Source: Hemileia vastatrix (Eukaryota > Basidiomycota > Pucciniomycetes > Pucciniales > Zaghouaniaceae). Taken from it: a stretch of 64,000 bases of DNA. The stretch spans positions 20,162,683-20,226,682 of the forward strand of contig JASXTE010000002.1 of NCBI GenBank assembly GCA_030280995.1, given 5' to 3'. The notes beneath the pieces are model-generated. The model ran no database searches and had not been told where the DNA came from. It saw nothing but the letters and a program-made list of their open reading frames with translations. Shown here in pieces: positions 1 to 64,000 of this stretch. Numbering within the stretch: the first letter of the stretch is position 1; every line of letters starts with the position of its first letter. Made by a program: the position numbers and the translations under genes.

Positions 1-3
1 GAA

Positions 4-1462
4 TAGTCAGTTGTATAGAAGATTTTAATGGTCCTATATGAATACTGTAGTTCTAATCCACTAAGTTGTAAAATATAATCAAATATAAAGGTCTCAGTAA
101 TATAATTCTCACTATTCTTATATATGGCTTAAAATCTTTATAGTTGGTAGAAAAATAGATTATATAAATTCAGATACTATTCAAAAGTCTTATAAAAGTA
201 CTAATTGATATGTATTGTAATTGATTTGGTTATATTGGTTAAATTGTAATGATAAAGAATGAAGAAATACAACCCAAAAACCTCCTCCTTTTATACACAC
301 TGAGTTCCCCAATGATTCCCTTGATGTACCACCCAATACACAGTTAATGACGCCTCTAAACAACTAATAGACATGCCCATCAACATTCCCAGTAACCCAT
401 GACATAATTAGAAGAATAACAACCGCCAAAATCCTGTAATAATAAGGGAAATCCATCAAAATTAAAGAAAAAGACAAAAAGAGAGTATATGCGTATAAAA
501 CAATAATATTAAAGACTAAAGGAGACTTTTTAAGGTTAATAATAGCTTAATAATAAGGGGGATTGACTGTAGAAATAATGGGGCTAATCCTGACATTATA
601 CTACATGAAATTCCCATTCAAAAATAACCAAAATTGACTGAGAAACCACCCAAAAACTTAAAAAAGAGCGTGAGATGTGGGGTAACTACATGCAGTTCTT
701 GGCAGGCGCTTGCACGGGTAAATCCTTGACTAAAATTAGGCGAATTTAAGCGTGGTGATGAAATAAAGTGCCAAGAGTGAGGTTATTAATGAAATTAGTG
801 CATATAAACAAGGTCAATGCATTATTAATTAAGCTAGGACACTAAATAAGCGCCTGTCGCCTATTTTAGTGTGTTTCCTCACAGTGGGCGTAGAATGTGG
901 GGTAATTATAGTGTGAAAAAGCTAACTTTGCTAAAAATGAAGCTATTCACACGGGAAAAAAGCAGGCAGTATGTGGCCAGTACACAGAAGCCATTTCTGG
1001 CATAAAAAACACCAAATTTGAAAAGTGTTATTTTTATGCATTTAAATAGCCAAATAAATAGTTCTAAATGAGCCCAATTGATCTGTCAAAGCGCAATTTT
1101 GATATTCTCAATTTTATAGCGCATATAGTCAACTTTTAAGTGAAATAAAGCGCATTTCTTGTTTTTTGCCTAAAACAATGAATATAACAGCTTTAAGTGT
1201 ACTTAAAAATTATGTAGCCTTATACTTAAGGTTCTTAAGATTACTTTAACATATTCCAACTTAATATTAAGTACATAAGACCCATAAAAGGTGGATATAT
1301 GCGTGTATATAAGGTGTTATAATGGCATTTTTTGTGTATTATCATAATTTTACTTATGTATACTATTTGTGTACTCTTATTTATTATTCCCATGTATAGT
1401 TCATGTGTTTAACATAACTTATAATTACTTTTTACTCAGTCCTGGAGATATACAGGCTGACA
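4..1462 (-). mobile_element. Solo LTR (TGTCAGCC class, ~1.46 kb)
   Basis: Read on the minus strand it begins TGTCAGCCTGTATATCTCC at 1462 and ends near position 4, where TAGTCAG looks like a mutated TGTCAG end. A TATAAAAGG box lies on the minus strand at about 287-295, as expected for an LTR promoter. The same terminal sequence occurs in the solo LTRs at 13996-15155 and 21377-22553. It interrupts the Gypsy-A 3' LTR: GTGAG at 1463-1467 would be the right target-site copy, but the left copy lies outside the window. No coding sequence is seen inside it. Confidence 0.6.
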
Positions 1463-1918
1463 GTGAGAGAAAAACCATTCCAAAAATAAGAATGTGCACA
1501 TAACAAAAGTGTGCTAAAATGATGTGTCAATAGATGATATTTAATTATTTGATATAGTTTAGAGTTCTCTATAAATGTCACATTTACTGTAAAATAATTT
1601 GAATTTAAATTTTGTATTTATAGAATTTTAAATTTTTAAATAAAGAAATTTGAATTTTTAGACTTCAGTACTTTCATATATTTTTATTCCTCTTTCATCC
1701 TGTTCTTGAACATGGTGTAAGAAAATAAAAATCTAAGGAACATTATTATTAATTTTAAATAATTACTAAACTTACTTATTGTAATTATTTAGTTCATTGC
1801 AAGTAATAAATAAGTAAATATAATATAATTAATAATATAATAAGAAATAAAAAGTGTGGCTTCATCTCAGTTAAATAATTAATTATTTTACTGGATAAGT
1901 CTAGTAGCCTGGCTGACA
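1463..1918 (-). mobile_element. Gypsy-A 3' LTR (visible part)
   Basis: It starts on the minus strand with TGTCAGCCAGGCTACTAGAC at 1918, directly after a polypurine tract, and matches 10108-10562 along its length. The LTR is cut at 1463 by the solo LTR at 4-1462; the rest should continue left of the window. Confidence 0.8.
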
Positions 1919-1930
1919 CTCCCTCACTCT
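1919..1930 (-). other. Polypurine tract of Gypsy-A
   Basis: The minus strand reads AGAGTGAGGGAG immediately before the TGTCAG start of the 3' LTR. This is the position and composition of the plus-strand DNA primer in LTR retrotransposons. Confidence 0.75.
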
Positions 1931-2084
1931 AAAAAATTAGGATAAAAATGCTATGATTTTTTCTTCTTAAATTTCTTTAGCAGAGTAGGAAGATTAGCTA
2001 TCTATTTTCTATGTATCCAAGAATCATATTCAGATAATTTATTCTTGAATCTCAATAAGTATTTTGTACCTTTCTCAGCAGTAA

Positions 2085-2477
2085 TCATCTGTTATTCAGA
2101 ATCTTATCAATTCCTGCTGTCTCAGTGATTTCATTAGGGGTTTTCTTTGGTCTTCCCCTCCTTTTTGGAAATAAATCACTAATGGATGTATGAGGCTTCA
2201 AAAGAGATATTGGAAAAACAGGATTTTTTCTTTCATATGGAGCATACAAGATAACTTCAACTGCATTATCACCAACCATTCTTCTGAAAACAAATGGACC
2301 TACAAATGGGTGTTTCAATTTGTAATTACCTTGTAAATTGAAGTGGACTGTAAAGATCAATACTTCATCACCCTTTTTAAAAGTGTAATTTTTTTGGGAT
2401 TTGTACCATCTTTTCTTCTCATATTCAAAGGATTTTTCAATACATTTTTGAGCATGACTTCTGCAAAGTTGTTGCAT
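2085..2477 (-). pseudogene. Gypsy-A integrase C-terminal region
   Basis: About 130 codons. They hold the post-integrase module usual in Gypsy polyproteins: a GDEVLIF strand, a KLKHPFVGPFVFRRMVG block, and NPVFPISLLKPH near the end, matching the family pattern of GPF, VG and HPVFHVSLLKP. A basic RRGRPKK stretch follows. In the intact ancestor this was continuous with the integrase core at 2492-3301; a stop and frameshift now separate them. It has no chromodomain, unlike Gypsy-B. The product would bind DNA and help target integration; here it is a remnant. Confidence 0.75.
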
Positions 2478-2491
2478 TTGAAGAAAATATC

Positions 2492-3301
2492 TTACACCAG
2501 GATGTAAATCAAATTTAGGTATTTATTATTTAGAATTTGGGCAGGAGTATTTGGAACATATCCAAGCCAGAGATCAAAATGCTTTTTCTGAGTAACAGAA
2601 TGAACAGTGGTATTATAATCAAATTCCAAACCAGGAAGTAAGGTAACCAAATCATTAGTAAATCTGTCATTGTCTTTGTATTCAAGGCCAAAGGCACAAT
2701 ACCTTCTTATCATGTACTCTAAAGTATTAATCGTTCTTTCAGCTAATCCATCAGTTTGGGGGTGATGGGCAGTAGAAAGTTTCAGATCACAACCACAAAC
2801 ATCCATCAGAGACATCCAAAATTCAGAAGTAAAATTAGGTTCTCTGTCAGAGATTATGGCTTTAGGAAAACCAGCAGTATTAAACATATGAGACCACCAC
2901 AAGAAAGATAATTCTTTAGTGGAAAAATCCTTGTGAGTAGGGATAAATTTACACATTTTTGTGAATCTGTCCACAATAAACCAACAAGAGTTATAACTGT
3001 CTTTCCCAGCAATGGGTGATCCTGTTACAAATTCCATGTTTATTATCTTCCATGGTGCATCAGGAGGTTCAATATGTTGCATTAATCCAGCTCTTTTACC
3101 AGTCAATCTTTTTGTTTTTTGGAAAGAATCACAGGTTTCAACATATAATTTGGTGTCTTCAGATGTAATAACCCACCAAGCAGTGTTCTTAATTCTGTTC
3201 ATTGTTTTTTCAAGATCAAAATTTCCAGCCAATATGTCATCATGACAAAACTTCAAAATGATTTCTTTCATAGAAGGAGGAATAACAGTAACATTACTCA
3301 A
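2492..3301 (-). pseudogene. Gypsy-A integrase core
   Basis: About 269 codons in one open frame. The N-terminal zinc-binding module is damaged: HDD is present, the second His is Asn (AGNFDLEK), and the second Cys of the CxxC pair is Phe (ETCDSFQ). The catalytic triad is intact: D in IVDRFTKM, D in IISDREPNF, and E in DGLAERTINTLE with 35 residues between the last two, which is the DD35E spacing of retroviral-type integrases. HHPQTDG is also conserved. Upstream comes RNase H and downstream the C-terminal module. The lost zinc ligands suggest it is non-functional even if translated. Confidence 0.85.
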
Positions 3302-3334
3302 CTTTCTTCTATAATATAGATATCCTTCATCAAT

Positions 3335-3957
3335 TTAAAATTTACCTTTTTCCAGAGCCTTCTGGTACTTTGGTGGAAGGGTTTTAATTAATGCATGTAT
3401 TGAAGCATTCTTTGGATCATTCAATATGGTGCATAACTTTTTTAAGTCAGTTCCCTTATCATATGAATCCAGAATAAGCTGTAATAGCTCTTCCTCCATA
3501 TCAACCACATATATTCCATGAATATGAACTATCTCATCTTCAGGAACATATGCAGGATTTGAGTCATCATTTGGCAAAGTTAACCTTGATAACATATCTA
3601 CATTTGAGTGAACAATACCAGCCCTTTGAATAATTGTCATTCTCCCTCTGTATTCTTGAACAGCTAGCTGCCATCTGAACATATGTCTGTTAGGTGTTTT
3701 CAAATTTAAGAGGATTTAACTGCACTGCAGTCAGTGACAAGTTCAAATTCATGATCATCCAGATAATAATGTAGCTTCTCTAGAGCCCACACTACTGCCA
3801 AAAACTCTAGTTGAGTGGCACCATATTTCAATTCACTATTTCTCAAGGTTCTTGAAATATAAAAAATTACTACTTCTGATACTTTATCATTTATCACTTG
3901 TTTTTGATGGAGGGCAGAATCAAGACCAATAAAACTGCCATCAGTGTATAAAAAAAT
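3335..3957 (-). pseudogene. Gypsy-A RNase H
   Basis: Two adjacent frames (about 3706-3897 and 3335-3703) give one RNase H domain. SRTLRNSELKYGATQLEFLAV carries the catalytic Glu and VTDCSAVK the catalytic Asp. The downstream frame holds RWQLAVQEYRG and HSNVDMLSRL, the usual end of the Gypsy RNase H and connection region. A stop after the VTDCSAVKSS block breaks it. This domain would remove the RNA template during reverse transcription. Confidence 0.8.
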
Positions 3958-4124
3958 GGTCGATTAAAGTCATGTAAAGCAAGAATTGGTGCTGACATCA
4001 AACAATGTTTCATAGTGTCAAAAGCTCTTTGTCTTTCACTGTTCCAGACAAAAGCAACATCTTTCCTAGTCATTTGGGTAAGAGGTAATTCTATTACTTG
4101 GTAATTTTTAATATACTGTCTATA

Positions 4125-4472
4125 TTACCCACACATTCTCAAAAAACTCTGGAGCTCTCTAACTGTGGTAGTAGCCTTCACATGTTGTATGGCTGCCACT
4201 TTGTTTTGGTCAAAACATATCTGTAAACCTGAGACAACATGACCAAGCACTTTTAAGGAATGAAAACCAAATTTGCATTTCTTCAAAGCCAGTGTCATAT
4301 TTATCTCATCCATTTTATGGAACACTTTACACAGGTGGTTAAGATGGTCTTCAAATGTTTTAGAGAATATGATAATATCATCAATATAAACCATCAGCCA
4401 TCCTTCAATAATTTCTTGATGGAATGTGTTATCCATAACTTTTTGAAAAACTGAAGGGGAATTTTTAAAGCC
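4125..4472 (-). pseudogene. Gypsy-A reverse transcriptase, 3' part with YIDD
   Basis: After the inserted solo LTR the RT resumes with GFKNSPSVFQKVMD, then MVYIDDIIIFSKTFEDHL with the intact YIDD catalytic pair, and LKKCKFGFHSLKVLGHVVS of the thumb. The upstream part (RMPF) is at 5289 and beyond. Removing 4478-5283 and one copy of the five-base target duplication rejoins the common RMPFG-KN motif in frame, so the insertion caused this break. Confidence 0.9.
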
Positions 4473-4477
4473 AAATG

Positions 4478-5283
4478 TGTCACGTGCCACATGACACTCG
4501 AGGAAAAAGCAGCTCATTAAATCAATAAAACAGAGGTCTAAATCCATACTCAAAGCACAGAAAGCGATTCTACCTAGCAACAGTGACTTCCCTTTGTGTA
4601 CCCACTATTCGAATGCGCTAATATAAACTTTAAATCTAAATTAGTCAATTTCTCAAAAGTGTGCTTAGGCTTTTCTTCAATAAGCAATGCACAGCACAAT
4701 AGTCAATGCAATATTCTGCTAAAAGGTTTATTAAGTATCTGTGGGTTATTAAAAGGGGTAGTGAGCATGGACAGGATGGTTAGTGGAGGATTAAAGGGGT
4801 AGCGGATGTTAGTGAGGAGGATCCAGGTGTAATGGGTGTAAATTTGAAGGTCTGTGGTGTGCGGAATGATGGATGGGTATGAGGTCAATGCAAGGAGGAG
4901 TAATAGATATAAAAGGGGTTGGATTTTGGTTTGAGGTTTCTTTAGAATTAAATTATAGAACGTATTTATAGTTAATAGTGGTAAAACTGCAAGTTAAATC
5001 ATTGTTATTGTACCTTTCCTTTTTTTCTCAATAATCATTTCTAAATCTAAATCTTTGATTGTTGAGTTTACAACCCTTTGTGAGATCTTAAGAATATTAG
5101 TATCACCTTAAATTATATTAAGATTCTTATTGAACATACCTCAAAGTAGTATCTCTTTCTTCGAGTCATTTTCGAATCACTTCCTCAAACATTCCCTCTG
5201 TACTTCAAAGAAGTTTCTAAACTTTTCCCTTCATCTCACTTTCAGGAACACCCTCAACCTTGTGCATAGGTCATCCGGTGACA
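4478..5283 (+). mobile_element. Solo LTR (806 bp) inside Gypsy-A RT
   Basis: It begins TGTCACGTGCC and ends GGTGACA. The five-base target duplication AAATG is at 4473-4477 and 5284-5288. A second copy, inverted and also 806 bp, is at 22582-23387 with its own duplication. A TATAAAA box followed by GGGG at 4908-4914 suggests the LTR reads on the plus strand, opposite to its host. It has no internal region, so it is a solo LTR left by LTR-LTR recombination. Confidence 0.93.
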
Positions 5284-5288
5284 AAATG

Positions 5289-5906
5289 GCATCCTAACAT
5301 ACTTATAAATACCCATATGAGTAGCAATCATCAGAAAATCATGAGTATTCTTCTCAACAGGTACCTGGTGATATCCCTTGTTACCATCCAAACAGCTGAT
5401 ATATTTAGCACCTTGTAGGGTATCATGTATAGAGCTAATTCTGGGTAAAGGATAGATATCATCAACAGTATAAGTGTTCAATGCTCTATAATCACCACAT
5501 AACCTAGCTTTATCTTTCTCATAAGAAATTAGGACAGGTGAGATAACACAATATTTAGGTGTTTCAACTACCTTTTCAATAATATTCATTTTTAAAAGAG
5601 TAGAGATATTGTCTTCAATATCTTTCTCTTTGTAGGAGAATCAGGATAAGGCTTCTTCTTTAAACTAGGTGGTATTTCAGTTAATGGGGAAGATAATTAA
5701 AGCTTCATTTCTTCTTTTACCAATCCTAATTAATGTGATCCATGAGCAAAGGCCATAGAAAATGATTTTATCAATTTAATGATGGAATCTTTTTCCTCAC
5801 CAGAACATTGTTCTCCAAAAGAAGCATTGTCAATTTCAGACACAAGGGGAGGCATTTCTTTTGTAGATTTTCCTTTATATTGAACTACAGAATTACATGT
5901 GTTCAA
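5289..5906 (-). pseudogene. Gypsy-A reverse transcriptase, 5' part
   Basis: The best frame (5289-5589) holds LCGDYRALNTYTVDDIYPLP, then YISCLDGNKGYHQVPV with the first catalytic Asp, and ends in VRMPF where the solo LTR enters. Positions 5590-5906 are the linker between protease and RT and contain stops in every frame I followed. Domain order and motifs are those of a Ty3/Gypsy RT. Confidence 0.85.
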
Positions 5907-7025
5907 TCATGGTGTTAATAATTTTCTGGGGGAGGAAATCTTAAATTTTCTCTTCCCATTCATCCCCATTGTGAAGCATTGGTTTGAAGGATCCAACTTT
6001 ATGCCATACTTGGTTAAAATATCATTTCCCACAATGAAAAAACTGCTTAAGTTATCACTTTTCATGACAACAAAATCACATATAGCTCTTACAAAACCAT
6101 GGTTATATTTGAAAAATACTGTGGCTTTGTATTTACCAATGGGGGAAAAAACAGATCCATAACCTCTCCAATTCTCAGAAATGATAGGCATAAGTTTTGA
6201 TTTATAAACTTGGTCCACTGAAGCAAGTGCTTTTTCAGATACTACACTTCCTCCAGCTCCAGAATCTAAGACAACCTCAATGTTATTTCCATTGATCAAG
6301 ACTGGTGCCTTGAGAGGGGCAATAATAATTGAGCTGTCCTCAAGGTTTTTTATGATCTCAGAATCCTCTACTGTAGATAAATCATTATTCTCATTATTAA
6401 TATTATACAAATAATGAATATCCTCTTCCAGCATTAAAATTTCCTGATGAGATTCATATGAAATATTGCTGGCACAATCACTTGAAGTATCATCCAGTGC
6501 TATTGTGTCATCAGCATGCTCCTCTATTTGTTCAACAAGATTGATCTTCTTGTCACAAACATGGCCTTTCTGCCAAGGCTTGTTGCACTTGAAACAAGTG
6601 TTTGTTGCATAATATTTGGGCGCAACAGGGTCAGAAGGTTTACCAACCTTTTCCAGAGGTTTCTGTTGGTAATTGGAGGGTTTCTCCAAAGTGGTTCTAG
6701 GAATGAATCTTCTGGAATCATACTTGTTGTTTAGAAGAATCTCATTACAAGTATTGATGAAAGAAGAAGGTTCTCTGGTGAGCTCAGTCCTAGCCACAAT
6801 CAAGTCTCTCAAAGACATTGGTTGTTTATAAAGAATCCTGTCCTTCCATAACTCAAACTCCATTTTTGGGTCCATTTCTCTCAAGATTTTTACAAGTTTC
6901 ATTAAGAACTCAATATTTTTATCAGTAGAAGAACTATATCTAGTTTCCTCATACTGCCTTTGTTGAGCCATCCTAAACTTGGAGCCCCCAAATTGTGCTT
7001 TAATTAATTTTTTCCAATCTTCCAT
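5907..7025 (-). pseudogene. Gypsy-A Gag C-terminus, zinc knuckle and protease
   Basis: An open stretch of 372 codons starting MEDWKKLIKAQFGG, which fits the middle of a Gag capsid domain. CFKCNKPWQKGHVC is a zinc knuckle of the CxxC...W..GHxC variety seen in plant-like Gypsy elements rather than the retroviral CCHC spacing. An acidic linker follows, then the protease with VVLDSGAGGSVVS (D-S-G-A active site). The frame change at about 7004-7025 cuts it from the rest of Gag; this may be an old programmed shift or simply decay. Confidence 0.8.
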
Positions 7026-8650
7026 GAGTAATCATTCCTATCCAGGAGGACAGATTCATACCACATTAGGGCTACATTGGTAAATAAAGATATTAACCTA
7101 GACACAATTTCCTCATCTGGAAGTTTGTAAGAGTTTTTCAAGTTATCAATTCTGCAAATTAATTGCTGCCAAGCAGAAGAAGAATCACCATAAAATGTTG
7201 GATACTGGTCAATTTTTGGCCAATTCTTTTGATTTGAAGTAGTCTCCTTATTACAAGCTTGTTTCTGAGTGAGAAGGAGCTGTAACTTCTCCAACTGGGC
7301 AGTAATTTCATAGTTTAATCCTTCTGTGAATGATCCAGGTACATCATCAATTTTTGATGGAAACTCAGTGATATCAACAAGCATTTCTGGAACTAATTTA
7401 ACTTTGCATGAACTAGGAACAGGTAAAATTGGGGTATTCTGCACCACATGTTCTTTCAAAGAAATTTCAGAAAACTTATGATCATGTAAAAATGAATTCA
7501 ATTTCTCTTCATTGGTTGTTAACCTAGTCTTCACTCTTGGAATACTAGATAAACTCTCATTTATGGTTGCAAAAGATAACTAGTTCTTATTTTGTAAAGA
7601 TGAATAATGATCACTCAATCTTTTTAAGTTCAACTTATGTCCCTCTAGCTCCTTACAACAGCTGGAAACAGTATCTTGTATTTTAGACAAACCATTTTTT
7701 ATATTTTGCCATAAAGCAACTTTCTTTTCATGAGTTACTTTGTAATTAAATAAATCATCAGAAACTCTCTGTAATTCACTCCTCAATTATCAATAACCCT
7801 GTTTAGTTAACAAACTATTAAATTTCTGAGTCAATTGCATGTTGTTCATAATATGACTTTGTTTAGCAATAATATCCCTCAAATATTTATCATTAATTTT
7901 AGCTACATCTGGAGTATTTCTCAATAGGGAAACAGAATAACTTTCCAGACTATCATAAAACTCAGGTTCAAGTGTCTCATCAATAATAGCCATATCAGGA
8001 TTTATCATTGAAGTAGCTATCAAAACCAAAGGATTAGAAACATTAGAATATTGAGCAATTTGTCTACTACTCTCAGCCTCTACTGGTCTCACAGTATCAT
8101 ATCCTCTTCCAGAATTACCTGAAGGAACTGAATCAGCAACAAGAAATGGTACTTGAGATTCAATAGAGGGGCTTACCATGGCTTGGGTAAGAATTGAATG
8201 TGATTGTTTTTTCTCTTTCTTCCTCCTTGATAAGGGTGAGGAGTTGGAGGGTTGAGCTTGTTGTTTATTGAAGGACCTGCCTGAGGTACTTGTGGTTGTT
8301 GTTGTTGAGACAGATAATCCCACTGGGTGTTCAGCCAATCCCACTTCCACTTTGAGACTTCCACATTTTCTTGTTTCTGGGGGGCCAATTGTGGAAGGGC
8401 TTTTGGGGGATGGGGAGGTTTCCTCTTCTCTTGAAGAAAGGATTCTATTTTTCTTACCTTGTCTTCTAGAGAGTCTGTTCTTGACCTCAACTTGAGATTT
8501 TCTGACCTCAACTCCTTGATGTGAGTGGAGAGATTGCTGACTTTCTGATTCAAGGGAATCTTCTTTATCTTGAAGCCTTTTGGAAGCTCTTCTGGAGGTT
8601 TCTTGAAGGCTTTTGATCCTGAGCAGTTGTCTCCACTAATATCTCTATCT
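7004..8650 (-). pseudogene. Gypsy-A Gag N-terminal region
   Basis: A frame from about 8350 to 7004 is interrupted by stops at 7787-7792 and 7580-7582. It is rich in Ser, Gln and charged residues, with coiled-coil-like stretches (NLSTHIKELRSENLKLR in an overlapping frame at about 8500). No catalytic motif is expected or seen. Its place just upstream of the zinc knuckle and its composition make it the Gag leader. The true start is unclear because of frame damage. Confidence 0.55.
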
Positions 8651-8929
8651 CTTGCATCTCCACATCCTGATTAATCCAGTAATTGATTCATTTGAGCCAG
8701 TTTTGTAGTAAAAGGAGAGCTTACAGAAGAAGCTTCATCATAATCAATTAAATCTAGTTCCTCATCACAGCCAGCAGAAGCACCTTGGTCAGTTATAGTT
8801 GTAATTAACCTGAGCTGAGAGAAAGAAACATTTAATCAGTTATTATTTTTACTTTATTTAAAGAAAAATAAGGAAAAAAATTCTAATATATAAGTAATTA
8901 TCATGATTTTGTAATCAACTTCAATAATT

Positions 8930-9400
8930 ATAGTATAATGTTTTTTGAGGACAAAAAATCAACTGAAATAATAATCAAAATTTTATTAATTAATTTAAAA
9001 TAACTTTATAACCAGGATTAAAATAAATCAACTAAAATAATAAAATAATTCATTAATTAGTAATGTAAATGTTGATAATTATCTGGACTAAAAGTCAACT
9101 GAAGAATTTAATTACCAGGACTTAATGTCAACTGAAAAGAATTTTAATTATCAGGACTTAACGTCAACTGAAATAATTTAATTACCAGGACTTATTGTCA
9201 GCTGAAATAATTTTAATATAATTATTTTAACTAATTTTTAATATAATTATTTTACTGACAGGAAAATTTGTCAACTGAAGCAATAATATAATTTTTTAAT
9301 TATCAGCACAGAGGTCAACTGAAATAATTAAAAAAAATAATATAAAATAATCAATTTAATTTTAATATTACTTCTAGGACTAAGAACAATATAGTTCTAT
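8930..9400. repeat. Degenerate tandem repeats in the Gypsy-A leader
   Basis: A core like ACCAGGACTTAATGTCAACTG recurs seven or more times with AT-rich spacers of about 20-40 bases. It lies between the 5' LTR and gag. No coding sequence is apparent. Confidence 0.65.
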
Positions 9401-9820
9401 CTTGGTCAACTTGGAAAAAATATATATATATTATTTACCAGGCACCTCCCTCTGTAAAATGTGAAACTTAATGCCACTTACAGAGTGCTGAGTAAAAAGA
9501 TATATGTAGACAATGAAATGTGCCAAGTTACCCACAAATAGTAATCAATATAATTACCACAAATATATATGGATATTTCCAATATATGAACCAAAGTTTT
9601 GGAGCGTGGTTTTATTCCCGGTTGCAGCAAAAAAAATAAGTCACATGGTCTTTGACGTTTGTCTTTTTCATCTTCCAATCGTCCTTACATATACCTTGAC
9701 GTCAAATGTCCCTCGGTTTCCAGCTTCAAGACAAAGATGCGCCATCAACGATTTGGAAAAGCCCTCAAGTATTGGGGGACTTCTTTTGGTCTAGAAGATT
9801 TTCGGTGGAAATAATGGTAT

Positions 9821-10562
9821 TGGACAGTGGATTTTGATGGTCTTAAAGTCAGGTTCGTATTTCTTATCTTATAGATTACTTTACTCAATAAAAGAGGTAG
9901 AGTTTATAAATATTATTATGTTTTATGTTTTTAGAACTAAATTATTGTAAATACTAAAGATATAAATAATAGTTATGAGTAATTTACATAATAAATGTTT
10001 TATAAAATGGTAAGTAATGAATGATGAAAACAACCCAAAAGAGAAGGCCTTTTATAGGCAAAAGGAGAGAGATAACGCACAGAGTTAACAACTATCCATA
10101 AGGGAGTGTGAGAGAAAAACCATTCCAAAAATAAGAATTTGCACATAAAAAAAGTGTTCTAAAATGATGCATCAATAAAAGATATCACATTATTTGATAT
10201 AGTTTAGAGTTCTCTTTAAATGTCACACTTAGTGTAAAATAATTAAAATTAAAATTTTGTATTAGTAGAATTTTAAATTTTTAAATTAGAAATTTGAATT
10301 TTTAGACTTTAGTACTTTAATATAATTTTATTCCTCTTTGATCCTGTTATTGAGCATGGTGTTAGGGAATAAAATTATAAGGGACATTATTGTCAAGTTT
10401 AAATAATTACTAAATTTAGTTATTGTAATAAGTTAGATTATTGCAAGTAATAAATAAGTAAATATAATATAATTAATAATATAATAAGAAATAAAAGGTG
10501 TGGCTTCATCTCAGTTAAATAATTAATTATTTTACTGGATAAGTCTAGTAGCCTGGCTTACA
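9821..10562 (-). mobile_element. Gypsy-A 5' LTR
   Basis: The minus strand begins TGTAAGCCAGGCTACTAGAC at 10562, one base off the TGTCAGCC start of the 3' LTR, and can be followed to about 9821. The inner boundary is approximate because no clear primer-binding site was found. The homologous LTR split across 42056-42405, 51346-51500 and 57583-57740 supports the extent. Confidence 0.7.
10050..10056 (-). promoter_or_regulatory. LTR TATA box (Gypsy-A)
   Basis: The minus strand reads CCTATAAAAGGCC, a strong TATA box about 510 bases into the LTR. The related split LTR has CTATATAAGGCC at the same place (51455-51466). Confidence 0.65.
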
Positions 10563-11504
10563 AAAAATTAAAAATAAAAAAAAACTTAAGAAAGAAAAGA
10601 AAAAGAAAAAGAAAAAAAAGGAGAATAGCAAAAAAAAAGAAAAAAGAAAGGAAAAGAAAAAAAAAGAAAAAAGACAAAAGACAAAAAAAAAGACAAAAGA
10701 TAAAAGACAAAAGACAAAAGACGAAGGACAAAGGAAAAAAGAAAAAAGACAAAAGAAAAAGGAAAAATGAAAAAAAAAATAAAAAAGAAAAGAAAAAGTA
10801 AAAGTAAAAGAAAAAAAAGAAAAAAAGGAAAATAATAATGAAAAAGAAAAGTAAAGAAAAAAAAGAAATGAAATGAAAAAAAATGACAAATGAAAGGAGG
10901 AAAAATAAAAAATAAAAAAGTAAAGAAAAAGAAGAAAATTATAATGAAAAAGAAAAATCAAAAAAGAGAAAAGAAAAGAAAAAGAATAGAAAAAGGAGAA
11001 AAGAAAAATAAAGAAAAAAGAAGAAAGAAAAAAGAAAAAATAGAAAAGAAAAAAGAGTAAAGAAAAAATAAAAAGTAAAAGACAAGGAAAAATGAAAAAA
11101 AATGAAAAATAAATTAATATAAATGAAAAATGAAGAAAAAATGAAAAATGAAAAAACAAAAAAGAAAAAAGAAAAAAGAAAAAAGAAAAGAAAAAGAAGA
11201 AAAGAAAAAAGAAAAAAAAGAAAAAAAGAAGAAAAGAAAAAGAAAAAAAGAAAAAAGGAAAAAGAAAAAATAGAAAAGAAAAAAGAAAGAAAAATAAAAG
11301 AAAAGAAAAAGGAAAAGGAAAAGGAAAAGAAAAAGAAAAAGAAAAAGAAAAAAAGAAAAAAGAAAGAATAAAAAAGAAAAAAGAAAAATGAAAAAATGAA
11401 AAAATAAAAATAAAAAAAGAAAAAAGAAGAAAGAAAAAAGAAAAATATAAAAAAAGAAAAAAGAAGAAAGAAAAAAGAAAAATATAAAAAAAGAAAAAAG
11501 AAGA

Positions 11505-11740
11505 AAGAAAAAAGAAAAAAGAAAAAAGAAAAAAGAAAAAAGAAAAAAGAAAAAAGAAAAAAGAAAAAAGAAAAAAGAAAAAAGAAAAAAGAAAAAAGAA
11601 AAAAGAAAAAAGAAAAAAGAAAAAAGAAAAAAGAAAAAAGAAAAAAGAAAAAAGAAAAAAGAAAAAAGAAAAAAGAAAAAAGAAAAAAGAAAAAAGAAAA
11701 AAGAAAAAAGAAAAAAGAAAAAAGAAAAAAGAAAAAAGAA
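11505..11740. repeat. Heptamer array (GAAAAAA)n
   Basis: An almost perfect array of the seven-base unit GAAAAAA, about 33 units, inside the A-rich tract. Confidence 0.9.
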
Positions 11741-12009
11741 AAAGAAAAAGAAAAAGAAAAAGAAAAAAGAAAAAGAAAAAAAAGAAAAAAAAATAGAAAA
11801 AATAGAAAAGAAAAAAGAAAGAAAAATAAAAGAAAAAGAAATGGAAATGGAAAAGGAAAAGAATAAAGAAAAAATACAAAAGAACAAAGAAAAAAGAGAA
11901 ATGAAGGATTTTAAAAGAAAAATGATAAAAGAAAAAGAAATGAAAAATGAACAGAAATGAAAAATGAAAAGAGAAAAAATAAAAAGAAATGAAAAAAGAA
12001 CAGAAATGA

Positions 12010-12405
12010 AAAATGTAAAAATAAAAAATAAAAAATAAAAAATAAAAAATAAAAAATAAAAAATAAAAAATAAAAAATAAAAAATAAAAAATAAAAAATA
12101 AAAAATAAAAAATAAAAAATAAAAAATAAAAAATAAAAAATAAAAAATAAAAAATAAAAATAAAAATAAAAAAATAAAAAATAAAAAATAAAAAATAAAA
12201 AATAAAAAATAAAAAATAAAAAATAAAAAATAAAAAATAAAAAATAAAAAATAAAAAATAAAAAATAAAAAATAAAAAATAAAAAATAAAAAATAAAAAA
12301 TAAAAAATAAAAAATAAAAAATAAAAAATAAAAAATAAAAAATAAAAAATAAAAAATAAAAAATAAAAAATAAAAAATAAAAAATAAAAAATAAAAAATA
12401 AAAAA
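12010..12405. repeat. Heptamer array (ATAAAAA)n
   Basis: An almost perfect array of ATAAAAA, about 56 units, with one short phase break near 12165. It has the same seven-base period as the GAAAAAA array 270 bases to the left, differing by one base per unit. Confidence 0.9.
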
Positions 12406-13112
12406 GACAAAAGAAAAAACAATAAAGAAAAAAGAAAAATAAAATAAATAAAAAAAGAAAAGTAATAAACAACAAACAACAAATATCAAAAGAAAAATGA
12501 TAAATGATAAATGAAAAAGAAATGAAAAATGAAAAGAGAAAAGAGAAAAAATAAAAAGAAATGAAAAAAGAATAGAAATAAAAAATAAAAAGAGAAAAAA
12601 TTAAAAATTAAAAATAAATAATAAAAAAATAAAAGAAAAGAAAAAGGGGAAAAAAAAGAATAATGAAAAATGAAAAAATGAAAATGAAAAATTAAATGAA
12701 ATATGAAATATGAAAAATGAAAAAATGAAAAATGAAAAAAATGAATAATGAAAAAAATAAAAATAAAAATGAAAAAAATGAAAAATGAAAAAATGAAATG
12801 AAAAATGAAAAATGAAGAAATAAAAAATGAAAAATGAAATGAAATAGGGGGTTTCAGTTCTGGCAAATCTTCACTTATTTAAGTGCTGTTTTCCAAACTA
12901 CACTAGCTCCATCACTGGTGGATTTCAAAATGAAATAAGTCACTTATTTCACTCAAATCCACACTTTCTCAACCAAAAGTGCTGATTTAACCATAACATC
13001 CAATTTCACTGATTTTTTAGCATCATCCCATTCATACACAGCACTCCACATCATAACACTTCATAAATCAAAACATAATACATCATTTACATTTTTATAC
13101 TGTATTTGAGGC

Positions 13113-13385
13113 ATGCCTTCCTCACTCTCAAATTGTGATAAGCTACATCAAGCAATGATTTCAAAGCTCTTGATCTCCTCTTGGACTCTTTTTGTGATTC
13201 TGATTCTGATCTTGAAGAAGATTTTCTTTATTTATCAAAAATAGCAAGAAACATTACCTTCTTCCAAGAAAGCCTCAAGTACTTCATACCTTAAGTACAC
13301 CATAAAACACCTCTTAACCTATCTGTACACAGTTTTAGACAGTGTTTCAGGAATTTTCATGAATGTTTCTTTAGGATTGATATTC
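13113..13385 (+). pseudogene. Harbinger transposase 5' fragment (element 0)
   Basis: ATG at 13113 begins MPSSLSNCDKLHQ-like sequence homologous to the intact transposase at 45556-46815, including the SDSDLEEDF acidic patch and PRKPQVLHTL. Stops and frameshifts are present and the homology ends near 13385, well before the first catalytic Asp. Confidence 0.75.
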
Positions 13386-13532
13386 TTTTCTGCATATTGA
13401 CTTTGATTTTATATTTTCTGTTATAGTCTCTTTTTTTCATTTCCCTTTTTTTTCCATCATCATCTCAACATGAAATCACATACTTCCTGCAATTGCATAA
13501 TTTTTCAGTCATTCCTTTTTTTCATCACCTAT

Positions 13533-13715
13533 CACTACAGCACATGTATGTTTTGCCATGGGGCACAACAATTATGCAAAAGTTACGAAAAAATTATTTT
13601 TTGCTCTTAAAAACCACCTGAGACCTTTAAGTGCCAAAAGCAATTGTTACATAACCATTGCGTAATTGTTGCCCCATTAATGTTCCCCAAGATGAAAAGA
13701 ACATTTATTGTAGTG
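13533..13715. mobile_element. CACTA-like MITE (183 bp)
   Basis: It begins CACTACAG and ends TGTAGTG, with three-base duplications TAT at 13530-13532 and 13716-13718. The two halves are roughly inverted copies around GGGGCACAACAATTATGC and GCGTAATTGTTGCCCC. The homologous empty site in elements 2 and 4 (about 31283 and 53357) has a single TAT. No coding capacity. Confidence 0.88.
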
Positions 13716-13995
13716 TATATCCATTTCCTCCTCTCCTCTTTCATCCCTCAAATAATTTGAAGTCAATTGTTTTCTCAACTCACCTCTCCAGGTAAGTCAT
13801 TTTTCATTTTTACTTATATATTTTCTAATTAATTTTTTTTTGTTTTTTTTTCTTGTATCTAAATTTTTTAGTAAGTGTTTATTTTTTGATTTCAAAGTAA
13901 AATTAACATTTTTTCTTCTCTCCCTCTTTTATTTCTATTTTTAGCTCCATCATCCTACTCTTCATCCCTCCTTGGCTAGGTCATTATACCCTGTC

Positions 13996-15155
13996 TGTCA
14001 GTATAGTCTAGTATATAAGTATGATATAATAGTGTTTATTTATGGTCCTACTACTTATTGATAAATGATTTAGTGATTAAACCTCAGGGGAAGACTAATA
14101 AAATAGATATACTCAATTTAAACTCACAATACTTGGATTGAAATGCGTGCATAGTGGTGGAAAATAGATAAATAGAATATAGTTATAGCTTATATAATGA
14201 TAATATCAACTTATAAAAGGCTTTATAATATATTTTTAAATGTTAATAATTGTAGTGAAGTATTTTATTGAATTGTAGTAAGTAATTGATGATAAATAAC
14301 TGTCAAAATCCCTCCTTACTTATACCCAAATCCCCTGGAGTGCACAGACCTTCAATCCAGATGATGTCACTGCTATCCCCAGCAATTACAGCACTGTGAG
14401 GGCCCATCACATCCCCATGGCGTCCACTTCAAGAAGATTCAACACCCAGACCTCCAGTAAGGACCCTCCATCACAATTAATGATAACACAGATCTATACC
14501 ACAAATAGAAAATCCAGATAAAAGCGGATACCATAAAGAAACAGGTTAAATAAGCAATCAAAAAGAGATTTAATGAAACCCAAAGCATATAAAGGAAACA
14601 AATAAAATGTCAAAGCCCCCACTAACATCCCCAAGCATCCACATTAACCCATAAATCCGTGAATAACCATCCAAGGAAGCAGATTAAGTTGTCCAAACTG
14701 AGTGTATGCGCCTGATATAGATGTCTATGCTTCTGTAGGCATTGTGAGTCCACTGATTTTGTCCATATGACCTAAAATAAGCAGAAAAACAAAGGTTATA
14801 GGCTATTAAGAGGCTAAAACCCACTTATAGACCTAAATATACATAATATACTGCATATTTCACTGAATATGAGCTTTATGTATACATATAAGCTTATGTA
14901 TGTCAATAATTACTTCATATCACTTAAGAAAAGTATATTATGACTCCATTAACACCTTAATAAGTATTATTAGTCTATGGATAAGCTATTTAAACTACTA
15001 TAATTTATATAATAGAGTAATAATTATATATATATGTAATATAATCATATATATTATTATTTTAACCTTATTTTTAAGATATAAGCTTAATTTACTTAAG
15101 GTTATCTTATTTTAAGTATAAGAAATACTCAGTCCTAGGGATATTTAGGCTGACA
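13996..15155 (-). mobile_element. Solo LTR (TGTCAGCC class, 1160 bp)
   Basis: Ends are TGTCAGTATAG (13996) and GGCTGACA (15155). Flanks CTGTC (13991-13995) and CTTTC (15156-15160) are a five-base target duplication with one mutation. The empty site in elements 2 and 4 (about 31582 and 53661) reads CCCTTTCCC, confirming it. The same LTR, inverted, is at 21377-22553. Confidence 0.9.
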
Positions 15156-15419
15156 CTTTCTCTCATTTCACTTTTTTTTTTTGGTTCCATTTCATTAAAA
15201 AACATACCTTGCACATTCTTTAAGCATTTAACTTGCTCCATATTCAATTTCCTCCAAATTCCAACTTCACTCTTTCTAACTCTATTTTTCCTACCTTTCA
15301 ATAAAGGTAAGTTTCATCTCCTTTTTTCATGTCTATATAATATCTCATTCTTTCTATGAATATTTCATACTTAAATATATGTAGGACTCATATCTGGATT
15401 AAAGTGGACTTATTCAACT

Positions 15420-16105
15420 CCTCCTGTTGTCAATTTTATTATTGCTCTTCAAGTTTTTGTAAAATTTTGAAAATAAGACTTAGAATTAGGGTTAGGTTTA
15501 CTCAAATCTAATGTCCTTTTACCTGTTTATTCTCTGAAGGCTATCTATTATTTCCCACAAACAGATTTGAATTTTTTTCAGTGGTAGCTGAGATATTGAC
15601 CTTTAAAGATTAGACCTTTTTTCCCAATTTGAATTTTTTTCTTTTATGATTTTATATACCAAATTAGGGTTAGGTTTATTTAAATCACATGTCCTTTAAC
15701 TGAAAATTCTACTGAAGCCTATCTTTTATTTCCCACAAACAGGTTTGAATAAGGTTCAGTGGTTTCTGAGATTTTGACCATTGAATTTGAGCCTTTTTTT
15801 CCAAATTTAACTTATCATATCCCTTGTTTTTATTTTACATAATTAGAGAATAATGATTCTGAAAATATTATCTGATGATTATCTAGGCTTTTATCTCCCT
15901 CTTTTTGGAATTTTCATCATCACTTTTCAAGTTTTTGTGCAAATTTGAAAAGTAGAGTAAGAATAAGGGTTAGGTTTATTTGAATCAACTTTCCTTTTAG
16001 CTGAATATACTTTGGAAGCCTATCCTTCATTTCCAATTAACCAATTTTAATTTGGTTCAGTGGTTGCTGAGATTTTGACCTTTAAAGGTGAGCCTTTTTT
16101 TAAAA
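15420..16105 (+). repeat. Tandem ~180-300 bp units with TTAGGGTTAGG core (element 0)
   Basis: Three diverged units, starting near 15483, 15660 and 15965, share TTAGGGTTAGGTTTATT, then CACAAACAG, TTCAGTGGTTGCTGAGAT and a poly-T run. Two units occur in elements 1, 2 and 4 (near 29800-29990, 31915-32230, 53990-54300). They occupy the place of the 5' exons of the dioxygenase gene found in element 5. Confidence 0.75.
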
Positions 16106-16285
16106 ATTTCACTTTTATTTATTTCATAATGCATATCATAACATTTACATCATGAATTTATCCTTCTAGATTCCTCAAACTACCTTCCTCTTTACTTATT
16201 ATTCTGCCCTTTCATCAAGATGTGTTTTTTTCTTTTTCTTACCATTTCCATATGTCTATCCTTCATGAATTATTGCTTTTCTTAT

Positions 16286-16640
16286 CAGATCAGTCAAAAG
16301 TGAGTCCAACAAATCAACAAGGTAGAAAAAGAAGGTAAATTTAATAAATTACAAATCTTTAGGTAGATAAAAAAATTTTGGGGATTTGTGAAGTCATGAA
16401 ATATTTATTATCCTTACTTAAATTTTTAATAAATAAATATGATATTTCAATTAACTAAACTAAAGTAATGAGCCAATGACCTTGTGTTGTATAAAATGTA
16501 ATCATGATAACATTAAATTGTTTCACAGGGTTCATCTTGCCTATACCTGTGGAAAGTCCCAAACTTAGTTTCTAGACTTGGTCCACATTTTGGCTTGAGG
16601 AATTTTCATTACTTTAAGACTAGTGAGTTTGACTTATCTT
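16286..16640 (+). pseudogene. Dioxygenase 3' remnant and downstream block (element 0)
   Basis: At 16286-16345 the sequence matches only the C-terminus of the TET-like gene (the region of QRINKVKKEGKVNQ). At 16500-16640 it matches the conserved block that follows the gene in elements 1, 2, 4 and 5. The catalytic core has been deleted. Confidence 0.65.
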
Positions 16641-16719
16641 ATTTATTTATTTATTAAATTATGGAATAATTCTAAATTTTGGTGATTTTCACCCCTTACT
16701 TCAATAAAATTCAGGGGAG

Positions 16720-17036
16720 TGTTAAGACCTAGGAAGGCAGACTACTACTAGCACTAATGTTAGCCTTAATGGGACTGAATATGCTGGGTAAAGAAGTGAG
16801 ATAAACTAGACTGAATATGTTGGGACTACCAACAGTGAGGGAAGAGGGGACTGACTATGGTACTTTTAGCAGTGAGACAAGAGAGTAATTAGATTACTAT
16901 AGAAGTTGTCCAATGAGGAGCACTCCACAGCTCTTGCCCAATATAACCCCCTTATGCAATATCCACTCTTCTGCCTCTTTGAAATGCATAGCGCCCATAG
17001 AGCTCCTCCTCCCCACCTTGAAACCAAATCCTAACA
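16720..17036 (-). mobile_element. Gypsy-B 3' LTR (317 bp)
   Basis: Minus strand begins TGTTAGGATTTGG after a polypurine tract and ends GGTCTTAACA at 16720, giving TGTTA...TAACA ends. It is homologous to the LTR at 39755-40144, including the repeated CTACTACTAGCACTAA near the end. Confidence 0.8.
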
Positions 17037-17051
17037 TTACCCCCTCTTTTA
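17037..17051 (-). other. Polypurine tract of Gypsy-B
   Basis: The minus strand reads AAAAGAGGGGGTAA just before the LTR start TGTTAGG. Confidence 0.6.
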
Positions 17052-17527
17052 TCCCTCCTTCCCCCTGCGCTCCTTCTCAAACTCCTTCAATTTTCCCTTT
17101 GCATTCACCAAATTTTTCACTGGTTCCCAACACCTATCTCTGACCCCATAGCCTTTCAAATGCACCAAGCACTGAACCTTTCCCATTTGTATCCTCTTAG
17201 AAACAATCTTTTTGCCTTGAATTCCTCTTCGTTTCCCACCTGGATTGGCACTGGTGGCTCTTCTGGGCATCCTGGAATTGTATCTTCTTTGCACTCTGTG
17301 AGCCATGAAATGTTGAAAACTTGGTGTACTTGCCTCATTGAGATTGGTAATTCCAGCTCATAAGCATAGTTGGATACCTTGTGCTTGACTTTAAATGTTC
17401 CCACTTTCTTGTGATCTAATTTAGTGCTGGGTTTCAATGTAGAAAGGAAATGTGAGCTTAGCCAAGCCTTGTCACCTACCTGTAGCGCGCAATGTTGGGT
17501 CTTTCCTTGATCATGATGAAGTCTCAT
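17049..17527 (-). pseudogene. Gypsy-B integrase C-terminus with chromodomain
   Basis: Two overlapping frames. The first (17156-17527) has LQVGDKAWLSS, KKVGTFKVKHKVSNYAYELEL and HQVFNISWL, the GPF/Y module. The second (17049-17306) has KIVSKRIQMGKVQCLVHLKG, then CWEPVKNLVNAKGKLKEF, a chromodomain with the pattern LVHWKGY...WEP..L.NA. A single frameshift between them breaks the protein. Chromodomains read methylated histone tails and steer chromoviruses into heterochromatin. Confidence 0.85.
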
Positions 17528-17611
17528 TTCTTTCTGGGATAACTTAAGCGCTGCCTCAAATTCTTGATGTATACTCAGTATTTTCTGAATCTGCTCTTTG
17601 GCTTCTAGGAC

Positions 17612-18550
17612 TTATAACATGGATGGGGTACCAATGGAGAATGTTGGATGATATCCATAGTTAGCATAGAACAGGGACATGCCTGTTGCAGCATGTGTCC
17701 AGTTATTGTGCAAGAATTCAGCAAGTGGTAATAGCTTTACCCAATCATCTTGCTGATAGTTAATGAAGTGGTGTAGGTATTTTTCAATTGCCTTGCTCAC
17801 TATCTCAGATTGCCCATCAGTTTTTGGATGCCATGCTGTTAAAAATATGGGCTTAATGTTCAGTCGCTCATAGATTTTTTTCGACAACTTAGAGTTAAAA
17901 GTACCTCCCCTATCTGATACTATACTTTCAGGAAATCCATGTAATTTTCAGAAATGTGCCACCATTAAGTCTCAAATACCCTCTGATGTGACTTTTTTAG
18001 TGGTGGGGAAAAAGTGCACTATCTTGGTGTAATGATCAACTACTGTGAGGATTTAATTCTTCCCTTGTGACTTGGGTAACTCCACTATAATATTGTAGGA
18101 GAGCTTCTTCAATGGCTGCTTGGAAATTTTCAGTGTATTCAATGGTGTTGTGGTTAGACTGACCTTGTTTCTCTGGAAAGAGTCACATGCCACTACATAG
18201 CGCTGGATGTACAACTTCATAGACTTCCAGTAAAATTTGTGATTTACCAACTCCACATTCTTCAGTGGTCCTTGGATTCCTTCCATTGGGGAATCATGTC
18301 TTGACTTGAATACCTGCCTTTTGAGATCTTTTTTTTGAACCACTATCCTTCCATTCCCATATAGTGCTTTCCCTTCTAAGTGGTACTTTTCTAATCCATT
18401 CCTTACCAATACCTTTTTTGATAACAGTACCTTCACCAACTCCTGCACTCCCTCATACTTTTCCTGCACCCTCCTTACCCATTCCATCAAATCCTTTTCC
18501 TTATCTAAGATTACCTCTTCAAGGTCTCCCTCCAATAATTTCTTCATCAT
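17612..18550 (-). pseudogene. Gypsy-B integrase
   Basis: The upstream frame (18053-18550) contains the zinc-binding region, with RHDSP and VACDSFQRNK; as in Gypsy-A one Cys is now Phe and a His is missing. The downstream frame (17612-17887) has WHPKTDGQSEIVSKAIEKYL with the catalytic Glu, and DDWVKLLPLAEFLHNN, a standard integrase end. The middle part with the two catalytic Asp residues (about 17888-18052) is broken by stops. Confidence 0.8.
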
Positions 18551-18765
18551 TTGGCACCACTATCCTCCTATTCCAATACAGCACTTCCCCTTCCATATCA
18601 TACTCCTCCAAGCCTTTCCTTACCAATACATCCTTTGATAAAAGCAGCTTCACCAGCTCTTTCCCTCACTCATCTTTTTTCTTCCCCCTCCTTACCCATT
18701 CCACCAACTCCTCATCTAGGATTATTCCCTCTTCAAGGTCCCCCTTCAATAAATTTGGGCCAACA
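18341..18765 (-). repeat. 217-bp tandem duplication in Gypsy-B
   Basis: The segment beginning CACTATCC at 18341 recurs at 18558 with substitutions. Both copies encode, on the minus strand, a charged stretch containing EEVILDKEKDLMEWVRR-type sequence between RNase H and integrase. It is an internal duplication of the linker. Confidence 0.8.
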
Positions 18766-18962
18766 GTATGTAGCTGGTCTGGTTCTGGGCACAAGTCAGG
18801 ACATCATGATATTTAATTAGGTTTTCCACTTTTCTTCCCTGGTCTGAATGTAACAGAAACATTAATGCTACTCAGAAGTTCTGCCCTGTGTGCTTGTTGG
18901 CACGTCAACTTCTTTGTGGTTAGGAAAGTTTCTTAGTTTTTATGATCTGTATAAATAATAAC

Positions 18963-20312
18963 TTATAAACAATGAGGCCCTCCTTCCAAATAATGGCACC
19001 AGGTGTGCAAAACCTCTACTAGTTCCAATAACTCCTTATTGTATATTTCATAGCTTAGTTCAGCCCCTATCAGTGTTTGTAACAAATATGCTACTGGGTG
19101 CAAGACATTTTCAGAATTATATTGGGATAATACTGCACCTAGTGCAAAATCTGAGCAGTCACATTTAAGAACAAATGGCTTTAATAAATCAGGGATCACA
19201 AGAATAGGGGCTGTCACAAATTTTCTTTTCAGATAGCCAAACACATCTTGCTGGCTATTGGTCCAGGTAAATTTAGCTTCTTTGTTCATGAGGTTGTGTA
19301 ATGGTTGGCAGATGTGGGAGTAATTTTCAATAAAACGGCAGTAAAAATTTTCAAAGCCTAAAAATGACTGGAGCTCCTTTACTGAAGCTGGTGTTGGCCA
19401 TTCTGTTACTGCCTTTACTTTCTCCTTGTCCATTTGCACCCTATCCTTTGAGATAGTAATACTTAGGTGGGGGATGTTGCTCACTGAGAAGACACATTTC
19501 TCTGGTTTTGACCATACTTGGGCTTGTTCCAAATTCTGCAAAAAGTCCTTCACACATATCTGGTGCTCCTCCATTGATCTGGAGTAAATCAAGATGCTAT
19601 CTAGATATACTGCTACATATATCCCTATTCTATCTCTGAAGATGCTATTTGTGAAGTGTTGAAAAGTGGTGGGCACATTAAACAGACCAAATGAAATTAC
19701 CAACCATTAAAAATGACAAAATTTAGTGTGAAATTCTAGTTTATTTTCATCTCCTTCTTTCACACATATGTTGTGGTAGCCTGCCCTGAGATCTAGGGAT
19801 GTGAAAATTACTTCACCCTGAAGACTTTCAATCAAATCACTAGTCATCGGAAGGGGGTATCTGTTCTTAACTGTTAATTAATTTAATCTTCTAAAATCCA
19901 TACATGTTCTCAGAGACCCATCCTTTTTTCCTGAAAAGATCACAGGTGCTGCACAGGGAGATTTCAATTCTCTAATGAAACCATTCTTTAAATTTTCATC
20001 AATTATCTCTTTTAGCACTGTTGATTCCAAAGTTGAAAATTGGATTATGTGACTACATTAAGGAGTCGCGCCAGGTATCAGGTCAATGGCAAAGTTGTAT
20101 GGTTGGTTGGGTGGTAGGGCTTTGACTCCAACATCTTTGAACAGTGGTAAGAATTCCCAATAGGCTTCAGAGATCATTTCTTTGAGGCTTTTTTTGGCTT
20201 TGAGGAGTGGGCCTTGGCTACAATCTTGGTGGATATTTTTCCAAGCTGTTGCATCAAATTCCAGTTCCTCCTCCTCCTTCAGCACCCCCCAAGCCCTGAA
20301 AGTTAGCATCAA
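18963..20312 (-). pseudogene. Gypsy-B reverse transcriptase and RNase H start
   Basis: 20058-20312 ends with ALPPNQPYNFAIDLIPGATP, the usual RT entry. The main frame (18963-19703) has SFGLFNVPTTFQHFTNSIF, then AVYLDSILIYS, where the YLDD catalytic pair has become YLDS. The thumb (SFLGFENFYCRFI) and RNase H start (FVLKCDCSDFALGAVLSQY, then ELSYEIYNKELLELV) follow. 19704-20057 covers the fingers but is broken by stops. The lost Asp abolishes polymerase function. Confidence 0.85.
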
Positions 20313-20329
20313 GAGAAAGTTTCAGTTCT

Positions 20330-20700
20330 TGCAGCAAGTCTACTGATGATAATAAAACACCAGGAGACTTGCCGGGAAGGGACCTTGACCCCTGAAGGGG
20401 CCAGGGGACAAATGCTTTCTCTGAACCATCCACCCATTTATCTTCTACCTTCCCCCATCCTTGTTGCACCTTCTCCTTTCCTTGTTGCACTTCATTTTAT
20501 TTCTGGCACTATTTGGTGCTCCCTGTTGGTGACCCATCCCCAGTCTGCTGCTTAGAATCAAGAGGAAGCATCAGTCCTGGCGGCAAGTCTACTGATGATA
20601 ACAAAACATCAGGAGACTCACCAGTATGGACCCCTGGCCCCTGAAGGGGCCAGGGGGTTGATACATTGGCGCCAGGAATCACTTTCCTTCCAATCAATTT
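20330..20700 (-). repeat. 249-bp tandem duplication with palindromic core (Gypsy-B)
   Basis: GTCTACTGATGATAA and the following CAGGAGACT recur at about 20339 and 20588. Each unit carries CCCCTGAAGGGGCCAGGGG, a near-palindrome. It lies between protease and RT. Confidence 0.75.
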
Positions 20701-20929
20701 GTGGGTTATATTGGTCCAGCCAAGTCATACCCAGTACCATTTTTTACTGGTCCTTCAGGTTTGTTGCATATTCCTTGCACTGAGACTCCCTTCCATCACA
20801 CCAGAGCCTGAAAAAAACTTTCTCTCTTACTTCTCCTCCACCACCTGGGGATCCTTCAAAAATAATTAGACTCCTAGGGTGGTACAATTTTTCTTTTTTC
20901 ATTTTATTTCAATGTAAGAACTTATTGGA

Positions 20930-21310
20930 AATGAAAAAATCTGTGGCTCCACAGTCCAGCAGGGCTCATACATTTGTTGTGGAATCAAGGGTCATTAAAG
21001 GCAATTTCAGTATAATACAATTATCATTCACTTCAAGTGGCTTACATGCTAATAATTATTCTACTAAAACGTCCTTATCTTTTCCCTCTAATTGGCTCAA
21101 GAAGGACACAACCTTAACTCCCAAGTGCTGTCTTTTACATGTGCCTTCCCTGTTCTATCATCAACCTCACTAACCCTTAATTTTCCCCTATACTCCCTTT
21201 CTAAATGACCACTTCCCCCACATTGGAGGCACAGCCCTCTGCTCATGCTTCTCTGGTACTCCTCATAAGATAACCATTTCCTCCCACTAGCGCCACATGC
21301 ATTTTCTGCA
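20930..21310 (-). pseudogene. Gypsy-B Gag zinc knuckle and protease
   Basis: Minus strand at about 21190-21260 encodes GLCLQCGGSGHLEREY, a zinc knuckle whose last Cys is Tyr. At about 20935-20985 it encodes ALLDCGATD, the protease active site with Ser replaced by Cys, preceded by an in-frame TGA. Gypsy-C carries the same Tyr, Cys and TGA, so these changes predate the split of the two copies. Confidence 0.75.
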
Positions 21311-21376
21311 ACTTGTTACTGATCTTGGAAAGAGTGGTGACTGAGAAGTGACTGATTTCAAATAATATAGGATCAT

Positions 21377-22553
21377 TGTCAGCCAAGATATCCCTAGGAC
21401 TGAGTATCTCTTATGCTTAAAATAAGATAACCTTAAGTACATTAAGCTTATATCTTAAAAATAAAGTTAAAACAATTATATATATGATTATAATACATAT
21501 ATATATAATTATTACTCTATTATATAACTTATAGTAGTTTAAATAGCTTATCCATAGCCCAATAATACTTATTAAGGTGTTAATGGAGTCATAATATACT
21601 TATCATAAGTGATATTAAGTAATTATTGACATACATAAGCTTAAATGTATACATAAAGCTCATATTCAGTGAAATATGCAGTATATTATGTATATTTAGG
21701 TCTACAAGTGGGTTTTAACACCTTAATAGCCTATAACCTTTGTTTTTCTGCTTTTTTTAGGTCATATGGACATAATCAGTGGATTCAAAATGCCTACAGA
21801 AGCATAGACATCTATTTCAGGTGCATACACTCAGTTTGGACAACTTAATCTGCTTCCTTGGATGGATATTCACAGATTTATGGGTTGGGAGGTCATGTCT
21901 GGGTTAATATGGATGCTTGGGGATGTTATTGGGGGCTTGGAAATTTCATTTGTTTTCTTTATATGCTTTGGGTTTCATTTTATTCCTTTTGGATTAGTTA
22001 ATTTACCTGTTTCTTTATGGTATCTGCTTTTATCTGGATTTTCTAAATATTGTTTGGGTCTGTGTTAGCATTAATTGTGATGGAGGGTCCTTACTGGAGG
22101 TCTGGATGTTGAATCTTCTTAAAGTGGAAGCCATGGGGATTTGATGGGTCCTCACAGTGCTGTAATTGCCAGGGATAGCAGTGACATCATCTGGATTGAA
22201 GGTCTGTGCACTCCAGGGGATTTTGGTATAAGTAAGGAGGTATTTGACAGGTTATTCATCATCAATTACTCACTACAATTCAATCAAACATTTAAATACA
22301 ATTATTAGCATTTAGAAATATATTATAAAGCCTTTATAATTTTATATTATCATTATATAATCTATAACTATATTCTATTTATCTATTTTCCACCACTAAG
22401 CACGCATTTAAATCCAAGTATTGTGAGTTTTATTTGAGTATAACTATTTTATTAGTCTTCCCCTGAGGTTTAATCACTAAATCATTTATAAATAAGTAGT
22501 ATTACCATTAATAAATACTATTAAATCATACTTATATACTAGACATACTGACA
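21377..22553 (+). mobile_element. Solo LTR (TGTCAGCC class, 1177 bp)
   Basis: Begins TGTCAGCCAAGATATCC and ends CATACTGACA. Perfect five-base duplication ATCAT at 21372-21376 and 22554-22558. GTATAAGTAAGGAGG near 22228 is the likely TATA region. It is the inverted partner of 13996-15155 and was inserted next to the truncated end of Gypsy-B. Confidence 0.93.
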
Positions 22554-22581
22554 ATCATATTGAAGCATGCACCTATAATTA

Positions 22582-23387
22582 TGTCACCGGACAACCTATG
22601 CACAAGGTCGAGGATGTTCCTGTAAGTGAGATGAGGGGTTTAGAGACTTCTTTGAAGCACAGAGGAATTTTTGAGGAAGTGCTTTGAAGATTACTCAAAA
22701 GAAGAGCTACTGCTTCGAGTTATATTTGAGAAGAATCTTAATATATTGTAAGGTAATACTAATATTCTTAGAATCTCACAAAGGGTTGTAACACTCAACA
22801 ATCAAAAGATTTTAAATTTAGAAATGATTATTGAGGGAAAAAGGAAATGTACAATAACAATGATTTAACTTGCAGTTTTACCACTATTAACTATAAATAC
22901 ATTTTATAATTTAATTCTAAAGAAAGTCAAACCAAAACCCAACCCTTTTTATATCCTTTACTCCTCCTCGCATTGACCTCATACCCATCTACTATTCTGC
23001 ACACCTCAGACCATTAAAAAATACACCCGTTACACCTGGACCCTCCTCACTAACATCTGTTAACCCCTTAATCCTCCACTAACCATTCCGTCCATGCTCA
23101 CTACCCCTTTTTAATAATTCACAGACTCTTAATAAACCTTTTAGCGTACTATTACATTGACTATTGCGCTGTGCCTCGCTTATTGAGAAAAAGACTAAGA
23201 CACACTATTGAGAGATTGACTAATGTAGATTTAGAGTTTTAGACTAGCGCAGTTGAATAGTGAGTACACAAAGGAAAGTCGCAGTTGCTATGAAGAATTG
23301 CTTTCTGCGCTTCGAGTATGGATTTAGACCTCTGTATCATTAATTTAATGAGCTGCTTTTGCCTCGAGTGTCACGTGGCGTGTGACA
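22582..23387 (-). mobile_element. Solo LTR (806 bp), second copy
   Basis: Plus strand begins TGTCACCGGACAACC and ends GTGTGACA, with perfect duplication AATTA at 22577-22581 and 23388-23392. It is the inverted copy of 4478-5283, exactly the same length. The minus strand has GGATATAAAAAGGG near 22950, so it reads on the minus strand. Only 28 bases separate it from the solo LTR on its left. Confidence 0.93.
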
Positions 23388-23392
23388 AATTA

Positions 23393-24856
23393 TTAGAAAG
23401 TTGAGAAGGAGGGAAAATAATTCTTCTTAGAGGTAGTATATCACAAGAGCAAGCAGATGAAACCAAACAAATTTGGTTGAATTCCCACTTCAATAACTAC
23501 CCTGATGTTTGGACTCTATTCCAATTAAAACTGTGAAAACTACAGAAAACAGACCATGTTATTTTGAATACGCTCAAACTTTCAAACATCTTTTTCAGCT
23601 TGAATACCCTACTTCTCATCTATATTTCTCTTCATTTACTTTCTTAGTTTTATTTTAATTGTATTTGGATTATGGTTTCAATTACTTACACTAATAGAAG
23701 ATATATATAAATAACAGGTGTCAGTGTGTCTTTGTTCTTAGTAAAAATAATATTTTGCAGACAATTTTGATATAATTAGATATAGAAAGTACCTTTCTTT
23801 TTGTTTTTTAAGAGATGGTGGAAGCAATGAATCAAGGACAAATTTTTCAAAAAATAACTCTGAAAAGGAATATAACTGTAGTTCTAATGAATTGATGCCA
23901 ATTTCAGCAGTTGATCACACAAGTCCTTACACAATGAGAAATGGTCACATTAAAGAGAGATTATGAAAACCTTTATTAGTTTCTATCTCTTACAAGAATT
24001 AAAACAAAAAAATGATTTATTTTTCCTAAGCTAATAAGATTAATTTAATTTTTTATTTCAAAGCTTTACCAGATTAATACAATCAGCAGATTGAAGTATA
24101 ACTTTTTTCCAAAAAAAAAATATATAATCTTTAAAGCTTTAAGTCTTGCTCTAAAAATAATATTTTTCAAGTTGAATCTCAAATGGACCCTAAAAAACTA
24201 ATTTAAAAAAATTGGTAAAATGATTGAGAATTTAATTAAGCCGATTCATAAGATCAATGGAACATTTATAAGTTGAATTGGAATAAAAATATTGCATTCA
24301 TAAAGATTTTTGAAAAGTGAATGGCATTCAAAGTTGGGTGGTGTTTTTTATCTTTTTTTTTGAGTTTTGAATGGAAAAAAGTACAAACATCAGTGTGAAA
24401 TTGGCACTGGAAACACCACCTTAATTTTCATAGTGTGATTCACTGCATGGGAAAATTGTTAAATAACATGAGCTATTGTCTATTTTAATCTTCACTGGAA
24501 GTATTTTGACAGTCAGCTTAGAAGCCCCAGTCCTAGTAACAATGAGAACCCCAGAAGAATGTCCTTTGTTCTTATCACCTGAGTGGTCACCAAAAAGTGA
24601 CTAATTTTTGACTCAGGGTGAGAAAGAAGTTACTGAGAATTTTCTAAGCACTTACTGATGCTATAATATCACATAAAAATAATTTTCACCAACTAAGCTT
24701 CAAATGAGGTTTTGTTTATGTTCAGACCAATTTCATTAAAGCTTCATCCTTTATCTTCATTTTCATCATCACTGACTCAACTTGTGTTCAATTTTTTGTG
24801 AGAAGGGTTAAATTTTGTGGATTTTCTAGAAAGTCTGCTTATAATATTGTGTGGAG
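23393..24856. other. Unassigned AT-rich sequence
   Basis: No long open frame, no repeat shared with the rest of the window and no RNA gene seen. A short frame at about 23445-23620 reads like protein (KQIWLNSHFNNYPDVWTLFQ) but has a stop soon after; it may be a fragment of an exon that I do not recognise. Confidence 0.4.
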
Positions 24857-24859
24857 TAT

Positions 24860-24960
24860 CACTATGACACATTTTTTTTCCATATGGAAGATCAATAACA
24901 CAAAAGTTGTATAATTGTTGTACCATTGTTATAACCCATAAAAAAATTTTTTTTGCAGTG
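24860..24960. mobile_element. CACTA-like MITE (101 bp)
   Basis: Begins CACTATGAC and ends TTTGCAGTG, flanked by TAT at 24857-24859 and 24961-24963. It shares the motif TTGTATAATTGTTGTACC with the 183-bp MITE at 13533 (TTATGC/TTGTTGCCCC). Confidence 0.7.
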
Positions 24961-24994
24961 TATTGTATTCATCATATTCAATAGTGCAATATAT

Positions 24995-25244
24995 CACCAC
25001 ACAATATGGGGGGAAGACTTGCTAGAAATTCTGCAACCTTGGACCCAAACTCACCACAGATTGAACACACATTGAGCTATTGATAAAGGAGCCATACAAT
25101 CAGGGATGAACACCTCTCAGCAGAACAGTTTTAGGTGGGTGTTATAGTAGAGTTCAGTATGGGTTCAGTTTGAGTTCAGTCTGATTTTCATCTGAGTTCA
25201 GATTGGGGACTTGCTAGCAAGTCCACCCCCTATATTGTGAAGTG
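24995..25244. mobile_element. MITE with CACTTCACAATAT ends and GCTAGC palindrome (250 bp)
   Basis: Terminal inverted repeats begin CACCACACAATATGGGGGG on the left and CACTTCACAATATAGGGGG on the right, followed by GACTTGCTAGCAAGTC-like palindromes. TAT flanks both ends (24992-24994, 25245-25247). The left half of a relative is at 44556-44566 and 47127-47160, split by element 6. Confidence 0.8.
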
Positions 25245-25247
25245 TAT

Positions 25248-26620
25248 TATACTTATTAAAACCCAGCTCTAATGTAAAGAGTGTTTCCTTCCTCAAAATC
25301 TAACTAAAGAATATTTTCTGTAAAAGTGAATTTCATGCATTATTTCCTGATATAAATATTGAAATAATATTTCTTGAAGATTATTTTTCTTCTTCCATCA
25401 ATAAATATAAGATTCAACCTTTTCATAATCCTTTCCAGTACTTGAACTAATCATCATAATTTTTTTTTTGAAAATTTAGAAGAAAAATACGTTTCTTTAG
25501 ATACAAATTTAGATCAGAAAGGATAATTAAATTAATTATACTATATTAATTTCATTCCACAACATTTTTATCAATTTTTGGAAACATTAACAATAATTTA
25601 TGATTTCTATTAAAAAAATTTTCTTGTTAAAATTTGAAACAATCAATAATTATATATATTTTTTTTCAAAATAATTTTTGAATGTATTTGAATTTTTTTT
25701 TGTGATTTTTTGATGTTAGGATGTTTCATTTTTTTCTTTTCTGTGAGAAAAGCACCAAAATATCTCAGGTCAACTACCCATGCCACTTTCAGAAATATGT
25801 TAGAAAATTTAGCATCAAAATAATTAGCTTTCTAGCTTTTTATGAGATAGGGATTTCAATTGATTAATAAATTTTATAAATATCATAAATAAAACAAAAT
25901 AAATCATAATAAAGAGTATAAGGAAAGAAATTTCTGATTCCAAAAATAAATAAATAAATGAAAATTAAAAGGCAAGGAAAATGAAAAAAGAGAAGCAAAA
26001 AAATAAAATACAAGGAAAGAATTATAATATTGATTTCATTTCACTAGTTAATAATTTAGAAATCAAGTTACTTATTTTGATTTTTTTTTATTTTTGGATG
26101 ATTATACTTCCTAGATTAGCTTAACTATTTGTTTTTAATAACATTTTTGCTGTATACATAGCTACTGGATAATTAATTTTTTTAACTTTTAAGTGATTAA
26201 TACTACTAAAATTGTAAATTTTTATTTTTTTCAACAATAATTTAATCAGTTTAATCTTCTTGAAGTTAATTGTTTTTATTTGGCTCTAGGTTAACTGACC
26301 ATCTCATTGGTGTACTGATGAGTTAGCTAATAGTGCAATTAAATACTGAGTCATTTAGACTATTAATCATTATTTTCTTATCATTATTTTATATTATTTA
26401 CTATTTCTTTTAGTTTGCAATTACATAAGCTATTATATTTTTGGTTCAATTTTGTTATTGTTAGTTTTTTGTTACTCAGGTATAGGTATTGTGATTAGCT
26501 ATTGAGTTTAATTTTGAGTATTTTTATCCTTTTTATTTAGCTATAATTCAACAAATTAGTTTATTTTTTGGTTATCACTTACTTTCTTTCTTTTTTTATT
26601 TTTGAGGTTTTTGAATTTAA
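25248..26620. other. AT-rich non-coding sequence
   Basis: Very AT-rich with long T and A runs. No gene, repeat family or RNA gene recognised. A stretch near 25900-26000 is A-rich and resembles the low-complexity tract at 12500. Confidence 0.5.
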
Positions 26621-26629
26621 AAAAATTTT

Positions 26630-27135
26630 AGGGGTAGGAAGAAAAAGATATGGGAAGGAAAAGAGAGGGAAGGTAAGTGAAGCAGGAGGAAGGGAAGAGA
26701 TGGTCAGAGAAAGGAAGCAAAATAATTCGGAGGGGAGGGTGATCGACGTGAGAGGATTGGGAAGGGAGGAGGAAGGAAATGAGAGGATGACGAGGGGAGG
26801 GGGACTGAAATGAGAGGATGGGGAGGAGAGGGGATGGAAGGGGATGGAAAAAAGAGGATTGAGAGGGAAATGAGACTGAAGCAAGACAATTGGGAGGAGA
26901 TGAGATAGAAATGAGAAGATGGGGAGTAGAGGGGAGGGGGATATAAGCGAGAGGTTTTGGAGGGGAGGAAGAGGGGAGGGAAACAGGCAGATGGGGAAAA
27001 GGAGGGGAGCAATGGGCTGGGGAAGAGGAGGAGAGAAATAAGGTATGAGAAGGGAGGTGCATGTGCCGTAAGGAATATAGGAGGGAAAAGGCATGAGAGG
27101 GGTGAGAAAAATGTGCAAGAGAGAAATGAGAATAA
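26630..27135 (+). repeat. 500-bp polypurine tract
   Basis: The plus strand is almost all G and A in irregular GGAGGGGAGG- and GATGGGGAGGAG-type units of about 30-40 bases. Open frames on the minus strand rich in Ser, Pro, Leu and Phe are by-products. Similar polypurine units lie downstream of transposases at 48975-49235 and 60190-60470. Confidence 0.8.
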
Positions 27136-27799
27136 ACTTGTGAGCATGTATCATTACTTACAAAAATGAGATGTGTTGAGGGGGAATGTAGCAAGTAAAA
27201 GTAAAATTAAAAACACACATTTACTAAGGAAAAAAAGAAAATTAAACTACCAGAAGATGGTACCAAATAAAATACATAGGAAACGAGTAACATATACAAC
27301 AAGAAAATGCTCACAAACAATGAGGTGGAGAAGGAGGAGGAATGTATTGTAAGAATTAATGGATGTTAACGGATATTATTATTTTCATTATTCTCGATAT
27401 TATTATTTTCATTATTCTCAAACTTTAATAGCTATCAAAGCTTTATATTTTTGTCAAAGCGTGTGCAACAAAAGTCAATTTAGTAAGATAGAAGCACTAT
27501 ATAATAGGGGGTGTCAGTTCTGGCAAATCCGCACTTAAATTTGACCAAATCCGCACTTAAATAAGTGCGGATTTCCAAAACACACTAGCCCCAATACTGG
27601 TGGATTTCAAAATGAAATAAGTCACTAATTTCACTCAAATACGCACTTTCTCAACCAAAAGTGCTGATTTCACCATCAAGTCTCATTTCACTTATTTGTC
27701 AGCATCATCCCATTCATATGCAGAACTCTGCAGCATAACACTTCATAACTCAAAACATCGTACATCACTTACATCTTCATATCATATCATATAAGAGTT

Positions 27800-28440
27800 A
27801 TGCCTTCCTCACTTTCAAATCATGATAAATTACATAAAGCAATGACTTTCATGGCTCTTGAACTGCTCTTGGACTCTGATTGCAATTCTGATTCTGATCT
27901 AGAAGAAGATTTTGTCTTTTTATCAAAAATGGCCACGAAACGTTACCCTCTTCCCAGAAAGCCTCAAGTACCTCATACCCCCCTGTACACCATCCAAACA
28001 CTTCTTAAACTATCTACACCCAGTTTTAGAGAGCTGTTCAGGACTTCTCAGGAATGTTTCCTTAAATTTCTTGAGCTTATTCAGGATCATCCCATATTTC
28101 ACAATAATTCTCAAAAAGGACAACAACATCCTTCAATTCAATTGGCCATCACACTATGTCATTTGGGTTCAAATGGTAATGGAGCCGCTTTGAAACGTTT
28201 AGAAAATGTCTTTGATTTAGGGTATGGTTCAGTTGACACTTATACCAAACAATGTATCACTGCCATCAACTCCTTGTAATCTCAACCTCTCACCTGGCCA
28301 ACAAAAGAAGAGCGACTTGAATAATCTCAGGTTATGCAAGCAGAGGGCTTCCCAGGATGTATTGGTTTTGTTGATGGTACTGCTATTCCTTTGAGCCAGA
28401 AACCTGCTCAAGGTGGAAACAATTACTTTCACATTCTCGT
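27800..28440 (+). pseudogene. Harbinger transposase N-terminal fragment (element 1)
   Basis: Starts MPSSLSNHDKLHKAMTF and runs through the helix-turn-helix-like QLAITLCHLGSNGNGAALK and the first catalytic region GFVDGTAIPLSQKPAQGG. Stops at 28277-28279 (GAA to TAA) and 28322-28324 (TCA to TAA). After NNYF at about 28430 the sequence switches abruptly to the dioxygenase 3' repeat block, so the second Asp and the Glu are absent. The same junction occurs in element 2. Confidence 0.88.
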
Positions 28441-28645
28441 CAAAAATTTTCACCAAAATATTTACAAGTCAAAAAAATTCTATATCTGTTTTAAAAAATT
28501 GGCAATACTCTCCCCTGCATTTTATTGAAGCAAGGGGTGGGTATCACCAAAATTTTTCTAAGTCATCAATTTCACATGTCAGATTTAAAAATTTGCCAAT
28601 ACCCCCCCCCCTGCATTTTATTGAAGTAAGTGGTGGAAGTCATCT
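28440..28645. repeat. AATAAA-bearing ~95-bp repeats (element 1)
   Basis: Two units with ATTTTATTGAAGYAAGTGG, i.e. CTTCAATAAAAT on the minus strand, directly downstream of the TET-like gene. They fit as polyadenylation region. Fuller arrays are at 55330-55745 and 62590-63015. Confidence 0.65.
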
Positions 28646-28936
28646 AAATTTAATATAATTACGTAAATTATTAAATAAATATCTAATATATATCACTTTC
28701 CCTAGTTTAAAGTAATGACAATCCCTCAAGCCAAAATGCAGATCAAATCTAGAAACAAAAGTTTGGGACTTTCCACAAGTATAGGCTAGAGGAACCCCAT
28801 GAAACAAATAAATGTTATCATGATTACCATTTATACAACACAAGGTCATGGGCCCATTACTTTAGTTGAGGAAATTGATACATAAAAAATATTTATTAAA
28901 AATTTACAAAAAAATATAAAATTTTCGATGACAACT

Positions 28937-29565
28937 CTAATCCCCATACTTTTTGGATCTAAATAAAGTTTTTTTAAATCGATTAACTTTACCTTCTTTC
29001 ATTACCTTATTGATTCTTTGAATCAACTTATGACTGATTTGAAATGAGCAACCAAAATGTGTTAAATGTTGACAGGATTCCAAACCAGGAAGAGCTTTGG
29101 TCGTTTGATGATTATCCTTAGAAGAATTCCAAATAGTTTCAATGATACCATTTCCCAAACCAAAATCAATGATGCACCGGTGGTCTGGAAAATATAAACC
29201 ATGTCATTTGATTTTAGCTGCAGATGGTATTGGTTGGCCAGTAATCGGTTTGATATATGAGAATATACCAAAAGTAAGAAAATTGGTGTCATTGGTATCG
29301 GTGTGAATTTTATTGTGAAATCCAGAATGAGTGATAATAACATTAGAAAATAAAAGATATTTGTGGCTGATATCTTCCCATTCGGAGTCACACCAATTCG
29401 GTATTCCAACTTTGGTTGCAAGTTCATGATTTTTTTCAAATGCTTTATTACAGTGCTTTTTGAGTCGAAGAGCAAGAAAAGAGTTAAAGGAAGGTAGAGT
29501 GTCCCATAAGCAAAAATTTTCATCTTTTTGAGCTTTAGTGATATTCTTGAGCAACAAATACATGC
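28937..29565 (-). pseudogene. TET/JBP-like 2OG-Fe(II) dioxygenase, 3' exon (element 1)
   Basis: The exon begins after an AG acceptor with GMYLLLKNITKAQKDENF. It encodes the oxygenase core: ITHSGFHNKIHTDTNDTNFL (HxD), FGIFSYIKPITGQP, IIDFGLGNGIIETIWNS and DNHQT (distal His), then HLTHFGCSFQISHKLIQR. A TGA replaces GGA in KIK-GHG (29204-29206); the frame is open again after it. The 5' exon with GWRPGF, present in element 5, is missing and replaced by TTAGGG-type repeats. The same TGA is in element 2, so both descend from one already damaged copy. Confidence 0.65.
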
Positions 29566-31904
29566 CTATATAATTGAAATGCCTAGATAATAATCATATA
29601 AGAGTTTCAGAATCCTTATCCTCTAAATATGCAATATAAAAATGTGAAATAAAACAAGTGAAATTTGGAAAAAAGGCTCAACTTCAAAGGTCAAAATCTC
29701 AGCAACCACTGAACCTAATTCAAACCTGTTTGAGGGAAATGAAAGATATGCTTTAGTAGAATCTTCAGTTAAAGGACATGTGATTTAAATAAACCTAACC
29801 CTAATTTGTTACATAAAAAAATGAAATAAAAATTTAAATTGGGAAAAAAAAGGCTCAACTTTAACGGTCAATATCTCAGCAACCACTGAATCAAATTAAA
29901 ATCTGTTTGTGGGAAATGAAAGTTAGCCTTCAGGAGAATCTTCAGCAAAAAGAACATTAGATTTGAATAAACCTAACCCTAATTCCGAGTCTGATTTTCA
30001 AAATTTTACAAAAACTTGAAAAGTGGTAATGAAGATGAGATCAAAAGGAGTTTTATAAGTTCACTGTTATCCAGATAAGAGTCATACATATATTTAAGTA
30101 TGAACTTTTCATAAAAGCAATGAGATATCATATAGGCATGAAAAAAAGGAGATGAAACTTACCTTGTTTGAAAAGTAGGAAAAATAGAGTGAGAAAGATT
30201 GATGTTGGAATTGTGGGGAAATTGAATATGGAGTAAGTGAAATGCATAAAGAATGTGCAAAGTATGTGTTTCAATGAAAAGGAACCAAAAAAAAGTGAAA
30301 TAAGGGAAAGGGGGGATAATTACCATGCCAAGGAGGGATGAAGAGTAGGGTGATGAAGCTAAAAAAGAAAGTAAAGAGGGAGAGAAAAAAAAGGTTAATT
30401 ATACCATTGAAATCCAAAATAACCACTTACAAAAACTATTTAGATAAAAAAAATAAAATAAACAGAAAAAAACAAAAAAAATTATAATAGTAATCAAAAA
30501 ATCAAAAAAAAAGAATAAAGTGACTTACCTGGAGAGATGAGATGACAAAATGAATGAAACCAAATTGTTTGAGGGATGTTGGAGGAGAATAGGAAAAGGA
30601 TATGAGGGTTGAATGAAAAAAAAAATCACTGACAAAATAGGGGGTGTCAGTTCTGGAAAATCCGCACTTAACTTAAGTGCGGATTTCAAACCAAATCAGC
30701 ACTTACAAATCAGCACTTAAATTTTGTAAAAAAGTCACTTATTTCAAAAAAGGGTGTCAGTTATGACCTCAAATCAGCACTTTTTTCCCATTTTTTTTCA
30801 CAACCACATTTTGGCCACAAAACATCCCTTCCTTTCTTACCCCATCCCTGTCACATGTGACACACTGACCTTCCTCACTCCCTACCCATCAATCCTCGGC
30901 ACACACCCCTTCCTGACATTTTCAATATTTTGACCGGGCATGTTTGCATTCTTTTTTACTTATTTCTTCTACTTCTTAATCTTTTTTCTATGGGTGTCAG
31001 TTCTGACCTCAAATCAGCACTTTTTTCGTGATTTTTTTTTCAAAACCACATGTTGGCCACATCATCCCTTTCTTTCCCATACCATTTTGTACTCTCCAAA
31101 TGTCCTCTTTGTGTACTTCATTCACTTGGGTTGGTATTTTGGTTTGTTGCATATTCATTTTTTTTGGAATTTACGGTGAATTTTTTTTTTTGGATGGCTC
31201 ATTGGTTTTCTTTCACCAGCTCAACATGAAATTGCATATTTTCTGAAATCGCATATTTTGTCAGTGATTTTTTTTTTCATTCATCCCTCATATCCTTTTC
31301 CTATTCTCCTCCAACATCCCTCAAACAATTTGGTTTCATTGATTTTGTCATCTCATCTCTCCAGGTAAGTCACTTTATTCTTTTTTTTTGATTTTTTGAT
31401 TACTAATTATAATTTTTTTTTGATTTTTTCTGTTTATTTTATTTTTTTTATCTCAATTTTTTTTGTAAGTGGTTATTTTGGATTTCAATGTTATAATTAA
31501 CCTTTTTTTTCTCTCCCTCTTTACTTTCTTTTTTAGCTCCATCACCCTACTCTTCATCCCTCCTTGGCATGGTCATTATCCCCCCTTTCCCTTATTTCAC
31601 TTTTTTTTGGCTCCATTTCATTGAAACACATACATTGCACATTCTTTATGCATTTCACTTACTCCATATTCAATTTCCCCACAATTCCAACATCAATCTT
31701 TCTCACTCTATTTTTCCTACTTTTCAATCAAGGTAAGTTTCATCTCCTTTTTTTCATGCCTATATGATATCTCATTGCTTTTATGAAAAGTTCATACTTA
31801 AATATATGTATGACTCTTATCTGGATAACAGTGAACTTATAAAACTCCTTTTGATCTCATCTTCATTACCACTTTTCAAGTTTTTGTAAAATTTTGAAAA
31901 TCAG

Positions 31905-32235
31905 ACTCGGAATTAGGGTTAGGTTTATTCAAATCTAATGTTCTTTTTGCTGAAGATTCTCCTGAAGGCTACCTTTCATTTACCACAAACAGATTTGAAT
32001 TTGATTCAGTGGTTGCTGAGATATTGACCATTAAAGTTGAGCCTTTTTTTTCCCAATTTAAATTTTTATTTCATTTTTTTATGTAACAAATTAGGGTTAG
32101 GTTTATTTAAATCACATGTCCTTTAACTGAAGATTCTACTAAAGCATATCTTTCATTTCCCTCAAACAGGTTTGAATTAGGTTCAGTGGTTGCTGAGATT
32201 TTGACCTTTGAAGTTGAGCCTTTTTTCCGAATTTC
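31905..32235 (+). repeat. Two ~180-bp TTAGGGTTAGG units (element 2)
   Basis: AATTAGGGTTAGGTTTATT recurs at about 31912 and 32091, each followed by CAAACAG, TTCAGTGGTTGCTGAGAT and GTTGAGCCTTTTTT. The units stand where the 5' exon of the TET-like gene should be. The telomere-like motif is not iterated. Confidence 0.7.
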
Positions 32236-32329
32236 ACTTGTCTTATTTCACATTTTTATATTGCATATTTAGAGGATAAGGATTCTGAAACTCTTATATG
32301 ATTATTATCTAGGCATTTCAATTATATAG

Positions 32330-32958
32330 GCATGTATTTGTTGCTCAAGAATATCACTAAAGCTCAAAAAGATGAAAATGTTTGCTTATGGGACACTCTA
32401 CCTTCCTTTAACTCTTTTCTTGCTCTTCGACTCAAAAAGCACTGTAATAAAGCATTTGAAAAAAATCATGAACTTGCAACCAAAGTTGGAATACCGAATT
32501 GGTGTGACTCCGAATGGGAAGATATCAGCCACAAATATCTTTTATTTTCTAATGTTATTATCACTCATTCTGGATTTCACAATAAAATTCACACTGATAC
32601 CAATGACACCAATTTTCTTACTTTTGGTATATTCTCATATATCAAACCGATTACTGGCCAACCAATACCATCTGCAGCTAAAATCAAATGACATGGTTTA
32701 TATTTTCCAGACTACCGGTGCATTATTGATTTTGGTTTGGGAAATGGTATCATTGAAACTATTTTGAATTCTTCTAAGGATAATCATCAAACGACCAAAG
32801 CTCTTCCTGGTTTGGAATCCTGTCAACATTTAACACATTTTGGTTGCTCATTTCAAATCAGTCATAAGTTGATTCAAAGAATCAATAAGGTAATGAAAGA
32901 AGGTAAAGTTAATCAATTTAAAAAAACTTTATTTAGATCCAAAAAGTATGGGGATTAG
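32330..32958 (+). pseudogene. TET/JBP-like 2OG-Fe(II) dioxygenase, 3' exon (element 2)
   Basis: Follows TATATAG at 32329. In frame from ATG 32332: LKNITKAQKDENVCLWDTLP, CNKAFEKNHELATKVGIPNW, then the HxD motif (His codon 32590, Asp 32596) and, after the TGA at 32689-32691, the distal His (32785) in DNHQTT and HFGCSFQIS. The order of HxD, a glycine-rich strand, distal His and FGCSFQ fits the Tet-like oxygenase family known from rust fungi; the assignment is from memory of that family. These enzymes oxidise 5-methylcytosine or thymine in DNA using Fe(II) and 2-oxoglutarate. With one nonsense codon and no 5' exon it is inactive. Confidence 0.65.
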
Positions 32959-33045
32959 AGTTGTCATCGAAAATTTTATATTTTTTTGTAAATTTTTAAT
33001 AAATATTTTTTATGTATCAATTTCCTCAACTAAAGTAATGGGCCC

Positions 33046-33255
33046 ATGACCTTGTGTTTTATAAATGGTAATCATGATAACATTTATTTGTTTCATGGGG
33101 TTCCTCTAGCCTATACTTGTGGAAAGTCCCAAACTTTTGTTTCTAGATTTGATCTGCATTTTGGCTTAAGGGATTGTCATTACTTTAAACTAGGGAAATT
33201 GATATATATTAGATATTTATTTAATAATTTACGTAATTATATTAAATTTAGATGA
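33046..33255 (+). other. Conserved 69-codon block downstream of the dioxygenase (element 2)
   Basis: An open frame with GNHDNIYLFHGVPLAYTCGK and LHFGLRDCHYFKLGK. It recurs in frame at 28640-28849 (-), 55127-55330 and 62385-62594, and broken in element 0. It could be a small exon or gene, or simply conserved 3' sequence. I recognise no domain. Confidence 0.35.
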
Positions 33256-33450
33256 CTTCCACCACTTACTTCAATAAAATGCAGGGGGGGGGTATTGCCA
33301 AATTTTCAAATCTGACATGTGAAATTGATGACTTAGAAAAATTTTGGTGATATCCACCCCTTGCTTCAATAAAATGCAGGGGAGAGTATTGCCAATTTTT
33401 TAAAACAGATATAGAATTTTTTTGACTTGTAAATATTTTGGTGAAAATTT
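33256..33450. repeat. AATAAA-bearing ~95-bp repeats (element 2)
   Basis: Two units with CTTACTTCAATAAAATGCAGG and CTTGCTTCAATAAAATGCAGG, directly after the 69-codon block. At about 33450 they join the transposase fragment. Confidence 0.65.
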
Positions 33451-34093
33451 TTGACGAGAATTTGAAAGTAATTGTTTCCACCTTGAGCAGGTTTCTGGCT
33501 CAAAGGAATAGCAGTACCATCAACAAAACCAATACATCCTGGGAAGCCCTCTGCTTGCATAACCTGAGATGATTCAAGTGGCTCTTCTTTTGTTGGCCAG
33601 GTGAGAAGTTGAGATTACAAGGAGTTGATGGCAGTGATACATTGTTTGGTATAAGTGTTAACTGAACCATACCCTAAATCAAAGACATTTTCTAAACGTT
33701 TCAAAGCGGCTCCATTACCATTTGAACCCAAATGACATAGTGTGATGGCCAATTGAATTGAAGGATGTTGTTGTTCTTTTTGAGAATTATTGTGAAATAT
33801 GGGATGATCCTGAATAAGCTCAAGAAATTTAAGGAAACATTCCTGAGAAGTCCTGAACAGCTCTCTAAAACTGGGTGTAGATAGTTTAAGAAGTGTTTGG
33901 ATGGTGTACGGGGGGTATGAGGTACTTGAGGCTTTCTGGGAAGAAGGTAACGTTTCGTGGCCATTTTTGATAAAAAGACAAAATCTTCTTCTAGATCAGA
34001 ATCAGAATTGCAATCAGAGTCCAAGAGCAGTTCAAGAGCCATGAAAGTCATTGCTTTATGTAATTTATCACGATTTGAAAGTGAGGAAGGCAT
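33451..34093 (-). pseudogene. Harbinger transposase N-terminal fragment (element 2)
   Basis: ATG at 34093 gives MPSSLSNRDKLHKAMTFM. One base is missing after VPHTP (about 33915), shifting the frame. It shares the TAA after INSL with element 1 but not the second stop (ESSQVM is intact here). It ends at the same junction after GGNNYF. Confidence 0.88.
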
Positions 34094-34368
34094 AACTCTT
34101 ATATGATATGATATGAAGATGTAAGTGATGTACAATGTTTTGAGTTATGAAGTGTTATGCTGCGGAGTGCTGCGTGTGAATGGGATGATGCTGACAAATC
34201 AGTGAAATGGGACTTGATGGTGAAATCAGCACTTTTGGTTGAGAAAGTGCGGATTTGAGTGAAATAAGTGAGTTATTTCATTTTGAAATCCACCAGTATT
34301 GGGGCTAGTGTGTTTTGGAAATCCGCACTTATTTAAGTGCGGATTTGCCAGAACTGACACCCCCTAAT

Positions 34369-34985
34369 ATGTGATTTCAGAAAATATGCAATTTCATGTT
34401 GAGCTGGTGAAAGAAAACCAATGAGCCATCCAAAAAAAAAATTTCACCATAAATTCCAAAAAAAAATGAATATGCAACAAACCAAAATACCAACCCAAGT
34501 GAATGAAGTACACAAAGAGGACATTTGGAGAGTACAAATTAATATGGGAAAGAAAGGGATGATGTGGCCAACATGTGGTTTTGAAAAAAAAATCATGAAA
34601 AAAGTGCTGATTTGAGGTCAGAACTGACACCCATAGAAAATTTATTAAGAAGTAGAAGAAATAAGTAAAAAAGAATGTAAACATGCCTGGTCAAAATATT
34701 GAAAATGTCAGGAAGGGGTGTGTGCCGAGGATTGATGGGTAGGTAGTGAGGAAGGTCAGTGTGTCACATGTGACAGGGATGGGGTAAGAAAGGAAGGGAT
34801 GTTTTGTGGCCAAAATGTGGTTGTGAAAAAAAACGGGAAAAAAGTGCTGATTTGAGGTCATAACTGACACCCTTTTTTGAAATAAGTGACTTTTTTGCAA
34901 AATTTAAGTGCTGATTTGTAAGTGCTGATTTGGTTTGAAATCCGCACTTAAGTTAAGTGCGGATTTGCCAGAACTGACACCCCCT
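34369..34985 (+). mobile_element. Element 1, right part (family 1 subterminal region)
   Basis: The outer 617 bp of element 1, the inverted counterpart of 30639-31255. It contains several copies of AAATCAGCACTT and CCGCACTTAAGTTAAGTGCGG, a palindrome just inside the TIR. These iterated motifs are probable binding sites of the transposase or Myb-like protein. Confidence 0.88.
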
Positions 34986-34994
34986 AATACATGT

Positions 34995-35340
34995 AGTTAC
35001 GTTGTATTTACTCATCTTGTGCTCATATCTTTCTGCTCATTTGTTTTCTTTACTTTATAGGTTAGTTTCTGATCCCGTAATATTGTCTTAGATATCTTTG
35101 CTTACTGGATCATATAACTATAAAGGTTAGTATCTACACACGTATAAATGCAATACAATTATCTTGTGCTCATATCTTTCTGCTCATTTGTTTTCTTTAC
35201 TTTATAGGTTAGTTTCTGATCCTGTAATATTGTCTTAGATATATTTGCTTACTGGATCATTTAACTATAAAGGTTAGTTTCTGATCCCATAATATTGTAT
35301 TAGATATCTTTGCTTACTGGATCATATAACTATAAAGAAA
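34995..35340 (+). repeat. ~150-bp direct repeats
   Basis: TCTTGTGCTCATATCTTTCTG recurs at about 35018 and 35162, followed by GGTTAGTTTCTGATCC, then TTGCTTACTGGATCAT. A third partial unit starts near 35270. No similarity to the transposons in this window was seen. Confidence 0.75.
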
Positions 35341-36011
35341 ACAAATTCTAACTTGCACAGATCACAATACAACGAAAGATAAATAATCTTTTTTGTATGG
35401 GGTTTAGAAGTAGAAAACCAGAGAGATGCTAACAACAGACAAGCAAAAAAAGGAACATGGAAAAAGTCACAACTAGGGTCATGTACTGGGCTCAACCAGG
35501 GTCATTCCCTGAATCACACCTATAAGTTAACCCTGAAACCAAAAACTGAACCAGACGTCTGGTTTACCATTTTTTCCCCCTGTGTTGGAAAATAGGTTGT
35601 TAGGTGATGTGTGAAAGTATCAATCCGTCAATAAAAACTTGACATATACAATCGCCTGCAAATAATCACTGAAAAAAGTGACTATTTACGATGTACTGCA
35701 TAATATTATCAGAAAATATAATAAGAGGAATAGTAGCAGATAACTGAACAGGGAAAATTTCGTCATAATGGTCAAAAAAAGCATTTTGCCTATAAACTGC
35801 CAGCTTTTTGCTCTGACGACGTATAAATATTAGGGTTATTTTAAAATCAATCCAGGATTAGCTCGTAATTATTTTAAGATTAGTTTGAATTCAATCCAGG
35901 GCAACCACAATTTTGTTTGACATCTAAGCAGATCTACCATTGAGTGAATAATACCAACTCCTTTGTTGCCTCATTTGAAGAATATTTTTAATTGCTTTAT
36001 TGAAGGCTATG
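35341..36011. other. 3' flank of the host gene, no gene seen
   Basis: Mixed-composition unique sequence downstream of the secreted-protein gene. Nothing recognised in either strand. Confidence 0.5.
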
Positions 36012-37818
36012 TTATTCACTTGACATTTGTAGCTGATGAAATTTTCTTTTTTGTCCTGCTTTGTACATTCCTGATAAGGTATTTCTCATCTTTTGTGCAG
36101 GAAGTTTTATACTACTCAAATGTGAAAATTTCAAACCACCGGGATCTTCAGTTTTAATTTTAAGATCCGATCGATTCACTGTCATGTCGTTTGATTTGAG
36201 GTACATTTTGAGTTGGTTTTGAAACAAATTCTGAAAATTTAAATCTACTGTCTTCATACTCGAGCAGTCAGTAATGGTTGGTATTCGATTGGAAAGGGTT
36301 GGAAAAACCTTGTGATATATTGTTGATATCGACTGGCTTAGGGCCTGCGACTTCCTACTTCTCCATTCTAACTGGTTTGTAAGCATGATCAGGAAAAGAA
36401 TTCGAAATCGAACTTGTTCATTTGTAATGTTTTCAAGAGACGTGCGCGAGGATAATCTGAATTTTTTATTTCTTTGAACCAAAAATCTCAGCTCTTCCTC
36501 AGTGGTATTCAGTAACCAATCTGACATGAGAACCTCAAGTCTTTCGTAAATGTCTCGTCTTTTCTGCTGTGTAATTGACTCCAAAGGGACAAACTTCAGG
36601 AACTGTTCAACAAAATCAATACAGCGGATCGCGAGACTTGCATCAAGACCTTGTTCCATAAGTTTCAATGTTCCACTATATGCTCTCCAATAAATGATGT
36701 CATCGTCTTTAAACTCAGAGTTGGCATGGTTAAATAACTGTAATCTAAAGATGATTCTTTGGATGTCTTGAAAAAGCAGCATTTGTGCAATTATGGCTTT
36801 CTCTTGTGTGAAAGAGATGCCACATAAACGCAAAAGAAAATTTTCTATTCCCTCATAATAAATCTTATAAATTTCGAAAGGTCCTTTTTCGTAGATATGT
36901 GTTTTATCAGTTGGTGAATGTGAAAACACTTTATCCGACATTTGATAAATTATTTCCAGATTTCTTTGCAGCTTGCGAATTACTAGATGAGACGACTCAT
37001 TTCTCAATTGCTTCCACTCATCCGGCAGCTCTAATGCCATTTTTTTCCGCTTTGGGTAGGGTGACTTTTTAGCCATAGTCAAGCCCATTAATTTTCGATA
37101 GTAATAGCATATATTATGAAGATGTGCATTAAAGCAATCTTTTGGCTTTACTTCTTCCTTTTCTCCCCTGCTTGTGTCTGGTATAGATTGTTCATCCAAC
37201 GGGTCTTTAGAAATTGCACTACTTTTAAAGTGTGATGCGTGAGCTTGAACTTCTTCAATCTGTCCGCTGTGTTCAGAAAAGTTTGCCATGCCATATGTAT
37301 AATTAGGATACTCAAAAAGTAGTGAAGCTCCTTCTTGTTTCCTGGTATCACAGTGCTGAATTACTGGATTAATATTTTGATTTCCTTTAGTTCTTTAGGT
37401 GCAGATAACTAACCCAATGATGACTAGGCCCTTCCATGTTGCGTTGCATTACGGTGTCCTCAGTCCGGAAGTTGTGCTGAAGGAATAAATCTCATATTCA
37501 TAAGAAAATTTAAAGACTCTTATCTAGCTTACTCTGTCTTATATAACTGACCAGTTGTTGACTTGTTGATGGATCACGCCCAAGGTTCCAAATTTTTTCA
37601 TCTTGGGAATCTATCTTTTGATACTTATTTCTTCTTCCTTCTGTATCCTGATAATATGAAAGAGTACTCGCATTGAATTTCGGCCGATTGTTTGGGGGGG
37701 CCAAAGACAATTCCAGGTTAATATGTTCCTGTACTGGAATAATATGCTTGCCATGTGAGGGCTTCGCATCGCTGAATACTACTTTTAGTAACTGTATTAT
37801 TAGGAGGATGTTTAACAT
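36012..37818 (-). CDS. Candidate secreted rust-type protein, two exons (552 aa)
   Basis: Exon 1 is 37818-37533 and exon 2 is 37384-36012; a 148-bp intron with GTAAGC donor and CTAAAG acceptor joins them in frame (phase 1). I chose the ATG at 37818 because it gives MLNILLIIQLLKVVFSDA, a good hydrophobic signal peptide; an upstream in-frame Met would put 26 polar residues before it. The mature protein is hydrophilic and mostly helical-looking, with a KKSPYPKRKK basic patch and a mid-region rich in Phe, Leu and Ile. I recognise no domain, and no transmembrane segment beyond the signal is evident. Only two Cys residues are obvious in the C-terminal half. No frame damage is visible and the base composition is less AT-skewed than the surrounding transposons, so it is probably a host gene, possibly an effector-like or cell-wall protein; the function is unknown. 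Confidence 0.72.
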
Positions 37819-38533
37819 ATTGTGATGTGAACGACTTGGGTGACGAATCTTTACGGAAATCTTATCCTTTATCAAGCCAGAAAAAAAATGGTTCAAAAGA
37901 ACAAAAGATGTTATTTCTAAACAGTAGAATTTTAAAATCCTTGTCTGCCAATTCTCACCTTTTGAAGCATAGTCAAGTAATGATTTAAACAGCTGAGAAA
38001 GCCATTAAACGGGTTTCACTACTTCCAACTTAATTATTTCAAGATTGATGATAACACATAATTTAAAGCGGCTGTTGCAACCGAATATATTTATCACTGT
38101 GAGTGTAGGATGACAGCTCCAATTAGCACAGTAAATCCATTAATATGACAATGTGCCATTGGTTTGATATTTTGATTTAATGCCTTACATCTACTTTGAA
38201 TTGATCTACTAATTTTTCATTCTAATGTTGGAAGGAGAGTCATTCTATTGAAACCCACTTAGTCTGATAAAAATGGTAACTAGCGGTTCAAATCTTTAGC
38301 CCACTGAGGTCAATTTTTATATTCATGAGTTATGTTACCATCACTAACATGGTAATTGATTTGACGCAACCTTGAGAGGATAGATTAATCAAATGAAAAA
38401 TCAACGCTATCACAATTGTGAAGTTAATGGATTTCTGGCGCCCGTTCATTCTTTCTCAAAACAATTTACTTTAACAAGAATGAAACTTAGAGGCAAATCG
38501 CATTCAACAATCTATCACCGCAAAAAATCAAGT
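37819..38533. other. Upstream region of the host gene
   Basis: Presumed promoter region of the secreted-protein gene. No TATA box stands out and no other gene was recognised. Confidence 0.45.
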
Positions 38534-38710
38534 AGCACCTGCTAGCAGGTGCCTATCCCTATATTCAGTTTTGATTTAAGAGTAAATTTGATTTGATGTT
38601 GCGCGAGCTAGTGTGCTCATTGTTCAGTGCGCAGCCTTTACAGAAGAATTACAGCTGAGCTGAAATTGAGTTAAGACAAAGATAGGGATTGGCAACTGCT
38701 ATCAGGTGCC
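38534..38710. mobile_element. Small MITE-like element with palindromic ends (~177 bp)
   Basis: The left end AGCACCTGCTAGCAGGTGCC and following TATCCCTAT match the inverted right end GGCACCTGATAGCAGTTGCC and AATCCCTAT. The left end is itself an 18-base perfect palindrome centred on GCTAGC. No clear target duplication. Confidence 0.65.
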
Positions 38711-39277
38711 CATGTTTTTTTTCTGGTGTATGATAACAAAGAAACAAAAAAATGACAATCAAGAGAATATTCAATGCAGCCTTCCAGATTGTAAGACGAA
38801 TGACGTATGTATCAAAAGGTTGGGACGAAGTCAAGGTGATGATGTGTCACAGGTGTGTATCCTCAACTTTAGGGAAGAGTCTGCACTGCCTCCAAAAAGC
38901 TGTAGAGTGGAAAAAACCTTCTTGTAACAAGTTGAGCTGCGTACTCGCCAACAACGTTTAAAATTCACTTGCCAACTTGAAACCAAGAGAAGAATAATTG
39001 TTGCTTTCAATTTGACATTTAGACTCAACAATTATATTTGTAAATGACACTGTTACTTACAGGGACATCCGAAAAGGATGAAACAAAGATGAAAAAAATT
39101 CGAAAACTTTTTGACAACTTCAAGAACTGAGCTGCAGATTGTATTGGCAGGTGCATGCAAATTTTTTAGGACTGGGTCAATTTTTGCTCGTTTTTCCTCT
39201 TTTTCCCATTTCCCCCCGTCAATCATTTTCTTCCTTCCGTACTCATCCATATAATGTTTATGAAGTTGGAAGTCTCC
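38711..39277. other. Unassigned unique sequence
   Basis: Several short frames exist on both strands (for example about 65 codons starting at 39250 on the minus strand, rich in Lys at the start), but none has a recognisable domain, and no conserved copy is available for comparison. Confidence 0.4.
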
Positions 39278-39490
39278 GAAGAGCCTTTACAACAATGAAA
39301 TAGTCTTGAGAGTCTTTCTCAAAAGTCTTTATCTATGAGTGCGTCACCCACCTAGCAATAGATTAAGGCCACTCATGAGTGACATATATTGCACGTAATG
39401 ATAAAGTGTAAGAAGTACCTTTACAACAATGAAATAGTCTTGTAAGTCTTTCTCACAAGCCTTTTATCTATGAGTGCGCTACCAACCTGA
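39278..39490 (+). repeat. ~134-bp direct duplication
   Basis: CTTTACAACAATGAAATAGTC and the following TCTATGAGTGCG occur at about 39286-39345 and 39419-39478, diverged. They flank TAAGGCCACTCATGAGTGAC, a partial palindrome. Confidence 0.7.
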
Positions 39491-39754
39491 AGGAAGCGCA
39501 AAACTAACTAGGAATTAGAATACCGGAAAAGTAGAGATAGAGGAAAAGGTACTTCAACTAGAAATAGATTGAAGCCACTGGGCATATAAGATGATGATGT
39601 TCACTTTATATACCCCGGTGGTCTGTGCTCTATTGCTAGGGTCTGTGCCACACAATAACCGACACAGCGGGAAAACTGTGCACTAGACGCCTGGTGCTTT
39701 TTTTGGATTCATGCATGGATTCTGCCTGTGATTCTGGTTGTAACCCTGTCCCAG

Positions 39755-40144
39755 TGTTCCCTCCCCTGAGAGAAGACTACTACTAACACTAACACTAGCC
39801 TAAGGTGGGACTGACTATGCTAATACAGAAGTAAGACTAACTAGACTTTTAGGATTTGGGTCGAGAGGCAAGGAGGAGGAGCACCATGGGCTCTATGAAT
39901 TGTAATAGGTGGGAGAAGGAAATATTGCATAAGGGGTTTTTAAGGGGCAAGCGCCGTGGGGTGCTCCTCATCAGACAACTTATTTAGCAATCCAGTTACT
40001 TCTTAGTCTCTTGTGATAGTAACCCTCACTGTTGGCATCCCCAACATAGTCAGTCTATTTTATCTCGCTGCTGTATCAGCATAGTCAGTCCTGTCTCAGA
40101 CTAGTGTTAGTGCTAGTAGCAGTCCACCCTCCTAGGTCTTAACA
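39755..40144 (+). mobile_element. Gypsy-C 5' LTR (390 bp)
   Basis: Starts TGTTCCCTCCCC and ends GGTCTTAACA, so it has TGTT...AACA ends. Both ends carry CTACTACTAACACTAA-like sequence in inverted orientation. It extends further on its 5' side than the Gypsy-B LTR. Confidence 0.75.
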
Positions 40145-40189
40145 TTTTGTTCAATCTACAACTGGTACACTACAAAAGAGTCATTAACC

Positions 40190-41400
40190 CCTCAGGCCAA
40201 CCCAATGCAGCACTTCTCTCTGAAATGCAAGAGAAGATGGCATGCTTTCAAGAACAGAATGCAAGACTCATGTAATTTTTAGCAGAAGAAAAACACTCAT
40301 ATCACAACCCCACCAAAGCAGAGCTGGAAGCCACCAAAGCTGAAGTGCAGGCACCGCCTTTCAATGGTTCAAAGATTGCAGTCTCCATGATTTTTGATGG
40401 AAAATAAGGCCCCCACACAGATCAGTACACATGGAAGGTAAACCTTTATGTCCTACTGAATGCTCATCAATTCCCAGGTGAGCAATCAAAAAAATTATTT
40501 GCAATATTGTACCTCACAGACAAGGTGGCACACTGGGCAAGGCCATACACCAAAGAGCTCCTTGAAGATGCCAAGTCAGCAACAACTTTTTCCAGTACAT
40601 GGAAGCATTCAAATTAGCCTTTGATGATCCCAATGTGGCCACAACCTCAGAGCATGCACTCAATCAGTTGCAGAAGAAACACTCTGTTGTATAGTATGTG
40701 TCAGAATTCTGAGGCCATTCCAGCTATGTTAAAATGTGGGGAGAAGAAGCACTCATGTTTCATTTCAGAAATGGAATTTTTCCAAAAATATAAAACACTC
40801 TAATCAGATACCTGAATTCAACCTCTCTACTGGCGCTGATGGAGTTAGAAATTCAAATTTATAACAAGTTTACACATCAGCACATGGATGGGGTGAGTAG
40901 CTCCCACTACTGGTGCAACCATGCCCTATCAAGCAGGTCTGGCACTTGGGACCCAAATTACATGGATATTGATGCAGAAAACTCATGTGGCACTAGTGGA
41001 AGGAGAAGATAATCTGATGAGGAATACCAGAGGTGTATGAGCAAGGGTCTGCTCCTTCAATGTGGGAGAAGTGGTCATTTGGCCAGGGAGTATAGAGGGA
41101 AAATAAGGGTTATCAAAGTGGAGGATAGTGCAGAAAAGGCACAGGTAAAAGACAGCACTTGGGAGTGAAGGTTGTTCTCTCCTTAAGAGGATTAGAGGGG
41201 AGAGATAAGGGAGAGTCAGAAGTAGAATTATCAGCATGTAAGCCATTTGAAATAAATGATAATTATATTATACTGAACCTGCCTTTCATGACCCTTGATG
41301 CCACAACAAATATATGAGCCCTGCTGGACTGTGGGGCCACAGACTATTTTGTTTCCAACAAGTTTTTACAGAGAAAGAAAAAGAAAAAAGAATAATTGAA
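40190..41400 (+). pseudogene. Gypsy-C gag and protease start
   Basis: Reading across frameshifts: an N-terminal helical part (ALLSEMQEKMACFQEQNARL), then the Gag core (YLTDKVAHWARPYTKELL, FKLAFDDPN, YVKMWGEEALMFHFRNGI), then the knuckle LLLQCGRSGHLAREYRG, in which two of the ligands are lost, and the protease ALLDCGATDYFVSNKF. Several stops, for example in ARLM-TAA and DGK-TAA. Gag packs the RNA; here it is dead. Confidence 0.75.
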
Positions 41401-41580
41401 CCACCACAGGTGTCAAACACAGGAGTAAAAAAATCTGAACTAGAGGTCAAGTTCAGTTTTGTGACCCTATTTTATTCATGGGCACATTTCTGTGACAAAA
41501 CATGGAATTTCAATTTTTGGGCCAAGGGCATGACCTTAGGAGTAGCCATTTTAGAGCTCTTAATTTTTTTTGTCTGATGT

Positions 41581-42055
41581 TGTGGTAGTCAAAATTTTAT
41601 CATGGCACCTAAAAAACTCTTAACTGAATCTGAAATGATTTTTATGGTGATTGGAAAGGGCAATTTAATTTTATACTATTTTTAATTATTAAAAGAATGG
41701 ATGCTTTAATGCAAAAAATTGGTAAATTAATCAAGTCAAGGTAAAACATTTATTTAATGGATGAAAATTATACTTACAGGCTGGAAAATATATGGAAATA
41801 AAAGTCAGGAAACTCAAGAACCTTCAGAAATTTTCTTATAAATATAAATATTTTTCTTATATTTTTAATTATTTTATAAAGTTAAGTAAATATTTTTAAT
41901 ATTTGATAAATTAAAAAACTTTGATGATTTTTAGTTGGATGAATAGGACTGCATGGACTAAGAGAAATATTTTGAAATGTAAAGGAAAAGTAGCACTATC
42001 ATCTGCAATTTTTTAAATTTTTGATTAATTTTTTAGGGTTCTAATTGAGTCTGGA
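41581..42055. other. AT-rich sequence between Gypsy-C and the split LTR
   Basis: No coding sequence. It may be the 3' internal part of the element whose LTR begins at about 42056, but no polypurine tract is convincing. Confidence 0.4.
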
Positions 42056-42405
42056 TTTCAGCCAGGCTACTAGACTCACTAAGTAAATAATCAATTATTT
42101 ACTAGAGTAGAGCTATGCCTTTACTTCTCACATTATTAGTTATACTTACTTTATAAATTACTTATAATATTTTTAACTTAATTAATAAGTCAAATGAAGT
42201 AAATATATAATTCGAATTTTTCCTCATTTTTTTATTATTCCTTGAAAGCATCCTAATGACAGCTGAAAGAAAACTAAACTATAAAAATACTAAATATTAA
42301 ATCAAATATTTTATTTTACTTTGACATTTACAGAAACTTAAAATAAATCAAATAAATTATAATTAATATTGACATATATAGATAAATACTGTATATGAGT
42401 ACATT
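42056..42405 (+). mobile_element. Gypsy-A-type LTR, segment 1 of 3
   Basis: Begins TTCAGCCAGGCTACTAGACT, the Gypsy-A LTR start with a mutated TG. It follows the 5' LTR of Gypsy-A until element 3 interrupts it; ATT at 42403-42405 is the target copy. The LTR resumes at 51346 and 57583. Confidence 0.8.
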
Positions 42406-42756
42406 AGGGGGTATCAATGTTGACCGATCCGCAATTAAATTAATTGCGGAAAATAATCTGCATACCCCAATTATCTTCCGCAATTATTTATGCTAATAAT
42501 TGGGTTATTAGACACTTTACGTGTCAATGTTCACCTCTTATCCGACATTTATTTACTCAATTTTCCATAACCACATCTTGGACAACTTTCTGGATATCCC
42601 AGCCTTCTACCTTGCTGCGCACTTCCATTCTCATCCCATCCTGTTCATTCTATCCGCTCAGAATTTCTCCCCATTTCATCTATTTGATTCTTCTCCTTTT
42701 CATCTCGCTATCTCATCTGCTTGTTTCTGCTCCTTTTCATCTTCATTTATAATAAC

Positions 42757-44154
42757 ATGCCTCGTCATCCTAGATCTTCTCAAAGGCAGCTATCACCCAG
42801 TTGTTCTTCAATTCCCACTACTTCCTCTTTTCCCCGCTCAGCCAAGAAATCAAAGACTGTTCAATTAAAAAAAGATGATCATCTCATTCTTATCAACTGG
42901 CTGAAAACCAAATCTAACTATGATTCTTGTTTTGGTACTGAGTATGCCACTAAAGTAGGACGGCCCCCCACATCAAAAGTTAATGGCTATCTTCTAATGG
43001 CAAATGAATTACGCAATAAGACCAAGGGAAGGATTGATCTTTTGCCTAAACAGATGTCTGAACGCTTCAAGCATTATTGAGCAAAATACAAGAAGGCAAA
43101 GGCTCTTTCATCTTCCACTGGTTTTGGGGTTACTGACATTGATATAATTAAGGGTATAAAATCCATAGACAATAAACTTGATTCTTTATGTCCTTACTTT
43201 AAAGAGATGGATGCAATTTTTGGAGAGCGAGCGGATGTTAATCCTGTAAACATGTTGGATGGAGAAGATCCTATCTCCGAACATGATGTCGAAGCAAATC
43301 TTTTCCCATCCTCTTCCTCCACTCAAGCCTCCCCTCTTCTAAATTCTACGAATCTAGATAGCTTTGCTATTGATCCTATTGGCGATTTAACCCAACCCAA
43401 TCTAACTCAGGTCTGTTTCTTTTATCTTATCAATTCTATTTTTTTATTTACTTATATTTTTCTTATTTCTTAAAAGGCTGATGAACAAACCCAGGATCCT
43501 CAATCAACTGAGTCTGAAGCTAGTGACAATGATGAGGAGGAAAATGCTACGTTGAACAAAAAGAGAAGGGCTTCAACTAGTCTAAATTTCCTCTCCCAAA
43601 GAAGACAAAAAAGTGATACTTCATCACAAACACCTTTTTCTTCGATGGAACAGTTTTTAGAGAAACGTGATGCTGGTAAGTGATATCATACCTCTTATTA
43701 CTTTACTCTGCTTTTCTTCTACTTTATGTTAATTTTTATTCTCACTCTAGAACAAGTGGAAATTGCTAAAGAGACATTGAGCTTTGAAAAGAAGAAATAC
43801 GAGCTCTCTTTAAGGAGGGATGACAGAGTACAAGATTTGGAAGAGAGGAAGTATGAGCTCTCCTTACGGAAGGATGATCGGATCCAAGATTTGGAGGAGA
43901 AGAAGTTTGAGCTCTCTTTACAGAAGGATGGTAGGGCCCAAGATTTGGAGGAGAAGAAGTTTGAGTTAACTCTTAGTATTGAAAAATCCAAAAATAAGGA
44001 AAAAACACTCGAGCATCAAAACTTAATGGAACAGATGAAGTATAAGCATGATCTCCAAGAAAGTTCTAAAAAGAAAGATTTCTTGATCGAATGCATTAAA
44101 GCAAACAAATCTGTTGAAGAAATAGAACGTTTAATGAAATTTTTTGTTGACTAG
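42757..44154 (+). pseudogene. Myb/SANT-like DNA-binding protein (element 3)
   Basis: Three exons: 42757-43410, 43477-43675, 43751-44154, joined in phase by introns with GTCTGT and GTAAGT donors. ATG 42757 starts MPRHPRSSQRQ. Residues about 30-115 form a trihelix or Myb-like domain (HLILINWLKTKSNYDSCFG, GRPPTSKVNGYLLMANEL, LLPKQMSERFKHY, KYKKAKALSSSTGFGV) followed by LCPYFKEMDAIFGERADVNP, a pattern usual in the second protein of Harbinger elements. The middle is acidic with an NKKRR basic patch. The C-terminus is a coiled coil with four 18-residue repeats (ELSLRRDDRVQDLEER type). Such proteins bind the TIRs and bring transposase to the nucleus. One TGA at 43078-43080 replaces a CGA kept in element 4; otherwise intact. 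Confidence 0.8.
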
Positions 44155-44279
44155 TTTCTTTTATTTCTTTCTCACTTCATGTGTTCATATTTATTTGTAC
44201 ATAAATTTTACAATTATTTTCTGTATTTCTTGAAATATCGTATTTTAATGTTAAATATTCTTTTTTTAAATAAAATTTT

Positions 44280-44545
44280 CAAGTCTCCTTTGAAAATTTG
44301 ACAATCACCCACCCCTGGATTTTTTTGAAGTAAGGGGTGGGTATCACAAAAATTCTTTCATGTCATGAATCTTGAAAGTTTTATATGAAAATTTGGCTTT
44401 ACTACCCCCTGCATTTTACCGGTATCCTAAAAATTCTTACATGTCAAGAATTTCACAAGTCTTATAAAAAATTTTGGCACAACCCCCCATGGATTTTATT
44501 GAAGTAAGGGACGGGTATCACAAAAATATTTACAAGTCAAAAAAA
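44280..44545. repeat. AATAAA-bearing ~90-bp repeats (element 3)
   Basis: Three units with ATTTTATTGAAGTAAGG-type cores downstream of the Myb-like gene, inverted relative to 55330-55745. They probably end both convergent genes. Confidence 0.7.
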
Positions 44546-44937
44546 TTCTATATCTCACCACGCAATCGGGGGTGTCAGTTCTGGCAAATCCGCACTTAAA
44601 TTAAGTGCGGATTTCAAACCAAATCAGCACTTACAAATCAGCACTTAAATTTTGCAAAAAAGTCACTTATTTCAAAAAAGGGTGTCAGTTATGACCTCAA
44701 ATCAGCACTTTTTTCCCGTTTTTTTTCACAACCACATTTTGGCCACAAAACATCCCTTCCTTTCTTAACCCATCCCTGTCACATGTGACACACTGACCTT
44801 CCTTGCTACCTACCCATCAATCCTCGGCACACACCCCTTCCTGACATTTTCAATATTTTGACCAGGCATGTTTACATTCTTTTTTACTTATTTCTTCTAC
44901 TTTTTAATCTTTTTTCTTGTTATGTGCCAGTTTCATA

Positions 44938-45024
44938 ATGCCTCCCAGACATTCCAAATCTCAAAAGGTAACTCAAAAATCTGCTTTGTCACAAAAGTCT
45001 CCTCGTAAAGCAAGGATTACATAG
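44938..45024 (+). pseudogene. Truncated Myb-like gene start (element 6)
   Basis: 28 codons: MPPRHSKSQKVTQKSALSQK then SPRKARIT and a stop. The start resembles MPRHPRSSQRQ of the family 2 Myb-like gene and sits at the same distance from the TIR. The DNA-binding domain has been deleted. Confidence 0.55.
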
Positions 45025-45109
45025 AAAAAAAAATCAGTGACTTTTTCTATTACTTACAACTGTTTTTACAGAATTGAAAACTATGTTTCAGCTAATATTT
45101 TATGGAAGT

Positions 45110-45141
45110 GAACTCTGTTCTTCGCCCGAAGAACAGAGTTC
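45110..45141. repeat. 32-bp perfect palindrome
   Basis: Arms GAACTCTGTTCTTCG and CGAAGAACAGAGTTC with two central bases. It is the core of the 158-bp unit that is tandemly repeated at 48375-48972. Confidence 0.9.
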
Positions 45142-45555
45142 ATCCTCCTATTTTCACACTCTGTTTGCACCAATCTCCATCCCTTTCAATTCTATCAACA
45201 CATGCTTGTCTTCTCTCCCCATGCCTTTCGCTATCCTCCCAGCCCCATTGTATGCCATCCTCTTTTGATCCCCATTTCACCCCTCTCAACCTCTCCCAGA
45301 CCCTTTTCTTCATTTAAAATGCCTCAGAACCCTTAATCGTCCCTTCCAACTCTTTCCCAACCTTTGAGTGACTGAAAAAATATGCGTTTGCTGAAAATAT
45401 GCGATTTCATGTTGAGTTGATGAAAGAAAACACAGAGAGAAAAAAAAATAAGACTTTAACAGCAAATTCAAAAACCAAAAAAATATGCAAAAAAATTTAC
45501 CATTCTCAGTGAATAATACATGCAAATTGATAATTTGAAGAGAAAGAGAAAAAAA

Positions 45556-46815
45556 TTAAAATTGCGTTGAAAAATGTTGGAGTGTTATTGGAAGGATTTT
45601 CGCCCTTATACTAGTTGATTGAGAAATAGAAGTGTTGGATATAGTCGGAGGTGAATCAACTTGTTCATCTTCATACAGCTCTAACCATTGATCTTTGAGG
45701 TCAGCAAGTAGGTTATGAAGTATAGTGCAACACAGAATCCAGTTGATCACCGCCTCCATTTCAGATTTATTTCTAAGAGGACTTCTTAATTCCCTTAAAC
45801 TAGAAAAACGGCCTTTCAAGATTCCAATAGAATGTTCAATAAGGACTCTTGAATTTGCCAAATGATTGTTGAATTTGGCATTTTGACTGTCTTCTGAAGC
45901 TGCTCCCCGAAAAGCAGGAAGTACATACTTTCCATTCACATAAGCAGAATCTGCAAGAAGATACTGATTTTCATCAAAGAATTTTTCAGGTTCATTTGAA
46001 ATATGCATTCTTTGGAAGACGTAGGAGTCATGACATGAGCCAGGATAGCCAGCGAAGAATGATATAAATTTTTTGTTTACGTCACATATAATCTGAACAT
46101 TAATTGAATATCTATAAAGAAGATATATTTGTTTGTGTTAGTTTCAAGGAGGATGAAAGGAGTTAAAAATAATCTACCTCTTTTGACGGTCAAAGTAATT
46201 GTTTCCACCTTGAGCAGGTTTCTGGCTCAAAGGAATAGTAGTACCATCAACAAAACCAATACATCCTGGAAAGCCCTCTGCTTGCATAACCTGAGATGAT
46301 TCAAGTTGCTCTTCTTTTGTTGGCCAGGTGAGAAGTTGAGATTCCAAGGAGTTGATGGCAGTGATACATCGTTTGGTATAAGTGTTAACTGAACCATACC
46401 CTAAATCAAAGACATTTTCTAAACGTTTCAAAGCAGCTCCATTACCATTTGAACCCAAACGACATAGTGTGATGGCCAATTGAATTGAAGGATGTCGTTG
46501 TTCTTTTTGAGAATTATTGTGAAATATGGGATGATCCTGAATAAGCTCAAGCAATTTAAGGAAACATTCCTGAGAAGTCCTGAACAGCTGTCTAAAACTG
46601 GGTGTAGATAGGTTAAGAAGTGTTTGGATGGTGTACTTGGGGGTATGAAGTACTTGAGGCTTTCTGGGAAGAAGGTAACGTTTCCTGGCCATTTTTGATA
46701 AAACGACAAAATCTTCTTCTTGATCAGAATCAGAATCAGAGTCCAAGAGCAGTTCAAGCGCCATGAAAGTCATTGCTTTATGTAATTTATCACGATTTGA
46801 AAGTGAGGAAGGCAT
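45556..46815 (-). CDS. Harbinger-type DDE transposase (element 6), intact, 397 aa
   Basis: Exon 1 46815-46178, intron 46177-46112 (66 bp, GTAG...TATAG, with an ACTAAC branch-like motif), exon 2 46111-45556. The start MPSSLSNRDKLHK was chosen over in-frame upstream codons because every copy has an ATG here. An acidic N-terminus (DSDSDSDQEEDF) precedes a helix-turn-helix-like segment QLAITLCRLGSNGNGAALK. Catalytic residues are all present: D in GFVDGTTIPLSQKP, D in YLLADSAYVNGKY, E in SRVLIEHSIGILKGRF. The length fits Harbinger (DDE_4-type) transposases, about 350-450 aa. It cuts and pastes elements by their TIRs, normally with the Myb-like partner. This copy is likely functional and could act on family 1 elements 0, 1, 2 and itself. 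Confidence 0.9.
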
Positions 46816-47126
46816 GACTCTTATATGATATGATATGAAGATGTAAGTGATGTACAATGTTTTGAGTTATGAAGTGTTATTCTGCGGAGTGCTGCGTATG
46901 AATGGGATGATGCTGACAAATCAGTGAAATGGGACTTGATGGTGAAATCAGCACTTTTGGTTGAGAAAGTGCGGATTTGAGTGAAATAAGTGACTTATTT
47001 CATTTTGAAATCCACCAGTATTGGGGCTAGTGTGTTTTAGAAATCCGCACTTATTTAATTGCGGATTTGGTCAAATTTAAGTGCGGATTTGTAAGTGCGG
47101 ATTTGCCAGAACTGACACCCCCTAAT

Positions 47127-48374
47127 ATGGGGGGCGGACTTGCTAGCAAGTCCGCAACCTTGAACCCTAATTCATATCTTTTTGTGCCCACATTGAATTA
47201 GTGATGAAACCACCAAGAAAAAATATTGACATTCTGGTGAACTCAATATGAATATAACTTGAACATTTAATGAAGCATAGGAAATAATACTTTGAACAAA
47301 TCTTGAGATATAAAGAATGAGATTTTTTTATAGAAATTTTAATACAGTGCAGATCACACTCAAATTAATCTGAAAAATACATATTTAAAACTATTTAAGC
47401 AGTTTCTTTGCAATTTTAAAAAAAAGAACAGCAATGTATAGATCCGGCAAGATACCATGTGACATTATTATATAAGTTTCTTTGGCCAGAAATACATGGA
47501 GAAACTACAATTTGAAATATGTCAATTTGTTCATGAAAGGTTATTTTGTGCATTTATATTATTAATTGTATTATTTTCAAGAATTGAAAAAATTATATAC
47601 TTATTTTATGACTAGATAATATTGAATATTATAAATCATTAAAATATCTAAAGAAGGTGCAAAAATCTTAAAAATGTTTATTTCCCCTCTTCTTCAAAAT
47701 TTTCAAAATATTAAAATGTAGATTTTTATTATATTTAAGTAAATGAAGAGAATAAAAGTATAGGAGTTGTGGATTTTTAGGATTCAAGGAATTTCTGTGC
47801 CCACTCTTTGTAACATATTTTATATATTTTATATTTTTTGTATATTTGTATTACTATCTTCTTTTATTGTCTTTTTTTACTCCCTCTCAAGAATACCCAC
47901 TCTTTTCCCTTTGAAATATTTCTTTATCCTCACCTCATCCTTCTCCCCAACCTTTTCACTCCCTTTGTCATCATTTTCAACCCCTATCCACATTCTCCTC
48001 TCCCTCTCCACACCTCTCTACCCCTCTCCTCTCCTCTCCTTCCAGTTCGCTTACCTCCCCATTTCTCCCTAACACTTTATTTTTATATACAGAAATAGCG
48101 ACTGGGTTGAAAGGGAGGAAATTGGGGTTCAAGAATTGTGGAGGCGAGGTAAAGGGGAGGAATGGGGCTACAAGGGTTGGAAAGGCTGGAGAGAGGGGTG
48201 AGGAAGGATATATGGGGTAGCAAAAAGGTTGGGAAAGAGTTGGAAGGGAAGATTAAGGGTTCTGAGGCATTTTAAATGAAGAAAAGGGTCTGGGAGAGGT
48301 TGAGAGGGGTGAAATGGGGATCAAAAGAGGATGGCATACAATGGGGCTGGGAGGATAGCGAAAGGAATGGGGAG
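47127..48374. other. Rearranged interior of element 3, no gene
   Basis: It starts with the right-hand part of a GCTAGC-type TIR (GGGGGGCGGACTTGCTAGC, then AAGTCCGC), continues as AT-rich unassigned sequence, becomes pyrimidine-rich at 47870-48060, and from about 48100 is an inverted copy of element 6 sequence at 45140-45370. No open frame with a recognisable domain. Confidence 0.6.
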
Positions 48375-48972
48375 AGAAGACAAGCATGTGTTGATAGAAT
48401 TGAAAGGGATGGAGATTGGTGCAAACAGAGTGTGAAAATAGGAGGATGAACTCTGTTCTTCGGGCGAAGAACAGAGTTCACTTCCATAAAATATTAGCTG
48501 AAACATAGTTTTCAATTCTGTAAAAACAGTTGAGAAGACAAGCATGTCTTGATAGAATTGAAAGGGATGGAGATTGGTGCAAACAGAGTGTGAAAATAGG
48601 AGGATGAACTCTGTTCTTCGGGCGAAGAACAGAGTTAACTTCCATAAAATATTAGCTGAAACATAGTTTTCAATTCTGTAAAAACAGTTGAGAAGACAAG
48701 CATGTGTTGATAGAATTGAAAGGGATGGAGATTGGTGCAAACAGAGTGTGAAAATAGGAGGATGAACTCTGTTCTTCGGGCGAAGAACAGAGTTCACTTC
48801 CATAAAATATTAGCTGAAACATAGTTTTCAATTCTGTAAAAACAGTTGAGAAGACAAGCATGTGTGATAGAATTGAAAGGGATGGAGATTGGTGCAAACA
48901 GAGTGTGAAAATAGGAGGATGAACTCTGTTCTTCGGGCGAAGAACAGAGTTCACTTCCATAAAATATTAGCT
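48375..48972. repeat. Tandem 158-bp repeat, four units, each with a 32-bp palindrome
   Basis: Palindromes (GAACTCTGTTCTTCG arms around GG) start at 48448, 48606, 48764 and 48921. Units are almost identical: GAGAAGACAAGCATGTGTTG to TCTGTAAAAACAGTT. One inverted unit is in element 6 (45050-45215). Confidence 0.93.
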
Positions 48973-48974
48973 TG

Positions 48975-49238
48975 TGGGTAAAGAGAGGTGAAGGGGGGGG
49001 GTTTGAGGCGCCAAAAGAGAGGTGAAGGGGGGGGTTTGAGGGACATAAAGAGAGGGGAAGGGGGGAGTATTGAAGCACCTAAAAAGAGGGGAAAGGGGGT
49101 GATGAGGGACCTAAAGAGGGGGGAAAGGGGGGATTTGAGGCAGCTAAAAAGGGGGTAAAAAGGGGGTCAGAGACAGGTAAAGAGAGGGAAAAAGGGGGGC
49201 CTTGAGGATCATAAAGAGAGGTGAAGGAGAGAAAAAAA
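48975..49238 (+). repeat. Polypurine tandem units of ~35-40 bp
   Basis: About seven diverged units of the form AAAGAGAGGTGAAGGGGGG then TTTGAGG. The pyrimidine-strand equivalent lies downstream of the element 5 transposase (59890-60085). Confidence 0.8.
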
Positions 49239-49343
49239 AACAAAAAAATAAAAAGATAAAAAAGAGAAAAAAGCAAAACAAAAATTAGTTTACCCTAGAA
49301 CAAAAATAATAGAAGCACTTACAAAAAAAACAAAAAAACCAAA

Positions 49344-49374
<31 letters not shown>

Positions 49375-49706
49375 AATCATGATTAGCAAATAAAAAACCA
49401 TGAAAAAAGAAAAAAATGACCTACCTGGTGAGTTGAGTTGAGAAAATAAATGCAACCAAAATATTTGAGGGATGTTTGAGGAGAATAGGAAAAGGATATG
49501 AGTGATGAATGAAAAAAAAAATCACTGACAAAATATGCGATTTCATGTTGAGGAAGTGAAAGAAAACCAATGAGCAATCCAAAAAAAAGATATTCACCGT
49601 AAATTCAAAAAAAAAAATGAATATGCAACAAACCAAAATACAAAACCAAGTGATTAAAGTACACAAAGAGGACATTTGGAAAGTATGAAAACATAAAAAT
49701 TAAAAA

Positions 49707-50966
49707 TTAAAAGGGTGAAGAGAAATGTTGAAGAGTAATTGGCATTATAATGGGGCGTATGCCGGTTGATTGAATGATTTGTGAATCAAGGGAGGGGAGT
49801 GCCAGTGGTGGTTCAGGATCCTCTTCTTCATAAAGATCATTCCACTCATCCTTTAAATCAGCTAGAATATTGTGGAGTATTACGCAAGTCAAGATCCAAT
49901 GATTTGCAGTTTTGATCTCCAATTTTTTTTGAAATTGGATTCTGAGCTCCCGAAGACTAGAAAATCGTCCCTTTAAAATACCTATAGCATGTTCAATTCG
50001 TACTCTTGATTGTGCAAGGTGATAATTAAATTTAGTTTTGGGGTCATTTTCTGAAGTTGCACCACGGAAAGCAGGTATAATGTACTTTCCACTTGCATAT
50101 GCTGAGTCTGCAAGGAGGTACTGAGATTCGTCAAAGTATGATTCAGGGGATTGAGAAATCCTCATTCTTTGGAAGACGGAAGAGTCATGACATGATCCAG
50201 GGCAGCCACTGTGAAAAGCAATAAATTTTTTATTGACATCGCATACAAGTTGAACGGCAATAGAGTATCTAGAAAGAAGATAAAAAGTTAGATTGTGAAA
50301 GATGAGAACTTGGAGAAGATTTTGAAGAAACCTTTTTTTGTGATCAAAATAATGGTTGCCATCATGAGCAGGCTTTTGACTCAAAGGTATAGTTGTGCCA
50401 TCAACAAATCCTATACAGCCAGGGAAACCTTCAGATTGCATTACTTGAGAGGATTCAAGTCGCTGTTCTGGAGTTGGCCAAGCAAGAGTTTGAGACTTGA
50501 GGGAAAGGATAGCAATCATACAGCGCTTGGTGTATAATATCACGGTACCATATCCTATGTTAAAGAGATTATCCAAACGTCTTACGGCAGCACCATTTCC
50601 ATTTGAGCCAAAGCCACATAGAGCAACAGCAAGTTGGATGGCAGGATTACACTGTTTGTTATGAGAATTGTTATGGAAGATAGGATGATCGGAGATGAGT
50701 TGATAAAGTTTGAGGAAAGAATCAGGAGATGTTCTAAAAAGTTGTGTGAAGTTTAAATGAGGAATGTTGAGAATGGAGGCCAGATCATATCGGCGATCAT
50801 GATAAAGATTTGGCCCCCTGGTGATGATGTAACGCTTTTTGGAAAGAAAACACATATAAGCTAAAGCATCTTCCAAATCAGAGTCAGATTTATAGTAAAG
50901 AACTAAAAGAAAAGTGATAGCATTCATTGTTGAGTGAAGTAGCTTCCTAGTAGAGAGGTGTTTCAT
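49707..50966 (-). CDS. Harbinger-type DDE transposase (element 3), intact
   Basis: ATG at 50966 (MKHLSTRKLLHSTMNAITF); 419 codons unspliced. A 63-bp segment at 50331-50269 has GTTTCT donor, CTAAC branch motif and TTTCTAG acceptor and matches the intron position of the element 6 gene, so the real protein is probably 398 aa. The segment is a multiple of three without stops, so retention also gives a full frame. D in GFVDGTTIPLSQKPAHDG, D in LLADSAYASGKY and E in SRVRIEHAIGILKGRF are all present, as is QLAVALCGFGSNGNGAAVR. It shares about the same layout as the family 1 enzyme but is clearly diverged. Likely functional on family 2 TIRs. Confidence 0.9.
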   Translation of the reverse strand: MKHLSTRKLLHSTMNAITFLLVLYYKSDSDLEDALAYMCFLSKKRYIITRGPNLYHDRRYDLASILNIPHLNFTQLFRTSPDSFLKLYQLISDHPIFHNNSHNKQCNPAIQLAVALCGFGSNGNGAAVRRLDNLFNIGYGTVILYTKRCMIAILSLKSQTLAWPTPEQRLESSQVMQSEGFPGCIGFVDGTTIPLSQKPAHDGNHYFDHKKRFLQNLLQVLIFHNLTFYLLSRYSIAVQLVCDVNKKFIAFHSGCPGSCHDSSVFQRMRISQSPESYFDESQYLLADSAYASGKYIIPAFRGATSENDPKTKFNYHLAQSRVRIEHAIGILKGRFSSLRELRIQFQKKLEIKTANHWILTCVILHNILADLKDEWNDLYEEEDPEPPLALPSLDSQIIQSTGIRPIIMPITLQHFSSPF

Positions 50967-51348
50967 TGTTGCCGGTGGAAGGGTTAAGTGATGAGGGAAG
51001 TGGGAATTCACCGCCAAATGTGCAGTTGGGGTGTGTAGATAGAAAAAAACTTAAGTGTTCGCCACCAAAATTAAGTAGCATAGAGTAAGGAAATACTTAA
51101 GGATGGCATCAGCAATTATAAGTCATGTGAATTTCTTAAAAATCCATCATGGATGAGATGAGTTTGGGATCAGGAATTAGGAATGGAAATTGGGGTATAA
51201 GAGGCGGGATAATGCATTATCATGGATTTCTTATCCACTAGCCCCAGGGCTAGTGGATAAGAATCTTCTGCAATTAATAATGTCTGATCCCGGGAAAAAA
51301 AATTCCTGATCCCTAATTGCGGATCCCTGAACATTGATACCCCCTATT

Positions 51349-51500
51349 CTTTATAGATCAACTTTAATAATTGGAAATTCCTATCTGTGGAATTTTTGTT
51401 TCTCTGATACTCATGTATATAGAATATTGGTTCCACAGTTCCTCTCCTTTTTGTCTATATAAGGCCTCTCAATTTAGCTGTTTTCTTTCATTCCATTATT
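51349..51500 (+). mobile_element. Gypsy-A-type LTR, segment 2 of 3
   Basis: Contains the LTR TATA region (TATATAAGG at 51456-51464) and the following CTCTCAATTTAGCTGTTTTC, matching 10020-10080 inverted. ATT at 51346-51348 and 51498-51500 are target copies of elements 3 and 4. Confidence 0.8.
51456..51464 (+). promoter_or_regulatory. TATA box of the split LTR
   Basis: TATATAAGG in the position of the CCTATAAAAGGCC box of the Gypsy-A 5' LTR. The promoter now lies between two DNA transposons. Confidence 0.55.
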
Positions 51501-51880
51501 AGGGGGTATCAATGTTCAGGGATCCGCAATTAGGGATCAGGAATTTTTTTTCCCGGGATCAGACATTATTAATTGCAGAAGATTCTTATCCACTAGCCCC
51601 AGGGCTAGTGGATAAGAAATCCACGATAATGCATTATCCCGCCTCTTATACCCCAATTTCCATTCCTAATTCCTGATCCCAAACTCATCTCATCCATGAT
51701 GGATTTTCAAGAAAGTCACATGACTCATTATTGCTGATGTCATCCTTAAGTCTTTCCTCACTCTATGCTACTTAATTTTGGTGGCAAACACTTAAGTTTT
51801 TTTTCTATCTACACACCCCAACTGCACATTTGGCAGTGAATTCCCACTTCCCTCATCACTTAACCCTTCCACCGGCAACA

Positions 51881-53140
51881 ATGAAAAACCTCTCTGCTAG
51901 GAAGCTACTTCACTCAACAATGAATGCTATTACTTTTCTTTTAGTTCTTTACTATAAATCTGACTCTGATTTGGAAGATGCTTTAGCTTATATGTGTTTT
52001 CTTTCCAAAAAGCGTTACATCATCACCAAGGGGCCAAATCTTTATCATGATCCCCGATATGATCTGGCCTCCATTCTCAACATTCCTCATTTAAACTTCA
52101 CACAAATTTTTAGAACTTCTCCCGATTCTTTCTTCAAACTTTATCAACTCATCTCCGATCATCCTATCTTCCATAACAATTCTCATAACAAACAGCGTAA
52201 TCCTGCCATCCAACTTGCTGTTGCTCTATGTTGCTTAGGCTCAAATGGAAATGGTGCTGCCGTAAGACGTTTGGATAATCTCTTTAACATAGGATATGGT
52301 ACCGTAATATTATACACCAAGCGCTGTATGATTGCTATCCTTTTCCTCAAGTCTCAAACTCTTGCTTGGCCAACTCCAGAACAGCGACTTGAATCCTCTC
52401 AAGTAATGCAAGCTGAAGGTTTCCCTGGCTGTATAGGTTTTGTTGATGGCACAACCATCCCTTTGAGTCAAAAGCCTGCTCATGATGGCAACCATTATTT
52501 TGATCGCAAAAAAAGTTTTCTTCAAAATCTCCTCCAAGTTCTCATCTTTCACAATCTAACTTTTTATCTTCTTTCTAGATACTATATTGCTGTTCAACTT
52601 GTATGCGATTTCAATAAAAAATTTATTGATTTTCATAGTGGCTGCCCTGGCTCATGTCATGACTCTTCCGTCTTCCAAAGAATGAGGATTTCTCAATCCC
52701 CTGACTCATACTTTGACAAATCTCAGTACCTCCTTGCAGACTCAGCATATGCAAGTGGAAAGTACATTATACCTGCTTTCTGTGGTGCAAATTCAGAAAA
52801 TGACCCCAAAACTAAATTTAATTATCACCTTGCACAATCAAGAGTATGAATTGAACATGCTATAGGTATTTTAAAGGGACGATTTTCTAGTCTTCGGGAG
52901 CTCAGAATCCAATTTCAAAAAAAATTGGAGATCAAAACTGCAAATCATTGGATCTTGACTTGCGTAATACTCCACAATATTCTAGCTGATTTAAAGGATG
53001 AGTGGAATGATCTTTATGAAGAAGAGGATCCTGAACCACCACTGGTACTCCCCTCCCTTGATTTGCAAATCATTCAATCAACCGGCATACGCCCCATTAT
53101 AATGCCAATTACTCTCCAACATTTCTCTTCACCCTTTTAA
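51881..53140 (+). pseudogene. Harbinger-type transposase (element 4)
   Basis: ATG 51881 (MKNLSARKLLHSTMNAITF). One in-frame TGA at 52847-52849 replaces CGA two residues before the catalytic Glu (SRV-stop-IEHAIGIL). The reading frame is otherwise open to 53140. The intron donor seen in elements 3 and 5 (AAAAGGTTTC) reads AAAAGTTTTC here, so splicing should also fail. Both Asp motifs (GFVDGTTI, LLADSAY) are kept. Confidence 0.9.
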
Positions 53141-53979
53141 TTTTTAATTTTTATGTTTTCATACTTTCCAAATGTCCTCTTTGTGTACTTTAATCACTTG
53201 GTTTTGTATTTTGGTTTGTTGCATATTCATTTTTTTTTTTGAATTTACGGTGAATATCTTTTTTTTGGATGGCTCATTTGTTTTCTTTCACCAGCTCAAC
53301 ATGAAATCACATATTTTCTGAAATTGCATATTTTGTCAGTGATTTTTTTTTTCATTCATCCCTCATATCCTTTTCCTATTCTCCTCCAACATCCCTCAAA
53401 CAATTTGGTTTTATTCATTTTGTCATATCATCTCTCCAGGTAAGTCATTTTATTCTTTTTTTTTGATTTTTTGATTACTAATTATAATTTTTTTTTGTTT
53501 TTTTCTGTTTATTTTATTTTTTTTATCTAAATTTTTTTTGTAAGTGGTTATTTTGGATTTCAATGGTATAATTAACCTTTTTTTTCTCTCCCTCTTTACT
53601 TTCTTTTTTAGCTCCATCACCCTACTCTTCATCCCTCCTTGGCATTGTCATTATCCCCCCTTTCCCTTATTTCACTTTTTTTTGGCTCCATTTCATTGAA
53701 ACACATACATTGCACATTCTTTATGCATTTCACTTACTCCATATTCAATTTCCCCACAATTCCAACATCAATCTTTCTCACTCTATTTTTCCTACTTTTC
53801 AATCAAGGTAAGTTTCATCTCCTTTTTTTCATGCCTATATGATATCTCATTCCTTTTATGAAAACTTCATACTTAAATATATGTATGACTCTTATCTGGA
53901 TAACAGTGAACTTATAAAACTCCTTTTGATCTCATCTTCATTACCACTTTTCAAGTTTTTGTAAAATTTTGAAAATCAG

Positions 53980-54305
53980 ACTCGGAATTAGGGTTATGTT
54001 TATTCAAATCTACTGCTCTTTTTACTGAAGATTCTCCTGAAGGCTACCTTTCATTTCCTGCAAACAGATTTGAATTTGATTCAGTGGTTGCTGAGATATT
54101 GACTGTTAAAGTTGAGCCTTTTTTTCCCAATTTAAATTTTTATTTCATTTTTTTATGTAACAAATTAGGGTTAGGTTTATTTAAATCACATATCCTTTAA
54201 CTGAAGATTCTACTAAAGCATATCTTTCATTTTCCACAAACAGGTTTGAATTAGGTTCAGTGGTTGCTGAGATTTTGACCTTTGAAGTTGAGCCTTTTTT
54301 CCAAA
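53980..54305 (+). repeat. Two ~180-bp TTAGGGTTA units (element 4)
   Basis: The same two units as in element 2, at about 53988 and 54166, with few differences. They precede the dioxygenase exon. Confidence 0.7.
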
Positions 54306-54403
54306 TTTCACTTGTCTTATTTCACATTTTTATATTGCATATTTAGAGGATAAGGATTCTGAAACTCTTATATGATTATTATCTAGGCATTTCAATTATA
54401 TAG

Positions 54404-55033
54404 GCATATATTCGTTGGTCAAGAATATCACTAAAGCTCAAAAAGATGAGGATTTTCGCTTATGGGACACTCTACCTTCCTTTGACTCTTTTCTTGCTTT
54501 TTGACTCAACAAGCTCTGTAATAAAGCATTTGAAGAAAATCATGAACTTGCAACCAAAGTTGGAATACCGAATCGGTGTGACTCCGAATGGGAAGATATC
54601 AGCCACGAAATTCTTTTATTTTCTAATGTTATTATCACTCATTCTGGATTCCACAATAGGATTCATATCGATAGGAATGATGCCAATTTTCTTACTTTTG
54701 GAATATTCTCATATATCAATCCGATAACTGGCCACCCAATACCATCTCCAGCTAAAATCAAAGGACATGGTTTATATTTTCCAGACCACCGGTGCATCAT
54801 TGATTTTGGTTTGGGAAATGGTATCATTGAAACTATTTGGAATTCTTCTAAGGATAATCATCAAATGACCAAAGCTCCTCCTGGTTTTCGAATCCTGTCA
54901 AGATTTCACTCATTTCGGTTTTTCTTTTCAAATAAGTCAAAAGTTGATTCAAAGAATCAACAAAATAAAGAAAGAAGGTAAAGTTAATCAATTTAAAAAA
55001 ACTTTATCTAGATCAAAAAAGTATGGGGATTAG
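54404..55033 (+). pseudogene. TET/JBP-like 2OG-Fe(II) dioxygenase, 3' exon (element 4)
   Basis: Starts after TATATAG with GIYSLVKNITKAQKDEDF. TGA at 54502-54504 replaces CGA of elements 1 and 2. The HxD motif is HID (His 54664, Asp 54670) in HNRIHIDRNDANF. KIKGHGLYFPDHRC is intact, with GGA where elements 1 and 2 have TGA. A one-base insertion near 54886 shifts the frame just after the distal His (DNHQMT), spoiling the FGCSFQ motif. The 5' exon is missing, as in elements 1 and 2. Confidence 0.65.
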
Positions 55034-55126
55034 AGTTGTCATCAAAAATTTTATATATTTTCATAACTTTTTAATAAATATTTTTTATAAATCAATTTCC
55101 TCAACTAAAGTAATGGGCCAACAACA

Positions 55127-55330
55127 TTGTGTTGTATAACAGGTAATCATGATAACATTTATTTGTTTCATGGGGTTCCTCTTGCCTATACCTGTGGAAA
55201 GTCCCAAACTTTTGTTTCTCAACTTGGTCTGCATTTTGGCTTGAGGAATTGTCATTACTTTAAACTAGGGAAATTGATATATATTAAATATTTATTTAAT
55301 AATTTATGTAATTATATTAAATTTAGATGA
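55127..55330 (+). other. Conserved downstream block (element 4)
   Basis: Open for 67 codons with GNHDNIYLFHGVPLAYTCGK; differs from the element 2 copy at several residues but keeps the frame. Confidence 0.35.
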
Positions 55331-55745
55331 CTTCCACCCCTTACTTCAATAAAATGCAGGGGGGGGGGTATTGCCAAATTTTCAAATCTGACATGTGAAA
55401 TTGATGACTTAGAAAAATTTTGGTGATACCCACCCCTTGCTTCAATAAAATGCAGGGGAGAGTATTGCCAATTTTTTTAAACAGATATAGAATTTTTTTG
55501 ACTTGTAAATATTTTTGTGATACCCGTCCCTTACTTCAATAAAATCCATGGGGGGTTTTGCCAAAATTTCTTATAAGACTTGTGAAATTCTTGACATGTA
55601 AGAATTTTTGGGATACCAGTAAAATGCAGGGGGTAGTAAAGCCAAATTTTCATATAAAACTTTAAAGATTCATGACATGAAAGAATTTTTGTGATACCCA
55701 CTCCTTACTTCAAAAAAATCCAGGGGTGGGGGATTGTCAAATTTT
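55330..55745. terminator. Five AATAAA-bearing repeats between convergent genes (element 4)
   Basis: Units of about 88-98 bp share CCTTACTTCAATAAAATGCAGG, GCCAAATTTTC and GACTTGTGAAATT. They lie between the TET-like gene (+) and the Myb-like gene (-), so they probably serve as 3' end region for one or both. The plus-strand AATAAA fits a polyadenylation signal. Confidence 0.6.
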
Positions 55746-55883
55746 CAAAGGAGACTTGAAAATTTTATTTAAAAAAAGAATATTTAACATTAAAATATGA
55801 TATTTCAAGAAATACAGAAAAAAATTGTAAAATTTATGTACAAATAAATATGAACACATGAAGTGTGAAAGAAATAAAAGAAA

Positions 55884-57231
55884 CTAGTCAACAAAAAATT
55901 TCATTAATTGTTCTATTTCTTCAACAGATTTTTTTGCTTTAATGCATTTGATCAAGAAATCTTTCTTTTTAGAACTTTCTTGAAGATCATGCTTATACTT
56001 CATCTTTTCCATTAAGTTTTGATGCTCGAGTGTTTTTTCCTCTTTTTTGGATTTTTCAATACTAAGAGTTAACTCGAACTTCTTCTCCTCCAAATCTTGG
56101 ACCCGATCATCCTTCTGTAAGGAGAGCACGTACTTCCTCTCTTCCAAATCTTGTACTCTGTCATCCCTCCTTAAAGAGAGCTCGTATTTCTTCTTTTCAA
56201 AGCTTAGAGTCTCTTTAGAAATTTCCACTTGTTCTAGAGTGAGAATAAAAATTAACATAAAGTAGAAGAAAAGCAGAGTAAAGTAATAAGAGGTATGGAA
56301 TCACTTACCAGCATCACATTTCTCTAAAAATTATTCCATAGACGAAAAAGGGGTTTGTGATGAAGTATCACTTTTTCATCTTCTTTGGGAGTGGAAATTT
56401 AGACTACTTGAAGCCCTTCGCTTTTTGTTCAACATAGCATTTTCCTCCTCATCATTGTCACTAGCTTCAGACTCAGTTGATTGTGGGTCCTGGGCTTGTT
56501 TGTCAGCCTTTTAAGAAATAAGAAAATCCAAGTAAATAAAAAAAAGTATTGATAAGATAAAAGAAAAAAAAACAGACTTGAGTTAGATTGGGTTGGGTTA
56601 AATTGCCAATAGGATCTATAGCAAAGCTATCTAGATTCGTAGAATTTAGAAGAGGGGAGGCTTGAGTGGAGGAAGAGGATGGGAAAAGATTTGCTTCGAC
56701 ATCATGTTTGGAGATAGGATCTTCACCATCCAACATGTTTACAGGATTAACATCGGCTCACTCTCCAAAAATTGCATCCATCTCTTTAAATTAAGGACAT
56801 AAAGTTTCAAGTTTATTGTCTATGGATTTTATGCCCTTAGTTATATTGTTGTCGGTAACCCCAAAACCAGTGGAAGATGAAAGAGCCTTTGCCTTCTTGT
56901 ATTTTGCTCGGTAATGCTTGAATCGTTCAGACATCTGTTTAGGCAAAAGATCAATCCTTCCCTTGGTCTTATTCTGTAATTCATTTGCCATTATAAGATA
57001 GCCATTAACTTTTGATGCGGGGGGCCGTCCTACTTTAGTGGCATACTCAGTACCAAAACAAGAATCATAGTTAGATTTGGTTTTCAGCCAGTTGATAAGA
57101 ATGAGATGTTCATCTTTTTTTAATTGAACGGTCTTTGATTTCTCGGCTGAGCGGGGGAAAGAGGAAGTAGTTGGAATTGAAGAACAACTGGGTGATGGCT
57201 GCCTTTGAGAAGATCTAGGATGACAAGGCAT
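55884..57231 (-). pseudogene. Myb/SANT-like DNA-binding protein (element 4)
   Basis: Exons 57231-56578, 56507-56309 and 56233-55884, with the same intron positions and exon 1 and 2 lengths as element 3. The DNA-binding domain is intact (HLILINWLKTKSNYDSCFG, KQMSERFKHYRAKYKKAKAL). Stops: TAA at 56791-56793 (TAC in element 3) and TGA at 56758-56760 (CGA in element 3). Exon 3 is 54 bp shorter because it has three rather than four 18-residue coiled-coil repeats. Confidence 0.85.
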
Positions 57232-57585
57232 GTTATTATAAATGAAGATGAAAAGGAGCAGAAACAAGCAGATGAGATAGCAAGATGAAAAGGAGCAGAA
57301 TCAAATAGATGAAATGGGGAGAAATTCTGAGCGGATAGAATGAACAGGATGGGATGAGAATGGAAGTGCGCAGCAAGGTAGAAGGCTGGGATATCCAGAA
57401 AGTTGTCCAAGATGTGGTTATGAAATATTGAGGATAAAAATGTCAGATAAGAGGTGAACATTGACACGTAAAGTGTCTAATAACCCAATTATTAGCAAAA
57501 ATAATTGCGGAAGATAATTGGGGTATGCAGATTATTTTCCGCAATTAATTTAATTGCGGATCGGTCAACATTGATACCCCCTATT

Positions 57586-57740
57586 ACTTACTTTACAATC
57601 AAATATTATATTTACAAACCCATTCTATTACTATTATTTCTACCTTATTATTTACAACAGCATGGTTCTAAGTCTTTAAAGTAATAATAATAATAATCTT
57701 CTTACCTTTTCATTGAGTAATAACATATAAAGAAATAATT
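57586..57740 (+). mobile_element. Gypsy-A-type LTR, segment 3 of 3
   Basis: ACTTACTTTACAATCAAATA continues the LTR after element 4 and matches the Gypsy-A 5' LTR at about 9900-10020 inverted. ATT at 57583-57585 and 57738-57740 are target copies. The end of the LTR lies beyond element 5, outside the window. Confidence 0.8.
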
Positions 57741-58118
57741 AGGGGGTATCAATGTTCAGGGATCCGCAATTAGGGATCAGGAATTTTTTTTCCGGGATCA
57801 GACATTATTAATTGCAGAAGATTCTTATCCACTAGCCGCGGGGCTAGTGGATAAGGATCCACAATAATGCATTATCCCGCCTCTTATACCCCAATTTCCA
57901 TTCCTAATTCCTGATCCCAAACTCATCACATCCATGATGGATTTGCAAGAAAGTCACATGACTCATAATTGCTGATGCCATCCTTAAGTCTTTCCTCACT
58001 CTATGCTACTTAATTTTGGTGGCAAACACTTAAGTTTTTTTTCTATCTACACACCCCAACTACACATTTGGCAGTGAATTCCCACTTCCCTCATCACATA
58101 ACCCTTCCACTGGCAACA

Positions 58119-59381
58119 ATGAAACACCTCTCTACTAGGAAGCTACTTCACTCAACAATGAATGCTATTACTTTTCTTTTAGTTCTTTACTATAAATCTG
58201 ACTCTGATTTGGAAGATTCTTTAGCTTATATGTGTTTTCTTTCCAAAAAGCGTTACATCATCACCAGGGGGCCAAGTCTTTATCATGATCCCCGATATGA
58301 TCTGGCCTCCATTCTCAACATTCCTCATTTAAACTTGACCCAACTTTTTAGAACTTCTCCTGATTCTTTCTTCAAACTTTATCAACTCATCTCCGATCAT
58401 CCTATCTTTCATAACAATTCCCATAACAAACAGCATAATCCTGCCATCCAACTTGCTGTTGCACTATGTCGCTTTGGCTCAAATGGAAACGGTGCTGCTG
58501 TAAGATGTTTGGATAATCTCTTTAACATAGGATATGGTACCGTGATATTATACACCAAGAGCTGTATGATTGCTATCCTTTCCCTCAAGTCTCAAACACT
58601 TGCTTGTCCAACTCCAGAACAGCGACTTGAATCCTCTCAAGTAATGCAATCTGAAGGTTTCCCTGGCTGTATAGGATTTGTTGATGGCACAACTATACCT
58701 TTGAGTCAAAAGCCTGCTCATGATGGCAACCATTATTTTGATTGCAAAAAAAGGTTTCTTCCAAATCTTCTCCAATTTCTCATCCTTCATAAACTAACTT
58801 TTTATCTTCTTTCTAGATACTCTATTGCCGTTCAACTTGTATGCAATTTCAATAAAAAATTTATTGATTTTCATAGTGGCTTCCCTGGCTCATGTCATGA
58901 CTCTTCCGTCTTCCAAAGAATGAGGATTTCTCAATCCCCTGACTCATACTTTGACGAATCTCAGTACCTCCTTGCAGACTCAGCATATGCAAGTGGAAAG
59001 TACATTATACCTGCTTTCTGTGGTGCAAATTCAGAAAATGACCCCAAAACTAAATTTAATTATCACCTTGCACAATCAAGAGTACGAATTGAACATGCTA
59101 TAGGTATTTTAAAGGGACGATTTTCTAGTCTTCGGGAGCTCAGAATCCAATTTCAAAAAAAATTGGAGATCAAAACTGCAAATCATTGGATCTTGACTTG
59201 CGTAATACTCCACAATATTCTAGCTGATTTAAAGGATGAGTGGAATGATCTTTATGAAGAAGAGGATCCTGAACCAGCACTGGCTCTCCCCTCCCTTGAA
59301 TCACAAAACATTCATTCAACCAGCATACACTCTGTCATTATGCCTATTACTCTCCAAAATTTCTCTTCACCACCCTTTTAA
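58119..59381 (+). CDS. Harbinger-type DDE transposase (element 5), intact, 399 aa if spliced
   Basis: The in-frame extension upstream begins with TTG, so I take ATG 58119. The frame is open for 420 codons. A 63-bp intron-like segment (58754-58816; GTTTCT, AACTAAC, TTTCTAG) is in phase and stop-free; splicing gives 399 aa and restores KKRYSIAVQL as in element 6. Residues (spliced): D189 in GFVDGTTIPL, D266 in LLADSAYASG, E304 in RVRIEHAIGI. QLAVALCRFGSNGNGAAVR at about 110-128 is the probable helix-turn-helix. The TET-like gene follows in the same direction 1.56 kb downstream. A few oddities (RCLDNL, FDCKKR, HSGFPG) differ from element 3 and could weaken activity. Confidence 0.88.
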   Translation: MKHLSTRKLLHSTMNAITFLLVLYYKSDSDLEDSLAYMCFLSKKRYIITRGPSLYHDPRYDLASILNIPHLNLTQLFRTSPDSFFKLYQLISDHPIFHNNSHNKQHNPAIQLAVALCRFGSNGNGAAVRCLDNLFNIGYGTVILYTKSCMIAILSLKSQTLACPTPEQRLESSQVMQSEGFPGCIGFVDGTTIPLSQKPAHDGNHYFDCKKRFLPNLLQFLILHKLTFYLLSRYSIAVQLVCNFNKKFIDFHSGFPGSCHDSSVFQRMRISQSPDSYFDESQYLLADSAYASGKYIIPAFCGANSENDPKTKFNYHLAQSRVRIEHAIGILKGRFSSLRELRIQFQKKLEIKTANHWILTCVILHNILADLKDEWNDLYEEEDPEPALALPSLESQNIHSTSIHSVIMPITLQNFSSPPF

Positions 59382-59639
59382 ATTATTTTTTTTAATCTCC
59401 AAATTTTCTCTTTGTGTACTTCATTCACTTGGTTTGGTATTTTGGTTTGTTGCATATTCATTTTTTTTTTGGAATTTACGGTGAAGATCTTTTTTTTGGA
59501 TGGCTCATTGGTTTTCTTTCACCAGCACAACATGAAATTGCATATTTTGTCAGTGATTTTTTTTTCATTCATCATTCATATCCTTTTCATCCTCTCCTCA
59601 AACATCACTCAAATATTTTTGTTACTTTTATTTTCTCAA

Positions 59640-59850
59640 CTCATCTCACCAGGTAAGTATTTTTTTTTCTTTTTTCTTGTTTTTAATTTGCTAATCATGA
59701 ATTTTTTTATTTTGGTTTTTTTTGTTTTTTGTTTTTTGTTTTTTTTTTTTTATTTTTATTTTTTTTATTTTTATTTTGTTTATTATTTTAAAATTTTTTT
59801 TTGTAAGTCCTTATTTATTTTCAAGGTTAGACTAACTTTTTTTTTTTCTC

Positions 59851-59881
<31 letters not shown>

Positions 59882-60480
59882 CTCCTTCACCCCTTTTCCT
59901 CTCTCTTTACCTGCCTCAAGTCTTTCCTTCTCCACTCTCTTTACCTTCCTCAAGACCCCCTTATTTCACCCTCCTTGCCTGTCCCGAATGCCCCCTTTCC
60001 CCCCTTCCCCTCTTTTTAGGAGCCTCATCACCCCCCTTCCCCTCTCTTTAGGCGCCTTAGCTCTCCCCCCTTCCCCCTCCTTCTTATCAAACGATTGCTA
60101 ACGATCGTTCATTAAGTAAAAGAATCACTAATGATTCATTTACTTAACAAATGATCATTAGCAATTATTTGTTTAGGAGGAGAAGGGGCTAGAGAAGGCT
60201 TAAGGGGAGTTTAAGGGGGGTTTGAAGCGGCTAAAGAGGGGAGGAAAGGAGGGGGGTTTTGGACATATAAAGAGGGGTAAAAGGGGGGGGGTTTGGGGGG
60301 GTTTTGTGGCAATTAAGGAAGGGGTTTCAGGGGGATTTTGAGACAGGCAAGGAGGGGATTTGAGGGTGGTTTTGAGGCAAGGAGGGAGGGAATTTAGAGG
60401 TGATTTCAGAGAAAGAAAGGGGGGGGGAAAGGGGACTGTAATGGGAGTTAAAGAGGGGTTACCTATTTTTTAAAAAACAT
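59640..60480. repeat. Poly-T, pyrimidine and purine tracts around a palindrome (element 5)
   Basis: T-rich at 59660-59880, then CTCTTTACCTGCCTCAAG-type pyrimidine units to 60085, then an inverted-repeat stretch (AACGATTGCTAACGATCGTT ... AATGATCATTAGCAATTATT), then purine units to 60460. The two halves resemble each other inverted, so the region could fold into a long hairpin. No gene. Confidence 0.7.
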
Positions 60481-60941
60481 ACTAAAATGTAACTTTTTTT
60501 TTTTGGCAGATTTTTAGAAAAAAAAACTATTACATTCTGTTAAGGTCTTTCCCTGTAAATTACAAAACAAAAAAGGTTTAGATATTAATTTTTAATTTTT
60601 CTTACAAATAATTTTACTGAATTAATTTTTTTTTAATTTTATTTGTTCTGATTTTTCTTTTACAGATTTTTTATTTATTTTTTATTTTTATTTTTTTATT
60701 ATTTTGACAGGATTTTTTGTGAAGGTTTTTTATAACCAAACTTCAGGTTTTCTTTTGTAATTTTTTTTTTGAAATAATTTTTACTGAAAATTTTTGAATT
60801 TTTTTTGTTTTAATTTTTTTTTAAATTTTTTAAAAGGATATTGCTTTATATTTTATTTTAAAAGATATTATTACGTGAGTTTTTTTTAAAAATATGTGTT
60901 GAATTTTTTTTTGACATTTAATTTTTTTTCAGATAAAATAA

Positions 60942-62296
60942 ATGTCTTCTTCTTCAGATTCACCCCTTACTTCTATATCATCTTCATCTTTATCCTCTTT
61001 ATCATCTTCATCTTTATCATCTCTCTCATCTTCTTCAAAATCAACTTCAATACAATCATCTTCTAAATCATCAAAAAAAATTAATGATAATCAGTCTCAT
61101 CAGAATAAAAGATATCTGAAAAAAAATTTCTTCTTCTAAATCATCCAAAAAAAAATTAAAGATAATCAGTCTTATCAGAAGAAAAGATATCTGAAAAAAA
61201 ATTCATCATCTAAATCAACAAAAAAAATTAAGGATAGTCAGTATTATTGGAAGAAAAGATATCTGAAAAAAAAAAGTTCTCTGTGAAAGTTATTTTCGTC
61301 ATATCCCAAACATTTTTTTTCATAAAACTAAAGTAGATAAAAAAATCAATATCCAAAAAAATTACCAGAAGATATCAAATATTTAACCAAATTTGGAGAT
61401 GATTGAGTTGTTGCAGTTATCAGTAATACTTTTAAGGCTCAATTCATTCGATTGTGTAAAAAATGAATCTTTTAATCAACTATCCAATCTTATCATAACT
61501 CTTTATCAACTGGCTTTGGTTCGGTTACCTATAAGGAATACGAATTTGTTGGGTGGTATCATGATTGGATTTGGTTGGAGACCAGGTTTTGTTAAAGGAT
61601 ATTCTCTTGGTATGTCTAATAATTTTTTTCCATTCTTAATATCATTTCACTTATTACATTTATATAGGCATATATTCATTGGTCAAGAATATCACTAAAG
61701 CTCAAAAAGATGAAGATTTTTGCTTATGGGACACTCTACCTTCCTTTAACTCTTTTCTTGCTCTTTGACTCAAAAAGATCTGTAATAAAGCATTTGAAAA
61801 AAATCATGAACTTGCAACCAAAGTTGGAATACCGAATTGGTGTGACTCCAAATGGGAAGATATCAGCCACGAAATTCTTTTATTTTCTAATGTTATTATC
61901 ACTCATTCTGGATTCTACAATAGGATTCATATTGATAGAAATGATGCCAATTTTCATACTTTTGGTATATTCTCATATATCAATCTGATAACTGGCAAAC
62001 CAATACCATCTCCTGCTAAAATCAAAGGACATGGTTTATATTTTCCAGACCATGGGTGCATCATTGATTTTGGTTTGGGAAATGGTATCATTGAAACTAT
62101 TTGGAATTCTTCTAAGGATAATCATCAAATGACCAAAGCTCCTCCTGTTTTGGAATCCTGTCAAGATTTAACACATTTTGGTTGCTCATTTCAAATCAGT
62201 CATAAGTTGTTTCAAAGAATCAACAAGGTAAAGAAAGAAGGTAAAGTTAATCAATTTAAAAAAACTTTATCTCGATCCAAAAAGTATGGGGATTAG
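60942..62296 (+). pseudogene. TET/JBP-like 2OG-Fe(II) dioxygenase with 5' exon (element 5)
   Basis: ATG 60942 starts a Ser-rich leader (MSSSSDSPLTSISSSS), followed by three ~68-bp basic repeats of the type KKINDNQSHQNKRYLKK (61055-61265). Frameshifts in A runs break this part. Further on: EDIKYLTKFGDD, TFKAQFIRLCKK, then NLLGGIMIGFGWRPGFVKGY. A 58-bp intron (61610-61667) joins YSLG to IYSLVKNITKAQKDEDF. The core has TGA at 61766-61768 for CGA, HxD as HID (His 61928, Asp 61934) in FYNRIHIDRNDANF, KGHGLYFPDHGC, distal His 62123 in DNHQMT and HFGCSFQISHKL, ending KKYGD. The pattern matches the Tet-like oxygenases of rust fungi as I recall them; such enzymes oxidise modified bases in DNA. The His-rich ITHSGFYN and the basic repeats could help bind DNA. 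Other HxD oxygenases are possible. Damaged in at least three places. Confidence 0.68.
61610..61667 (+). other. Intron of the TET-like gene (element 5)
   Basis: 58 bp, GTATGT donor and TTTATATAG acceptor. Splicing makes GYSLG-IYSLVKN continuous. Elements 1, 2 and 4 keep the acceptor but have lost the exon before it. Confidence 0.7.
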
Positions 62297-62384
62297 AGTT
62301 GTCATCGAAAATTATATATTTTTTCATAAATTTTTAATAAATATTTTGTTATATATCAATTTTCTCAAGTAAAGTGATGAGCCA

Positions 62385-62594
62385 ATGACCTTTGGTTGTA
62401 TAACAGGTAATAATGATAACATTTATTTGTTTCATGGGGTTCCTCTAGCCTATACCTGTGAAAAGTCCCAAACTTTTGTTTCTAGATTTGATCTGCATTT
62501 TGGCTTGAGGAATTGTCATTACTTTAAACTAGGGAAATTGATATATATTAGATATTTATTTAATAATTTATGTAATTATATTAAATTTAGATGA
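62385..62594 (+). other. Conserved downstream block (element 5)
   Basis: 69 codons with GNNDNIYLFHGVPLAYTCEK; frame kept in four copies despite substitutions. Function unknown; it may not be translated. Confidence 0.35.
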
Positions 62595-63015
62595 CTTCCA
62601 CCCCTTACTTCAATAGAATGCAGGGGGGGGGTATTGCAAAATTTTCAAATCTGAAATGTGAAATTAATGTCTTAGAAAAATTTTGGTGATACCCACCCCT
62701 TGCTTCAACAAAATGCAGGGGAGATTATTTCCAATTTTTTAAAACAGATATAGAATTTTTTTGAATTGTAAATATTTTGGTGAAATTTTTTTGGTGATAC
62801 CCGTCCCTTACTTCAATAAAATCCATGGGGGGTTTTGCCAAAATTTCTTATAAGACTTGTGAAATTCTTGACATGTAAGAATTTTGGAGATACCAGTAAA
62901 ATGAAGGAGGTAGTAAAGCCAAAGTTTCATATAAGACTTTCAAGATTCATGACATGAAAGAATTTTGGTGATACCCACCCCTTACTTCAAAAAAATCCAG
63001 GGGTGGGGGATTGTC
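62590..63015. terminator. AATAAA-bearing repeats between convergent genes (element 5)
   Basis: Same five-unit array as in element 4, slightly diverged (first units CTTACTTCAATAGAATGC and CTTGCTTCAACAAAATGC have lost AATAAA). Confidence 0.55.
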
Positions 63016-63179
63016 AAATTTTAAAAGGAGACATGAATTTTTTTTTAAAAAAAAGAATATTTAACATTAAAAAAAAAAATTCAAGTAATGATTGATAGAG
63101 TAATGAAATACAGGAAATTATTGTAAATTTTATGTACAAATAAATATGAACAGTCGAAGTGTGAGAGGAATAAAACAAA

Positions 63180-64000
63180 CTAGTCATCCAACAATTTCTT
63201 TAAACTTTCAATTTCCTCAATAGATTTATTAGCTTTGACACATTCTATCAAGAAATCTTTCTTTTTGGAATTTTCTATATGATCAAACTAATATTTCATC
63301 TGCTCTAATAGGTTTTGATGTTCAAGTGTTTTCTCCTCTTTTTTTGATTTTTCAATACTTAGAGTTAACTCAAATTTCTTCTCCTACAAATCTTGGGCCC
63401 GACCATCCTTCTGTAAAGAGAGCTCGTACTTCCTCTCCTCCAAATCTTGGGCCCGATAATCCTTCCGTAAAGAGAGCTTGTTTTTCCTCTCTTCAAAATC
63501 TTGTAGCCTATCATCCCTCCTTAAAGAGAGCTCATATTTCTTCTTTTCAAAGCTTAGAGTCTCTTTAGAAATTTCTACTTGTTATAGAGTGATAATAAAA
63601 ATTTATATAAAGTGGAAGAAAAGTAGAGTAAAGTAATAAGAGGTATGGTATCACTTACCAGCATCACATTTCTCTAAAAATTGTTCCATAGACAAAAAAG
63701 GGGTTTGTGATGAAGTATCAATTTTTCCTCTTCTTTGTGAGTGGAAATTTAGACTACATGAAGCCCTACGCTTCTTGTTCAAGGTCATATTTTCCTCATC
63801 ATTGTCACTACCTTCAGACTCAGTTGATTGAGGATCCTGGGTTTGTTTGTCAGCCTTTTAAGAAATAAGAAAAAGATAAGTAAATAAAAAATAGAAATGG
63901 TAAGATAAAAGAAAAAGAAAAAAAGACCTGAGTTAGATTTGGTTGTGTTAAATCACCAATAGGATCTACAGAAAAGCTATCTAGATTTGTCTCATTCAAA
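63180..64000 (-). pseudogene. Myb/SANT-like gene, 3' part (element 5)
   Basis: Exon 3 (63583-63180), exon 2 (63854-63659) and the end of exon 1 (64000-63928) are seen. Stops in exon 3: TAG in DLQD-type repeat 3 (QDL-stop-EKKFEL) and in KY-stop-FDH. The intron 2 acceptor is CTCTAT instead of CTCTAG. At least three coiled-coil repeats are present, plus KKKDFLIECVKANKSIEEIE. The DNA-binding domain lies outside the window. Confidence 0.8.

Follow-up and report, generated by a model that had tools for sequence, protein, structure and literature searches.

KDZ transposons (Kyakuja, Dileera, Zisupton) of mushrooms reportedly carry TET/JBP genes, an association that Iyer and colleagues are said to have described in 2014 in work that Kojima 2025 cites, and the target duplication of canonical Harbinger elements is TWA. 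For rust fungi, the main text of Kojima 2025 (PMC12730594) describes TET-bearing Harbinger elements, named PHISTA, from six species of Puccinia and Austropuccinia. PHISTA elements are reported there to generate a TA duplication and to encode a third protein without a Myb/SANT domain, within a superfamily (PHIS) whose target duplications measure 0, 2 or 3 bp. Nuwa elements, by the same account, encode a Myb/SANT protein, and neither they nor canonical PIF/Harbinger elements have a TET gene. PU-type TET/JBP genes are further listed from rust Dileera, hAT7, IS3EU, EnSpm, ESTA and Helitron1 elements. Hemileia is absent from that main text.

Here we consider a window of 64,000 nucleotides from the rust Hemileia vastatrix. 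An element within it shares with PHISTA, as far as the latter is set out in Kojima's main text, a PHIS-type DDE transposase together with a TET/JBP gene and a gene for a third protein, enclosed by terminal inverted repeats (TIRs), all in a rust; it differs in that PHISTA duplicates TA and has a third protein without Myb/SANT, whereas the Hemileia element duplicates AWT and shows a weak Myb/SANT match. With canonical PIF/Harbinger and Nuwa elements it has in common a DDE_Tnp_4 transposase, TIRs and a 3-bp duplication (Nuwa elements also encoding a Myb/SANT protein), but those elements lack a TET gene in the same account, and the Hemileia duplication is AWT, not TWA. The TET-bearing Dileera, hAT7, IS3EU, EnSpm, ESTA and Helitron1 elements listed there are DNA transposons too and bear a PU-type TET/JBP gene, but differ from the Hemileia element in transposase, ends and target duplication. 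KDZ elements also tie a TET/JBP gene to a transposase, although transposase lineage and TET type are different. The initial annotation of this locus had allowed that the pairing of TET and Harbinger genes might be undescribed; going by the 2025 account it is already known from other rusts, and the Hemileia element is a new variety of it.

Bounds and gene content of the element

The focal element, its parts and its relatives in the window are as follows.

51498-51500, no strand: left-hand ATT of the target duplication, read in the sequence (3-bp AWT duplication set by other copies)
51501-57582, plus strand: complete Harbinger-type element of 6,082 bases from TIR to TIR, bounded by its TIR arms and by TIR-to-TIR copies elsewhere in the genome
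51501-51532, plus strand: 5' TIR, its arm pairing at 89% with 57551-57586
51881-53140, plus strand: frame of the DDE_Tnp_4 transposase, interrupted by one in-frame TGA (PF13359; alignment with rust transposases)
54400-54985, plus strand: C-terminal exon of a Tet-like 2OG-Fe(II) oxygenase with HxD and distal H (PF20515 on the ORF 54505-54981; tblastn)
55884-57231, minus strand: convergent third gene of several exons (ORFs; Pfam matches below cut-off; homologue in locus L110)
57551-57582, minus strand: 3' TIR (arm pairing)
57583-57585, no strand: right-hand ATT of the target duplication, read in the sequence
57741-64000, plus strand: neighbour of the same lineage and gene order, a fuller element (L061) running on to 64949, 949 bases past the window
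58119-59381: open transposase frame of the neighbouring element
about 61267-61638: its first (N-terminal) TET exon
about 61658-62248: its second TET exon, with one stop
49250-51345, minus strand: inverted relative, 5' part (bases 1-2108), with an open transposase frame
28450-30639, minus strand: left-hand partial copy of an inverted pair, with TET exon
31090-33444, plus strand: right-hand partial copy of the inverted pair, with TET exon

The TIR arms (51497-51532 and 57551-57586) pair at 89%, and the 15-mer GGGGGTATCAATGTT, allowing up to 2 mismatches, occurs five times in the window, where 100 shuffles give 0.10 on average. The same ends are present at both sides in 17 of 20 further copies; the other three show no TIR on one side within the fetched stretch and were left unpaired when counting duplications. 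Target duplications are AAT or ATT, with the two sides co-varying, in 16 of the 17 TIR-bounded pairs. A 3-bp AWT duplication is demonstrated independently by the empty sites of three nested insertions (four loci were tested, the fourth of which was not nested). On these two grounds we rejected a TA duplication. We also rejected chance adjacency of the TET and transposase genes, since complete copies recur and other families partly keep the order; among five loci fetched whole, four have both TIRs with the TET exon between them.

With its DDE_Tnp_4-type transposase, TIRs and 3-bp AWT duplication, the element belongs to the PIF/Harbinger (PHIS) superfamily, and TIR pairing, PF13359, PF20515 and ORFs confirm that 51501-57582 is one Harbinger-type element that carries a transposase, the exon of a Tet-like oxygenase and, convergent to these, a third gene, much as the initial annotation had described it (matching TIRs, ATT copies, DDE transposase, HxD...H oxygenase-like gene, convergent third gene). 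The transposase comes in two pieces split by the in-frame TGA (PF13359, E=2.2e-13 and 3.6e-5), the second of which, at 23.9 bits, lies slightly below the cut-off of 24.8; the transposase of the neighbouring element matches the same profile at 4e-26. Aligned with rust transposases, the focal frame contains a stretch of ~21 residues that is missing from relatives and is probably a short in-frame intron.

Could the element simply be the Hemileia member of PHISTA, the difference in duplication being a matter of reading and the third gene being PHISTA's third protein? We regard this as plausible, if not quite probable. TA is also found at both ends just outside GGGGG...CCCCC, and superfamily, gene set (transposase, TET, third protein) and order of fungi are the same as in Kojima's main text. 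The closest transposases, at ~50% identity, come from P. coronata and P. striiformis, both PHISTA species in that text, and the Myb match of the third gene stays below the cut-off. However, the co-varying AAT/ATT copies and the nested empty sites argue for a 3-bp duplication. A quick tree, moreover, puts the window rows in one group with P. coronata and P. striiformis (six rows in all; SH-aLRT 99) and leaves those of P. graminis, likewise a PHISTA species there, outside it, with the rows themselves not assignable to PHISTA from what that text provides. Proteins of <300 residues and three fragments were excluded from this tree, and family B entered it only as a piece.

The third gene has a weakly Myb/SANT-like N-terminal part (57231-56794) and a coiled-coil-like C-terminal part (56300-55884), its product probably being a partner protein that joins a Myb/SANT-like part to a coiled coil. 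Its focal ORF (56791-57300, minus strand) yields a Myb match of 14.4 bits (E=0.053) against a Pfam cut-off of 27. Myb_DNA-bind_4 is matched by three of five third-gene sequences at 14.4-20.4 bits, all under that cut-off, and by Pfam the other two match nothing. A protein search with the third gene (14 candidates) returned no match at E<=1e-3, and its structure model is poor (pLDDT 47). Of the convergent Myb-like gene initially annotated, the convergent gene stands, its Myb identity being tentative.

The oxygenase exon and its truncation

The focal oxygenase ORF (54505-54981) matches PF20515 with E=3.9e-21 over profile positions 85-210 of 211, and the TET protein of locus L026 does so at 9e-34 over positions 7-211 of 211, so that the proposed kinship with 2OG-Fe(II) oxygenases is borne out by a significant match. 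The L026 protein had no match at E<=1e-3 in a protein search (3,944 candidates), a PDB profile search gave 0 matches up to E=10, and the structure model of a TET piece is poor (pLDDT 33). Amongst the iron-binding residues, the His of the HxD motif is conserved in 66/66 loci, the Asp in 61/66 and the distal His in 63/66. A further site, tentatively matched by eye to the 2OG-binding Arg of TET2, is His in 62/65 loci; Arg is what we take to be the expected residue there. The pattern used to pick exons for dN/dS demanded His-Phe at one place, so the rows it picked cannot speak for the His there; residue conservation was recounted without the pattern.

Between subfamilies, dN/dS of the TET exon is 0.066-0.239 in six of nine pairs (those with estimable dS), which shows purifying selection, bearing in mind that loci were sampled from rankings by TET score or by likeness, a choice biased towards intact exons. 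In the focal family itself (11 rows), mean dN is 0.022 and mean dS 0.043, indicating weak constraint.

The focal copy itself lacks the N-terminal TET exon that its neighbour has. This first exon is present in 30/30 of the best TET loci and missing in 29/30 of the nearest loci (the focal one included), as well as in L062-L066. By tblastn, the exon that remains has one in-frame stop and its frame breaks near 54887, and we accordingly rejected the focal TET as a complete gene. With the first TET exon absent and the frames of two genes broken, the transposase by one stop, the focal copy does not exemplify a working element but is a decayed member of a TET-truncated derivative. The initial view of the oxygenase as a true third gene is thus upheld by its position inside the TIRs in other copies (the four whole loci above), and fails for the truncated, broken focal copy.

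Is the exon in the focal subfamily then a functionless passenger, with its first exon gone and the remainder kept only because the copies are young? We judge this moderately probable. Both the near-universal loss of the first exon among the nearest loci and the low divergence within the family, whose nearest copies are 96-98% identical, would be expected of a passenger. Set against this, a second-exon frame of 218 residues is open in many loci of the focal subfamily, and upstream of the truncated subfamily's second exon lies a short ORF whose donor site would allow an in-frame join; neither is proof of protein.

CpG decay and possible function

Transitions among the copies run at 129.8 per 1000 at CpG versus 9.9 at other C/G sites and are highest at TCG. 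This count leaves out four of 30 rows (L032, L046, L054 and L060) with 264-733 differences, the next highest row having 114; with the four rows kept, the CpG rate is 139.7 versus 20.7-23.4 per 1000 in other contexts. Such strong CpG transition decay is as expected if the copies are methylated. By family, the rates are 175.1 versus 12.7 per 1000 for the TET-complete L026 family (5 rows), 131.5 versus 7.1 for the TET-truncated focal family (5 rows) and 250.0 (7 of 28) versus 28.7 for the L004 family (14 rows). We looked for protection from CpG decay in TET-complete families and saw none, relative decay being similar in the TET-truncated family. Decay is strong in TET-complete families too, so the data do not show that TET shields the DNA of its element, nor do they show that the oxygenase removes methylation there, an idea voiced in the initial annotation.

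The reading we favour, and consider quite likely, is an old three-gene PIF/Harbinger (PHIS) lineage with a putative oxygenase and a probable role in anti-silencing, the focal 6.1-kb subfamily being TET-truncated. A complete element combines the DDE transposase, the TET/JBP-like 2OG-Fe(II) oxygenase and the convergent third gene. The transposase, aided by the third protein, would move the element; the oxygenase would oxidise 5-methylcytosine, allowing the lineage to escape silencing. Since the protein would be available to every copy, anti-silencing would most likely act in trans, and the focal subfamily, lacking the first TET exon, would rely on complete relatives for that function. We know of no enzyme activity for the Hemileia TET-like protein.

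Alternatively, the oxygenase might not undo methylation: it might mark or protect the element through some other DNA modification, for instance of thymine or adenine, or through a further-modified cytosine. The His at the presumed 2OG-binding Arg site would fit this scenario, as would relative CpG decay that in the TET-complete family is no lower than in the truncated one. The main text of Kojima 2025 (PMC12730594), too, leaves activities other than 5mC oxidation open for the PU type. Nevertheless we consider it quite unlikely: we noticed no enzyme in the element that could act as a partner for further modification, and the decay pattern supports methylated CpG as the expected substrate.

Bolder than the anti-silencing lineage we favour, and in our estimation unlikely, would be a separate Hemileia lineage of TET-bearing Harbinger elements (with AWT duplication and Myb-like gene) whose young TET-truncated subfamily spreads on its relatives' enzyme in trans. 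If true, one transposon would parasitise the demethylase of another. The Hemileia element itself would widen the range of TET-bearing Harbinger elements to Hemileia (Zaghouaniaceae), beyond the two genera in Kojima's main text. TET-complete and TET-truncated families in one genome, with copies that show methylation-type decay, form a natural pair that, combined with long-read methylation data, would permit a direct test of whether TET lowers methylation, and whether in cis or in trans.

Gene order in neighbouring and diverged copies

The gene order reported initially for an "element 5" is indeed seen in the neighbouring element (57741-64949), which we take to be the one meant. The oxygenase exon recurs in the window at 29569-28985 (minus strand) and 32326-32910 (plus strand), presumably the "elements 1 and 2" of that annotation; the exon is there in both, but they are an inverted pair of partial copies and not complete elements.

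In diverged families, the order of transposase upstream and third gene downstream is kept in part. The transposase lies upstream of TET in L107 and L109 and a transposase tail does so in L003, while none was found in the 1.5 kb upstream of another TET gene (L108). Third-gene pieces are convergent and downstream in 14/30 loci (L001-L030), with flanks of only 1.5 kb. Between the best 150 scored TET matches and the best 150 transposase matches there are 2 pairs within 6 kb versus 0.36 expected, a weak excess; both pairs have the expected order and strand.

A three-gene Harbinger lineage and its gene order

The element at 51501-57582 was initially annotated as a three-gene Harbinger-type transposon, and its membership of such a lineage is real and well supported. 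Its position relative to its closest neighbours in the window is as follows.

49250-51345: inverted relative, 5' part only, on one side of the focal element
51501-57582: focal element (6,082 bases), with inverted repeats starting AGGGGGTATCAATGTT at its ends and ATT at either flank
57741 to 64949 (end beyond the window): fuller relative, on the other side of the focal element

Between its terminal inverted repeats (TIRs) lie a DDE_Tnp_4 transposase in two pieces (PF13359, 2.2e-13 and 3.6e-5), a Tet-like 2OG-Fe(II) oxygenase exon and open reading frames of a convergent gene. The proposed oxygenase identity was borne out by a significant profile match of the focal exon (PF20515, 3.9e-21). Decay is evident in the focal copy, whose TET gene is truncated. 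The best transposase matches are proteins of other rusts (P. coronata, P. striiformis) at about 50% identity. A quick tree (63 rows) places the three from the window together with six of these proteins (SH-aLRT 99); the P. graminis rows form a separate group.

The initial annotation described the convergent gene as Myb-like. The gene itself is present, and its Myb character stays below threshold: Myb_DNA-bind_4 is matched in three of five sequences, always under the cut-off of 27 (14.4-20.4 bits, best E=7.1e-4), and the remaining two have no Pfam match. Pieces of its coiled-coil-like part lie downstream and convergent in 14 of the 30 loci that score best for TET, even with flanks of just 1.5 kb, and the third gene at L110, downstream of the L026 TET gene, is 47% identical to the window's. 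Upstream of diverged TET genes, we found a transposase of 59% identity at L107 (PF13359 5.3e-26, stops read as X), one in pieces of about 51% at L109 (3.3e-5, 24.0 bits, slightly below cut-off), a tail of 68% over 44 residues at L003, and none at L108. No diverged family was seen complete from TIR to TIR among the loci examined. To judge from these comparisons, the three-gene order is old.

Several further structures in the window involve the same lineage. The inverted repeat at 28037-33857 is a palindrome of about 5.8 kb, in which two partial TET-bearing copies oppose each other, each with a piece of a related (family B) transposase on its outer flank. At 42406-47124 on the minus strand, an element-like stretch has the 5' end of family B (by eye; AGGGGGTGTCAGTT...) and the 3' end of family A; as its flanking triplets are unequal (AAT versus ATT), it may be a chimera or a pair of broken elements. 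Tandem-like repeats of type CCACCCCTTACTTCAATAAAATGCAGGGG occupy 55319-55758, between the TET and third genes, and are seen again in other lineage copies.

Target duplication and relation to PHISTA

With the focal exon as a DNA query, 40 of 3,788 first-look candidates were scored, and outside the window these are 96-98% identical. Three of five loci fetched whole align TIR to TIR at 95.5-96.9% identity, placing the oxygenase between the TIRs as had been claimed; a fourth aligns up to base 6011 and has the 3' TIR, and the fifth is without the 5' part. Both TIRs are present in 17 of 20 further copies whose ends were fetched, and flanking triplets match in 16 of these 17 (nine AAT, seven ATT), the other having AAT versus ATA and a 3' TIR one base shorter. 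Moreover, three of the whole loci (L064, L065, L066) are nested inside other copies of their own family and so provide natural empty sites: joining their flanks with a single triplet retained gives a gapless junction against uninterrupted copies, with L066 flanked by ATA at one end and ATT at the opposite end. L063 was put to the same test and is not nested. Given the matching triplets and gapless junctions, the target duplication is 3 bp, AWT (AAT or ATT). TA is also found at both element ends, where an A or T meets the first base of the TIR, so single copies could easily be read as carrying a TA duplication.

The suggestion that a pairing of Harbinger and TET might be undescribed did not hold. 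The principle is already known, since Kojima 2025 (PMC12730594), in the text available, reports Harbinger families with a TET gene from five Puccinia species and from Austropuccinia psidii under the name PHISTA, and suggests that they escape methylation-based silencing. As described there, PHISTA differs from the Hemileia lineage in its TA duplication and in a third protein without Myb/SANT, where the Hemileia gene has the sub-threshold match in three of five sequences. The main text of that paper does not mention Hemileia. In the open-licence papers searched, PHISTA appears among Puccinia transposon work in Kojima 2025 alone, and we found neither a Hemileia vastatrix TET/dioxygenase nor the Hemileia lineage, its AWT duplication or the TET-truncated subfamily.

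The oxygenase gene and CpG decay

All 66 loci keep the HxD His; 61 keep its Asp and 63 the distal His. The site that we matched by eye to the 2OG-binding Arg of TET2, and where we take Arg to be expected, is occupied by His in 62 of 65 loci (54755-54985 and L001-L066). For the TET exon, dN/dS between subfamilies lies at 0.066-0.239 in six of the nine pairs, those with estimable dS (synonymous change is saturated in the other three). One within-family pair gives 0.33, and 11 focal-family rows average dN 0.022 and dS 0.043. These rows were taken from lists ordered by TET score or focal-exon likeness, which biases them toward intact exons. We read this pattern as long purifying selection that preceded the recent spread. 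The function of the oxygenase itself is an inference.

The first TET exon is present in all 30 best-scoring PF20515 loci and in the neighbour starting at 57741. Among the 30 loci nearest the focal copy, itself included, it is found in one (L060) and absent from the other 29, as it is from the five further lineage loci L062-L066. With this exon as query, 40 of 2,790 candidates were scored, and outside the window these are 87-95% identical, so that TET-complete relatives are numerous and appear older. Upstream of the second exon, the focal subfamily has a short open reading frame with a GTAAGT donor that would join that exon in frame; one might speculate that it serves as an exon of this subfamily's TET gene.

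Over 26 rows, the transition rate per 1000 is 129.8 at CpG and 9.9 at the remaining C/G sites, an odds ratio of 14.9; p-values are only a guide because rows of one family are not independent. The rate peaks after T (TCG, 169.0 per 1000). The pattern matches the TCG hypermutation in Pucciniomycotina cited in the available text of Kojima 2025 (PMC12730594), which suggests that the elements are methylated. In the focal copy, CpG transitions make up 12 of 48 differences. There is no sign of protection in cis from CpG decay, because the TET-complete L026 family (175.1 versus 12.7 per 1000) and five focal-family rows (131.5 versus 7.1) show a contrast of about the same strength.

Elsewhere in the window, a tandem repeat at 48374-49020 has four copies of a unit of some 158 bases, and minus-strand frames at 2085-7579 and 17156-19706 resemble, by eye, pieces of LTR-retrotransposon gag, reverse transcriptase and integrase. 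A long purine-rich strand run at 10545-12485, with skews reaching 0.94 for GC and 0.89 for AT, consists of simple AAAAG-like repeats, and its minus strand carries an open, low-complexity frame of 646 codons.
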